Positions 1-64,000 of a stretch of DNA of 64,000 bases are shown here, piece by piece (position 1 is the first letter of the stretch; the number at the start of each line of letters is the position of its first letter). Source of the DNA: Brachionus manjavacas (Eukaryota; Rotifera; Eurotatoria; Ploima; Brachionidae). The DNA lies in assembly GCA_019054805.1 (NCBI GenBank), contig JAHQIY010000030.1, positions 62,001 to 126,000 of the forward strand. The letters run 5' to 3'. Below the pieces are notes generated by a model. The model was given only the letters and a program-made list of their open reading frames with translations. It ran no database searches and was not told where the DNA came from. Made by a program: the position numbers and the translations under genes.

Positions 1-43
1 GAATGACGTGATATGGACGGAACGCCGACAGGGCATAAAAATA

Positions 44-730
44 TTATCGACAAATATATGTTGAGAAAGGAAGAAATTTTGGTTGAGCAAAAATATATAG
101 ATTGGATCGTTCGACAAAGTTAAAATTTGTCCGCTCTCTTCGACCGGTTGATTGAATTGAATTTCGTTTATTATTCATAATGTTTTTATAATCATTAGAT
201 ACATAGTCAGATATTTTAGGTGTTTTTTGCCGATCATAATCATGAATAACAGAATTTGCCTGGCGAATTTTTGGATTCCAATCTTTAATTATATCTTTTT
301 CTATAACAATAAGCTTCAGGTGTTTTTTGTGCATCATCATCACTGATAAGTATTGATTTAGGCGTTTTTTCGTTTTGATCCATATTATAAAACATTTTGT
401 TTAAATTTTTCGATTTTGAAGTATCTTTTATTGAAGCATCATTTTGCGAGCGATTATTTATAGTAGAGTAATCTAACTTGTAATAGTCTTTATTCATTAT
501 TAGGTATTTTTCATCTTGTTGGCTGTTGCTGACAGTTGAGTTGTTAAGAAGAACCTCGTTGAATTGCATTTTTTTTTCGTATCAGAAACTTGTAAGTCAA
601 AATATTGACTCTCGTTTAGATTAAACTGTGCCTTAAGTTCTGATATTATTTTATCTTTTTCCAGATTATACTCTTTTAGATTTTCATTTCTTAATAAAAT
701 TTCGTCATTAGTAAGACGAAGTCTGTCCAT
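44..730 (-). pseudogene. broken coiled-coil hypothetical gene
   Basis: Three overlapping reading frames on the minus strand (730-500, 569-285, 343-44) follow one another as if one protein had been split by two single-base shifts. The first break lies in an A homopolymer near 568-577. The N-terminal 55 residues are Leu/Glu/Lys/Asn-rich with heptad-like spacing, consistent with a coiled coil. The later parts hold two related short motifs, KTPKSILISD and KTPKISDYV, suggesting an internal repeat. I do not recognise the family. It may be a piece of an element protein like the coiled-coil gene at the other end of the window. The frame breaks could be decay or homopolymer sequencing errors. Confidence 0.4.
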
Positions 731-854
731 TTCTGAAGATACATCATCTTTCTGCTAATCTACGTCATCTACGCTACCATTAAGTACTTTTTACTATGTA
801 TCGGTACATTTTGTATAATACAAATACGATGAAATAACTTTCGTCATACATAAA
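731..854. other. gap between divergent genes
   Basis: A short AT-rich interval separates the minus-strand coiled-coil gene from the plus-strand MULE transposase. It could contain divergent promoters or the MULE terminus. No terminal repeat was found by eye. Confidence 0.3.
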
Positions 855-2676
855 ATGGCAAGTCAACGAGTAGCACAATATGAAAGCGATACAGATACTG
901 ATGATACAGAATATGTGGAAACAGAAATTGTCAAAAAAAGATCCAAACAAACAAGAAGAAAATGGACTCCATTATGTACATTTAACAACAAGAACGAAGC
1001 AATGGAAAAAATCAAAAGTGATGGCATTTGGAGTATTTCGATGACAAACAATACAAGTGAAGGGAAACGCGTGTATTATAGCTGCAATCAAGTGAAACGA
1101 CGTGCAAAACAATGTCCAGCAACAATACATTTGTTATATCACAACAATAGTGATGATGTTAGTATGTTTACAACAAATGATGATCATGTCCACGAAGATC
1201 GACGAACAACAGGAATTAAAGAAGAGACAAAAAAAGAGATCTGTGAATTATTTAAATTGAAAATTAAACCCAAGCGCATACTGGAAATTTTAGCTGAAAA
1301 ATCATTACCAGTACCAACAAAACAGCAATTAGCGAATTATTTATCGTTATTAAAAAACAAAGAAAATGGTACGTCAACTATAAGTTTAGGGGGACTTGAA
1401 GCTTGGTGTCAACAATACAATTCAATACCAGATGATGATGACACAGCATGGCTATCAAATTATGAAATCATATATGACGATGAAATTGATGATGATGAAG
1501 ATATAGATGAAGAAGGCAGAAAATTCAGATTTTTTATCACAACAAAAAGACTTTTATAAAATACAACAATTTCAAACAGACTTCATGCAGATGCAACTTA
1601 TAAGTTGATATGGCAAGGCTTTCCATGTCTAATCGTTGGTACAACAGATATGGATAAACATTTTCATCCTTATGGTTTCGCAGTGTGCTCTAATTAGAAA
1701 CAAAAAGATTTTGAATTTGTTTTTAAAAGTATTCAACAAGGTGCCAGTTCGAGTGGATTCGAAATTCAGACAGAAAACTTGATTTTGATTGCAGATGGCT
1801 CTGAAGCTATTAGAAATGCTTTAACGAATGTGTTTGGCGATGACAAAAATATGGTGATGTGTTGGGCTCATATGAAAAGATGTGTTGATAAAAAACTTTT
1901 ATTAGTGGAAGACAAGGATTCTCAACGTGAAATGATGGAAGATATTGAAACACTTCAAATTTCCAGAAATGAGACTATTTTCCAAACAGCAACACAGCTA
2001 TTTTTGAAGAAGTGGAAAAATGAAACAAGTTTTATTCAATACTTTCAAAGTGAATGGTTGATGACAAAAGATGGTTGTACGAAGGATTGCAACTATTTAC
2101 TCCAAGCACAAATAATTCACTTGAAGCAACAAATCGTGTAATTAAAGATGAAGATACACTCCGTGATCGTTTAGTGCTTTCTAGATTCACTGTTGTTGCA
2201 CTTTCGATTGTAAAAAAATGGTCAATTGAACGAAACCCATCCACAGTTAATGCAAACGTTTTTCAGCAAAATACGACAATAAAACTTTCTGATTGGACAA
2301 ATGGTTACAATTGGGCAAAGTTAAATAAACAAGTGATTGAAAAAGAAACTGACAATGAAATACCAGCTAAAGATGTAATTAAGATTTCTGATAAAGAATT
2401 ACATCGATATGACAATGCGAAATTCAATTCATTTGACACATTCAAAAATGTTCAATTTGGTATATGGTGTGTTTGTATTCCAAGAAACGACGATTGGAAA
2501 AAAAGTACTTGCAGCTGTCCGGAGTTTTTTAAAAATTACATGTGCAAACATATCATCGGGGTGTAAATAAGATTGAAATATTGCAAACCACCTCCGGAGG
2601 CTAAAAATGTCGAAATTGGTAGCAAACGTAAAAGAGGCAGACCTGCAAAAGCTAAAGGTGCTTTATTAGTACAATA
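855..2676 (+). pseudogene. MULE-type transposase, decayed
   Basis: A Mutator-like DNA transposase. The first 230 codons hold an N-terminal C/H zinc-binding module of the FLYWCH/WRKY-GCM1 type (YYSC, CPATIHLLYH, DHVH), after an acidic, Lys/Arg-rich leader. The DDE core follows: HADATYK (Asp about 1590), IADGSEA (Asp about 1794) and NNSLEATNR (Glu about 2123). A SWIM finger, CSCPEFFKNYMCKH, sits at about 2509-2550, and the tail reads RKRGRPAKAKGALL, AT-hook-like, to 2676. In-frame stops occur at 1557, 1695 and 2564, and a frame shift near 2050-2060 separates the halves, so it cannot make transposase. The catalytic residues are all still visible, so decay is fairly recent. This family is widespread in invertebrate genomes. 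Confidence 0.88.
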
Positions 2677-3399
2677 ATGGTTTTATTAATGTTCCTTTGT
2701 TAAAAATTTAATGCTCATTTACTGGTTTTATAATGCTAAAAAAAATTTTCTCATTGTTAGTGTTTAAATTTATTAATGCTTGTTTATATTTAATTAAATG
2801 CTAAATAAATGATAAATTAATGCTCAATTAGAGATTTATTAATGATTTTAATTTACTGCTAATACCCTAAAAAATTAATGCTCATTCAGTATTTTTTTAA
2901 TGCTCAGTTAAATACAAGCCATAAACAATTATTATTGATTTTAAGTAAATAGGAAAAATACAAAGTTTAAAAAGCTCTCCTTTTTAGAATTAAAACTTCT
3001 ATTTATATTCAGGAGTTGTAACTTAAAAAGGTCATTAATCATAAAGAATCTAAAGAAAGATAAGTTGTGAATTAAATCGGTCATAAAGATTTATGACATA
3101 TGATAAATGATTCATAAAAACATAAAGATAAAATCCAGATAAGTTGTGAAAATTGATGAGGTTAATTAAAAATTGTGAAAAGGTTATTTTCACACTGCAA
3201 CAAACGTTAAATTTTTGTTGAATCCTGCTAAATTAAAAACATGTTCCCAATATGTTTTACCTCCAAGATATTAATTAGATTAATATAAAATCAGCGAAAT
3301 CATGAGGGTTCCCTTAGATTGTGTGTACAGATGTATTGGTAAGGCTCTTGTTGGCCTCTGCTTCTGTCGTCCTGTTAGCTATTGAGTCTGCTGTTGAAT
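2677..3399. other. AT-rich stretch without gene
   Basis: No coding signal was seen. The stretch contains many short 'taatgctca'-type repeats between about 2690 and 2910, probably debris at the end of the MULE, then simple AT-rich DNA. Confidence 0.4.
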
Positions 3400-4060
3400 A
3401 CTGGTAAACTACAGTTTTATTAGCTCCGGGTGGATCGAGGTAGCGTGAGTATGTCAATAGATGTTGCATGTTGCTTTGGTTCCTCCCGGATAACTTGAGT
3501 CAACTAACATGGTCGAAGCAATATTGACTGTTTCATTAGTTGCTCCGGATTGACTCGAGTCAGTTAAGTTTGTTAAAGCCCTGTTAAATGTTACTTTGGT
3601 TGTACCCTGGCTGTTTTGATCAAAACATTTAGTCAAGTCTTGTTCGATCACAGTCTCAGCCGCACGGGTCCGTCTTGAGTCTCTAAATGATGACAGGTTC
3701 TGGTTGAATGTAGCTTCAGTCACTCGGGGACCACTGGAATCGGCTGAATTGGTCATGGTATTTTTGACCGAAGCTTTATTTGCTCCTAATCGAGGAGAAT
3801 CTGTTAGGTTGATGCCTTGTTAAACGCTTTATTATTTGTCCCAGGACAACTGGAGTCGGCTTAGTCAGTCAAATACTTTTTTTTGCAGCTTCGGTCGTTC
3901 GCTGTTGAAGTAATGTTCTGGTTGACTGTAGCTTCGGTCGTTCTGGGACGATTTCAAATCGGCTGAGTTTATCAAAGCCTTGTTAACTGGTTCTTTATTT
4001 TGATCAACTGAATCTTTGAGATCTAATGAGCCGATGATCTCTCTTGTTATATTTCAGTTT
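3400..4060. repeat. 60-bp tandem repeat, coding-like on minus strand
   Basis: At least five units of 59-60 bp are readable between 3464 and 3760, with more diverged units to about 4060. On the minus strand, 3756-3454 is open for 100 codons as a 20-residue repeat of the form TxNxxLTxLxDSSxxGxTxx, with a DSS/DSR core in each unit. Unit length is a multiple of three and third positions vary more than the DSS core, which suggests the array once coded a low-complexity Ser/Thr/Asn-rich protein. Single-base unit-length changes and stops break the frame outside 3454-3756. No known family is recognised. Confidence 0.6.
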
Positions 4061-5636
4061 TTCTTGTTGCTGTAACTGGTCAATGTTTGACCAGCTTTAA
4101 TTCACTATTTCTTATTCCCCAAAATTTATTTTTTCCGTCCTCGCATGTTTTGAATATTAGTGAACGGCCATTCAAAGTGCTTGACTCCAGTAATTCACTA
4201 TTTTTGCGATCGCGTTCTTGACGAACCTTCCGATCCACTACTCTCTGTCTTGGCGTAAGGTTTTTATCAACATAACCATCATTGAATTCAAGGTATTTAC
4301 GAAGCGATTTTGATAAACCCTAACCCTAGCCCTTTTTATTCATTGTCTATTTGGCTAATAAGCTAAAATTATTTGTAAAAATTTTTTTTGTTATAGTTGT
4401 TTAAAAAATATTTAAAATTAATTTTGGAATATGTGCGTGCTTTAAAAATATGAAAATTAGAAAAATAATTAAAAAAAAAATGGGTTTAAAAATTTCAATT
4501 TTTAAAATCAATTTTTTAAAAGATTGAGAAATTTTTATTTTTATTTTTTTTATTTACAAAGCATGCAAACTTTGTTACATTAAAATTTATTAAACTAATT
4601 TTAAAGATTTTAATATTTAATGATAAACTGTTCGAATTGAAATGATATTTTGAATTGAACATCTACTTCAAGACGCCCTTTTTCACAAGAAAAACAACGA
4701 GTTTTTGGTGGTTAATTCATAGATCTGTTGCAAAGCCGGCGCAACCTGATGTTTTCCAGCAGAACGCTAATATCGATCTAGAGATTAAAAATTGCAAGCT
4801 GATTAAAATTTAAATGATAAATTAATCGGCTTGTTTTAGTCAGGACGTATTTCAAACTTATATTTTGTACGACATTATTGATTAATATTTTCAGAATTTA
4901 AAAAAATATATTGCGAATATATTAATGATTTCCGTCTTTTAGCAATTTGATTAAAACTTGTCTTGATTAGTCATCCTGTGACTCAAATAAATCAAAAAAC
5001 TGACTAAAATTCAATCGCAGATCATTAACATTAAAAATTATATAATTATATTATAAAAAGAGCTTAATTTAATTTTTTTGAAAACATTTTGTAAAAATGA
5101 ATCTAATTATATTTAAAAACCAAAGTTGGATGTTCTTTTTTGATCTTAATGTATTAATTTCTTCAGTCTTTAATTGAAAATTTTTGTAATTAGTCTCATT
5201 CGAAAGAAAAAAATTAATGAATTCATTGTTTTCTTTTAATTCTGTTAACAAACATATAAACACTGTTCCTTCTTGTCGGGACTTGTTGTAAAAGGAATGA
5301 ATTTCTTTGTTACTTGCATTTTTAATTTTTGGTAATTTCTCTTGAATGCATGTCGAATGGTTTTGCTGTGCTCAAACAAAGAATAAACTCTGTGATCGTT
5401 TAAGAAAATTAATCAAACTTTTTTTTACAATTAGCTTTTTTTCAATATAATATTGTTTCTTTTTTATCAATTAATAAAAATAGTTACAATTGGAAGTAAA
5501 TTCTCTCTTTTGTTCCCTTCAACTAAACTTTGTCAGAGCACAACATTTGTGCCCCAAGTGAGGAATTGGTATAGATTGGTAACCAATTCCTTTATCATTA
5601 CAGAGGTAATTGTACTTATCTCGACAGCCGAAAAAT
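4061..5636. other. AT-rich intergenic region
   Basis: No supportable gene. Short ORFs at 5069-5263 (-) and 5453-5653 (+) have the composition of random AT-rich DNA. A 9-bp inverted repeat (GGAATTGGT / ACCAATTCC) lies near 5561-5590. Confidence 0.4.
4317..4338. repeat. short interstitial telomere-like repeat
   Basis: The sequence reads AAACCCTAACCCTAGCCC, about two and a half CCCTAA units. It is too short to be more than suggestive of a (TTAGGG)n telomere, but a second patch exists near 45337. Confidence 0.4.
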
Positions 5637-6083
5637 GGCATTGTGAATTTTGATACAAAAAACAAATACAAAATATAATAAATGCCAAAGCTCAGCTTCT
5701 AATGGAGCAAAACATGTTCTGTAAATAGTAGCAACTGATGCATCCTTTGTTCCACCAATATACTGATTCTGCAAAACTCTGCAATACATCTGCAAAAATT
5801 CAGAATTTTGTGAATTTTAGTACAAAATCAGAAACAAAATATAAAATTCACCATAGATTTAATATGGAAAAGCTAAAAAATATTCTGTAAAATGTAGCAA
5901 CTGGTACATTCTCTGTCCCACCACTTAATGTAAAAAATATAATCTAAAATTCAAAATTTTACAAAGCATTTAAACCACTTTTTAGGCAACCTAAAAAATA
6001 GAATTTTAAACTTTTGTTATGTTTTAAATGTGTCTTGAAAATATTTTTTTATTTCAAAAAAAATTGTAAACAAATATTTTGAA
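5637..6083 (+). repeat. 440-bp dispersed repeat, copy 1
   Basis: It is nearly collinear with 47030-47474 on the same strand. It is built from two imperfect units of about 170-200 bp, each carrying a 'gaattttrgtacaaaa' start and a 'tgtagcaactg...ccacca' end. A partial, folded copy lies at 37540-37850. Both full copies stop at the same point ('caaatattttgaaaa'), and in both cases the next sequence is a host-gene fragment: the MAP4K3-like kinase here, SETD1 at 47.5 kb. It may be an element terminus or a preferred junction. Confidence 0.8.
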
Positions 6084-6235
6084 AAAAGCTGCCCACTGTG
6101 ATAGAAAATTCAAACCAGTATATTTATGAATTTTACCAGAAGTTGCAGAATCCAGTCCAAAATGTCAAACATATTGAAATAATCGATGAACAACAACTTA
6201 GGGGTCGATTAGAGCGTGATTCAGCAAAAGAACTC

Positions 6236-7190
6236 GCAAGATGACGATGAATTGATACAACGGGTTGGCAGTGACACTTATGGCGAAGTTTACAAGACCA
6301 GAAACATTCACTCAGCTGAACTTGCCGCCATCGAAGCTGTTGAACAAGAACCAGGTACCAGAATCCCACTCTAATAACCATAGCCTTTTTTTCTAATCTA
6401 TTTTCAGAGGCGATGACTTTACTGTCGTCCAACAAGAGATTTGCTTGCCTAGTGACTGCAAACATCCGAATATAATCGCATATTTTGAATCCTATTTGAG
6501 GTAAGCCTAAATTAGATCAAAAATATCAGCATTTTTTTTCCAAAGAAGAGACAAAAACTTGGATAGCTATGGAATTTTGTGGTGGTGGCTCTCTTCAACA
6601 TATTAACAATAGTAGACATTTTTATGATTTAAAAAATTAGCCTAAATTTTGTTCCAAGTTACTGGTGCTCTTACCTAAAACCAGAAAGGTTATGTGGGTC
6701 ATGAGACTCTTAGAGGACTTCAATACACAACATGGGCAAAATGCATCGGGACATAAAAAGAGCCAATATTTTGCTTACTAATGATGATGATGTTGAACTG
6801 GCCGATATCGGTGTATCGGCACAAATAACAGCTACTCTGGCAAAGCGAAATTAATTTATTGGAACGCCGTATTGGATGGCCCCGGAAGTTGCTGCTGTTG
6901 AGAGAACAAAATGAAATAATCAGCAGTGTGGCATATGGGCGGATGGTATAACCGCGATCGAATTGGCTGAGCTTCAACCACCCATTTTAACCTTCATTCA
7001 ATGCGAGCTCTATGTCCAAATCCGGTTTCAAGCCGCCCAATCTCAAAAAATAAGGAAAAGTGGTCCTCAAATTTTCACAATTTTATCAAGGTAGCTTTGA
7101 CTAAGAACCAAAAAAAAGACCCAGCGCTGAGAAGTTGTTAGAGCACCAGTTTTTATTAGGAGATTTTTTGAATCGTTTGAGAAAAGAAAT
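6236..7190 (+). pseudogene. MAP4K3-like (GCK-family) kinase pseudogene
   Basis: Exon-like blocks match the kinase domain of the MAP4K3/MAP4K5 group, which act upstream of JNK and TORC1 signalling. The blocks are DDELIQRVGSDTYGEVYK (glycine loop, 6236), then after a GT-AG intron DDFTVVQQEI and CKHPNIIAYF (6409-6500), MEFCGGGSLQ (about 6568), [12 protein letters not shown] (about 6738), [11 protein letters not shown] and GTPYWMAPEVAAVER (6815-6905), AIELAELQPP (about 6957), and a C-lobe end to about 7190. The ATP-binding Lys of AAIK is Glu, the DFG Phe is Ile, a stop follows AKRN, and several frame shifts are present. It cannot be an active kinase. Only the kinase domain is present, and it starts just after the 440-bp repeat, so it is probably a captured or duplicated fragment. 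Confidence 0.85.
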
Positions 7191-7507
7191 ATTTGATTAA
7201 AAGCGCAATGGTCCTAAAATTACCGCCACGTCTGAGGATGACGAGGACGAACCAGTATATTTAAATTTAAAAATTGCTTTTTTATTTCTTTATTTTATAT
7301 TAAAGGAAATTATTTTTTTTCTTTATATTCTTTATTTTATTGTTGTCAATGCACCAAGGCTCATTTCTAACAACAAACAAAGTGAATTGCCAGCTGTCAA
7401 TCCGACTGAAAGTAAAAATGATTCGCTATGATTTAATTTCAAACTTCCAAATTAAATTAAAAAATTAATTTAGGGCTGTGGTGCTTGAATGCAAGTATGA
7501 AGGAAAT

Positions 7508-7925
7508 AATTTATCACATTTGTACCAGTGGCAATGATGGTCCCAGATTTTGCACTCATTGCACAGTTAATCCTGTTTAGTGTGGGCTTTTCATCGGCCG
7601 TAATTTTGGCCACTAAAATAGTCACTTTATATCATTTTGCCTCGCGTCAACTGTCTCAACAAGATCATTACAATTTTGGACTGAGAACTATCAAGGCTAT
7701 TATTCTTATGGCCGGATAGGTGAAAAAAGTATTTTTCTATGAGAATAAATTGGATAGTACATCGCTGAGTAAGGATCAAGAGTCACAAATTTTGATACAA
7801 GCTTTGAATGACACTAATCTGACAAAGTTTCTAAAAGAAGACTCTCTTCTTTTGCAAATAAGACTCTCTTGTTTCCTGATTTGAAAAAATTGGAAAAAAA
7901 TCAAGAAGCAATCTAAAAAGGCATT
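7508..7925 (+). pseudogene. dynein heavy chain fragment
   Basis: About 130 codons match the AAA-motor region of axonemal-type dynein heavy chains: MMVPDFALIAQLILFSVGF, QLSQQDHYNFGLRTIKA and LIQALNDTNLTKFL are typical of the segment between AAA1 and AAA2. The frame runs through one stop at 7717-7719 (the codon after ILMAG) and then continues in the same frame to about 7860 before decaying. A full heavy chain has over 4000 residues, so this is one or two exons only. It follows the kinase fragment on the same strand without any shared biology, which supports a mosaic of captured pieces. Confidence 0.75.
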
Positions 7926-7949
7926 CATTCGAAGCCGGTCTTGTGACAA

Positions 7950-8345
7950 CTAGTCCCCACTCGCCCCAGAAAATTCTCTGCTTGGCCTGAAGCCATCTGC
8001 TTCATCGACTTGCTGTACGACAACCGCACCAGCTCGTTGTGACTGCACGGATTTTTCCAGTCTTGATGGCGTCCATTCGAGCCGATTTTGGCAATGTACT
8101 TTTCCAAATGACTGATGTTTGCCAATGGTTCCACTTTGAGGACTCGGCCTGTGTGGTCCAAACAAGGCGTGAGAGGGCTGGCCTTTTTTCAGACCAAGCC
8201 GAAACCGCTAGCTTAACGAATGTAGGGGCCGTACAAATACACGAGCAGGTTCTCTTACGCCTCTAGGACACTGGTTAGTTCGCGAACTAGATTCAGCACT
8301 AGGCTATAGTGGTCAGTGCCGAAGACAGCGGAAAAGGTGGTCGCC
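7950..8345 (-). pseudogene. unidentified protein fragment, minus strand
   Basis: Read on the minus strand, 8345-7950 gives a broken but protein-like sequence: DHYSLVLNLVRELTSVLEA, then a stop, then LDHTGRVLKVEPLANISHLE and YIAKIG. The 'LDHTGRVLKVEPL..LEKY' stretch recalls the segment before the HECT domain in TRIP12/HECTD1-type ubiquitin ligases, but I cannot confirm this from memory. Base composition is richer in GC than the surroundings, like the other host-gene fragments. Overlapping plus-strand ORFs are treated as shadows. Confidence 0.35.
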
Positions 8346-8354
8346 CAACGTGAT

Positions 8355-8781
8355 CAGCCATCAGCACACTCAGTGCATTCAACACACTCATCAAGAATCG
8401 TTGTCGTCGTCGTCAAACTACAATTTCCTGGAGCTAAAAGATTTTCTAGACAAAATGAAAAGCGACAAAAAAGACCAAGTCAAAGCGCACTCCACCAACG
8501 AACTCAAATCAATTTGCTACTACATGCGCATTGAGCAGCAAATTTACACAATAGCCAGCGATTTTAGCGTGGAGGCGGTGACCGATTTTACACTCAAATT
8601 TGGTTTCGGACTGTATGGTCAGCTCAAGTGAAACGTCGGGACTGACTAGCGAGAAAAAGAATATTCTTTACTGGGCAAAGGTACTGGATTTGGCACTGGC
8701 TCTACTATACAGAAATGGGATGCTGAAAAGACGCTGATGCAGCAAAAAATGGACGAAGAGCATGCGGCATGCATTTTGGAG
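8355..8781 (+). pseudogene. BIRC6: BIRC6 fragment, copy 1 (internally deleted)
   Basis: BIRC6 (BRUCE/Apollon) is a giant inhibitor-of-apoptosis ubiquitin-conjugating enzyme. This piece carries FLELKDFLDKMKSDKK, STNELKSICYYMRIEQQ and TIASDFSVEAVTDF, then a deletion of about 600 bp relative to the 30-32 kb copy, then a block that reads YWAKGTGFGTGST in the proper frame. That last motif is a BIRC6 hallmark. The exon ends at 8781 before a GT donor at the same place as in the other copy. Two frame changes make it non-coding. It is part of an inverted repeat with 29811-31170. Confidence 0.85.
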
Positions 8782-9108
8782 GTATTTATTGCAAATTTTT
8801 TTTATTAATTTTATTTTTTTATATAATTTATTAACTAAATACTTAATAATAGCGCCCAATTCAAATGTATCTTGTCTTTTTTTCTTGTTTTTTAAACCAG
8901 ATTTAGACAATCATTTTTTTAAATTTGTTTAAATTTAATTACAGATTTAGATTTGGATTTTGTATAAAAAAAACAAAAATATTTGTGGCTTGGATTTCAA
9001 TGCTCATTAATAGTTAGAAAGAATTTCAAATTTTTCTTTAAATTTTATTTTATGTTGACATATTAAGTAATCAATATTTTTAAGAACTTGATCAAGTATT
9101 TACTTTTA
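8355..9108 (+). repeat. inverted duplication arm (pairs with 29811-31170)
   Basis: 8640-9108 is an almost exact reverse complement of 29811-30335; for example 8668-8910 and 30032-30274 encode the same 80-residue shadow ORF on opposite strands. The homology includes the BIRC6 exon end and about 330 bp of following intron. The arm is interrupted at 9108 by a LINE fragment that is absent from the other copy. Confidence 0.9.
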
Positions 9109-9665
9109 GACCTCATCTCGATTTCGTTGAATCAGAGAATACAAACAATTTAAACGGGACTATCATTCTTTTAGAAATTAAAAATGTCTTACAAAAACAA
9201 AAAGAACTAGCAGGATGTGGTCTAGATCGTATTCACAATTTAATGTTAAAAAACCTACCCAGAGTGACTTTAATTGCAATAAGTCAACCCTTTAACATGA
9301 GTTTGGAACTAGGCCAAGTGGCAAAATCCTGGAAAATAGCAATCATTACAATGATCCCCAAGAAAACTTCTCCTACTCAAGACCCTAATAACTATCGTCC
9401 AAATAGTATGACAAGTTGTCTTGGAAAGTTATTTGAACGTATTATTTACGCCAGAATATTTAATTTTATTGAGAACAATAAATTACTCATACATGAGTTA
9501 TCAGGATTTAGAAAACAAAGACGCACTGCGGATAATCTTCAATTTCTTATTCAAAAAATTGTAGAGTCATTTTTTGAAAGAAAAAGAATGTTGTCTATAT
9601 ATTGACATTTCTAAAGCTTTTGATAGAGTTAGGCACAATGGACTAATTTCGAGACGAATTCAGAA
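9109..9665 (+). mobile_element. 5'-truncated LINE reverse transcriptase fragment
   Basis: Reverse transcriptase fingers and palm of a non-LTR retrotransposon, resembling Jockey-type families. Blocks visible are GCGLDRIHNLMLKNLP, SWKIAIITMIPKK, NNYRPNSMTSCLGKLFERII and ELSGFRKQRRTADNLQFL. After a one-base shift near 9585 comes LYIDISKAFDRVRHNGLI (catalytic box A Asp). The FADD box, endonuclease and ORF1 are missing. Comparison with the inverted copy at 29.8 kb, which lacks it, places the 5' junction at about 9108. It is a dead, truncated insertion. Confidence 0.8.
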
Positions 9666-10110
9666 TTGGGCAAATTTAAGAAAAAAAAACCCAAAAAAAA
9701 TATCAAGCCTTTCGAGTAAGACTTGGAAAATTAATTTTATAACTTAAATGAGAGAAGTGAAATTGGTTATCCATATTTTATTCAAAAGCCTGATTTCAGT
9801 ATTAGGCAAATTTAAGTCAAAAAACCCCAAAAAAAAATATCAAGTCTTTGAGAAAGAATTGGTAAAACAATTTAATAACTTGTATGAGAGAATTAAAATT
9901 GGTTTTCCATATTTTTAACAATAGCCTGATTTCAGTCTTGGGCAAATTTTATTCAAAAAATTCAAAAAAAAAAATCAAGCCTTTAAGTAAGAATTTGTAA
10001 AAACAATTTCATAACTTAAATGAGAGATGTTAAACTGGTTTTCCATCTTTATTCAAAACCTGGTTTCAGTCTTGGTCAAATTTAAGTTAAAAAATTCTTA
10101 AAAAAATATC
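9666..10110 (+). repeat. hairpin tandem array, three diverged units
   Basis: Three units of about 135 bp, recognised by 'tgagagaagtgaaattggtt..ccat' and 'caaaagcctgattt'. They belong to the family of the eight-unit array at 54120-55200. Within a unit the two halves are complementary and would fold into one long hairpin. Confidence 0.8.
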
Positions 10111-10199
10111 AGATTTTATTGTAAAAATTATGAAAAAATTATAAATTTTATTTATTTAATCTTTTATGTTATATAATAATTCAAAATATTTTTTTTTAT

Positions 10200-10480
10200 T
10201 TTGTTTTGTCAATTTTAGCACAAATCGACATTAAAATCATATTTCGATACCGATGGACTGCTTTTTCAGGTAGTATAAATTATTGGATATTTTTCTAATA
10301 AAATTCGTTTTATTAACCTCTAGACTGATGGCTGATATTTTTCTTTTGAAGTCTCTAATTATTTTAAATGACTTTTGAGAAAAACTTATTTAATTTTCAA
10401 ATTTTTAATCAAAAATTTATTTTTGTTTATTAAGAATTAAAAAAAATCAGTTTCGTAAAATTACTTATATAATTAAAAAA
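10200..10480 (+). repeat. array tail, copy 1
   Basis: About 280 bp beginning near 'gatggactgctttttcagg' (10240) and including 'ctctagactgatggctgat' (10318-10336). It matches 55435-55575 (+) and is the reverse complement of 28800-29060 nearly base for base. It follows the hairpin array in all three places. At 10480 the homology with the 28.8 kb copy stops and ULP1 sequence begins. Confidence 0.85.
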
Positions 10481-10985
10481 TGATGTTTATTGAATAAAAT
10501 TTAAAAATAAGCAAATTTTATTATATTGATCAATTGGGAGAAAAAATTGTAAATTAGCAAAAATCTTTTGAAAACTGGAAGTAAGTCGAAGTCAGTTTTT
10601 TATAAAAAATTTATCTGTATATATTTTTTAAAAGAAAATTTGCTACTAACGTCGAATCACTGTGTTATAAAAATTGGAAACAAGCAAAATGTGACCATTC
10701 ACTTCAAACTGATCCTAAAAATTTTCTGGTATTTGTGAGCTTCTTTCTAAAATGTCTTGTAGAAGGAAAGCCGATTTTTTTCAAAAATTAAATAACTCAC
10801 TCCAATAATTACATTCAGAAATGATTCGAATCTTCAGAAAAAATTCAAGTGAAAATTTCTTTTCGAAATGTGGTTTGGAAATTGAAACATTTAAAGATAT
10901 TGTGAAAGGTGATTGCTTTCATAAATTTAACAAATCATGTATTGAAAAATATGAATTTAATCTGTCGTGTCCAATTTTTTTTTAA
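10481..10985 (+). pseudogene. dead copy of the ULP1-RING gene
   Basis: It corresponds to 62302-62798 at the nucleotide level, including the second intron (10577-10634). It starts after the catalytic His codon, keeps the Asp (YIDQLGE), and the nucleophile region reads KNFLVFV where the 62 kb copy reads NNCGVFV, so the catalytic Cys is gone. Stops and indels follow. The RING part still shows GDCFHKF but several Cys/His ligands are lost. Homology extends about 70 bp past the stop into the 3' flank. Confidence 0.85.
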
Positions 10986-12189
10986 TATAAATGATTTTTC
11001 AAACTAATATTTTTAATCAATCTTTAATACATAAATCTGTTAAATTAAATTCAAAATTTTATTGATAAAAATGAAAAAAATTTTGTATTTTGGACTCGTA
11101 TTTTATTCCACAAACACTTTTTTTGATCAGTTTGACTTTATTTATTTTAATTTTTTTTTGATTGTATTGCTTGCTTATTTTTTGAAAAAAAAAGTATTTT
11201 ACCAAAAAGTTTGCAATCTTTCGAATAATTTGGTCAATGAAATTGATCATTCGTCAAGAGCAACAAGAAGCAATAAGTCATTTCCGCAATTTGTGGAAGC
11301 CTGTGTAATTTTTTTTAATCAATTTTTATTTAAACCAACATTCTTTTTCATTTAAAAAAAAAGTATGTAAAAGAAATGAAGACCTTTAGTCCAAAATTAG
11401 GTCCAAAAATAAATGATAATAAAGAAACTAATAATTAGGAGAATGATAGTGATGATAACTCAGAACTTAAAGTCTATCATTTGATTTAAAGATTTAAGTC
11501 TCTTTTCAAATCGCTTTTCGTTGTTTGTTTTTTTTTTCGTTTTTTTAAGAAAGTTTTTTAGGAAACAGTTTTTTTGGACACAGTATTTTAGGACCCAGTA
11601 TTTTTGGACCTATCATTTTTGTTCACAGCATTTTTGGTCACAGTATTATTCGACCCAGTTTTTTGTTGACAAGTTTTTTAAAGTTTTGCATGATAAAAGA
11701 AAATGGCAACTATGCTGATTTGTACTATTGTAACGTTTATCACAATAGCCATGGTGGTTTTGATACAGTTCAGTATTGTGCCAATGCGATTGGCCTCTTT
11801 ATAGCAGAATTTCGAAAGGAGGTGATTGCGGAAGCAAAAAATGTAATTAATAAAAAACCCAGTTTTTTTTACCACAGTATTTGTAATTACACTTTTGTTA
11901 TTTTTTGTAGTGAAATTTTAATTTTAGATATAAATTAATTAATTTTTTGTAAATAAAATCAATAAATTTTTTTTTAAAAGTATGCATTCTTTTTTTTTTA
12001 TTAATTTAATTTTCAAATAATAAAATAAAACAAACAAACATATAAAAAATTAATGTGACATTTGTTTTTAAAAATTTCAAAAAGTTTTCGAAAAGAATTT
12101 AGCATTTGTTTTAAAAATAACTCAAAAGCCAAGACCTGAAACCTATTACCTTACCCTAGCTTAGACTTTACTTTTGAAATTTCAAAGAC
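10986..12189. other. AT-rich region with hydrophobic ORFs
   Basis: ORFs at 11062-11355 and 11663-11938 (+) are Phe/Lys/Ile/Asn-rich, as expected from T-rich DNA. The first could encode two hydrophobic segments, but no motif supports a real gene. The first 70 bp continue the 3' flank shared with 62.8 kb. Confidence 0.35.
11562..11665 (+). repeat. 15-bp minisatellite, about six units
   Basis: Diverged units of the type 'tttttggacccagta' repeat every 15 bp. The overlapping ORF 11521-11718 (FFWTQYFRTQYFWTY) is a by-product of the repeat. Confidence 0.7.
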
Positions 12190-12195
12190 GAAAAA

Positions 12196-12913
12196 ATGAA
12201 AATAATTCAATGGGGCCTGGTTCTGAAGTTATTTTTGAAAGAACAAATGGTTTATTTCAAAAATTTAATTTTGATTTATTGTTTTGACTTTTTTTTAAAA
12301 AAAATTCGGAAGGGAAGAATCGTTAAAACTTCAAAATCGAGATGCGTGGTGATATGGATTGAGAATGGCGTTACTCGTGCAAAAATTGTAAACAATACCA
12401 AAATTATACAATGCTACCATTGGTCATCTTGCTTTTTTAGTTGTTTAAAAATATTTATTAATGGTTTGGTACAATTACATTTGCTATTTTTTATGATTTT
12501 TTGGTATCTTGTAGGATAAACTGATAATTCGAACTGCTTTACTTACATATGGAATAATTTTTTATTTGATCGGAATATTTTCAAAAAATTTGGCTCTGGA
12601 AAATAAAAGTAGTAAATGTGAAATATATAAAGAAATTTTTTCAGATTTATTGCGATATTGGCTCCTAGAATGTAAAAGTTATTCTGTTTGGACTGTAATT
12701 TTTTTTATAATCAACAAAATACCAAATGAAATTTTTCTTAAAGGCCTTTCTTCTGACCAACTTGGATATTTTTCGGTTTTTTGGTTCATAGGTTTTTTTG
12801 ATAGAAATATTCATCAATGGTTTTCTCTAAACAGTAGTGGAAGGATTCGGATTTTTTGGACAAATAAAAATTTTCTTAGCAAATTTTGGTCTGATTTTAT
12901 TTTTTTTATTTAG
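12196..12913 (+). pseudogene. possible Merlin/IS1595-like transposase remnant
   Basis: Two long ORFs in T-rich DNA. Combining frames at 12330-12520 gives features seen in ISXO2/Merlin transposases: RYSCKNCKQYQ (zinc-ribbon C-x2-C), then CFFSCLKIFING and a hydrophobic stretch ending FFMIFWYL, as in the 'GSFF..sk' block. 12566-12913 continues with LLRYWLLECKSY and NIHQWFSL. The match is weak and frames change at least twice. Composition bias could create part of the resemblance. Confidence 0.28.
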
Positions 12914-13378
12914 TTTTTTCATTTTTTATTTTTTTTTTCAAAAAAATTAATTACAAAACTCTTTTTAATTTTTTATTTTTAAAGTAAAAAAAAATTTTTT
13001 TGAAGATAATTCAGTTTTTTTTTTAAAATAAAGCATTCAATCAATAATTACCTCTGAAAATGACTCGGTTCATGGCACCAGTTTCGATGTTTAATAATTT
13101 TTTTCTGAATTTTTTTTTGTCAAAACTCAGAACTTTTTTTAACCAGTAATTTAGAGATATGTACATTAAAGAGCTGTACCTGCAAAGGTACGCTCAGCAA
13201 GAACGACTCTAGGTTTTAGTCAAAAAAAAATTTTTTTTCTAAATTTATTTTTTATTAAAATAAATGTTATAAAAATCTTTTTTATTCAACATAATAATTT
13301 TTTTAAATGATACAGTTTTTATGGTATCTTGGACCAGAAAAAATAGCCAAATTAAATTTATCATTTTAGCTGGTTAGT

Positions 13379-13663
13379 GTGGAAAATACTCGCAACTCTA
13401 AGGGAGGCTTTTCGTTCGATCAAATTGTTAATTCGAACGATAACTTTGCCGATCAGGCCAAGATTAGTTTTTCTAATACGAATGACAACATTCCACTAAC
13501 TTCAGAACTTGAATCTAGTTTTAAGCAAATAAAAACCACATTCCTAATATTAGCACAAATATTTTTGAGTAAACTGTTCATTTCTAGTCTTTTTTTGGTA
13601 CCTTTTTTATGTGATAAAAACAGTGATTTATGTCCAGTATTTGAGCCCTTTGATATTTTGTAA
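13379..13663 (+). CDS. hypothetical exon-like ORF
   Basis: The ORF opens without an ATG (GTG codon) just after a 'tttttag'-like acceptor context near 13368. The first 60 residues (SKGGFSFDQIVNSNDNFADQ and following) have a balanced polar composition unlike the neighbouring random ORFs; the last 35 are hydrophobic. It may be an internal exon of an unknown gene. No family recognised. Confidence 0.3.
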   Translation: MENTRNSKGGFSFDQIVNSNDNFADQAKISFSNTNDNIPLTSELESSFKQIKTTFLILAQIFLSKLFISSLFLVPFLCDKNSDLCPVFEPFDIL

Positions 13664-13869
13664 TATGTGTATGCCATTTTTTAGATTATTTTTTACGTGT
13701 TTGACAGGGCTTTATATCGAAATAGAATCAATCAAAATAAATTAATTAAAATAGCTTAATTGATTAATTGTTTATTTCATAATAGCTTAAAATATAATAA
13801 ACGATTCAAAATCTCTTTTTGTTGAAAAATTTTTGTTCAAAAAAGCTAGGTGTCAAAAAAAAGGTAAAA

Positions 13870-15412
13870 GTTAATTAATCATATTTTAATACTAAAGATA
13901 AGTTTTCATAAAATTCATCGAACTTTGACTCATCATATTGAGATACAATTTCTTTAATACGATCATCCAATTTAATGTATTTTGACTTTCTATTTGTTTT
14001 AAAAACTGATGTAGCAAGAACAATTTTTGCATGAGAAGTCTTTTCTTCTTTCCTAAACCAGTCAACCAATTCGTAAAAAATTGGATGCAATCTTATCATT
14101 TTGCTGAATGCATTGTGCCAAGCCTCTACAAAATTATTAGTCCTAGGTATACATTCTTCACACGATCATAAACATTCCATAAGTCTATACTAAACAATGG
14201 CTCACTTGTAACTTCAATAAGTTTTGCTTTCTACGAGTACTTGTTTTTACCATCTCAGTTTTGCCTATGTAATTAATAATTATAATCCTCTAAATAATTA
14301 TAAAATTCCAATATTTGAGAATCAGTAGAACTAAATTGATTTTTTAGCCGATTAAAGTGCTCAACTGCATCAAATTTTGGTGTAAAAGCAAGAATTTGAG
14401 GAAGTTTTAAAAGCTTTCTAATGTTATCATCAGAATTGTAGCTCTTCTTAAGACCTAATTCCTGAATTTTTCTCCAAAAACTCTGTTTCAAATGAAAGAA
14501 ACAACCATGTACTGCTGCTTTTCGAAATATAGTATTACAAGCATCAATAAATGCTTTTTCAAAGTCACTACTTATTGATTTTGGTGAATTTTACAAATAT
14601 TCCGAAACTTTACCTAGAAATTTCTCATAAATTATTTGTGTTCTACGTGGTAATGTAGCATAAACAATTGGTATACAACGACCATTATATAGCAAATGTA
14701 TAGAATAAACTTGTTGAAATAATTTTGGAGCTATGTTAAATGTACCATCACAAAAAAGATGTGCGTCTTCAAATAATTTTAATTGATCAACGTTTCCAAA
14801 TATAAAAATACGATCTTTGTCCATATTACCCGAATCTGAAATTAAAAAATTTGTATTAGAATTAGTCAGTGTTGAATTTAAAAACTCAGGCATATTAATA
14901 TCTGATAAATCTTTAGGTTCTGGTGGATACTTTGGTTTAATTTTTTTTTTCATTCTATTAATAACTTGAGTGTCCGCCTCATATGAACCTTGATTGGCGA
15001 TTAGTTCATCATTTACCACTGTCTTGCTTTTAGCTTTGGTTATAATCTTCCTCGGAGCTTCATCTGTGTTCTTAGCCATCTCTTTAAGCTGTCGGCGATT
15101 TTCAAGTTTCTTTAATTTAGCTGCGTACGGTGCTTCTATTTGTTCACCTATTATCTTTAAAATTTCAAATGTCTGTCCAATATTATCACTAGCTGTTTGA
15201 CAAGTAACATTGCAATTAGTTTTAACGCACCACCAATTTACATTTCCTTTACCCTTGACATTCTTATTTGTATTGTCTCGGAAAAAATGTCCATCACAAT
15301 ACAATTGAGGAGCATCTTTTTGAGATAATATTATAAAACCCATTGTATTATCAACCGATAATGAAAATGCAATTAATTGTTTGTTAATTTCATTGACTGG
15401 ATTATTATCCAT
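13870..15412 (-). pseudogene. FLYWCH-MULE transposase, decayed
   Basis: The minus-strand ORF 15412-14591 starts at an ATG. Its first 80 residues form a FLYWCH zinc finger (YCDGHFF, NVNWWCVKTNC). A Lys-rich linker and the start of the MULE core follow: LFCDGTFNIAPKLFQQVYSI with the first catalytic Asp at about 14748. The core continues in 14580-14273 (SDFEKAF for the second Asp, CFFHLKQSFWRKIQ) after a frame break, then decays into stops to about 13870 (SKYIKLDDRIKE at 13970). No third acid or SWIM finger is readable. This is a different MULE lineage from the one at 0.9-2.7 kb. Confidence 0.85.
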
Positions 15413-15899
15413 TATAAATTCAAATGATTTTTTAATTGTGTGTAATGGGTGAAATAATAAAAAAAGCTTTTTCTAATTAAATTAGCTATTTTAACGTGTT
15501 CTATAAAAACCACTAAAGCTATTTTTTTTTATGAAAAGCGAAACTAAGTCATTTTTTAAGCTTTTATAATTTAGCTAATTTAATTAAGCTATTTTAAAAA
15601 AAGCTATTTTGAAGAGAGAAGTGAATTGAGTGAATCATTTCTCTCAATTTTTCTATATTTTTTAGGTTTTCGATTCTCTACAAATTAATAAAGTAATTCT
15701 GTTCGAATAGTAAATTTTCTAAATAAAAAATATTTCTAACACAGAAATCTATTTTGCTTTTCTTTTTCGATCAAAATTTTTATTTATTCCTATTTTTTCT
15801 TAAAATAAAATAATGTATATTTTTGACCTAAAATCCAGCAGATTTTTTTGGAAGAAGTTTGAATAGAAAAAAAGAATGATAAAAAAAATGTATAAATAT
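15413..15899. other. AT-rich gap
   Basis: Contains several 'aagctattttttt' and 'attagctattttaa' short repeats at 15460-15615, possibly terminal debris of the FLYWCH element. No gene seen. Confidence 0.35.
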
Positions 15900-17372
15900 C
15901 GTATTCCTGTTTTTGAAATGCAACCAACACAACTTATAGCCGGTTTCTAAAAATTCCACATTTCCCTATGGTCTGTGTTTTCTCTCTTTTGAAGTGTGCC
16001 GAGTCTAATATTTGCTATGTCTTCAAAGTATTCTTCATGATTATGATTAATATAAAAATACAAAGGCGTAGATATTTAACTAAGGAATAATATACGACAA
16101 GATCGAACACGCTTATTAATATTTAAGACACTATTTTTCAAGTGTTTAAACCAGCTTTCAACGTAATTATTGGAAAAACGAGTTTAGCCATGAAATTCGT
16201 TATTTATCATTGAACCAGTCCATAAAGGCGCCAAATGTAGCTTCTTTTTAATTATTTCAAAAAGTCTAGCTGAATAAAGTATGTTCTTTAGCTTCAGTTC
16301 ATTATTTTCATTAAATTTGTCAATAATTTTCTGATTTTCTTGTAAAAGAATTAGAAAATATTTGAAAAAAAGTGAATCTTGTAATAAATGTTGATCATTA
16401 TTTTCGAAAAATAAAATTTGTTTCTTGATATCATTTTCAATGTTATTCTTATCATAGCATATGTTATTTAACCTTTTTGCATTTCTAGTGGATAAAAAAA
16501 TTCTAATTTTTGGATTTTTTCGGCTAAATGTGGATTTCGAATTTTGTGATGAAAATAATATTAATAAACTCTAAAATTTGCAAAAGTTCCTCGATTGATG
16601 TGCTATTCTGAAGTAAGCTAAGGCTACAAATAAAAGTTTTTTTTTATACGACAATTTGATTATAAACTTCCAAAACTCATTATTTTATCGGTTTCATCAA
16701 TTACATTTTTTAACAAATGAGTCGAACAAATATAGACACATGTTTTAATTTTCAAAGAGGCCCACATGATTTTTTTGACTATGAGTTCGTATGCAAGGAC
16801 TAAATAATCCACGATTTCTAGATTATTTAAAGCTCTCATGGATGCATAACTGTTAGCCCATGAAAAGTCTGTGATAAAAAATTTGGGGTATCGAAAAAAA
16901 GAATATTTATTAAATCTTTCAATTACCTAACCTTTTTTAAAAAAAATTAATTGTTATGGTTTCATTTGAACTTGATAAAAAATCGGCGATTGGAATTAGT
17001 TTTTAAAAGTCTGATGTTTTTGGTACCATAAGATCAAATACTAGTTTTGTAGCGTCAGAATCAATACGAAGATCATTATTTTGCTAAAATCGGTGTCTGA
17101 ATTGACTTTTGAGTTTTTTTAGAGACGTATAACTAATTTCACGTTGTTTCAATCCTCATCTTGTAGAAAATCGTTTCCGTTTTGAAAATAGTTAAGACCT
17201 TTAGAATATATATCATTTTGAAAGGCTTTTCGTTGAATTCTCGATAGATAAAGACGCCAAATGTAGCTTCTTTTTAATTATTTCAAAAATTCTAGGTGAA
17301 TAAAGTATGTTCTTTAGCTTCAGTTCATTATTTTCATTAAATTTGTCAATAATTTTCTGATTTTCTTGTAAC
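15900..17372 (-). pseudogene. remnant of the 60 kb DDE transposase
   Basis: Read on the minus strand from 17250 to about 15930 it follows 60213-61750. Shared landmarks are ISYTSLKKLKSQFRH, then ITDFSWANSYASMRALNNL (16905-16850), IMWASLKIKTCVYICST (about 16790-16735) and NNYVESWFKHLK-type sequence (about 16170). It lacks the first catalytic Asp block because about 200 bp are deleted near 17015. It retains Asp in TDFSWA (codon at 16867-16869), where the 60 kb copy has Val. It also keeps the frame through the VKK-MWAS junction where the 60 kb copy is shifted. A 115-bp piece (16228-16347) is repeated at 17258-17371, next to the Gypsy junction. Confidence 0.88.
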
Positions 17373-20300
17373 TAAATTTGCAACTTAATTCCTGCGCCCC
17401 ATCAAACGCATGTCACTCTTGACCATGCGTTTGATGGGGCGTTTGGTTCCGCATTTGGCAGCGCTTTTTGTGTCAAATTTAGTTGCAAATCCTGCTCATA
17501 TTCGTAATAGGGCTTAAAAAATGACGAATTTCGCGTCAAAGCATAAGGACTCGGGTACAAACGGGTCGCTATGATCATACTTCCTTTTATTTCGGTGATG
17601 GTGCACGGATCTGGATCCCAAAGCGAGTCAGTTTTCTTCAGCAGCACTCTCCAGCCTACTGCTTAACCTCTCTGCTCTACTCTCATGCGATGATTGTAGT
17701 CCTCCATCATCTTCTGCTTGGCTTTAGCGTCATTTTCTCTCGCAAACTCGTGAAGTCGGGCTAATCGTTGCATGTCTACTGTAGGTGTTTCATGTTGTGG
17801 GATGCCTGATGAGCGGCTGAATCCCATTAGAAGCATGGCTGGAGCTACCTTGGTGGGAGCGTGTGGCGTTTCTCTGTATTGGCGTAGGAATAGCTGCAGC
17901 GCCACTGTTCGGCTCATGCCGGACAGTTCTGCTGTCCTCACGACTTTACCAAGCTTTTTCATCGTAGCTTCTGCCTCAGCGTTTGCTCTTGGCCATTCGG
18001 GTGCGATTTTGCGATGAGTAAAACCCCACTGCTTTGCGAAGTTGGCGAAATCGTGTGACTGGAAGGGAGATCCGTTATCTGTCTTATAGATCAGCGGTGC
18101 TTCCAAGGTGCTGAAGAGATTGGTTAGGTGGTTCCATTCAGCTTGAAATAAGACAGTGGTAATCGCCTTCACGCTTATCCAACGAGAGTAGTCACAATGG
18201 TTGACGAACCAGTACTTGCCAGTTGACATTGGGCCGTAGAAATCGCCGCTGACCTCTTGCCACGGCCAGCTGGCATCTTTGATGGTCTAAGTGGCTCAAA
18301 GCTTGGCTTGCCGACGTTCGCTTGGCATTCACGACATGATTTGACCCGCTCCTCGACTCGCTTCTCGATGCCTGGGAACCAAACGCGCGACCGTATAAGG
18401 GCCTTCGTTTTCACTATTTCTTGGTGAGCAATGTGGGCTATCTCGACTACACGATCTCGCAGAGAGTTTGGAATGACTATTCGTTGCCCTTTGAGTAAGA
18501 TGCCGCGCTCAGTTACACACTTTGTTCATCGAAAACCGCTTTATACTCGCTTAGCCTTTCAATCAGATCGTGGCTGCTGCCTCCCTTGCTTACCAGGTTG
18601 ATGAGCACTTGAATATTATCGTCCGATTGAGTTGCACTTGCGACTTCATCAAGTGTCATTGCTGATGGCACTGCTGAGCTGGCTACCATGTTCACATGTC
18701 TCTCGGTCGAAATTTCTTCAAGATTTGCGGCTGTGCATGCTCCTGACGGCTTCCTAGAGTAATAGTCAGTTGCATTCAACTCTCCCTTCACATGCCTGAC
18801 GTCGAAGTTGAATTGAGAGAGACACAGAGCTATCCACTCGATGCGTGGTGGAGGTTTAGATTTGGAGTTAGCCAGAATGCACTGGATTCCTCTATTGTCA
18901 GTGACAAGAGTGAATCGGTTACCGAGAAGATATATCGCTAGCTTCTCACATGCTCAGATAGCAGCGAGCCCTTCTTTTTCGCACTGGCTGTATCGCCTTT
19001 CGACGTCAGTGAGCAGTCTTGAGGCGCACATAACCATGACTCTCTCTTGTGCATCGTTTGGGTTTACCTGATAGAGTATAGCTCCGAGCCCGACTAGGCT
19101 TGCATCGGTGACTAGCTCGGTACGCCAATTCTTATTGAAATAGGCAAAGCACTTGTTGCTAGCAAGCTCCTTTACCTCATCAAAAGCCTTCTGCTCTTCC
19201 AGACCCCACTTCCACTCGACGCCTTTTCATGCCAGCTCTCACAGCGGAGATGCTTTAGAGCACCAGTTAGGCATGAATCTTGCGCTAAATTGCATACTGC
19301 AGAGGAAGCTTTTCAGCTCATTTGCGTGGGCCGGCGGATGCGCTTCCTTCAAAGCGGGGCAGCGGTCCTCTGTTGGAGACATACCGTTTTCGGAGAACTT
19401 CAAACCGTAGAAGTCTACTTCGGTCGTGTAAAACTGGCATTTCCCTCTGTTGAGTGTTAGACCTCTTTCTTCGAGTCGCTGCAGAACTGCCAGCAGGTTG
19501 GTGTGATGTTCTTCCCTAGTTTTCCCAAAGACCAGGATATCGTCGGTCATGTTTATTTGACCTTGCAAGTCCTCGAGCATCACACGAATCGTTTCTGTAA
19601 AGACTTCGGAAGCCGAAGAGATGTGTAGGCGCTTGTATCTGAAAAGACCTATATGCGTGGTGATCGTGGTGAGGTGCCTGGATTCCTCATCTAGCTCAAG
19701 CTAGTGAAAGGCCTTTGATATATCCAATTTACTGAACAGCTTGGCTCCCTTAACCTCTGTGCATAGGTCTTCCACGGTCCGACAAGGGAATCTTGTGCGT
19801 CTTATGACCTTGTTCATCGCTCTTGAGTCGCACGTTAGCCTGACTGATGGTGGCTCTTGCGTTGACGATTGCCTGGATGAGCCGGTTTTGAGCTGTTTGA
19901 GCTGATGCTTGAGCTGTTTGTAGGTCGGCTCATCGATGATGTTTATCATCGATCCTGAGTCTATGAGCCATACAACGTTCCTGCCTTGCAATTCAGCTCC
20001 TCCAAGTCACTCATCCCTCTCTTCGTAGATCCGGTGAACCTTTGGGTCATCGGTGATGGCACAGATATCCAGGTTGACCAACTTCTTATATTTGAGGTAT
20101 GAGGCGGCTTCAGCTTCGTCAAGCACGACCTTGCCAGCCAGTTCGTTGTCGGATTGCTTGCTGGCAACCGCATTTACTTGACCTTTGTGTTTTGAGTACT
20201 GTTGGCTTAAGGTAGGCTTCGAGTTTTTGCCATGGCGCTGTCCTCCGCCTCGAAAGGGTTGAGTCTGGCCATTGTTTGCAGATTGTTGGCTGCTTCGTGG

Positions 20301-20792
20301 CCTTTGTTCAGTTAGGCATACTGCTGCAGAGTGATTCAGCTTGCCGCACTTGTCGCTATTTTTCCGTTCGCTGGGCAGGCTTTTCTAGTAGCATGGCGTT
20401 CTCTGCCGCACCAGGCGAATCTTTCGCGGGTTTCTTGCTTTGGGCGGGACTGGTTGCAACCTTTATTCGCCACAAAGCTGACACTTTGTTTCGCTGCAAG
20501 CTCGGAACCGTGCTGAGCAATCTCACCAACTTTGCGTTCGGATTTCTCGTAAGCCCTGGCATAGTCTAAGATCGTGTCCAGCTTGAACTCAGCTTTTGTC
20601 AGAGCTACGCCTTTGCGGTGCACAGGCTCCATGCCACATCCGTAGAGAAACTGGATAGCTAGTTCTCTATAGTGTCCAGTCCGGTACTAAACCCGCAGTG
20701 TTGGCTGAGATCTCGGAGTCGCAAGTAGTAGCTGTTCACTGGTTCATCTTTGTGCTTCAGCGGGCGTCGAAATTTTAGGATTTCGTTGACCT
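17373..20792 (-). mobile_element. Ty3/Gypsy retrotransposon, decayed
   Basis: Read on the minus strand, gag to integrase. Gag end with a degenerate zinc knuckle (WCGRERHATRKACPAN, about 20380); aspartic protease VVWLIDSGSMINI (about 19975-19930); a deletion of the protease-RT linker; RT with FSKLDISKAFHQLEL (19735-19690) and MTDDILVFGKT (about 19548, YxDD changed to MTDD); RNase H with TDASLVGLGAILYQ (about 19100); integrase with H-x3-H and CRECQ (18450-18330), Asp in NHCDYSRW, Asp in TDNGSPF and Glu in ANAEAEAT (18210-17960); then a post-integrase region to 17402. Several shifts and stops. No LTR pair was found. The overlapping plus-strand ORFs are antisense shadows. Confidence 0.9.
17395..17441. 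repeat. perfect 18-bp palindrome at Gypsy 3' end
   Basis: CGCCCCATCAAACGCATG at 17395-17412 is exactly reverse-complemented at 17424-17441, leaving an 11-nt loop. It lies at the end of the element's coding region, beside its junction with the transposase remnant. It could be a terminator-like hairpin, or the product of a small inverted duplication at the truncation point. Confidence 0.85.
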
Positions 20793-20799
20793 CAGATTT

Positions 20800-21140
20800 T
20801 TCGGGTCATGACATGACTTAAAATTTTTTTTTTTTTTTTTTAAGTCAAAGTCATGACTTAAAATTTTTTTTTTTTTTTTTTAAGTCAAAGTCATGACTTA
20901 AAATTTTTTTTTTTTCTTTTTTAAGTCAAAGTCATGACTTAACTTAAAATTTTTTTTTTTTTAAGTCAAAGTCATGACTTAACTTAAAATTTTTTTTTTT
21001 TTAAGTCAAAGTCATGACTTAAAATTTTTTTTTTTTTTTTAAGTCAAAGTCATGACTTAAAATTTTTTTTTTTTTTTTTAAGTCAAAGTCATGACTTAAC
21101 TTAAAATTTTTTTTTTTTTAAGTCAAAGTCATGACTTAAA
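20800..21140. repeat. AAGTCATGACTT palindromic tandem array (left)
   Basis: Eight or nine units of about 40-60 bp, each with AAGTCAAAGTCATGACTTAAAA followed by a run of 9-18 T. The palindrome AAGTCATGACTT recurs in every unit. The related array at 27830-28000 has the opposite orientation, and a third at 46845-47030 has this one. Such subterminal motif clusters are typical of hAT elements as transposase-binding sites. Confidence 0.8.
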
Positions 21141-21360
21141 ATTATTTTTAGATTTGAAATTTTCTTTGCAATTTTTTTCATAATAATTAAATTATTTTGG
21201 TAGTATTTTGAGCTTTAAAAATCCAAAAATAGCGTGAAAAATTTAAAATAATTTTTTTTAAATTTGAAGTATTTTTTGCGATTTTTTTCATTATAATTGA
21301 ATAATATTAGTAGTAATTTGGTCTTTTAAAATTTAAAAATAGCGGGAAAATTAAAATTTT
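21140..21360 (+). repeat. two-copy 110-bp tandem duplication
   Basis: 21144-21250 and 21251-21358 share 'tttcatwataattraat..ttagtagtaattt' and 'aaaaatagcgkgaaaa'. Non-coding. Confidence 0.6.
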
Positions 21361-21409
21361 TTTTTTAAATAAAAAGTAAAATTAAATTTTTTGAATTTTT
21401 TCGTAACCA

Positions 21410-21476
21410 AAGGGGATCGTACCCTCTACCTTTGGATTAGTTGGACATGACTTAAACCATTGTACTACAGATACTT
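21410..21476 (-). tRNA. tRNA-like sequence or SINE head
   Basis: On the minus strand the stretch has a D-arm/A-box-like TAGTACAATGGTTTAAG and, 30 bases later, a B-box/T-arm-like GGGTACGATCCCC. The anticodon stem does not pair well (region CCAACTAATCCAAAGG), and the acceptor stem is unconvincing. It is best read as a tRNA pseudogene or the Pol III promoter of a SINE. Confidence 0.35.
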
Positions 21477-21639
21477 ACATTTACTTAATGTTTAATTTAT
21501 ACATTTAAATGATATAATAGATAGAAAAACATAATTTAAACATAATTTAGACATAATTTTCTTTTTTGCAATGATAAAGCAAAATTGAAAATTAACAGGA
21601 AATTATTAGTTTGTTTAATTGACAAACTAATTAATAATA

Positions 21640-22300
21640 AACATTGTCAGAAATAATACACGAAGACGTAATCCTATTATCGTCTATATATTGACGTAAA
21701 TCGGGTTAGGTCTTTATCTCCTGCTGTGGTCGCCTAACACCATCCACGGTATGTTACTATGTTTGGTGGGCGACAATATACAGTGGCCGATACCATAATG
21801 AGGGTAGAGTAAAAACCTTTAAATAAGCCTTTTTACCCTGTTCTCATTAGAATCTTACTGGTGTCTTATTAAAACGCCGTTTTTCGAATGGCTACCAGTC
21901 TGTACGGCTTTTGTCAATTCCTGAGAGGGGTTGTTTTGGATAACACTCGCCCGGGTCGAAGCGGTTTTTCTCCGATTAGATCAGGACTCGAGTTGATTCA
22001 GCGAGACTATGTTGTCATGGTGACAGATAGTCGTTGGATGCTGATGATGACCTCTCTGCCAATTATCGTCAATGTCTTAAACATTCACTATAGTGGGGTC
22101 AAGGGATCGACAAGAGCTTGCTTTACACGTATGCGCCTAAATAGGGTTCCCGTGGGACGGAACACCTTAAATAATATATTAAAACTGCGGGGTGTCATTT
22201 TCGATCAAACTAGATCTCTGTATCGTGCTATAGGCATTTTCATGGACTATGACTATGACTATTTACCGGATAGCGTGATTCAGAGTAAATAGTTTATTGG
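21640..22300 (+). CDS. unrecognised ORF in a GC-richer block
   Basis: ATG at 21888 opens a 134-codon frame to 22292. The 250 bp upstream are also richer in GC than the surroundings and contain a 'ctttaaataagc' TATA-like run at 21818. The protein has no visible motif; it ends in an acidic Tyr/Asp run (DYDYDYLPDS). It lies inside the hAT region, so it may be cargo, an LTR fragment or chance. A GGAAT-type microsatellite follows. Confidence 0.3.
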
Positions 22301-22317
22301 GGATGGCATCGTGATGA

Positions 22318-22390
22318 GCGCAGTATGGAATGGAATGGATTATGTAATGGATTTATAGAATGGTATGGAATGGAATGGTATATGGAATGT
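22318..22390 (+). repeat. GGAAT-type microsatellite
   Basis: Imperfect 'atggaatggaatgg' repeats. Confidence 0.7.
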
Positions 22391-23693
22391 TAGAGGACCT
22401 TTGGAAAAGAAAGCAATCAACTTCATCATACCATAATTTTTCCTTTTTCCTCTTTTTAAGTCTTAAGTTAACGTAGGAAATTAGAATTTAATTTAAAATA
22501 TATTAAAGCTTGCACTTATATGGCAAGGTACGCAAAACCGGTACCTGCAGAAGTACTCTGTATTAAGGTATTAAGGACTATTTGCTATCCCGCTTTCTAT
22601 AGTCACGCAAAGCTTCACTCTTTTTAATCATTTTTTAAGGTTTCGTTTATGTTTACAATTTATTTTTAATCGAAAAAATAATCGAGTAAATTATTCGACA
22701 TTATTTTTAATCGAAAAATAATCGACTAAATTATTCGACAATTTTTTTTAAATTATTGTATTGTTTAAGTTTTCTTTAAAATATTTGCATTTTTTTTATT
22801 TTTGTTCTAAAAATAAACGTTTTAAATAAACTTGAAAATTAAAATTTTTTTGCTTTATTCTTACTTTATACTAATTAAAATTGCTAAAATAAACTTGAAA
22901 TAAAAATTCTTTTGTTTGAATCTTACATTAGACTCTCTTACATAGTACATTACACTTAAATTATGCTAATTTTTAATCTAAATCACACTTGCAATTTTTT
23001 TTTGAGACCTTAAAATTGTTCACATATTTTTTATTTTGATTATAGTGTTTAGGTGCAAGTCACAGGTCAATTAAATTTTAGATTTTTGGATGAGTCATAT
23101 AATGGCAAATCCATTCATGTAATAATAATTAGATTTGTATTAAATTTAGCCTTTAAAAATCATTTTTAAAATATTTTTATCTAAATTCGAGCAATTGTGA
23201 ACTAGTGAACAATAATAATTAAACTAAGTCAATATTGCAATATTTTTTTGAGAGCACAATATTTTTTTTTAAAGCAATAATTTGAATTTATTAATTTCAT
23301 TTTAATTATAGTGTCCAAGTGCGTCTCACAGGCCTAATGAATTTTATATTTTTGAAATCGTCACAAAATGACGAATCCATTGAACTAAAAATTTTTCATT
23401 TTTTAATCAATTTAAACAGTCAAAAGTTTTTTTAAAATTTTTTTTTATTTTAATTCAAATGTCAAAAAATATTAATAAAAAATTTCGACTTTATTTTAAA
23501 ATAAACTAATTATAAAACAATTTTATTTTTTAATTTACATTTAAAATACCAAACGTAGGCCGTAATTTGCCTATAAAATTTTCTAAAAATTTTATTTATT
23601 TATTTTTAATTTATTATTTTTTCAAAGATTTAGAAAAATTCAAAATAAAAAAAATTAATATTTTTAGATTTAAAAAACTTATTGAATAACAAT
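22391..23693. other. AT-rich hAT 5' region with diverged repeats
   Basis: A 37-bp direct repeat (TTTTTAATCGAAAA..ATTATTCGACA) lies at 22665-22740. A diverged block of about 250 bp is duplicated: 'tatagtgtttaggtgcaagt..caaatccattcatg' at 23041-23120 recurs as 'tatagtgtccaagtgcgtct..gaatccattgaact' at 23309-23385. No gene seen. Confidence 0.45.
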
Positions 23694-25803
23694 ATGAGCA
23701 ATTTGGTTGATGAATCTCAATTTTCGACAAACTCAGAATCTGATTCTCAAAAGCAGCAAGCAATCATTAACTTTGCCTACTCTGATTTGACAATAAAGAG
23801 TAATTTTAAATTTATATCTTTAATTTAATCTGACAATTCTTTAGCTAACAGTGATAACCAAATTGGTTCAAGAACGGCAAAGTGTAAATTTTGTTCGAAC
23901 AACATTACCGATACAAGGAATAATACGTCAAACTTTATTCGGCACTTAAAATTTTGCGATAAGGAAGCATATGATGAGTTTAAATCTTCAAAGGAACAAA
24001 AAAAAGATAAGTCAAACCAAGACCATAAGAAAAACCTAACGGCAGAGATAGTCAACGACTTCATTTTTAAATATTTAATTATTGGATGTGGATTGCCTTA
24101 CCGCTTAGTCGAATGCGAAGCCTTTAGATCTTTTATGTCACTGATTTGCAAGAAATGGAAACCGACATCGAGGACAAATATATTAAAATTGCAAAATAAA
24201 GCGATCGACCTTATGAATAATAATTTGAAATTGTTAATATCTAAAATAAGATTTGCTTCGCTAACTTTAGATGTTTGGACAGATCGACGACTAAGATCAT
24301 TTCTCGGGATAACGATTCATTTTTTAGACGAAAATTTTAATTTTAAAACTTATGTTCTTCGCTGCAAAAATATTTCAACAACGACGGGATGGGGTATTAA
24401 ACGAGAAATAGATATCATTATTGAAGAATTCGCTATTCGTGAGAAATTAGTTCGAATAGTTACAGATAATGGTTCGAATATGGTTAAAATGGGTACGCTA
24501 TTGCATCTTGTCGGTGAAGATGAGTTTGACCTTTCTGATAGGGAAATTGAAGAAAGTGAAACTGATACTGAAGGAGAAGTGACAAGCTCTGAGGATGAAA
24601 TTGATACAAATTTTAATATCGACGAGATTGATTTATTACAGGACTCAGGATTGAAGCATATGAGATGTTTTGCCCACTCTCTACAACTTGTTGTTATAAA
24701 AGGCTTGCAAAAATCAACAACGTTAAAAGAATTATTAGAAAGTGCACTAAAATTTCAGCAAAATATAGGCAAAAGAAAGATTTTGCTTCGTATTTAGCTG
24801 AAAAAAATATAATTCAATTCCAAAACCAATAAAAGTACGCTGGAATAGTGAGCTTAAGTGCTTACGGGCTATTTGTAAAATAAAATTAATCGATCTAAAT
24901 GAAGCTCTAAATATGATCAATAACCAAGGATTAAATTTAAGTCAAAATGAACATTCAAGACTAGCAGAAATAATTAATATCTTAGAACCATTTGAATTTG
25001 TTACAAATGAAATTCAGGGAGATCAGTACTCAACTCTGAGTCTAGTAGTACCAAGTTTGTTACAATTAATACAACATTTGAACGATTTCAAACTGGTAAA
25101 CAATAGTCTGAAAGCGTTTATAAGTGAATTGAGAAACGAAATTAACACACGATTCAGTGTAATATTAGATTTAAAAAACAATAGCATAGTCGACTATTCA
25201 TTGTATATTTCTTCTTTCTTGGACCCTTTATTTAAAAACGAATGGTTAGCTATTTCAAGTTTGAATTCAGATGAAAAACATTTGTTTATTAAACGCTTAG
25301 AAGATCAGTTATTTCAAGAATGGAAAATAATAGCTGCTAGAGAAGGAAATGAAAATAATTTAGAAAATCAAATTCCGTGTACCTCGAATGATGCAACAAA
25401 AAAATCCAGGCCATTGAGTACAATTAGTACAGATTCAGAAGCAAGCCTCCTAAAATCACCAACAAAACGACGGAAGTTTTTTAGTTTTTTAAATAGAAGC
25501 ACTCCACAAGTTGAAGAGAACGACGATAAAACCAAATTCAAGCATGAATTGGAACAATACATCAATATCGATTATAACGAAGATGATGGCTTCACGAGAT
25601 TTTGGATGAAGAATAAATTAAAGCTACCGGCTCTATCGAAACTTGCACAAAAATTTTTATCAATACCTGCTTCTTCAGGACGAGTTGAAAGACTTTTTTC
25701 TAAACTTGGTTACATCAACAGACCACATAGGTCAAGATTAACTGCCAAAAATTTGGAAGCAACAACTTTATTGGTATCAAATATGGATTTATTAAATGAA
25801 TAG
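23694..25803 (+). pseudogene. hAT-superfamily transposase, two frame breaks
   Basis: ATG at 23694. A 45-bp GT-AG intron at 23800-23844 restores frame into a BED zinc finger (CKFCSNN..FIRHLKFC, 23880-23965). The core has LTLDVWTDRRLRSFLG (first Asp about 24275), IVTDNGSNMVKMG (second Asp about 24465), an acidic insertion (24510-24640) and RCFAHSLQLVV. The C-terminal hAT dimerisation domain (25610-25800) shows FLSIPASSGRVERLFSKLG and LEATTLLVSN. One-base changes near 24775 and 24822 break the frame between 24797 and 24913. It is otherwise well preserved and lies inside the AAGTCA arrays, which are probably its termini. Confidence 0.92.
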
Positions 25804-26037
25804 AGAATTAAATACTATTTAAAACATTAATTAATTATATTTTTTTGTTTGTTTAATATTAAGTTAAATTTAATAAAATTTTATGAAATATGAAAAAATT
25901 TATTTAGAAAATTTATTATATAAAAAAAAAATTAAGCCATTAACTTTAATAAAACAAAAAAAAAATTTTAAGTCATTGAAAAAAAAGAGGTGAAAATATC
26001 ATAAAATAATTAAAAATTTAAGATAATTAAATATGCT
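25804..26037. other. AT-rich spacer
   Basis: Low-complexity A/T runs after the hAT stop codon. No feature beyond poly-A-rich 3' flank. Confidence 0.4.
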
Positions 26038-26310
26038 AATCAATTATAAAAAAAAAACACATATTTTTATAAAAAAAAAATTTACAAATACCAACGGCCA
26101 ACAATCACCAACTACCAACAACCCCAAACTACAAACAACTTTCTCCAAACAACTTCGAACAACTTTCTTCAAACCACTACCAAAAACAATACAACCAACT
26201 TTCAAACACTACCTACTACCAACCAGTACCAACAACTATCAACAGTCAACAGTCAACCACTCCCAACAACCAACAACAACCAGTAACAACAATACTACGA
26301 CTCCTCACAC
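26038..26310 (+). repeat. left arm of satellite foldback
   Basis: CAA/ACC-rich. 'acggccaacaatcaccaac' at 26093-26111 and its surroundings match the reverse complement of 27480-27670 (GTT/GGT-rich), including the A-rich outer flanks. The two arms enclose the 15-bp satellite. Confidence 0.7.
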
Positions 26311-26329
26311 TACTTAATTTCTTTAAAGT

Positions 26330-27462
26330 AGAAGTAGTAGAAAAATAGGAGAAGAAGAAAAGTAGTATTAAAGAAGTAGTAGTTATAGTAGTAGTAGTTA
26401 TAATAGTAGTAGTTATAGTAGAAGTAGTTATAGTAGAAGTAGTTATAGTAGAAGTAGTTTTAGTAGAAGTAGTTATAATAGTAGTAGTTATAGTAGAAGT
26501 AGTTATAGTAGAAGTAGTTATAGTAGAAGTAGTTATAATAGTAGTAGTTATAGTAGAAGTAGTTATAATAGTAGTAGTTATAATAGTAGTAGTTATAATA
26601 GTAGTAGTTATAGTAGAAGTAGTTATAGTAGAAGTAGTTATAGTAGAAGTAGTTATAATAGTAGTAGTTATAATAGTAGTAGTTATAATAGTAGTAGTTA
26701 TAGTAGAAGTAGTTTTAGTAGAAGTAGTTATAATAGTAGTAGTTATAGTAGAAGTAGTTATAGTAGAAGTAGTTATAGTAGAAGTAGTTATAATAGTAGT
26801 AGTTATAGTAGAAGTAGTTATAATAGTAGTAGTTATAATAGTAGTAGTTATAATAGTAGTAGTTATAGTAGAAGTAGTTATAATAGTAGTAGTTATAGTA
26901 GTAGTAGTTATAGTAGTAGTAGTTATAATAGTAGTAGTTATAGTAGAAGTAGTTATAGTAGTAGTAGTTATAGTAGAAGTAGTTATAATAGTAGTAGTTA
27001 TAATAGTAGTAGTTATAGTAGAAGTAGTTATAATAGTAGTAGTTATAGTAGTAGTAGTTATAGTAGAAGTAGTTATAGTAGAAGTAGTTATAGTAGAAGT
27101 AGTTATAGTAGAAGTAGTTATAGTAGAAGTAGTTATAGTAGAAGTAGTTATAGTAGAAGTAGTTATAATAGTAGTAGTTATAGTAGTAGTAGTTATAATA
27201 GTAGTAGTTATAATAGTAGTAGTTATAGTAGTAGTAGTTATAGTAGAAGTAGTTATAGTAGAAGTAGTTATAATAGTAGTAGTTATAATGGTAGTAGTTA
27301 TAGTAGAAGTAGTTATAGTAGTAGTAGTTATAGTAGAAGTAGTTATAATAGTAGTAGTTATAATAGTAGTAGTTATAGTAGAAGTAGTTATAGTAGTAGT
27401 AGTTATAGTAGTAGTAGTTATAGTAGTAGTAGTTATAGTAGAAGTAGTTATAATAGTAGTTA
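26330..27462 (+). repeat. 15-bp satellite array, about 75 units
   Basis: The unit is AGTAGTTATARTAGW. Variation is almost confined to two linked positions, giving three main variants (agtaga, aatagt, agtagt after agttat), plus a rare T variant (agttttagtaga). In one frame the whole array is open as SSYSR/SSYNS pentapeptides, but it has no start codon or flanking gene, so it is treated as satellite. The variants occur in blocks such as 27061-27170, indicating local unit duplications. Confidence 0.9.
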
Positions 27463-27469
27463 AATAGTA

Positions 27470-27670
27470 TTTGTTTTTTTGTTAGTGGCTGTTGTTAGCC
27501 ATTGATGGTTGATGGTTGTTGGTAGTGTTTGGAAGTTAGTTGTATTATTGTTGTTGTTGTTTGAAGTTGGTCGTTGGTAGTTGTTGATTATTGGTATTGG
27601 ATGATTGTTGGCCGCTGGTTTTTTTTTTTTTTAATAAAATTATGTTTTTTTAAATCAATAAACATATTTA
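27470..27670 (+). repeat. right arm of satellite foldback
   Basis: GTT-rich reverse complement of the 26038-26310 arm ('gttgttggtagtgtttgg', 'gattgttggccgctgg'). Confidence 0.7.
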
Positions 27671-27829
27671 ATTTTCTTAACTTTTTAATTTTTTATGATA
27701 TTTTGGCTTCTTTTTTTTCAGCGCCGCAGTCCCAAATTCTAGCCGCCAAGCTGAACGGCTAAATGACCGTCCGCCACAATGTTGACAGGAACTTTGACTT
27801 GCCGCTTTTTTTTTACCGATTTTTTAAAC

Positions 27830-28012
27830 TTAAAAATTTTTAAGTCATTGACTTGACTTAATAAAAAAAAAAAAAATTTTTAAGTCATTGACTTGACTTA
27901 AAAAAAAAAAAAAAATTTTTAAGTCATTGACTTGACTTAAAAAAAAAAAAAAATTTAAGTCAAGTCATTGACTTGACTTGACTTAAGACTTGTGACTTAA
28001 AAACAACTCTGG
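27830..28012. repeat. AAGTCA array and hAT-like terminus (right)
   Basis: Four units of 'aatttttaagtcattgacttgactt', inverted relative to the 20.8 kb array. The reverse complement of the outer edge begins CAGAGTTGTTTTTAAGTCAC, a plausible hAT terminal inverted repeat (5'-CAGRG). The 46845 patch starts almost the same way. The left edge at 20793 begins CAGATTTTTCGGG and is a poorer match. No identical 8-bp target duplication was found. Confidence 0.65.
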
Positions 28013-28084
28013 TATAAATGCCTCATTAAATATGTAAAAATTTTGAAACAATTTGAAAAAATAGAAAAATATATTTTTATTATT

Positions 28085-29060
28085 TTTTATAAAATTTTTT
28101 TTTATTAAAAATCATTTATTAACAAGTTATTCTAAAATATAAATTAAGTGAATTTTTTAATTCACGGTGACAAGCAGATATAAGAGTGGTAAATGACACA
28201 GCATCGATTTAACTTTCTATGATATTTTTTCATAAATTTTCTACGATAAATAGCAATTGATTTAGTAAATAAAAAAGATATAGGTGTTGACCGAGTTATG
28301 GTGAAACAAGCGGTAAAAGAGTTTTAGTTCCATCCGAAACAAAAAAATTTAAAATAAATAATGAATAAAAGATTTTTATTAGATATTATATATTTGATTA
28401 GATATAAAACTCTAAAGATCATATTGTTCTCGAAACGTGCATGATCTCAGTTCGCCTTCCAGATTTGCCTACTCGATCAACAGTCGGCTGAACTTAAGTT
28501 CTCGACTTAGGCGCTTCCTTGTACTCCCGAGTCACATGCATACAATGAGAGATGAGTCGTAAAGTCAACCCCAAGGTAATGATCACTTCGGGCGTTAAAC
28601 CTCCATGTCACGGTCGGAAATCTTACTGGGTGGGCAGTCCTAATGTAATTATTAATGTTCAAGAATATTTACGTACGGTCCCACGCGTACATCGCGTACA
28701 AAATTTCCTACCTATAGAGCTATAAAATTCATTTTCCCTCTAATGTCTATAATATTTATCTACTATTTATAAAAAAAGGATTTAGATTATAATTAAATTA
28801 AGATATCTTTTGACTACTTAGTTCTTTAAATTTTAATTAAATTTTCAATTTTTTAATTATATAAGTAATTTTACGAAGCTGATTTTTTTTTAATTCTTAA
28901 TAAACAAAAATAAATTTTTGATTAAAAATTTGAAAATTAAATAAGTTTTTCTCAAAAGTCATTTAAAATAATTAGAGACTTCAAAAGAAAAATATCCAAT
29001 AATTTCTACTACCTGAAAAAGCAGTCCATCGGTATTGAAATATGATTTTAATGTCGAATT
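28085..29060 (-). repeat. array tail, inverted copy
   Basis: It matches the reverse complement of 55435-56695, with a shorter inner part. It includes a GC-richer block at 28440-28720 ('cgagtcacatgcatacaatg', 'ggtaatgatcacttcgggc', 'cttactgggtgggcag') conserved at 55755-56040. 28800-29060 is also nearly identical to 10240-10480 reversed. No ORF explains the conserved block. Confidence 0.85.
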
Positions 29061-29189
29061 TTGCTATAATTGACAAACAAAATAAAAAAAAATATTTTGA
29101 ATTATTATATAACATAAAAGATTAAATAAATAAAATATGTAATTTTTTTCCTAATTTTTACAATAAAATCTGACATTTTTTTAAGGTTT

Positions 29190-29345
29190 TTTTACTTAAA
29201 TTTGACCAAGACTCAAACCAGGCTTTTGAATAAAGATGGCGAACCAATTTCACTTCTAACATTCAAGTTATATAATTGTTTTTTCAAGTCTTACTCAAAG
29301 GCCTTTTTATTTAGGCATTTGAAAAAATTATTGGTGGGGTGTTTC
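29190..29345 (-). repeat. single hairpin-array unit, inverted
   Basis: The reverse complement carries the array hallmarks ('aagtgaaattggttcgccat', 'caaaagcctggttt'). It lies outside the tail, as in the other copies. Confidence 0.7.
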
Positions 29346-29810
29346 GAATATTATTGTTCAAAACCAAAAAAAAAAATCGTGTAAAAGATGGTAGGTTTAT
29401 TGCGAGCCGACTGTAGATATGAAGAAATTTCAAATAAAGAAGATTGTAAATATTTATCGTTTTTTAATTAACATTCATTTTTTCATTTAAAAAAAAAAGA
29501 GCATCTTCATTTTGGACTGTAAGCTTAGTGCCTTTAAGTTATACATGGGCTAATAGAAATATTTAATTAGCAAGGCAATTTGTATGAAGCTTGACAAACT
29601 TCCGTCTGTAGCCAACGAGGTTTGATGAAAAGCTTAGCAAAGGAACTCTTTTTTTTAATTGATAAAACTTTTTTCTATAAAACAATATTATTTAATTAAA
29701 ATTAATTTTTTCATTAATGGCTGCTGGTTATTTTTGCAACTAATTACAGACACTATCCAAAAAAATTGTTAACCAACTAAAAAACTGTTTTTACGGTTTT
29801 TAAATTACTT
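29346..29810. other. AT-rich spacer
   Basis: No gene. Replaces the LINE and part of the array found at the equivalent place at 9.1-9.8 kb. Confidence 0.35.
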
Positions 29811-31913
29811 ATACTTGTAAATACTTGAAATATTTACAAAAGTAAATACTTGATCAAGTTCTTAAAAATATTGATTACTTAATATGTCAACATAAAATAA
29901 AATTTAAAGAAAAATTTAAAATTCTTTCTAACTATTAATGAGCATTGAAATCCAAGCCACAAATTTTTTTTTTTTTATACAAAATCCAAATCGAAATCTA
30001 TAATTAAATTTAAACTAATTTAAAATAATGATTGTCTAAATCTGGTTTAAAAAACAAGAAAAAAAGACAAGATACATTTGAATTGGGCGCTATTATTAAG
30101 TATTTAGTTAATAAATTATATAAAAAAATAAAATTAATAAAAAAAATTTGCAATAAATACCTCCAAAATGCATGCCGCATGCTCTTCGTCCATTTTTTGC
30201 TGCATCAGCGTCTTTTCAGCATCCCATTTCTGTATAGTAGAGCCAGTGCCAAATCCAGTACCTTTGCCCAGTAAAGATTATTCTTTTCCTCGCTGGTCAG
30301 TCCCGACGTTTCACTTGAGCTGACCATACAGTCCGAAACCAAAATTTGGAAAAAATGCGGCAAATTTTGCCGATGCGATGATGGCTCATGTTGGACAAAA
30401 TGGCCAAAATTAATTCCAGAATTTGGTTCTTATGAATAAAATTGGTCAATTCGGAACGACTTTCACTGAGTTTGCTTTCGGTAAGTAAGTCTTTGAGCGA
30501 GCTGAAGGGCATGGTGGACAAGATGAGTGCGAATTCGTCTTCTTTGCTGCGACTAGCGCCAAGAAGCAGCTTTAGAATCGACTGAGCTTGCTTCTTGTTC
30601 TTCATCATTATGGAGGCATAGCCAGGTATTTTGAGAAATAGGCCGAATGCAATGAATGCATGAGGCGGCATGGTCATTTTTTCCGGCGGTGTTTTGCGCT
30701 GCATATCGGGCTGACTAGTGGCTCGGTCCTTGTCGGTTATGTTCAATAGGGGCTCAAGTATGAACGGCATTAAAATAGTCAATCGTTCGGCGAGCACGGT
30801 CAGTCCATTTGATTTGACGTAGGTTTCCAGCGGCGAACTAAATTGACTCGGCGCGAAAGTCAATTGTAGTTGATGCGACATGTCCTCGTAGCAAATGCCT
30901 ATGTCTAAGCTGTTCACATTGCGCACTCCACATGTGTGAGTGTAACAATCGGTCACTGCCTCCACGCTCAAATCGCTGGCTATTGTGTAAGTTTGCTGCT
31001 CAATGCGAATGTAGTAGCAAATTGATTTGAGTTCGTTGGTGGAGTGCGCTTTGACTTGGTCTTTTTTGTCGCTTTTCATTTTGTCTAAAAAATCTTCTAG
31101 CTCCAGGAAATTGTCGTTTGACGACGACGATTCTTGATGAGTTTGTTGAGTGTGCTGATGGGTGAATTGGGACTTGAGAATAGTGGCAGCAGGCATGTCG
31201 CTAAGCTTGCTGGTGATGGACGAGCACGCTATGCTCAGGCCAACTTCTATCACAGTGCATTGGCTGCCCGTCGAAAACTTTGGATGAAACAAGTTGCCGG
31301 TGCTCGAATTGCACGCCGATTTGAATGAATTGTTGTGCGTCAAATTGATCAAAATTGTTTGGTCTTCGAGCAGCACTTGGAGTATTAGTTGGTGCAGAAA
31401 GGCTGAAATGGCCGGAAAGTTTGACGAGTTGAGGACTTGTTGGCTAGCTGGCTCTGGTCTAGAATTGCAAGCGTAGTCGATCATACGAGTCACCAAATCG
31501 GAGAACAAAATTTGATTGTGCTCGTTCAAGAAGACCAACATTTTGCCTAGTCCAATGCAAGAAGCGCCTATTTGTTCGCCGAATTGGACACGAGTTTTTG
31601 ACAAAAGTAAGACCACTTGTTGCCAAATGAACACTGCTGCTGGATGAGAGCCGAGCAATTTTTGTCCCTGCTCAAAGTCAGCCATTGCGATTAGAACTTT
31701 GAGTTTGGCCAAGCTCACATGTTTTTTCATCTCCAGGTCCGATCTAAATTGGTGAACAAAGTGGCTTAAGTAGTCGCTGCGCATGACCAATGCCAGAACG
31801 TGTTCGCTTTGTATGACATGGCTGAGATTGTCGACTAGCTGGTCATTGAGATGTGTAAATGTGTGTGCGTGTGATGCTGGTGTGACGAGAGCGACAGAGT
31901 ATTCTAAAAACAA
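29811..31913 (-). pseudogene. BIRC6: BIRC6 large fragment, copy 2
   Basis: A minus-strand open frame of 538 codons (31913-30297) plus a continuation to the exon end at 30161. It matches the C-terminal third of BIRC6: NGLTVLAERLTILMPFILEP (about 30805-30750), PPHAFIAFGLFLKIPGYAS (about 30660), SILKLLLGASRS and FALILSTMPFSSLKDLL. After a one-base shift near 30310 come ETSGLTSEEKNNLYWAKGTG and HAACILE before a GT donor. The frame starts with a TTG codon and no ATG is close, so it probably begins inside an exon. The UBC and BIR domains are absent. It is the longest intact stretch of host coding sequence in the window, but the shift and lack of both ends make it a gene fragment. Confidence 0.88.
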
Positions 31914-31949
31914 TGGAGTTTGTGTGGATCGTGGTGAAAGAGAGCGCAG

Positions 31950-32358
31950 AGGAGCAAATCGACGGACTGTTTGGTGTAGGACACTTTGAAGATTACGACT
32001 TTACCGTTTGTCTTCCTAGACTCCAATTTGTTTACGAGCTACACAGTGGCTTCCAGCGCTTCGAAACTGTTCCCCATGGTTATCTTGTTCGAAGTAAGCT
32101 GCATGATGAGGTACTGATCGTTCAAACCATTAATGAATCTTCCTTTTACCATGCCATCCACATTGGACTCTGGAGCATCCGTCTTGAATACGCTCTTTGC
32201 TTATTTCCACAAACTTTTAAAAAAATCTCTCACATCTTCTCTGGGAATCTGCACTCGTGTGTAGAACATGCCTTTTGCATCAACGTTCACTGGTTCGGTC
32301 TTTCCAAAAGTCCTATTCATGTGCTTGAACAAATCTGACATACCCATCGGTGCCATCG
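31950..32358 (-). pseudogene. gag-like retroelement fragment
   Basis: Read on the minus strand from an ATG at 32358: MSDLFKHMNRTFGKTEPVNV, VQIPREDVRDFFKSLWK, then a stop (TAA at about 32200, TTA in the 36.4 kb copy), then FKTDAPESNVDGMVKGRFIN and SFEALEATV, then a stop. The 'FFKSLWKLAKSVF...GRFINGLND' pattern resembles the capsid region of LTR-retrotransposon Gag. No pol follows on this strand. The plus-strand 141-codon ORF over it is an antisense shadow. Confidence 0.5.
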
Positions 32359-33330
32359 GAGTTCAATAGTCAAACAAGTAATGTAGAAAAGTAATGTAAA
32401 CAAGTAATCAAGAAAAACAAGTAATGTATTACGTAAATCTGCAGACGAAACCTTAGTAGAACTAGTATATAATTCGAAACGTTTCCACCAGGTTTCGAAA
32501 TCTGTTCTTCGATTAAACTAGACTGGTTTGAAGACCGTGTATTTAATGTACATTTCATTTTTATCCTAATTATTTCATCAAGATAAGGATTAAAAATTAG
32601 ATTATTTTAAATCTGCCTGTTCTAATAAAAATTTATTTTTTAAACCATCTCTCTCAAATTTTATTTTATAATGTTGGCTTTTTCGCTAAAAAACCGAAAA
32701 TCTTCTGGATTAGATTGGTCTAGCTTTTTTAACTTCTGAAAGACTCTTTTTAATTTTTTACTTTCCGTTTTTAACAGATTTGATATTAAACTCTTTCGAA
32801 GAGTTAAAAATTTGAAAACCATAAGAAAAATTTGAAGAAATTTCCAGTTATTTAATCTAATGTTTTTAAGATTTTAAATAGCAAACATTAACAGATAACT
32901 AAATTTGTGGAATTCAAATCTAAATTGGGCAAACAGTTTAATTGATAGATCTCAATTTTTTTTTTATATTTTCGAAACAAATTTTCGAATGTTTTACCAG
33001 ACTCAAATGAACCATTATAGAAAACAATTTTATCGATTCCCATTCTCACATTTATTAGAATCCACCATACAAAATCAAGAGCATAATCATTGCTATAATC
33101 ATTTAATCTACTGCATAAGATCGTATTCTTTCTAGATTTAAAATCAGTATTGGGTTACCATGGAAATTAGACTTTTATTTATTAATTTTAGACTTTTAAA
33201 AAGTCTCATTTCCATGGTAATATTAATAATAATAATAATATAATTAAGCTACAGCAAGACTAGCTTGCGGAGATGACCTACTAGGAGGTCACCTATGGCA
33301 GCTCCTTGCACATAACACATAGAAAGTACT
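32176..33330 (+). repeat. 1.15-kb inverted repeat, left arm
   Basis: It pairs with 35306-36457 at near identity over 1152-1155 bp (coordinate sum about 68633-68636). Differences seen are a few substitutions and a T-run length change near 32957. The arm carries part of the gag fragment, a 62-codon shadow ORF and a GT92 fragment. Confidence 0.95.
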
Positions 33331-33571
33331 TATTAGATTTAAATTCAGTATGCATTTTTCTAACGATTGGCAAATTTAAAATTTGTCGATTTAATTTATC
33401 AGAAAATACTATTTTTACAGAAAAACGAATTATATCTAAATTGTTGTGTGGTAATTTTTTAATTCTTAAATACCCATTATCACTTTTATAGACACTTTTA
33501 TTATTTGGAAAACAACTGCTAAAAATTTCGAAGCTAAAAACAATTCGAATAAAATTTTTTGATTTATTCAA
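32905..33571 (-). pseudogene. GT92 glycosyltransferase fragment, copy 1
   Basis: Minus strand. 33571-33293 gives an N-terminal part (CFPNNKSVYKSDNGYLRIKK and following) that parallels FPNSKIKFY..YGYLRIN of the 39 kb copy. After about 160 bp of AT-rich insert, 33135-32905 holds the start of the catalytic domain: CSRLNDYSNDYALDF, then GIDKIVFYNGSF and LNCLPNLDLNS in the proper frames. The DxD block and the rest are missing. The second piece lies inside the inverted-repeat arm, so it is duplicated at 35500-35745. Confidence 0.75.
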
Positions 33572-33734
33572 TAATTTTTTCTAAATAAATAAGTAGTTTT
33601 AATTAATTATTTTTTAAATATTAATGGAATATTTTTGAGGAGAGTTTTGAGGTAAATGATGGAGCCCTGTGCAACACAAGGAGCGAACAAGTGTGGTGCA
33701 ACGTCAAGGTCAATGAATATTAATACTAGTTGGT

Positions 33735-35210
33735 TGCGTCTATAGGTCCCCGTATGCAGATTGCCAGCTCAATCTTGAAATTAATTAGTCAATTGATTTT
33801 GCGACCTACCTGTGCAGTTCGGCCTCGTCCAAAAGTCTTCTCGTGGCCGATGACTTCAACTTTCCCGACATCAAATGGAACCATGAAGGCGGTTTCTGCA
33901 CAAACAAAGGTCGCCCCTCTAGTCTTGAATTCCTCAACACCATGAGTAAAAACTTCCTGACCCAGCACGTCCTCGATCCCACGTTTAAATACAATATCCT
34001 GGATCTCGTTGTCACAAATGATCCGGCTAGAGTCTTTCGAATAGCTCACGGCCCACCTCTGGGTTCTACTGATAAGGACTGTCTGCATGCAACTCTCACC
34101 TGGAGCTACGAATTACGGTCCCAACTATCCTCCCAACCTACCTCCCAACCTACAGTCAATACGTAAGTTTGAAGAATCGATTGTCCGGGCATGTAAGAGT
34201 CAGCCCAAACTGCTCTTCAATTACATAAATAGCCAGAAGCAATGTAAGGATACCATCAAAGGCTTATTGGATAAGGAAGGTGCCTTTTGCACAGATGGAG
34301 GTACGATAGCTAATCTCCTCAACGCTCATTTCGGCGGTGTTTTCATCCCTCGCCTGTCTATTCACGATCCGTCAGTCCAAAGCTTTGCCTCGCCCCAGCG
34401 CGAGGTTAATGTTGTTTGCTTCTCACCTGCAAATGTACGTAAATACATCATGCGCCTTAATCCCAGGAAATCGCCAGGCATGGACGGTATCCACCCATAT
34501 GTCGTCAAATGTTGCCCCGACGCCTTTTCGGAGGTCTTCAGCGCTATCTTCACCAGTTCGTACACCAGTGGCAGAATTCCAGACGCTTGGAGACTCGCCC
34601 AGGTCAGCCCTATCTTTAAGAAAGGTAGTAGGAGTGCACCTGGTAACTATAGACCTATCCCCTTGACGTCAATACCCTGCAAGTTGATGGATTGTATGGT
34701 AAGAGACGTCATGATGGATCACCTCTATAGCAACAAAACGATCGTTTCGGAGCAACACGGTTTGTCCTGAGGAAGTCAGTAGTCACTAATTTACTGGAGA
34801 CGGTGGACCGCATAAGCGATGGCATCGATAGGGTATTCCACGTTCTAGTGGTCTTTCTCGACTTTGCTAAGGCCTTCGACAGAGTATGCCACGCGTCATT
34901 AAGAGCCAAATAGGTTGCCTGCGTGTTCTGCCCAGGCATTGTCGATTGGGTCAGCGACTTCTTGTCAAGGAGGCAGCAGCGGGTAGTGATGGGTCGGCAC
35001 ATTGCTGACTGGATTGATGTGTCAAGTGGGGTCCCTCAAGGTCCGACCAGGCCTCCACCAAATGTCTATCACGGGCAAACACATTCACCAACAGAATAGT
35101 CAACGAGTGGAACGCCTTGCCAGTTACAGTGACAGACGCCGACTCCGTCAACTAGTTCAAGAATGGATACGATGTATTCCGGACTAGTCAACAATCTTGA
35201 AGTTGAACAT
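33735..35210 (+). mobile_element. CR1/L2-like LINE, internally deleted
   Basis: The loop of the 1.15-kb inverted repeat. It begins in the endonuclease domain (VGCVYRSPYA, then LVADDFNFPDIKWN at about 33840), continues through the endonuclease-RT linker (SIRKFEESIVRACKSQPKLL) and the RT (NPRKSPGMDGIHPYVVK, WRLAQVSPIFKKGSRS, NYRPIPLTS), and after a one-base shift at 34765 VVFLDFAKAFDRVCHA (catalytic Asp, about 34860). It then jumps from SGVPQGP (about 35030) to the C-terminal end (RIVNEWNALPVTVTDADSVN, about 35095-35150), so the FADD box is deleted. GC content is much higher than its surroundings. Confidence 0.9.
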
Positions 35211-35499
35211 TTTTTATAAAATTTTTCTCTTACAGCTTTTTCTATCGAGAATCTTAACTCTTATTTGACCTAAAAATTTTAAACAGGATATTTTATTTAT
35301 TTTTCAGTACTTTCTATGTGTTATGTGCAAGGAGCTGCCATAGGTGACCTCCTAGTAGGTCATCTCCGCAAGCTAGTCTTGCTGTAGCTTAATTATATTA
35401 TTATTATTATTAATATTACCATGGAAATGAGACTTTTTAAAAGTCTAAAATTAATAAATAAAAGTCTAATTTCCATGGTAACCCAATACTGATTTTAAA

Positions 35500-35745
35500 T
35501 CTAGAAAGAATACGATCTTATGCAGTAGATTAAATGATTATAGCAATGATTATGCTCTTGATTTTGTATGGTGGATTCTAATAAATGTGAGAATGGGAAT
35601 CGATAAAATTGTTTTCTATAATGGTTCATTTGAGTCTGGTAAAACATTCGAAAATTTGTTTCGAAAATATAAAAAAATTGAGATCTATCAATTAAACTGT
35701 TTGCCCAATTTAGATTTGAATTCCACAAATTTAGTTATCTGTTAA
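35500..35745 (+). pseudogene. GT92 fragment in right arm
   Basis: Same content as 33135-32905 (CSRLNDYSNDYALDF, FESGKTFENLFRKYKK, LNCLPNLDLNSTNLV). It ends at 35745, where the sequence departs from the longer 36.5 kb copy. Confidence 0.75.
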
Positions 35746-36276
35746 TGTTTGCTATTTAAAATCTTAAAAACATTAGATTAAATAACTGGAAATTTCTTCA
35801 AATTTTTCTTATGGTTTTCAAATTTTTAACTCTTCGAAAGAGTTTAATATCAAATCTGTTAAAAACGGAAAGTAAAAAATTAAAAAGAGTCTTTCAGAAG
35901 TTAAAAAAGCTAGACCAATCTAATCCAGAAGATTTTCGGTTTTTTAGCGAAAAAGCCAACATTATAAAATAAAATTTGAGAGAGATGGTTTAAAAAATAA
36001 ATTTTTATTAGAACAGGCAGATTTAAAATAATCTAATTTTTAATCCTTATCTTGATGAAATAATTAGGATAAAAATGAAATGTACATTAAATACACGGTC
36101 TTCAAACCAGTCTAGTTTAATCGAAGAACAGATTTCGAAACCTGGTGGAAACGTTTCGAATTATATACTAGTTCTACTAAGGTTTCGTCTGCAGATTTAC
36201 GTAATACATTACTTGTTTTTCTTGATTACTTGTTTACATTACTTTTCTACATTACTTGTTTGACTATTGAACTCCG

Positions 36277-36457
36277 ATGGCACCGATGGGTATGTCAGAT
36301 TTGTTCAAGCACATGAATAGGACTTTTGGAAAGACCGAACCAGTGAACGTTGATGCAAAAGGCATGTTCTACACACGAGTGCAGATTCCCAGAGAAGATG
36401 TGAGAGATTTTTTTAAAAGTTTGTGGAAATTAGCAAAGAGCGTATTCAAGACGGATG
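36277..36457 (+). pseudogene. gag-like fragment in right arm
   Basis: ATG at 36277; 60 codons (MSDLFKHMNRTFGKTEPVNV, REDVRDFFKSLWKLAKSVFK) before the arm ends. It is the sister of 32358-32178 but without its stop codon. Confidence 0.5.
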
Positions 36458-36537
36458 TAGACTTTTTAAAAGTCTAAAATTAATAAATAAAAGTCTAATT
36501 TCCATGGTAACCCAATACTGATTTTAAATCTAGAAAG

Positions 36538-37221
36538 AATACGATCTAATGCAGTAGATTATATGATTATAGCAATGTTTATGCACTTGATTTTGAATGG
36601 TGGATTCTAATAAATGTGAGAATGGGAATCCATAGGATTGTTTTCTATAATGGTTCATTTGAGTCTGGTAAAACATTCGAAAATTTGTTTCGAAAATATA
36701 AAAAAAAAATTGAGATCTATCAATTAAACTGTTTGCCCAATTTAGATTTGAATTCCACAAATTTAGTATCTGTTAATTTTAAGCAAATATATTCGTCTCT
36801 CGATCATCGATTTCATTATGAAATATTTTCATACAATGATTGCTTTCAAAGATACAGAAATGATTATAAGAATATTTTGGTGGCTGATATGGATGAAGTT
36901 ATTATACCAAGAAATAAAGATTCATTTTTAAAGGAAAATCAGAGTTTTGACATAAAATCAACTGGAGCAAGGGGAGAAAATGCGTTTCCTTTATATTTAA
37001 AAGACTTAAAAAAAAAATTAAATTTACCGAATTTTTCGTCAATATATTTTAAAAATGGCTTTTATATTGATGATGGCTATTTATCAAGTATTTTTGAAAG
37101 TCTAAAGAATTTAATCGATAAAAACAACATATTTAATAAAATAATTTTAAAATTAGATTTTACTGGAGAAAAAATGTCAAATGATTTAAGCAAATGTCCG
37201 CATACGAAATGTCACCAGTGA
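36538..37221 (+). pseudogene. GT92 glycosyltransferase, partial copy
   Basis: Glycosyltransferase family 92 (DUF23) enzymes transfer galactose or related sugars in the Golgi. This copy starts inside the domain (CSRLYDYSNVYALDFEWW, about 36552) and is open from 36616: GIHRIVFYNGSFESGKTF, LNCLPNLD, HYEIFSYNDCFQRYRNDY and the metal-binding VADMDEVIIP (Asp codons near 36885 and 36891), then an insert-like helical region, ending in a C-terminal SKCPHTKCHQ. The N-terminal membrane anchor and the final third are missing. The DxD motif is intact, but the fragment cannot fold into a whole enzyme. Confidence 0.8.
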
Positions 37222-37299
37222 CATAGCGAAGACAAGTTGGATTTCACGACTGCTTATACTTATCATTTTTATATTTAGATTTTATTTGTTTTATCTGGT

Positions 37300-38755
37300 C
37301 CAGATGCCAGAGTTAAAAGCTAAAAACGAAAAAGCATTGTACAAATACACTCAGTTGATGAAAATATCATCAACATTCAATATATCATTAAAAATTTTCA
37401 TTTCTGTGAAAAAATTGGCTAAGTTTTAGCCAAAAATTAGAAATTATTTTATTCAATGTTTAAAAAAGGCATTGTTAAATTTGGTACAATAAACAAAAAC
37501 ATAATAATAATAATAAAATAATAATAATCCAAAGATTTAGTTCTGAAGGACCATAACATGTTCAGTAAATTGAAACAGGTGATACATCCTTTGTACCACC
37601 AATAAAATGATCTGCAAAACTCAGAAAATAGTAGATTTGGGATATTACATTATATTAAGAATCAAATTCAACATAATTGGTGGTTCAAAGGATGTTTCAG
37701 TTGCTACAATTTACAGAAAATGCTTTAGTCGGTCCAAATTTAAGTTCTGGCGTTTATTATATTTTGTTTTTGTACTAAAATTCACAATGTTCTGAATTTT
37801 GCAGAATCATTATACTAGTGGTACAAAGGATATATCAGTTGCTAAAATTTCTTGATTCACTAAGAGAAAATTTGAACTTGATTACATTTTTTATAAAATG
37901 TTTTACTTTCAAGTGTATGTCTCAATTGGATTGGTGTCTTCCAAGCTTGTCGCATTCTTTTAGTCAATTTAAATCACAGCCATATTCAACATGGTTTAGT
38001 GATCATCAAGCTATTTTCACCGAAATAACATTTTAATTATGTAATTCATTCTTTTTAAAACTAATTTATTTATTTAGTTTGAATTTCTGTCACAATAAAT
38101 ATTTTTTATCAATTAAATTCTTTTAACATGTGTTAAATTACCGATTTAGAGTTTAATTTTTAAAAAATTAGATTTCCTAGATTTTTCACGCGTTACATAA
38201 TAAAATATTCAGTGACATGGATTGACAAATTTTTTTGCATTTTCATAACAAGGGTTAGCATCTATAAAAAAAGGGCTACATGTGTCCACAGACGAACGGA
38301 CGGACGGACAGACGGACACGACAAACGTAATACCTAGATTTTTTTATTCTTAATATTGATATATCAGCAAAGGCATCTTATAACCCCTTGGAAAATCGAC
38401 CAACATCCTTTTTAACTCTTTTTTGGGGATCTACATGGTTTAATATGTGAGTATACAATGTTTCACATCTCTAAGACAACTTTTAAAAATCTGGACAGAC
38501 AGACATGACCAACGTATTACCAAGATTTTTGATAGATAAATCTACGAAAATCTAGGCAACCCGTCATTGAACAAAATTCTCGATTATTTTGAATATGAAG
38601 TGTGACTTGGACTCAGCGTCAATTGTCTCAATCAATCAAAAAATATGTTTCGATTGGTTTTAGGACAATTTTACAAACTAGGGTAAGTTACTAGGATTGC
38701 AATAAGGACAAATAATGCATTAGAAACCATGGAGAGTGGTGGTATACCTTCTTGT
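37300..38755. other. repeat-rich AT DNA
   Basis: A folded partial copy of the 440-bp repeat lies at 37540-37620 (+) and 37675-37850 (-), making an imperfect hairpin ('gatacatcctttgtaccacc' against 'gtggtacaaaggatatatc'). A GGAC/GGACA microsatellite is at 38289-38322. No gene seen. Confidence 0.55.
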
Positions 38756-38870
38756 CAAAATTCTTAATCGACAATTTATGTCATTACTTGCGTTTTTTCT
38801 TTAAATTTCATAGCAAAAATTCATTTGGCATTTCAACCTTTACTATTTCTTAATATCAGAATTCTTTTCT
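38755..38870 (+). repeat. direct repeat flanking GT92 copy (left)
   Basis: 'atcgacaatttatgtcatta' to 'catttggcatttcaacctt' recurs at 41550-41645 with few changes. The two copies bracket the 39-41 kb GT92 gene. Confidence 0.65.
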
Positions 38871-39104
38871 TTCAAAAGACAATTTTTTTTACCACGTTTA
38901 AGCGAAGTTTTTTTAATTAAAATAAATTATCGCAAAGATGCATTGTGTTTATACTAAAAATGAACCTAGCAACCAAAGCAATTTTTGACAAAAATTTATA
39001 AAAGCTAGGGAAATTTTTAGTATAAACACAATTCTTATTAAATCTCTCTTATTAAACTTCGAACTCACTTTTTTCGATAAGATTTTATATTGTTTTTTAA
39101 ATCA

Positions 39105-40730
39105 ATGAAATTTCGAAAAATTTTCTTCATTTTTTTTTCTTTTTTCTTTTTTTGTTTACTTTATTATGTGTTTAAGTTCTCAAATAATGTTTCGGTTATT
39201 GAAAAAAATAATCAAAATTTTAATATCAACCACCGCAAACAATTAGAAATTTCAAAAAATTTAAACCAATGCTTCAACGAATGGGTATTTATTAAAGAAA
39301 AATATATTTTCGAAGAAATCTTCTTTTTTTTTATGACGATATATCTCAAATAAGATTATTTTTAATAAAACGAAAAAGCTTTTTGTTTCCTAACTCAAAA
39401 ATTAAATTTTATTTAAACATCAAAAAATACGGAAAAAATTATAATTTTTCACTCAAAAATTATGATTTTATTGAAATTCATATTGCTGATCAAAGTGTTT
39501 ACGGATATTTGAGAATCAATGCTAGTATACCTCAAAGTTTATTTTATGATTCTGTTTTTTCTGTCGTTATAAAAGATGGTTATTCAAATATTTCCGTAAT
39601 TGAAGAACTTAAATTAGAAAAACGATCATACTTTACAAACTTCGGGAGGAAAAAGCGTTCTATTGTGCAGTAGAATTTTTACTTTCAATAATGACTATCT
39701 TTTAGACTTTGAATGGTGGTTTCAGATTAACAGAAAATCTGGGATTAAAAAAATTGTTTTCTATAACGGTACTTTTGGAGTTGGGGATTTTTACAATCAA
39801 CTTTTTTCAAAATACATCGATTATATCGAAGTTGTTCAAATGAACTGTTTACCAAATATTGGCTTCAAAAAATGGTTCTCTTTTTCTTACTTTTCGAGAT
39901 TTTTATCCGTCTTATGATCATCGACAGCAATTTGAACTTTTTTCATATAATGATTGTTATGAAAGATATCGAACAGATTACCAATATGTAATAGTAAGCG
40001 ATCAAGACGAAGTAATAATACAGAGAAATCGGTTGAAAACATTATTTAGCAGTCAAAATTCAAATATATTTTTGAAAAATGCAAATAAAAGACTAGACGA
40101 AGATTTTATTTTTTATATCGAAAAATTAAAAAAAGATTTATCATTTAACGACGCTTCATCATTATTCCTTAAATGGGGATTCTATTTAGATGAAATTTTA
40201 TTATCAAATTTATTCTTAGAGCTACAAAAAATCCATGAAAGAAATGATCAATACTTCGAAAAAATATATCAATTACTGTAAAACAGAGGACGGATGGATT
40301 GAAAAATTGTCCAGAAAATAACTTTATAATTAATATCACCACTAACAAAGAATTTGAGTATTCGAAAAATATTGTTTTTGTTTATAAAGAATATCAAAAA
40401 TTTAGAGAAAGAAATAAATTGAAACTAAAAAAGCTTGAAAAACTTAATTTTTTAAGATTTTTTTTGATAATTGGTAATAGCACACAACAATTTAATGGAA
40501 AAACAATTCATCATACAAACTTAACAGATATTGTACTGCATCATGTTCCAAGAAATTACATACCTTCATTTGTTCCTTTGGAATATAGTTTTGTTTCACA
40601 TTTTAGAGAATATATAAAATGTTTTAGCAAATCACAAATATTAATTGAAGAAATTGTTTTTGATTTTGAATATTTTAATAATTATTTTAAGCCAATCTCT
40701 AAAATTTTAGGTTATAATTTAGATTTTTGA
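39105..40730 (+). pseudogene. GT92 glycosyltransferase, full length but frameshifted
   Basis: ATG at 39105 followed by RKIFFIFFSFFFFCLLYYVF, a type II membrane anchor of a Golgi enzyme. Then VYGYLRINASIPQSLFYDSV, a catalytic domain start (LLCSRIFTFNNDYLLDFEWW, GIKKIVFYNGTF), MNCLPNIG, FELFSYNDCYERYRTDY, the metal-binding VSDQDEVII (about 39998), and a C-terminal block with TIHHTNLTDIVLHHVPRNY (about 40502). Frame changes occur near 39340 (T run), 39650, 39875 (A run) and 40280. All domains are present in order at the usual length, about 530 residues, so only four small indels separate it from an intact gene. These may be decay or sequencing error in homopolymers. Confidence 0.85.
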
Positions 40731-43039
40731 AAATTTAACGACAACACATCAAGAATATTGAATATTATTTTATTAATAACAAAAGAAATTCAGAATGGAG
40801 CAAGAAAACAAAGCAAATTTAAATTCAGCAAATCGGATACCCGACTCTTAAATTACATTATCTTCATTCTTTCCGGAAATAATTTTCAATAATAAACTTT
40901 TTATTTTAAATTTTCAATATTTTTTTTTAAAAACTTTTTATATTATTTAGAACAAAATTACCAAAATTGTTCAATCTTTAATTATTATTTTTAAATAATA
41001 TACCTTAAAATGTTATTAAAATGTATAATACATTTAATCATAATGAATTGAAATAAGCCTGTCACAATAAATTATTAGAGGCAGATCTTTTTTTTGCGAG
41101 TAACGAGCCGATAATAGTGATATATTTAGACTTTTTAATTCAAAATTAACTTATAAGAATCTATTAGAAAAAATTACCTATTCATTTTTCAAAAAGCGGA
41201 CTATTAAAATTTGATTGATCAAATTGATTAGGAGAAAAGTAGAAAAATTAAGAGAAATTTTTTTAAAACTAACTGCTCTTGATTCTGATGCAGCTTTTGC
41301 ATTCATTAATTGCTCTGCTAAAGCATTACCAAATATTTTAGAATATCAAGAGATAATTTGCTGATTTCGTTAAAACAAAAGTTTAAGATAGATTATGTTG
41401 AGTCAATGAAAAGGATTTGGCTAAAGAACTAATATTGGACATTGAATATCGTAAAATGTAACTCATCCAAATTAATAATCAAATTGACTTAAAGAAATCA
41501 TTCAAAAAAGTGAGAAATAAAATATGTTTTTAATTCGTTTTCTCTTCTAGATAAAATTCTTTATCGACAATTTATGGCATTACTTTCGTTTTGTCTTTAA
41601 ATTTCATGGGAAAAACTCATTTGGCATTTCAACCTTAACTTAATCATCCAAATTAAGATAAATTTTGAATTCACACATTTTCAAATAGATTGTTTTCATG
41701 TTTACATAAATTGTGGTATAATCTCATTTGCTTATAAAATTAGTGATATTTTCATCAATCAAAAAAGAGAGAGCTCTTATATTTTTAACATTAAACATTC
41801 ATTGCACAAAATGATATATTTAGGTTACGGCTTCTTCGAAGTAGTTTAAATCAATGGATAATAGTTGTTTAAGGAAATTGTTTAATTTATGTTTAATAAT
41901 AGTAATTATTTATTGGTACATTTGATTCTCTCATTACGCTGATAATAAGTAAAATAATATTTAAATTTATTTAATGTGTAAAATGTAATATTTTTTATAA
42001 AGATGCCTGATTATGGAGCGATATTTAGCTAAAGAGATATTTAGAAATTAAGATATTTAGTTCGTCTCCTGTTTTCATTCTCATTTTTGCGTTTTTATTC
42101 GTTTTTTAATTAGAAAATATCGAAAAAATTTTCAGGTAAACAATTCGATTCTGACTTTGTCAAGCCTTTTCATTTAATAAGATAAAAGCTTTTTTCTTTG
42201 ATTTTTTGTGTCTTTATATTTCTATTATTTCAGCATATTCTGCTTGTAATTTGTTATTATTGCTATGTTAATTTGTATAGCAATATCTTGCTTCAATTTA
42301 TGTCATGTAAACGAACCATTCATATCGAGTTTTTCAATTGAATTTAGTGACACAAGAAAAATTAATTTATTATAATTTATTGAAACACAGATAATTGAAC
42401 AGGCCAATAAAAATGAAGATAATTTTTAAACCTTTATCTTACAATCACTTATTGAAATTTTCTCAATACCAAGATAACACAAATAAACTGACCCCTTTTA
42501 AAAGGCGGTTAATTGAACAGTAGAATAAAAGTGATATATTGCATCAATAAAATATTCATGAATCCTTATTGTTCGATTTAAAAGTTGATCTAAATTTTTT
42601 TCCCGCTTAATTTTCGCTCTAAAATATTAAAAAGCCGCCTCATCATGTGTTGCAGTTATTTTAAAAGAGAGGAATCAGTGATCAATCAATTTTTTAAAAA
42701 TATGCATCCTTTAACTCTCTAGTTCAATTTCATTAATTTTCCTCTATTTTAAACCATTTTATTACATTTTATTTTTTTTAATTTTTATTCTATCTTATTT
42801 AACTTTATTTTATTTTGATTTTTTTTTTTTTTAATCTGAAAGGGCTTTTGCTCGGTACAGAAAACAAATAAATAAATAAATAATTATCTAATTTTTTAAC
42901 TTCATTAATCTTTATGTTGTATTTCACCTTAATACATAATTTGCTCTTATCGTGTTATCGTTTTAGTGATCAAAACCTTAAGCAAAAGGGGCTTAAATTA
43001 AAAATTTGAGAATCACAATTACACCAACATATCCTTCAT
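40731..43039. other. AT-rich intergenic region
   Basis: Contains the right copy of the direct repeat (41550-41645). At 41240-41363 (+) a short open piece reads VEKLREIFLKLTALDSDAAF and NILEYQEII; it looks protein-like but is unidentified. An AAAT-repeat tail at 42863-42885 could be the 3' end of a LINE or SINE. Otherwise no gene. Confidence 0.45.
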
Positions 43040-44974
43040 AAATGCTTTCAAAAGAGGTTTTAGTGATTTAGCTGACACCCACCCAGGATCACCCGGCGTT
43101 TAACAGAATACATCGGTTGGAGTTCGGTCGCCCAGTAACAAGACGTTACTTTTGGGATAACGACACGAACCAATATTTTTTCGTTGAGTCGGGAGGGTTC
43201 GAGGATATACCTGAAGAGTCTGAAGAAGACCTTCAAGAAGAACCTGAGGAATTAGAGGAGCCAAGAACACCTAGCCCTCACCAGCCATCACCTCATCCAA
43301 TTGCCACCACTAATCCCGTCCAATCGGTCTCTTCTCCTGGCGACAGTATCTCGGTTCGTTTCAGGCCCCTAACATTGTCGGAAAGCCCCTCACCTAGATT
43401 TGAAGTAGACGCATACTTTGCTCCACCAACTACTATTCAGCAATTTAATGCCGAATTTCCAGTACCTAAGGCCCTCTACGCAAAACTTAAGAATAGGTTA
43501 AGGATATGGACTAAAGGGGTTGTGCTCGGACAAAGGGTGTCCAGAACAAAATCAAAGCCAAAGATTCCGACAGAGACCAAGTTTTATCCTCCCTCCTAAG
43601 AGCAGGAATAATAGAGAAAGCCCCCATAAAAAAGTCCCACGTTTCTGTGGGACTTTCTTCTTAGTGAGGAGACCCGGCTCCAAGGTGAGACCAATAGCTG
43701 ATTTCTCAGCTCTCACCAAAGTAATTGAGGCCCCAAAATTCGCTCTTAAGTCGCTGTACCAAGTGGTCCAAGAAATTAAGTGGCCAAAACACCTATGGTA
43801 CAGCAAAATAGACTTTAAGCAGGCCTTCTTCAATATAGAGCTCCACCCTAAAAGTAAATTCGTGACCACAGTCGGTTACGGGGGAGTTTTATAATTTTAC
43901 TAGAATGCCCTTCGGGTTAAGCATAGCACCTTATGTCCATCAAATGCTGCTGAACTGTGTCCTAAAATTTATTAGGAAATACACACAGATCACATACGGG
44001 CATCTGGACGACCTCATAATTGCACAATCGGATAGGAAGAAGCTCCAAGTCCTTCTGAATGTGCTCAGGGCAAAACTAAGAAATGCAGGGTGGGTGCTTA
44101 ATACGCTTAAGTCCGAACTAAATCCGGTTAGGCAACTAAGTTTTCTTGGAGCTAACTGGGATGGGCTAGGTATCACTCGCAGTAGGGAGGCAACAACTTT
44201 TGTTAAGAATATGTCGGAATCACTTTTATTCTCCGACGTTAAGGGTAGGGCCCTCATGAGAGTGAGAGGGTACCTAAATTATTACTTGGGGTTCGCGGGG
44301 AAAGTGGGGCCTATTATAAATACTTTCCTCCGCATGACTGTCACCACCAGGCGCGATTACTGGTGGTATATGAGCCTGCTCCTCAAATGTGACAGGCTCA
44401 AATTTAGGAGTCCCCCCAGGAAACAGCGCATCTGGTACACCGATGCAAGCGAATATCAGCTTGGGGTTGTTGATGGCTACTCGGGAAGGGAGTTCTCAGT
44501 AGCCGACCCTACAGAAGCTATATTGTTTAATGAGGCGGCTGCGTCAATCATCCCAGGACTCATGTCCGATTACCCGTCGGTGTTGCGGCTATACATCGAC
44601 AAAAAAGCAGTAATCGGACTCTGGAAAAGAGTCAGGGCAAAATGGTACAAGTTTTACAGCACTGGGGCGGAAAACATGCATCGTTTCTTGTCCTTTATCG
44701 TCATGGTCAACTGGATGAGAACTACTTTTGACGTTCGCGTTTCGTACGTGCCATATGCAGCCAATCCAGCAGACGCGCCTAGTCGGCGCATATCACCATA
44801 AATAAGCCTACGCCATGGCACCACTGCGAACGCATATAAATACAAGCTGCCCGGCGGTGTATCGGCAGCTTTCGAACTTTATTTTTAATTTTTTATAAAA
44901 ACGACTGACTCGTGGTCAAGCCACCGGTCAGCCAACATTTTTCTAAATCACTAATACCTCTTTTGAAAGCATTT
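43040..44974 (+). mobile_element. RT-RNase H element with terminal inverted repeats
   Basis: A 1.94-kb unit bounded by 43040-43070 and 44944-44974, about 30-bp inverted repeats with one mismatch over the central 28 bases (ATGCTTTCAAAAGAGGTTTT left; reverse complement at right). It encodes only one recognisable protein, an RT-RNase H. No integrase, tyrosine recombinase, endonuclease or LTR was seen, and no obvious target duplication. GC content is well above the flanks, as for a separate, younger unit. DIRS-like and hepadnavirus-related retroelements are the two groups to compare. Confidence 0.75.
43117..44801 (+). pseudogene. reverse transcriptase-RNase H polyprotein, frameshifted
   Basis: Three reading frames in succession (breaks near 43590, 43650 and 43878). 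The first 160 residues are acidic and Ser/Pro-rich, like a spacer. RT motifs follow: FFLVRRPGSKVRPIADFSAL, WYSKIDFKQAFFNIEL, RMPFGLSIAPYVHQ and GHLDDLIIA (xxDD active site at about 44005). RNase H: IWYTDASEYQLGVV (about 44433), NEAAASI, LYIDKKAVIGL and SYVPYAANPADAPSR (about 44742). The VPxxxNPADxPSR ending is typical of pararetroviral and some retrotransposon RNase H domains, including hepadnaviruses. The RT palm is closer in look to DIRS/Gypsy. The start at 43117 is a TTG; the true start may be upstream or lost. Confidence 0.8.
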
Positions 44975-45825
44975 CTTTAATTCGTTGCTATTGCATGAAA
45001 ATAATATTATCCTGCTTTACCATATATTCGAAAAGTTTAACAACACATCACAAATTTTCTTACATCTTTTATCCTTTAAAAATAATTATCTTCTAGTCTA
45101 TTGAAAATCGACTCAATTCGAAAATTGAGGCAATCATGAACCTTTAATATAATATCTTCCCTATTTCTTATTCTAGGGATTTCGTGAAGCTTTTATCGTG
45201 TAAGAATAAAAAGTTTATTTTTTTTAAATTTAAAAATTTTGCATTATTTTTGAGTTGACTATCTTCTTTGTTTCGATTAGTTGTTTGTTACTTTGTCGAT
45301 TTCTTAAAAATACAATTGGTTTGTATTATCCCATGTTAGGGTTAGGATAATCCGAATCTTATCTTTTTTGATTGTATCTTAAACAATTGTAGTGCAATTG
45401 GAAAGAATTTTTTAACCAAACGTTTATAGCGGCTTTGGATTGACATTTCAGTATCCATATTTTTTATTTTTGTGGAAATACGATGTCCTAATATATTTTT
45501 GTTTTCCTTAAGACCTCAATTAATTCATTATTTTGTACATAACTTAGTTTTTGATCACATTTATATCGCATCAAGTTTGTTTAGCGTCTAAAGGAATTTC
45601 CGTCTTCTTGTGCATGTGCTCATATTGAGTCGAATCCATGTAAAAAGTGACATTTCATTTTCTATTATTTATTATAATTTTATGCAAAACAAAGTTGTAA
45701 CATTTTGTTTTTTCCAATTAAATTTGTTTAATACAACGTGAGATTAAATAAAAAAATTAAAGAAAAAATTGATTTTGAAAATGAAAAAGGAGGATTAATA
45801 TTGATTTCTTAATTTCTCTTTTTTT
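44975..45825. other. AT-rich intergenic region
   Basis: No gene. Holds a short telomere-like patch at 45335-45347. Confidence 0.4.
45335..45348. repeat. short interstitial telomere-like repeat
   Basis: GTTAGGGTTAGG, two TTAGG(G) units, in otherwise AT-rich DNA. Confidence 0.35.
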
Positions 45826-46399
45826 TCAACAGTCAACTCTTAATCGTCTCAATAAAAGCTGTTCGATTGCTTTACACCCTTTGTTTGAAGCTTTGAAATA
45901 TTCATTAGTTGTTTGATCATTAAGTTTTTCCAATCCTTGTAAATTGAAAATGTTAATGTCGCCGTATAATCTTTGAAATTGAAACAGATGAGCTGAGAAA
46001 AGATGAATGTAAGGGATAACATTACTTGATATATAAACTTTTAGAAAAAGTTCAAGGCAGGAATTAGAAGTTAATTTTGTTGCCTCTGATGAAAGTGAAT
46101 TCGCTTTCAAACAATTATAAACGTCCAAAAAATACTTTCCATAATTTACTAATTAAATCAAATTTTTTTAATCTTGGAAACAAAGAATCAATTATTATTT
46201 TCCGAAAAATTTTTAATTTCTCATTTTCTCCAAATTCTCTAGGAAAACATTCCTTAAACGGGGTATCGTAAATATCAACTTTAATCTTACAGTCATTTTC
46301 AAAAAAATGCAAATAATTTGATTTGTATTCATTTTTTACTGAATCGATTCTAGTGCTTGAACCAATGTTGTCAATTGAACAAATATGGCTAACAAGCAA
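45826..46399 (-). pseudogene. element-type protein fragment (QGLEKLND family)
   Basis: Two overlapping minus-strand frames join near 46120 through a one-base shift. The second part reads YIHLFSAHLFQFQRLYGDIN, then FNLQGLEKLNDQTTNEYFKA. I recall 'QGLEKLND..T..YF..SN' as a recurrent block in uncharacterised, transposon-associated proteins of cnidarians, aphids and other invertebrates. The function is unknown to me. It ends in a Leu/Arg-rich tail (LLLRRLRVDC). It is neither part of the RT element next door nor of the SETD1 block. Confidence 0.45.
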
Positions 46400-46439
46400 A
46401 TTTATTAAAACATCTGTTACTCTTAAGAAAGGTGAAGTG

Positions 46440-46719
46440 TATCAACTACAAGTGTAACATTCGTAAAAATGGAAATTTTTAATTTAGTTTTAATTTTTGT
46501 AACCTAAATGAAATTTATTCTGACCTTTTAAAATTTTTTGTTATTGCTCATGACTTGACCAATGAACTCATGACCAATTTAAAAATCAAAGCTTTGGAAA
46601 ATACAAGAAAAGAAAGAATTAATGAACAAATATGGAATTACTACGAAAGTGCCGAACTACAAAAGGAAAAGAAGTCCTTCACCAAATACAAACGCAAATC
46701 GGAAGGCGTTGAAAATTGA
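46440..46719 (+). CDS. small coiled-coil-like ORF
   Basis: Open without an ATG at its start: NLNEIYSDLLKFFVIAHDLT, then a Lys/Glu-rich end with KEKKSFTKYKRKSEGVEN and a stop at about 46719. Predicted helical and charged. Possibly a terminal exon. No family recognised. Confidence 0.3.
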
Positions 46720-46844
46720 AATTAAACTAAATCGCATTTTGGCATTATAATTAATTTTTGTTTACAATCCTGGAATCAATAAATCTTGATTTCAAAAATT
46801 ATTTAAAAATTGTTTATCTTCCCAAAATTTGTCTAAAAAACAGA

Positions 46845-47030
46845 CTTGTTTTTAAGTCACAGTTTTAAGTCTAAGTCACAAAAATTTAAGTCAAAGTCAT
46901 GACTTAAATTTTTTTTTTTTTTTTTTAAGTCAAAGTAATGACTTAACTTAAATTTTTTTTTTTTTTAAGTCAAAGTCATGACTTAACTTAAATTTTTTTT
47001 TTTTTTTAGGTCAAAGTCATGACTTAACTG
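46845..47030 (+). repeat. hAT-like end with AAGTCA array
   Basis: It starts ACAGACTTGTTTTTAAGTCAC, similar to the right terminus at 28012, followed by three palindromic AAGTCATGACTT units with T runs. The array abuts the second 440-bp repeat directly. Probably a truncated non-autonomous hAT copy. Confidence 0.65.
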
Positions 47031-47474
47031 GCATTGTGAATTTTGGTACAAAAAACAAATACAAAATATAAAAAATGTCAAAACTCAGGTTCTGAAGGAG
47101 CAAAACATGTTCTGTAAATTGTAGCAACTGAAACGTTTTTTGTACCACCAATATACTGATTCTGCAAAACTCTGCAATACATCTGCAAAATTCAGAATTT
47201 TGTGATTTTTAGTACAAAATCAGAAACAAAATATAAAATACACCATAGATTTTTTTGGACAAGCAAAAAAATATTCTGTAGAATGTAGCAACTGCTACAT
47301 CCTCTGTACCACCACTTAATGTAAAAATAATAATATAAAATTCAAAATCTTACAAAGCATTTAAACCACTGTTTGGGCAACCCAAAGTATAGAATTTTAA
47401 ACTTTTGTTATGTTTGAAATGTGTTTTGAAAATATTTTTTTATTTAAAAAAAATTGAAAACAAATATTTTGAAA
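47030..47474 (+). repeat. 440-bp dispersed repeat, copy 2
   Basis: Collinear with 5637-6083. It ends at 'caaatattttgaaaa', immediately before the SETD1 fragment, exactly as copy 1 ends before the kinase fragment. Confidence 0.85.
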
Positions 47475-47478
47475 ATTA

Positions 47479-48866
47479 ATGCTCCAAATGCTCCAACACG
47501 CAAAAAAAAAGCGCAACTACCGCACCGACCCGCTCGACCTGGCCGTGCCCAGCTTCAAAGTCGACCAGTACAGGGTGGGCCCGGTGCCCTACAAAGAAGT
47601 CACATTCGCCAACCTAAACGACAACATCGACCACAAATTTCAGCACGAAATGTGCGCCAAATACGGCGACATAGCCGAATGCCGCATCTACTACCATCCG
47701 AAGAGCCGCAAGCACCTCGACATGGCCAAGAGCATAATCGCGAGCGAGAAGTCGGAGCAACGAGCGCGCCAAAATGGTCGAGCAGCTGTGCATCCCGGCG
47801 CCGCCAGCGCCTGTGCCGCGCGCCCCCCCCCCGTCCCCACCGGCGCGCGCCACCACTCTCGAGTCGCGCATCGCCCCCATCTTCAACATCAGCCTGCAGC
47901 CGAGCGCGCCGCCGAGTGTGTAGGCCGTGGCCGCGGCCCCCGACCCTTACGCCGCCTCTACCCCCGCCACCGCCGCTCGACAAGGCCGAGCTCAAGCAAA
48001 AGTCTGTCGCCGGCATCGTACACGAACTAAAGCAAGTTATACGCACGGACCTGTGCCGCAAGTACTTCGAGCACACCGTTTTTCTGTTGATCGACGAGTG
48101 GTTCGGCAGCGTGAGACTGTACGTGCCAGCCAACCTGCGGCCGAGCACTCCGCCGTCTCCGCGCCTCGGCGACCGCAACAACAACCAGATGCACAAGCGC
48201 TACGAGCGACACCGACGACGCTCGCCGTTCAGATCCCGCCGTCGACGCTCGCACTCTCGCTCGCCCAGGTCACGCTGTCGATGATCACGTGATCGACACT
48301 ACCGGCCCAGGCATCGGCGACGCCGTTCGCCGCACAGACGACACGACAGAGTGTCGCCGCGGGCTCGCTCAAGCTCGTGGGACTCGCCGCCCGCTCTCAC
48401 CAAGCGATTCAAATACACTACCACTCACTCTCTTGTACAAAGTGTAAATAATTCCAAACTAGACGACGACCGCGACTACTACCACAATTCAGACAAATCC
48501 CCGTGCAGTTCAGCTCAAGCAAATGTCTGTCAGCTCAAGCTCAAGCGCACAACAGGCCCTCGCACGCTTTTTCCGAATCAGACAAAATAATTGTCACCGC
48601 TGTTGTTTAGAACGAGTGTGTGCGCCGCACTAGTGTTGAGTGTGCGATTGGGCATAGTTGGACTGTTAAACAAGAAGAAGCCAATTTGGAAGAGAATTAC
48701 AATGTTTTAAGAGATGTGAGAGCAAAGTGCAGATCAAAATGAAGAGAATATTTCGACTATTGATTCCATTATTGATTTGGTCATTAAGCAAACCCAGGAC
48801 AAAAGAGACATGGTTGATTTGGTTGAAAAAAAGAGTGCATAGTTTAAATTCAGCGCAATGATCAAG
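47479..48866 (+). pseudogene. SETD1: SETD1 (Set1/COMPASS) N-terminal block, broken
   Basis: SETD1 is the catalytic subunit of the COMPASS histone H3K4 methyltransferase. The block begins in the region before the RRM (LAVPSFKVDQYRVGPVPYKE) and covers the RRM: VTFANLNDNIDHKFQ, MCAKYGDIAECRIYYHP, KHLDMAKSI. Frame shifts near 47760 lead to a Pro/Ala-rich linker (IAPIFNISLQPSAPP) with a stop. A third frame from about 47955 has IVHELKQVIRTDLCRKYFEH and a long Arg/Ser tract (48190-48290). Weak coding, ending in IDLVIKQTQDKRDMVDLV, continues to about 48866 before a GT. GC content is around 60 percent, against about 25 percent around it. At least three frame breaks make it a pseudogene. Confidence 0.85.
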
Positions 48867-51800
48867 GTATTTTTTTTATTTGTTTATTTATTTTTGATGA
48901 AAAATTGTTCCCTTTTTTATCAAATAAAACGGTTTTCTGACATTAAAATTAGGCTTAATTTGTGCATCTTCATTTTTTACTTTATTCTTTTCTTTTTTTT
49001 TTAATTTTGAATATTTTTAGTTTAAAATTCTGTCTATGAGGCTTTAATAATAATAAAAATAAATAATATAATTCGATTCTGATATGTGTCCAATGCTTCC
49101 TTAATTTTCAATTTTAGCTATCGATTTAAAGAATTTAATCAGTGAAATTTTTCATGCTTTAATATAAAAATATTTGTTCAATCTTCCCCTTATTACATTT
49201 TAAAAGTGCACAATTCTGTAATTGTAAACAATATAAATATTATAGAAATTTAACTAAAAGAGATAATTTAGTTCTGTAAAATGCTTAATTATAAGCAAAT
49301 TTGCTTAGTGCAGTAAAATAAGTCTACGCCTTAAAAAGGTATTCCAATCAAGAGTGCAAATACATTGCAGAGTTTTTGCAGAAATATTTTTTTGGATTAA
49401 GCAAAGTTACTTAACCATTAAGCATTTTAAAATTTTAAAATTTCAAAATATAGATTTTTTAGTTATAATTTTCTTTTCATTCAATTTTATAAGTTAACAA
49501 TTCCGTAATTTTAAATTTTGTTTAATTTCTCATTAAATTACCAGTTCCAAAATTTTACAATTCTAGTTAAACATTTTCCTCATTCAATTTTGTAATTTCA
49601 AAATTTTATTTAATTTACCCCCTATAAAAATTTACATATAAAAAATTTAAGTATTTTAGTTTAACTTTTTTGAATAATTTTTACATCTAACAGAACAAAA
49701 ATAATTGTTTTTGAGCTTGAATAAGCAATTTATTCCATCTGATTGAATTTTCTTTGATATTAATGCATTTGCTGCTGATAAAAATTTTTTCCTTCTTGCT
49801 GAAGTAATTGTATTGCTGAAGAAAATAAACTTGAACTAAGTAGGCAGGAAATTGTGAAGATTCAACTTCAGGATGAAATGTAATTTTTTTTTGAAATCTT
49901 TTTTCCTTAATAATTTTTTTTTTAGAAAGATGATGGAGAAAAAAATAGTTGTTGACTAAATAATTGACAATTATATTTTTTTTAGTTTTTCTTTGTTATC
50001 GAATTTTAAAAGTTAACGATTTTAAAAATTTTATTTAATACCCCCCTTATAAAAATTTACAGCTAAAATAAACTATATTGGTTAACATTCTTCCTCAATT
50101 TCAATTTTATAAGGTTATAATTCTGTAATTTTAATTTTGTTTAATTTCTTATTAAATTCTCTTATTAAATTTTACAATTCCAAAATTAAACTATTTTACT
50201 TTTATTTTTCTTCTCGTTTAATTTTGTAATTAAACAATTCCGTAATTTTAAAATTTTGTTTGAATTTCTTATTAAATTATTAAATCTCTTATTGAATTCC
50301 CTTTTAAAATTTTACAAATCCAAAATTTAAAAATTCCGTAATTTTAAAATTATAGTTTAACATTTTTCCTCATTCAATTTTATAAGGTGACAATTCTTTA
50401 ATTTTAAATTTTATTATTATTTTACAATTTAATAATTTTTAAAGTTTTAGTTAAACTTCAATTTTGCAATTTTTTGATCAATGATATTAATCAATAATAA
50501 CAAATTTTTTATTAAAAAATTTAATTAACATTGTTTAAAATCCGATTCTAAGTAATTTAGTACTAAACCAATTTAATACTTTGAATTTAGTCCTAAATTT
50601 TTATGTAAGAAACTAATACTAAATGTTTATTTCCAAATCAAATATGTAAATTAAATATGCATCTTTTAAAATTTTCAGAGTTTAGAAGAAATTGAATGAT
50701 ATCATATGATATGATGTCACAAATTAGTTTCCGGCAGTGTAAAAGCTATTTTAAATAATTAATTGTCTTTTTGAAAACATTGACATGTATATTAGATTTA
50801 TTGTAACGTTACTTAAGTCACAATTTTGATGTTTGATCTATTGATCAATTTTTTCTACTTTTTTATTTTTTGTTTATTTTAACAACTTTTTTAATTTAAA
50901 TAAAATATTAACAAAAAATTATAGTATTTAACTCGAATAGTAGTTCAATCACTTTGTATTAAACTCGCTTAGAATTATCATATTACAAACAGCCTAAAAT
51001 ACCCTTATTATTTAATAGATGATTAGCTTAGAATTTTTTTTTTTAATATTTTCTTATGTCTAGTTACTAGAAGTGTCAAAATATTTAAAAAATTAAATTT
51101 AACACAGTCAATTTAAAGAAATTAATAATAAATACATAAATTATAAACTTGATATTTCAGCATTGAATACTTAGATTAAATTAAGTCAGCTATTAAATTC
51201 AAGTTTAAATTTATAATATTTGAAAAATTTTTGTTTTACGAAAATAATAATAATTTTAAAGCTGATAAAAAATAAATTGAAAATTAAAAAAAAAAATAGC
51301 TGTTCAAAATATATGAGAATTTAGATATTTAAAACGAGGAAAAATTTTTTGTTGGTGCTTCTATAGCTAACGTTTTTTTTCGAAGGTTTAAAAGTCTACT
51401 AATTTTTTTTTTCTATTCATTCAAAAAGAAAAATAAGAATCTAATCTTAATTGTCCGGCTTTCAATCAAAATTTTTTTTAGAAAAAAAATATATTATTAA
51501 CATTCCTGTTTTTATCTTATAAGAAATTACTGTACTGCTATGATAAACTGTTTTTATAAAATTTTACGTACTTTTTCGAAATTTTCGTGATTTTACGTAA
51601 ATTTACGTTAATTAAAATTGCTAAAGTAAAAAAAGTAAATTTCAGTAAATATAAAAAGGGCCAAAAAAACTGTAAAAATTATCTATTAATTTATAATGCA
51701 TTGAATTTACATAAAAATATAATAATTTAATAAGGGTTTTTTGGAGCGGCGGTGAAGGTTGGAGCAAAAAATTAAAGCAAAGCAAAATATTCAATAAATT

Positions 51801-52239
51801 TTTAAAAAATTTAAAATTTAAAAAAGTTTTAGCCTTAAAATCAAAAAAACATTTAGAACTGTTTTTGTCAATATTATAACTACACTTCTGAATATAAAAA
51901 TTATTTTTTCTTTAGCTTTTGTTTGAGTTTAGCAAAATTTTTTAAAAAATGTTTAAGTATTTTTTTTAGATAATTATCAATAATTTAAATAAAACTGGGA
52001 TTTAATATAACCAAATATACTTTTCTACAGTTTTTGCTCAAGACCGAATCGCCGCAAATTTAAATGTTTCAGGTTACGCTCCATAGTTTCATGAAAAAAC
52101 TTGCTCCCAACTTTTTACCAAGGTTTGCTTTTTGGACATCACATTTAGGGTGAAATTTATAAATTGGGGTCTAATTTGATGCCTAAAATTAAATTGGGAA
52201 TAATTAAGAATTAATTTTTCCAATCTCCAAAGCCTAGTT
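48867..52239. other. 3.4 kb AT-rich interval between SETD1 blocks
   Basis: No clear gene. At 49814-49880 (+) a short piece, IAEENKLELSRQEIVKIQLQ then DEM before GT, resembles the 63-nt mini-exons at 63.6-64 kb and may be a stray exon. Diverged short repeats such as 'ttcaattttataaggt' with 'attttgtttaatttc' occur at 49480-50400. The interval is either a very large intron, unlike the short introns elsewhere, or inserted DNA. Confidence 0.45.
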
Positions 52240-52274
52240 TGCCTACTTTTTTGTTCTTAAGGCTGATGACGATG

Positions 52275-53368
52275 CAAAGATGGTGAAAAAGCGCACCAAA
52301 AAGTCCAAAAAAAAAGTCGATGCAGAAAAGAGCGGCTGTGAGCCAGTGACAAAAAAGTCCTCTCCATTGCTGATATCCACTTTGCTTGAGAGACAAGACA
52401 ACCTCAAAAAACAGCACTATTTGCTGATGAAACAGAAAGACGAGTCTCAGGGAGTTCGCATAGTGGATGCCAAGATGCAGATGCAAATATGGGAAGAGCA
52501 CATGCCTTGGCTAAAAGAAGAGAAGCCAAAGAGCTTGTCGCGTGAGCTGGTCAATTTACTGCCGCCGTCGGTCAAGCCGGAGAAAAAGAAGGCGGCCGCG
52601 GCGCCCGAAAAAGTGGCCGAGAGTTCGCGAGGCGCACACGGGCCCACGATGACCAAATAATGAGGAGCTTCTTGACGCTGGGCCTGGACGCCGAGGACTT
52701 GCTGTACTTGAAGCGCGTGTTTGACCAAATGATCGACCAGGAGAACTCGACAGATAAAGCTGTTGACGGCGAGTTTTGCGACATTGTCAGAAGGCTCAAG
52801 TGCACCGAGCGGGCCTACGCGTACCGGGACGACGCGCTGGTCGAGTGGGCGCGCGTCCGGCCCTATAGAAAGTTGACTCGCGACGAAAAATAAAGTTCAG
52901 GGAGCAATTCAAGCAGAGCTATTTGAGTTTGTCGCTACAGATGAACGTGGGCTCGTCGTCGCTGGCGCACAACTCGTCCAGCGGGTCTAACATTGATGCT
53001 TTGGGCCAGGAGGTGTCGTCTATGTCGTCGGCCCGCGAGGCCCGCTCTCTCCAACGCAAACTAATGGCCTGCAACGAAGTACACGACTTTTTCAAGTATA
53101 GCCAGCTGAAGCTGAGGAAAAAGTCGCTGAAATTCTGCAAGTCGGACATCCACGACTGGGGATTGTTCGCCTTGGAGACAATTGCGCCCTAGGAGTTTGT
53201 CATCGAGTATGTGGGCGAGACCATACGGTAACGGTCGCCGATCATAGGGAAAAGTCCTATAACGACCAGGGCATTGGCAGTAGCTGCATGTTTCGCATTG
53301 ATCAAGACACGATTGTTGACGCCACTAAATGCGGCAATTTGTCCCGGTTTATCAATCATTCCTGTGAT
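52275..53368 (+). pseudogene. SETD1: SETD1 C-terminal block with SET domain, broken
   Basis: It starts with a Lys-rich region (52280-52660), then the N-SET part (GLDAEDLLYLKRVFDQMIDQ), then the SET domain: [30 protein letters not shown], a stop (TAG at about 53190), [11 protein letters not shown], a second stop, [20 protein letters not shown] and [13 protein letters not shown] up to a GTAAGT donor at 53369. The following exon (Cys-rich post-SET) is not seen. Frame changes occur near 52660, 52890 and 53235. The substrate- and cofactor-binding motifs (EYVGE, FINHSC) are well kept, so the source gene was functional recently. Confidence 0.88.
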
Positions 53369-54119
53369 GTAAGTAGACATTTTTTTACTCTTTATTTTAG
53401 TAGTAATACCAAGTAACAGGTTTATTTATAAACTAACACAGGTTTATTTTAAAATTTTTTGAGCAGAATTTATTTTTAGTTTAGCTTTGGCTTTGTTAAG
53501 TTAGGATAATTAAAAAAAAATTTTTCCGAAATTTTTTATTGCTAGTATAATTAATCAGAAAATTTTTTTGTATTATTTTCTTAATGTTTTTGATAGAATC
53601 CCATCCTAAATTTTAAATCCAAAAGACTGGCTTGCTTTGAATACTTGAGTTAAATTAAAGGTTAAAATATTTTCATTTAAAAAAAATGCAATTTTTAATT
53701 AATAATAATAACATAATAATAAATAATATAGAAGACTAATGGAGCTGTCTGATTTTAACGTAATCCATCATAATGATATACTTATTTGATTGAGAATAAA
53801 ATATTTAGTTTCAGTAATTAAGTTTTAAAAAATAATTATTTAGTTTTGAACGAAATACAAGATTGTTTGTTTCACGTTTTAAACTTAAAGAAAAATTTGT
53901 AGTCCGAAATCCATATTTTTGTTAACTATTCAAATTTTGTATTGGTATTTTTGTGTAAAAATTCACAACTATACAAATTGGTCATAGAATTCTTCGAGTT
54001 GTTGCTCTGAAGCCAGGTTTTAGATTTAGAGAGTAATCAGCATTTGTTGATGAGCAGTTTATTTGTTAATATTCAACAATGGGACGATATACGAGAAGAA
54101 TATAAAGGTAAAACAATTT
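53369..54119. other. AT-rich interval
   Basis: No gene and no trace of the last SET exon. From 53980 the sequence becomes slightly richer ('gaagccaggttttagattta') before the hairpin array begins. Confidence 0.4.
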
Positions 54120-55330
54120 AATCAGGCTTTTGAATAAGACATGGTAAAAACAATTTCATAACTTGTATGAGAGAAGTGAAATTGGTTTTCCATATTTTAT
54201 TCAAAAGCCTGATTTCAGTTTTGGGCAAATTTTAGCATAAAAACCCAAAAATTAAAATCAGGCCTTTGAGTAATATTTGGAAAAACAATTTCATAACTTG
54301 TATGAGAGAAGTGAAATTGGTTTTCCATATCTAATTCAAGAGCCTGATTTCAGTCTTGAGCTTAATTAAGTAATTAAAAGGAAACAAAAATCGGGCTTTT
54401 GATTAGGAAATGGGAGAATAATTTCTTAACTTGTATGAGAGAGGTGAAATTGGTTTTCCATATTTTTTTCAAAAGCCTGATTTCAGTTTTGGACAAATTT
54501 TAGCATAAAAACCCAAAATTAAAATCAGGCCTTTGAGTAATATTTGGAAAAACAATTTCATAACTTGTATGAGAGAAGTGAAATTGGTTTTCCATATCTA
54601 ATTCAAAAGCCTGATTTCAGTCTTGAGCTTAATTAAGTAATTAAAAGGAAACAAAAATCGGGCTTTTGATTAGGAAATGGGAGAATAATTTCTTTACTTG
54701 TATGAGAGAGGTGAAATTGGTTTTCCATATTTTTTTCAAAAGCCTGATTTCAGTTTTGGACAAATTTTAGCATAAAAACCCAAAATTAAAATCAGGCCTT
54801 TGAGTAATATTTGGAAAAACAATTTCATAACTTGTATGAGAGAAGTGAAATTGGTTTTCCATATCTAATTCAAAAGCCTGATTTCAGTCTTGAGCTTAAT
54901 TAAGTAACTAAAAGGAAACAAAAATCAGGCTTTTGATTAGGAAATGGGAGAACAATTTCATAACTTGTATGAGAGAAGTGAAATTGGTTTTCCATATTTT
55001 ATTCAAAAGCCTGATTTCAGTTTTGGGCAAATAATAGCATAAAAACCCAAAATTAAAATCAGGCCTTTGAGTAAGATTTGGAAAAACAATTTCATAACTT
55101 GTATGAGAGAAGTGAAATTGGTTTACCATATCTAATTCAAAAGCCTGATTTCAGTCTTGAGCTTAATTAAGTAACTAAAAGGAAACAAGAATCAGTCTTT
55201 TGAATTAGACATGGTAAAAACGATTTTATTACTTATTTGACATAAGTGAAAATGATTTTCCATTTTTTATTCACATGCTTGATTTCAGTCTTGAGCAAAT
55301 TTAAGTAAATAAAACTTAAAAAATGTCAGA
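54120..55330 (+). repeat. eight-unit hairpin tandem array
   Basis: Eight clear units of 133-135 bp and one degenerate unit. In each, a 5' arm (ATCAGGCTTTTGAATAAGAC, then aaaacaatttca) is complementary to a 3' arm (tgaaattggtttt, then TTCAAAAGCCTGATT), giving about 38 paired bases around an ATG-AGAG loop (acttgtatgagaga). Two spacer types alternate strictly (AGCATAAAAACCCAAAA and AATTAAGTAAYTAAAAGGAA), so the true period is a dimer of about 267 bp. Related arrays: 9666-10110 (three units) and 29190-29345 (one unit, inverted). Confidence 0.9.
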
Positions 55331-55399
55331 ATTTTTATGTAAAATATAAAAAAAATAATTTTTTTTATTTTTAATCTTTGATTACATTTTAAAATATTT

Positions 55400-56695
55400 T
55401 TTTTTAATTTAGGTTTGTCATTGCCATTTTTCGACATTCAAATCAAATTTCAACTTCGATGGAACTGCTTTTTCAGGTAGTATAAATTATTGGATGTATT
55501 TCTTATGAAATTCGTTTTCTTAACCTCTAGACTGATGGCTGATATTTTTCTTTTAAAGTCTCTAATTATCTGACTTCTTTAAATTTTATAAAATTAATAA
55601 TAAAATTCATTTTTTAATAATTTAAAATTTAAGAAGTAAGAAATTAAAAGAAAGCTTAATTTAATCTTAAGCTTAATCCTTTTTTATAAATAGCAGATAA
55701 ATATCATAGCCATTAGAGGGAGAATGAATTCTATAGCTCTGTAGGTAGGACATTTTCGGGCCGTTCGCGTGGGACCGTACGTAAATATTCTTGCACATTA
55801 ATAAATAAATTAGGGCTGCCCACCCAGTAAGATTTCCGACAATGACATGGAGGCTTAACGACCCGAAGTGATCATTACCTTGAGGTTGACTTAACGACTC
55901 ATCTCTCATTGTATGCATGTGGCTCGGGAGTCCAAGGAGGCGCCTAAGTCGAGAACTTCATGTTCTAGCTGACTTTTGATCGAGTAGGCGAATCTGGAAG
56001 GCGAACTGAGATCATGCAAGGTTTCGAGAACAATATGATCTTTAGAGTTTTTAACCGGTCGTAAAAAATCTTTAATTCTTCATTTATTTTAAAATTTTTT
56101 TAATTCGGATGGACACTTAATCGGGTAAATGTGTAGAGGGATTCGATTTTTATCAATTTCTTTTACCGCTTGTTTCACAATAACTCGGTCTATTGAGAAA
56201 TTACTTACTAAAGAGTTGATAGGAGGAAGTCTTGTGCTCGAAGTTAACTCGGTTTGTGTCTGTCCTAGGTTTTTTCAAATCAACATACGAAAAAATGATA
56301 TGATGCAATAGACGCAAGCAAACAATTTGTCTTTCAACACGAATGGTTATCAAAACAGATGATTTTTTTGATTTTTTTTATTAATTGTTTTTGTTAAATC
56401 TTTAATTTTTTGTTTTTTTTTTAATCTTTAATTATTATAAATTAAATTTAGATTGATAAATAAATAATCACAATATCAAATCTTTTTTTTGTATTAAATC
56501 AGTTGCTAATTATCGAAGAAAATTTATGAAAAATATCATAGAATGCATAGAATTATGCTGTGTCAATTATCACTCAAAGAATTATCTGCTTTTCACCGTG
56601 AATACAAAAATAAACTTTTTAATTTATATTTTTGAATAACTTGTTAATAAATGATTTTTAATAAATTTTTTTATTTCTTTTTTACAGTAATAACA
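55400..56695 (+). repeat. array tail, full copy
   Basis: About 1.3 kb after the array. It starts near 'ggaactgctttttcagg' (55460), has 'ctctagactgatggctgat' (55527), the GC-richer block at 55755-56040 and ends near 'aacttgttaataaatgattt' (56639-56660). It matches the reverse complement of 28085-29060, and its first part matches 10240-10480. ORFs inside (55673-55918, 56129-56311) are not conserved between copies and are not called. Confidence 0.85.
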
Positions 56696-56775
56696 AACTG
56701 TTTTAAATTTATTTTTACCACCTCTTTTATAAATCGTTTTGATTTTTTTACTTTAGATAATATACAAAAATTAAC

Positions 56776-57933
56776 ATGGTTAACCCAGCGAAACTCATTA
56801 AAAGGGATATCAGAGCCCTGCTCCGAAAAGCTTTTCATGAAATCAACAAAATTCATGGGGTTGGCGCATTAAACGCTCGAAAATTCAAAGAATTAATGAA
56901 AGGTATCCTATTTTTCATTATTTTAATTTTATTAATTTTTAATTTAATTAGAAAAAGGTTTAAAATTTGACAAATGTGACGAAGAAATAGCCAACTTATC
57001 GAAAGAAAAAGGCTTGGTCAATTTTTGGGTGGAGTACGATGGTAAAGAAACTTTTAAAATGAGAGAATATGACGACTCGGTTTCACATGTCCTCAAATTC
57101 AAAAGTCATGAACTTGACTTAGAGGTAAATTTAAAATTACTTTTTCCTTTGGTAATTTTTAATTATTTTTTGTTAAGAGTGAATCTTTGTATTCGGAAAA
57201 TCGAACGTTAAGTACTGTTTGTGATTCGAAAAAGTATTTTTTATCTACTAATTTTATTTATCTTTAAATTATTTTTTAATAGATGTCAAATCGTGATCTG
57301 GATAAGGAACGAATTAAAAACTGTTTCCTTAAATGCAAAAAGCTGATGGGAAATGAGCTTGGCATTGAGAACATTGATGAAATGAACGAATATTGCACTA
57401 GTAAGTTTTACATATAATTAGAAGAATTTTTTTGTAATTTTTTATTTTTATTAATTAAGTCAATAATATTGAACTTCCAGGCTTTCAAATGGATGATTCA
57501 ATATATTCAAGAAATATTGTCGGCTTTGATATCTTTCAAGGCATCTTCACCATAAAACAAAATGATAAAACGGAAGATGAAATGAAATCGATTAGAATTG
57601 CAAATAAAAATGTCAAATCGAGTATCACGATATCAAAACTAAGTGAATTTCAAGGCAAAGATGATAAAGATAAGCAACCCGAGATTATTGTCTCGTCAGA
57701 AGAAATTTCAAAAGAAACGACATCTGAAATAAAAGTAATGCTTTAACAAATTTTAAATATTAATGAACTTTAAATATTTTTAGGAAATTCCCGAATATGT
57801 CCACCCAGACGATATTTATTTCGACTTTGATGAAATTTTGGACACGAGAGTCCGAAAAATAAGCGTCAGGCAAAAATTAAGTGGTCCAAACTCGGCGGAA
57901 TCGATTTCAAACCGTATTATTTATTTTAACTAA
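56776..57933 (+). CDS. five-exon gene, 273 aa, unknown function
   Basis: ATG at 56776 and five exons with GT-AG borders that all keep frame: 56776-56902, 56952-57124, 57283-57400, 57481-57734, 57784-57933 (822 nt). The protein starts with a basic helical part (KLIKRDIRALLRKAFHEINK, IHGVGALNARKF), the latter vaguely like a helix-hairpin-helix. Then come LVNFWVEYDGKETFKMREYD, a Lys/Cys-rich helix, and an acidic C-terminal half with DDIYFDFDEI. A sixth exon to about 58130 (FQNERPERPAKEDSAI) is possible if exon 5 is spliced onward. I recognise no family. It lies between the array tail and the JAMM gene on the same strand, so it is likely an element gene. It has no frame defect. Confidence 0.65.
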
Positions 57934-58795
57934 AAAAAAATTTTGTTTTTAGTTTTATAATTCTTTTTCAATAGTACTTGGGAGAATTTTTCAATGATAA
58001 ATCCTGGCTTTCAAAATGAAAGACCTGAGAGACCAGCAAAAGAAGATAGTGCAATTGTCCATATTTCTGACATGCAAAGTCAGAAAGGAACTTTGAATGA
58101 ATTCAAAAAAAGGCGAAAATACAAATTTTAAATTAATAGATTTTATTTTTAGTTTTATTTTAAAATAAAATATTGATAATGAATCGTCATCTTCTAGAAT
58201 TTTCTTCTTTCGCTTTCACTTTTAACTTATAAGTCTTCAATTGCCTCAATTTTCATTATAAAAGAATTTTTTAATCTTTAATGCTTAAAGCAACCATTAA
58301 TGTGTTGATAAAAATGAAAAAATTCCATTTACAACAAAAAAACTAAGAAATTAGGTATTTTTTATTCAAAAATTTTTAAAATGAAATTTTAAAAATTTTA
58401 AACTAAATTAATCAATTTTTGAATCAACTCTAGAATGAAAGCGTTGTGAGTTATAAAAAATAGATCAGGCAGACCGGAAGAAAAAAATTTGGTTTATTTT
58501 TCTATTATAATTTTTATTACCAATATATAATTAAAAAAATAAAATAATCAATAAATATTTTAAATTGAATCTTGTTCATTTTTTTAAAGAATTTTTAAAG
58601 AAATTATTAACTTTAAAATTTTCAATAAAAAATTCAAAAAGCTCATAAATAGGCTTCTTTTATAATTTTATTTTACTTCTTTTTAATTAGAGTTCCCGCT
58701 TAGAGACGAAATAAATTTTGTTGTTTTTGAATTTAATATATTAAATTATTAATTATTCTACTTTATTTTTAGAAAATTAGAAATTTAAACCGAAA
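57934..58795. other. AT-rich spacer with possible last exon
   Basis: 57975-58130 holds an open piece ending KRRKYKF-stop, possibly a sixth exon of the preceding gene. The rest is AT-rich. 'tcttgttcatttttttaaagaatttttaaagaaatta' at 58569-58605 recurs at 59471-59507, upstream of the next gene, and may be a shared promoter element. Confidence 0.45.
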
Positions 58796-59375
58796 ATGTC
58801 CATACATATATCTAATATAATTAATGATCCACAAACAATGCATTTATCCTATGAAATGGGTGGTGTTTTCGAATTAGATACAGGAAATATCACCAATATT
58901 CAGAACGGAAGTCCAGAAACACTGTTACTGGAATCAATTCCAATATTTCCTATATCCGATGAACTAATTTCATGGCATACGCATCCAATTTCGTCGAATA
59001 TCAGGAAAAATAACTATCAAGGACAGTTTGACGAAAATGAAATTAAAATTCATTTTGACGCATTTCCATCGCCAATCGATATTGAAAACTTACTGAAAGC
59101 AGCCTTTCATTATGAAGCTGACACTCAGGAAATTATCTTTTCTGAACAAGGCAACTTTATAATTCAAACATTTATTTTTTCCAATCAACAATTGGATGAA
59201 ATAAAAAAAAGAAATAGAAGAAGATATAAACGATATTTGTGATGTAATGTCGAATATCTCAGTGTCTTCTCATAATTGCGAAAGCATTTCTGTGGAGAAT
59301 ATAGTCGAAAACTATCTAGCAGATTTCGAAAATTCTAACATAAATTTTTTAAAATTAAGCATTTTTTTTAACTAA
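58796..59375 (+). CDS. JAMM/MPN-type isopeptidase
   Basis: ATG at 58796. The first 95 residues contain a complete JAMM metal-binding set: E20 in YEMGGVF, H61 and H63 in SWHTHP, S92 and D95 in FPSPID. This is the signature of MPN+ zinc isopeptidases, which remove ubiquitin or ubiquitin-like modifiers. Length is small (148 codons to 59242). A one-base change in the A run at about 59203 would instead extend the frame to about 59375, giving a Glu/Asp/Asn-rich tail (YLADFENSNINFLKL) that looks more natural than the Arg-rich end. The short domain resembles stand-alone JAB proteins of phages and mobile elements. It lies between two element genes on the same strand. Confidence 0.7.
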
Positions 59376-59574
59376 TAATAACTTTAATAAATTGATTTAA
59401 TAAAAATTTTGTTTATACCCAACCCTGAACAAATTATATTGATAATTCATTTTAAATAAAATATTTCAAAATCTTGTTCATTTTTTTAAAGAATTTTTAA
59501 AGAAATTATTTTCTTTAAAGCAAACTCTTTACATCTGAAAATTAAAAAAAATTTAAATTTTAGTATTTATTAAA

Positions 59575-62030
59575 ATGCATACAGCAAAATTCGATAACAA
59601 AGAAAAACTAAAAAATATAATTGTCAATTATATGAAAGATAGAGGCTTGACTGATTTGAAGGGAGGACACAGAACGTCTAGTTCACATTTCCTAGAAATT
59701 TGTGAAAAATACTTTGAAAAATCAAAAGAATATTTAAAATTGGAAGCCCTTAATTTATATGTAAAATGGAGACCAAACGATAATGGGATTAAAAAATACA
59801 TATTAGAAGAGCTACGTTGCAATGAAAAACTCTCAACAAATTCAGAAAAAAATCCTCAGCATCATGAATTTGTTTTTTCGTATGATGAATGGAAAAATTT
59901 AGAAGAAACAATTACTTCAGCAAGAAGGAAAAAATTTTTATCAGCAGCAAATGCATTAATATCAAAGAAAATTCAATCAGATGGAATAAATTGCTTATTC
60001 AAGCTCAAAAACAATTATTTTTGTTCTGTTAGATGTAATAATTATTCAAAAAATTTTTGGAATGGAACTTTGAAGTGTGTTCGTTGTAGCAAAGAGTTTA
60101 AATCGTTTATAAAGACAGAACCATTTGAAAATTCCAATTGCAAACTGATATTAATTTCAGAGACAAATTTTTGTAAAGAAAAAGTAAATTTTGCAATTTT
60201 ATCAAATAATCTATCGAGAATTGAACGAAAAGCCATTCAAAAAGATATTTATTCTAAAGGTCTTATCAATTTTCAAACCGAAAACGATTTTTTAGAAGAT
60301 GATGATTTTAAAAAACGTGAAATTAGTTATACGTCTCTAAGAAAACTCAAAAGTCAATTCAGACACAGATTTCAGCTAAATAATGATCTTCGAATTGATT
60401 CTGACGCTACAAAACTAGTATTTGATCTTTTGGTACCAAAAACATCAAAGTCCTTAATTGAAGGATATATACAAGAAGTTGTTTCAAATCCATTTGGCGC
60501 GCTTTTGGTATCAGAAAAACAAGCAAAAATGTGGGGTGTTATTCAAGAAAACAACCCAGTTTGGTTTTTTGATGCAACTGGTAAATTAATGCTAAAGCTA
60601 AAGGATCAACAAGAAATTTTATTATATTCTATTGTTTGTCATGATCAGACTTTTAAAAACTTAATCCCTATCGCCGATTTTTTATCAAGTTCAAATGACA
60701 CCATAACAATTTACTGTTTTTTAAAAAAAATTATCGAAAGATTTCATAAATATTCTTTTTTTCGATACCCGAAATTTTTCAATACCGTCTTTTCATGGGC
60801 AAACATTAATGCATCTTTGAGGGCTTTAAATAATCTAGAAATCATGGATTATTTAGAGCTTGCATACGAACTCATAGTAAAAAAAACATGTGGGCCTCTT
60901 TACGAATAAAAACATGTGTCTATATTTGTTCGACTCATTTGCTAAAAAATGTTATTGATGAAACCGAAAAAATTGTTGGTAGTAGTGGAAGTTTACAATC
61001 AAATGGTCATGTAAAAAAAACTTTTATATGTAGCTTTAGCTTACTTCAGAATAGCACATCAATCGAGGAACTTTGCCAAATTTTTGAATGCATTCAAATT
61101 ATTTTCATGACAAAATTCGAAAATGAAATTTTAACCCAAAAAATCCAAAAGCTAGAATTCTTTTTATCCACTAGGAATGCAAAATGGCTAAATAACATAT
61201 GCTATGATAAGAATAAGATGGAAAATGATATCAAGAAACAAATTTTCTTTTTCGAAAATAATGATCAAAATTTATTGCAGGAATCACCTTTTGCCAAATT
61301 TTTTCTCGATCTTTTAAGAGTAAATCAGAAAATTATAGATAATATAAATGAAAACAATGTCTTGATGCTAAAGAACATATTTTATTCACCTAGACTTTTT
61401 GAAATAATAAAAAAGAAGCTTCATTTGGCGCCTTTATGGACAGGTTTAATGATTAATAGCGAATTTCATGGCAAAACTCGTTTTTCAAATAATAACGTTG
61501 AGAGTTGGTTTAAGCATTTGAAAAATAGTGTCTTAAATATAAATAAGCGTGTTCGATCTTGTCGTTTACTATTCCTAAGTGAAATTTCTATGCCTTTGTA
61601 TTTCTATATTAATCATAAGTATAAAGAATTCTATGAAGACATAGCGAATATCAGGCTCGGCACACTTCGAAAGAGAGAAAATTCAGACCATAGAGAAATG
61701 TGGAAATTTAAGAAACCGGCAAAAAATTGTGTTGGTTACCATAATGTTGTTTTCAATATTGACAAGCAAAAAAATGAGAATGATATACCAAAGGAAAACT
61801 TTTTTGTTGACATTTATAGTGAAGGGTCAAAAAAATTGGAAAATTCAGCAAATGAAATTGAAATAATCGATACAGAAGTTCCAATGGATATTGACAAAAA
61901 ACATGAAAATAATTTCGGAAATTTTATCTATTTTAAAATTGCAAATTTTCTAATCCGAAAAAAGGCAATTGACGATATTTTAACAAATAAATGGCTTACT
62001 GATAATGTAAATATTTCGAAAATTATTTAG
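59575..62030 (+). pseudogene. large DDE transposase (NOF/MULE-like), frameshifted
   Basis: ATG at 59575. N-terminal 230 residues: a helical region, then a zinc-binding module (CSVRCNN, CVRCSKEF). The RNase H-fold core has WFFDATGKLMLKL (first Asp, residue 333), the second block at residue 405 where TDFSWA is expected but reads TVFSWA, ICSTHLLKNVIDE, and NNNVESWFKHLKNSVL (Glu codon at 61500). A frame change at about 60885 in an A run splits it into 444 and 380 codons; the remnant at 16.8 kb has one more base there and reads through. 'DATG ... TDFSWA ... NNxxESWF' is a known transposase-like family, probably related to MULE/NOF. This copy has lost one catalytic Asp and its frame. Confidence 0.85.
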
Positions 62031-62062
62031 ATAAATTTATTTATTTCTAAATTAAGGAATTA

Positions 62063-62798
62063 ATGGCTTTTGCAAAATGCGTTGTTAGTAACTCTAAAAA
62101 GAAAATTTTAATTCTCGATTGTTTTCATTCAACTCAGATTTTTAATGAAGGAAAATTAAATAGTGAAATTGGACTTGGAAATTATTTTGAAGTAGGTTTC
62201 TAATTGATAAGTAAAAGCTCTTGTTAAAAAATTATTCAAGTTTAAAAATTTTGATGTAATTTTCGGTTTTATTAATGAAAACTTAAATCATTGGTCAATG
62301 ATGTTTATTGAATTAAACGGAAGTAAATTTTACTATGTTGATCCATTAGGAGAAAAAATAGAAAATCAGAAAAAATCTTTTGAAAACTGGAAGTAAGTAT
62401 AAGTCAGTTTTTCATCTAAAATGTATCTGTATATATTTTTTTAAAGAAGATTTGCTTCTACCGTTGAATCACTGAATAATAGAAATTGGAAACAAGCAAA
62501 ATGTGATCATTCACTTCAAAATGATCCTAATAATTGTGGGGTATTTGTGAGCTTCTTTCTAAAATGTCTTGAAGAGGGAAAACCGCTCTTTTTCAATACG
62601 TTGAATAGTTCACTTCAAAAATTGCGTTCTGAAATGATTCGTACCTTCAGAAAAAATTCTAGTGAAAATTTCTGTTCCAAATGTGGTTCAGAAATCAAAA
62701 CATTTAAAAATATTGTGAAAGGTGATTGCTTTCATAAATTTCACCAATCATGTATTGAAAATTATGAATTAAATCAGTCATGTCCAATTTGTTTTTAA
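62063..62798 (+). CDS. ULP1 (C48) protease fused to RING-H2 finger, 210 aa
   Basis: Three exons with GT-AG introns that keep frame: 62063-62191, 62241-62392, 62447-62798. ULP1-family cysteine protease of the SUMO/NEDD8-specific type: catalytic His in NHWSMMFIEL, Asp in YYVDPLGEK, and Cys in NNCGVFVSFFLKCLEEGKP, with the preceding Gln/Asn region LQNDP. The last 45 residues form a complete RING-H2 pattern: CSKC, then GDC-FH-KFH-QSC and CPIC (C-x2-C-x14-C-x-H-x2-H-x2-C-x10-C-x2-C). All catalytic and zinc ligands are present and the frame is intact, so this is the best-preserved gene of the element. It follows the transposase by 32 bp on the same strand. Confidence 0.85.
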
Positions 62799-63149
62799 AA
62801 TAAATGATTTGACAAAAATTTTTTTTAATCTATATTTAACAAATAAATCTGTTAAATTAAATTGTAAATTTTAACTAAATAATTACGAAGGTAATAAGAT
62901 TATTAACCATATTTTACTAAAAGTATTTATAATTTGGCTTTCCAGCGAGTGTGCTTACTTAATAAGCTAATTAAAATTTTAATAAAGTTAAACTAGAATT
63001 ATTTTAGGCCTTTTAAATCCTTAAAGTCTTAAAATTAAATTTTTAATCTTCTAAAATTAATTTAAAATTTAAAACTGATTTTAAATTTAGACAAAACCTA
63101 TACAATATTTGAATATTTTAAATTCAAAAATGTCCGAAAACCTAAAAAA
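62799..63149. other. AT-rich spacer
   Basis: The first 70 bp match the 3' flank of the dead ULP1 copy at 10986-11056. No other feature. Confidence 0.4.
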
Positions 63150-63444
63150 AAAACAAATTCTAAATGTGATCCATACGTTGAAATTAAGGATGGATCAGAC
63201 AATGAGAATTATTCCAAAGATGAATTCAATAATGAATCAAAGGATAAAATTATTGTTAAAACATATGTTATTTCATCCTCACTAAAAAGCGATCTGGTCG
63301 AATCTCAACTAGTGAAAATTGATGATGGACCAAAAAAATGTATCAAAGTGAAGGAGAGTCCAAAAGAATGCAAGCAATTCTTTGATTTTGGCGAAGAAAT
63401 ACATTCAAATAGTTTAGATGATTCTTACATAGAGACATTTGTGG
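63150..63444 (+). CDS. first part of coiled-coil gene, hypothetical
   Basis: An open frame of about 98 codons: SKCDPYVEIKDGSDNENYSK, IIVKTYVISSSLKSDLVE, CKQFFDFGEEIHSNSLDD, up to a GT near 63444. It lacks an in-frame ATG; an ATG at 63130 would reach it with one base removed from an A run (63147-63156). It is acidic, Ser/Lys-rich and has no known motif. It is likely the 5' exon of the mini-exon gene that follows. Confidence 0.45.
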
Positions 63445-63588
63445 TTTGTTTTTTAAAATTTATGTTTTTAAAATTTTAAACAATTTTATCTTAAGAATAA
63501 ATCATTTGAGCTAGTTGAGAATATTTCAAATGGAATTTCCAATTTTTTGAATATTTAATAATCAAAAAAATTTTCTTTAATTCTAAAG

Positions 63589-63998
63589 GCAAAGTCTGAA
63601 CGAAAAACTTAACGGTATTGCTGAAGAAAATAAAAAATTAAATGCGCAAAAGTACGATCGAAAAATTTGTCTTAAATTAAATTAATATTTCTTTTTAAAG
63701 TGAAAAATTGTCTAAAATATTCAACAGCAATAAAGTAAAGAAAAAAGATCTAGAAGTTGAACTGTAAGATTTAAAAATGATACAAATGAATTTATATAGA
63801 ATTTTTACTTATAATATAAGTAAAAGCCTAAAGAGAAATTTAAATGCTTTTTCCGAAGAAAAAGAAAAATCTACTGAAGAAAAGTAAGTGATACAGAAAA
63901 ATTAATTAAAATATTAATTTAAATTTTTTGAAGAGAAAATATGGCCGAAAAACTCAGCAAGTGTGACGCAGCTAAAGCTCATCTAGAGGATGAAGTGT
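63589..63998 (+). CDS. coiled-coil gene made of 63-nt mini-exons (runs off window)
   Basis: Four exons of exactly 63 nt (63589-63651, 63714-63776 approx., 63821-63883 approx., 63934-63996 approx.), each bordered by AG and GT and each starting and ending in the same phase (one base, twenty codons, two bases). Each therefore codes 21 residues, three heptads: SLNEKLNGIAEENKKLNAQ, EKLSKIFNSNKVKKKDLEVE, SLKRNLNAFSEEKEKSTEE, NMAEKLSKCDAAKAHLEDE. Introns are 45-65 bp. The exons resemble each other, so the gene grew by exon duplication. The last GT is at the window edge, and more exons probably follow. Confidence 0.65.
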
Positions 63999-64000
63999 AA

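Follow-up and report, generated by a model that had tools for sequence, protein, structure and literature searches.

Pack-MULEs, described from rice and other plants, are multicopy, non-autonomous elements in which terminal inverted repeats (TIRs) flank pieces of several unlinked host genes together with their introns. Excerpted text on the first-reported Pack-MULEs gives none longer than 7 kb (PMC6431247). When 100 animal reference genomes were surveyed in 2021, no Pack-MULE was identified, as stated in the excerpt used here (PMC8277862). The same excerpt describes Pack-TIRs of animals, in which host DNA lies between the ends of TIR transposons and for which gap filling and replication fork switching have been proposed. 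Arthropod MULEs reach lengths of up to 10 kb in the excerpted part of a 2026 survey (PMC13359780). A ULP1 (C48) domain is carried by KI-MULE/Kaonashi and other ULP1-bearing plant MULEs (excerpt of PMC13317346), and Phantom MULEs of animals have target-site duplications (TSDs) of 8-10 bp, TIRs of 18-613 bp and, in aphids, a minisatellite after the transposase (excerpt of PMC6446971). MULE and Mutator go unmentioned in the excerpts of a paper on Brachionus repeats (PMC6555955).

We analyzed a window of 64,000 nucleotides from Brachionus manjavacas (bases 62001-126000 of contig C30), with genome-wide searches that covered 114 Mb. An earlier note on this DNA had pointed to two loci with the same order of repeat, host-gene fragment, hairpin array, tail and element genes, and had proposed that a large mobile element acquires host exons here in the manner of Pack-MULEs and Helitrons. 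In our reading, to which we give a probability of about 0.92, the mobile family is a giant MULE-type cut-and-paste DNA transposon. Its TIRs, its 9-bp TSDs, its near-identical dispersed copies, its transposase-like and ULP1-RING genes and the intron-bearing host DNA within its TIRs are established. Because related copies hold different gene pieces in the same place, the family bears on how gene fragments are acquired and dispersed by mobile DNA in an animal.

Extent and genes of the element

The 440-bp repeat that starts at 47030 is one of the two TIRs of a large Mutator-like (MULE-type) transposon, and it matched at least 40 places (the best 40 of 303 candidates), many of them as inverted pairs. 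Since the partner TIR sits at C30:127689-128120, this copy, hereafter the 47-kb copy, spans C30:109030-128120, or 19,091 bp. It ends about 2.1 kb past the window, at the equivalent of window position 66120, and not at 62798, where the earlier note had placed its end. Its parts, in window positions, are as follows.

47021..47029, strand not applicable: left TSD copy, 9 bp GACTTAACT; its right counterpart starts just after window-equivalent 66120
47030..47477, plus strand: left TIR, 448 bp, starting GGCATTGTGAATTTTG; sub-repeats spaced about 165 bp
47489..53650, plus strand: captured SETD1 DNA with introns, colinear with the C12 host gene (L029 2767-8265); interrupted at 49596-51674
49663..49953, minus strand: two adjoining inverted element fragments (transposase gene, 3' part) within the cargo
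53853..53968, plus strand: 116-bp dispersed repeat with a TIR-like tip, from a SETD1 intron, 97% to C12:2116293-2116408
53966..54120, plus strand: part of a phospholipase C-beta exon, including a splice donor; 81% like C17:850.9 kb and running up to the first hairpin
54120..55315, plus strand: hairpin array, 9 units of about 134 bp with a hairpin of about 97 nt in each
55330..56600, plus strand: conserved tail, with genome matches
58781..59242, plus strand: accessory ORF, JAMM-like motif by eye only
59557..62030, plus strand: transposase, spread over two overlapping ORFs with a broken frame; the second catalytic D is lost
62211..62798, plus strand: ULP1 (C48) protease, then RING finger; H, D and C residues present
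63550..64000, plus strand: start of a repeat unit of 461-bp period, 1 copy here and about 14 in the C29 copy; runs past the window

A perfect 9-bp TSD flanks this copy. Its left TIR is shorter than its right end, being cut inside the TIR (448 bp, compared with about 485 bp in an alignment of other ends). Nine bases on either side were compared in ten two-ended copies (this one, those on C2, C29, C6, C35, C26, C13 and C31, and two on C3); where more than one right end stood in tandem, as in C26 and C3:203408, the first was taken. The flanks agreed at 9/9 in five copies and at 8/9 in three, C13 had a perfect 8-bp repeat, and the C6 copy, which is internally duplicated, had none. One of the 8/9 matches, that of C3:2222286-2234091, lies in low-complexity DNA and is weak taken alone. 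The 90 mismatched left/right pairings that served as control reached at most 6/9. TSDs of about 9 bp and long TIRs, both marks of MULEs, were thus both present. Tm1, a nematode Mutator/foldback family with 9-bp TSDs, has repeats in its TIRs (excerpt of PMC3169594).

MULE transposases carry the motifs D, D, CxxH and E in that order. Most relatives of the element's transposase that cover these motifs keep them; all four motif strings were found in 5 of the 7 transposase units read (C33 was without the exact CxxH string searched), and a change of frame falls between the first D and the E in every one of the 7. None of 16 relatives matched any Pfam family at E<=0.01. One relative is labelled MULE transposase domain-containing in UniRef, and at least 2 of 18 listed are named Brachionus calyciflorus. 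A fold comparison came near to a tie between Hermes (hAT, 10.6) and ISCth4 (11.5). We regard the gene as a putative DDE-type transposase with MULE-type motifs. The ULP1 region of the 47-kb copy matched the Peptidase_C48 profile (E 8.2e-6), and by eye the transposase frame ends in what looks like the start of a ULP1 domain. The element ORFs scanned contained no FLYWCH or SWIM finger, and 20 ORFs scanned contained no Rep or helicase domain. The ORF at 58781-59242 is at most a candidate JAMM/JAB protease: its motif is one by eye, with no Pfam match above the cut-off, a homologue search returned none at E<=0.01, an unspecific PDB match was to a surface protein (E 1.4e-4), and the structure model was poor (pLDDT 34).

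Copies, module order and two cargoes

The transposase region is present in at least 10 copies, the 47-kb copy included, with 97-100% identity over at least 2.7 kb, and in older copies besides. Two-ended copies with SETD1 cargo that were read whole measured 19,091 (our own), 20,909 (C2), 28,475 (C29), 28,565 (C6) and 10,668 bp (C35, in which the gene region is missing), and the gene-keeping copies read whole ranged from 11.8 to 28.6 kb. The 461-bp unit, present in 1 to about 14 copies, explains part of this variation together with the hairpin array. Short derivatives also occur: in six, the left TIR is paired with an inverted, partial TIR whose end lies near base 970, and a further one measures 1.85 kb.

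Both module orders described in the earlier note were present at the positions it gave and cannot be chance: between the two loci, likeness was 91% for the 440-bp repeats, 94% over 106 bp of the tail, and 87% and 86% for two ULP1-RING stretches, and the genome search found further copies of each module. Among the matches listed, an array or single hairpin, the tail and the genes stood in the same order and orientation at 10 of 10 places (our own, C2, C29, C6 with two units, C33, C30:0.29 Mb, C17, C3:2.22 Mb and C2:9.32 Mb), the order behind the array being tail, transposase, ULP1 protease and RING finger. All array matches listed (the best 17 of 227 candidates) fell in loci with other element parts. 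The expectation that array and tail would always adjoin element genes therefore held as a fixed order at these ten places, but not throughout: at least 12 tail fragments of at least 150 bp (72-97%) had no element genes near them, and C35, C13 and C49 had arrays without genes, in each case among the matches listed.

The two loci in the window had been called unrelated. They are instead two lineages of one family, A (the 47-kb copy) and B (the 5.6-kb copy). Lineage B and further remnants are represented in the window as follows.

5637..6085, plus strand: left TIR, 5.6-kb copy
6159..7469, plus strand: captured MAP4K3 DNA with introns; parent C1:4.953 Mb
7519..7931, plus strand: captured axonemal dynein heavy chain (DNAH6-like) fragment; parent C16:1.893 Mb
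7928..8358, plus strand: captured fragment of a C5 locus (C5:6.725 Mb; similar loci on C9 and C3)
8379..9103, plus strand: captured BIRC6 fragment; parent C13:0.18 Mb
9084..9605, plus strand: reverse-transcriptase fragment adjoining the array
9659..10111, plus strand: hairpin array, about 3 units
10154..10505, plus strand: tail
10509..11059, plus strand: ULP1-RING remnant; transposase missing
15922..17383, minus strand: decayed transposase remnant
28628..31989, minus strand: third, partial copy with BIRC6 cargo, one hairpin and tail

No right TIR was seen after the 5.6-kb copy, which is truncated and without transposase. The minus-strand remnants at 15.9-17.4 kb and 28.1-32.0 kb are perhaps one old copy that was split by later insertions. 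A more complete member of lineage B, C3:2222286-2234091, has two TIRs in 11,806 bp and the same cargo order as 5637-11059 (MAP4K3, dynein, C5 locus, BIRC6), and outside the cargo it is about 78-93% like the 47-kb copy. Partial members include C3:203408 (dynein, BIRC6 and tail, with no hairpin match), C9:3813966 (a MAP4K3 piece) and C24 (MAP4K3 and dynein), among others. A third lineage, at C2:9.32 Mb, has an array about 66-75% like that of the window, followed by a tail at 80% and gene matches at 83-93%.

The parent loci match solved structures of a Set1-type methyltransferase, MAP4K3, axonemal dynein heavy chain 6 and BIRC6, and by these matches the gene names SETD1, MAP4K3, dynein and BIRC6 given in the earlier note hold. 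The parents of both lineages' cargo lie on other contigs, and no TIR match was found around them in stretches L051, L053, L054 and L055; the SETD1 intron has one TIR-like tip, which is part of a dispersed repeat. As in Pack-MULEs, then, host DNA lies within MULE TIRs while its parents lie elsewhere and are not TIR-flanked. The inserted host exons do differ between copies, with two cargo sets occupying one slot.

In lineage A the 3' half of the SETD1 piece was found at 10 element loci and in the host gene. Identity between the host gene and the 47-kb copy is about 92-97% in blocks from the two long host frames and about 88-95% in the others. The SET domain of the host is whole, split over C12:2113239 and C12:2122293, and the captured piece lacks its last part. 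The 116-bp repeat is 97% like the copy in the SETD1 intron and 85% like the next genomic copy outside elements (best 40 of 166 candidates); the captured SETD1 stretch therefore reached host base 10909, with a deletion in it that was later than the capture or simultaneous with it. The earlier list of modules for this locus lacked the phospholipase C-beta exon piece between SETD1 and the array; the C17 locus that matches this piece has a PDB match at E 1e-16. In the copies read, the reading frames of SETD1 are interrupted. Differences between the 47-kb copy and the host at codon positions 1/2/3 were 19/14/20 in the N-terminal exon, which is near neutral, and 7/8/15 in the SET exon, where the third-position excess may reflect synonymous change in the host or some constraint on the host or element side. 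The cargo looks like mostly non-coding passenger DNA.

Hairpins stand before the tail, in the same place, in all three lineages (47-kb copy, C3:2.22 Mb and C2:9.32 Mb). Lineage A has from 9 to 47 of them: 9 in the 47-kb copy, 10 in C2, 43 in C29, 29 in C6 and 17 in C35, with 47 in C33 and 19 in C30:0.29 Mb, where one TIR is missing in the stretches read. There is one in C3:2222286 and about 3 in the 5.6-kb copy. Three units gave z values of -7.7 (the first unit), -6.0 and -4.4, indicating strong folding. RNAalifold found no structure over 19 hairpins. We then compared a named stem structure with 500 shuffles: 83.6% of stem cells paired, as against 81.7% in the shuffles (3/500 as high), and 18 cells were changed on both sides, as against 12.3 (8/500), while the stem pairs changed on both sides numbered 4, below the shuffle mean of 5.2. 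Two adjacent stem pairs were flipped from A-U to U-A between lineages. This covariation hints, faintly, at selection on the stem.

How the cargo may have been acquired

By the proposed mechanism, the transposase would excise and insert the TIR-flanked DNA. Should the DNA between the left TIR and the hairpins break or be left with a gap, its repair would copy other loci through template switching and fill the slot with stretches of unlinked genes and of element DNA; later transposition would multiply each filled element. We place the repaired break between left TIR and hairpins because the lineage A cargo starts inside the shortened TIR and ends at a hairpin. The inverted element pieces in this cargo are of the kind that template switching would leave. 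A more specific version, which we hold only tentatively, is that hairpins near the left TIR form a fragile site that breaks at replication, a fixed capture slot that would make the element a self-loading gene collector. The hairpins' constant place in three lineages and the two different cargoes adjoining them would fit this. Rather unlikely is capture through a resident TIR-like end (composite or end-bypass transposition), with the 116-bp SETD1-intron repeat as the far end in place of gap repair. The SETD1 cargo does stop a few bases from the tip of that repeat's TIR-like end, and the SETD1-intron copy is the best outside elements (97% against at most 85% among the matches listed), but capture of this kind leaves unexplained the four unlinked fragments of lineage B, the inverted self-pieces and the phospholipase exon beyond the tip.

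The remaining explanations concern the element as a whole or the use of its cargo. That the modules are independent repeats nested by chance, their shared order accidental, draws on a contig that is repeat-rich, with other transposons and retroelements near. Independent insertions without fixed order, which the earlier note had named as evidence against a single element, were encountered in a weak form: the TIR-only short copies, the lone tail fragments (at least 12 listed), a phospholipase piece with hairpin at C4:2.11 Mb that had no TIR or gene among the matches listed, and a rearranged remnant without array at C30:161-168 kb, whose ULP1-RING piece is on the opposite strand to cargo and tail. 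Against these stand the order and orientation shared by 10 of 10 listed places on C2, C3, C6, C17, C29, C30 and C33, and two-ended copies with matching 9-bp TSDs outside their TIRs; on both grounds we rejected independent nesting, which is very improbable. Least credible of all is a Helitron or other rolling-circle carrier. Gene fragments are found in Helitrons too, which have a hairpin close to their 3' end (excerpt of PMC4778049). A Helitron is recognized by the lack of TIRs and TSDs and by a Rep/helicase protein, and since the present element has both TIRs and TSDs, with a DDE-type transposase and no Rep/helicase in 20 ORFs, we rejected this assignment. Of the earlier proposal of an exon-capturing mobile element, the Pack-MULE-like part thus stands, on TIRs, TSDs and unlinked parents, and the Helitron-like part falls. 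A functional cargo, in which host fragments are expressed or small RNAs are made against host genes (SETD1 being a chromatin gene), would suit the sense orientation of the named host fragments relative to the element genes, and the arrays could yield double-stranded RNA, given the folding of the first unit. The near-neutral codon pattern of the first exon speaks against it. With the last SET exon left out of the captured DNA, and with broken frames, we rejected functional SETD1 cargo as the main reading, and consider function of the cargo improbable. The MULE-type transposon that picks up host DNA remains our preferred reading.

Comparison with described elements

Like Pack-MULEs, the element is multicopy, with intron-bearing fragments of unlinked genes between its TIRs, and its cargo is GC-richer than its gene part (0.42 against 0.26 in the 47-kb copy, 0.38 against 0.25 in the C3 copy). 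Unlike them, it holds transposase and ULP1-RING genes within the same TIR pair; in its working it therefore resembles a Pack-MULE without being one in the classical sense. It shares a ULP1 domain with the KI-MULEs, but those of Arabidopsis are non-TIR elements with ULP1 in one of three genes, whereas here there are TIRs, a RING finger behind the protease and, by eye, the ULP1-like start that closes the transposase frame. The likeness to Phantom is one of structural features; the hairpin array of the present element lies before the transposase, with FLYWCH and SWIM absent from the ORFs scanned. Pack-TIRs likewise have host DNA between transposon ends, but are mostly hAT and Tc1/mariner, whereas this element is MULE-type with a transposase-like gene of its own.

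A search of literature on ULP1 MULEs, animal MULEs, rotifer transposons and Pack-MULE hairpins, mostly outside subscription journals, returned no such element. Earlier work had already established Pack-MULEs, plant MULEs with ULP1 and Pack-TIRs in animals; what is new is the combination: an animal MULE of up to 28.6 kb with transposase, ULP1-RING, captured genes and a slot between TIR and hairpins. The family shows an animal MULE carrying ULP1 and RING (SUMO/ubiquitin-type) domains, and with two cargo lineages, parents in the same genome and sharp breakpoints, it makes gene pick-up by TIR transposons directly testable in an animal.

Insertion site and accessory protein of the 19-kb element

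The 19-kb element, a MULE-type transposon copy that starts at window position 47030 and runs past the window's end, sits inside one array of a satellite of ~40 bp (core AAGTCATGACTTAA). We found this satellite in three places within the window:

46885-47029, ~40-bp satellite
20812-21149, ~40-bp satellite
27832-27979, ~40-bp satellite

The element also encodes a small protein (window 58781-59242) with an HTHP...SPID motif that is JAMM-like in appearance, for which we obtained no family match, no homologue and no usable structure model.

Recurrence of element sequence beyond the window

Two element copies elsewhere in the genome, at C2:9449663 and C30:286666 (contig positions, C30 being the contig that holds the window), share their outer flank on one side, so that one of the two probably arose by duplication of the other locus and not by a separate insertion. 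Fragments of the middle of the element's tail (window 55680-56410) were detected at several further loci that lack element genes, and this stretch may be an independent repeat.

Parts of the window's left half (5637-32000) were found again, inverted, at C30:143.9-168.0 kb, on the opposite side of the 19-kb element. One of these matches extends over 2,027 bp at 100% identity, with others at 93-98%, and either an inverted duplication on a large scale or an effect of the assembly would account for the recurrence.

Other repeats and transposon genes in the window

Further features were as follows:

32176-36767, inverted repeats (787 and 372 bp) whose arms are 100% identical and lie 2.0-2.7 kb apart
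26361-27460, 15-bp repeat in 73 copies, several reading frames open
23829-25803, a transposase with a BED finger, spread over two long frames and labelled hAT-like by eye
819-2566 and 14591-15472, ORFs that match FLYWCH weakly and include a SWIM finger

The inverted repeats form a very young fold-back arrangement. FLYWCH and SWIM fingers are domains of a type known from other MULEs, and the ORFs that carry them here possibly belong to a different MULE family from that of the 19-kb element.
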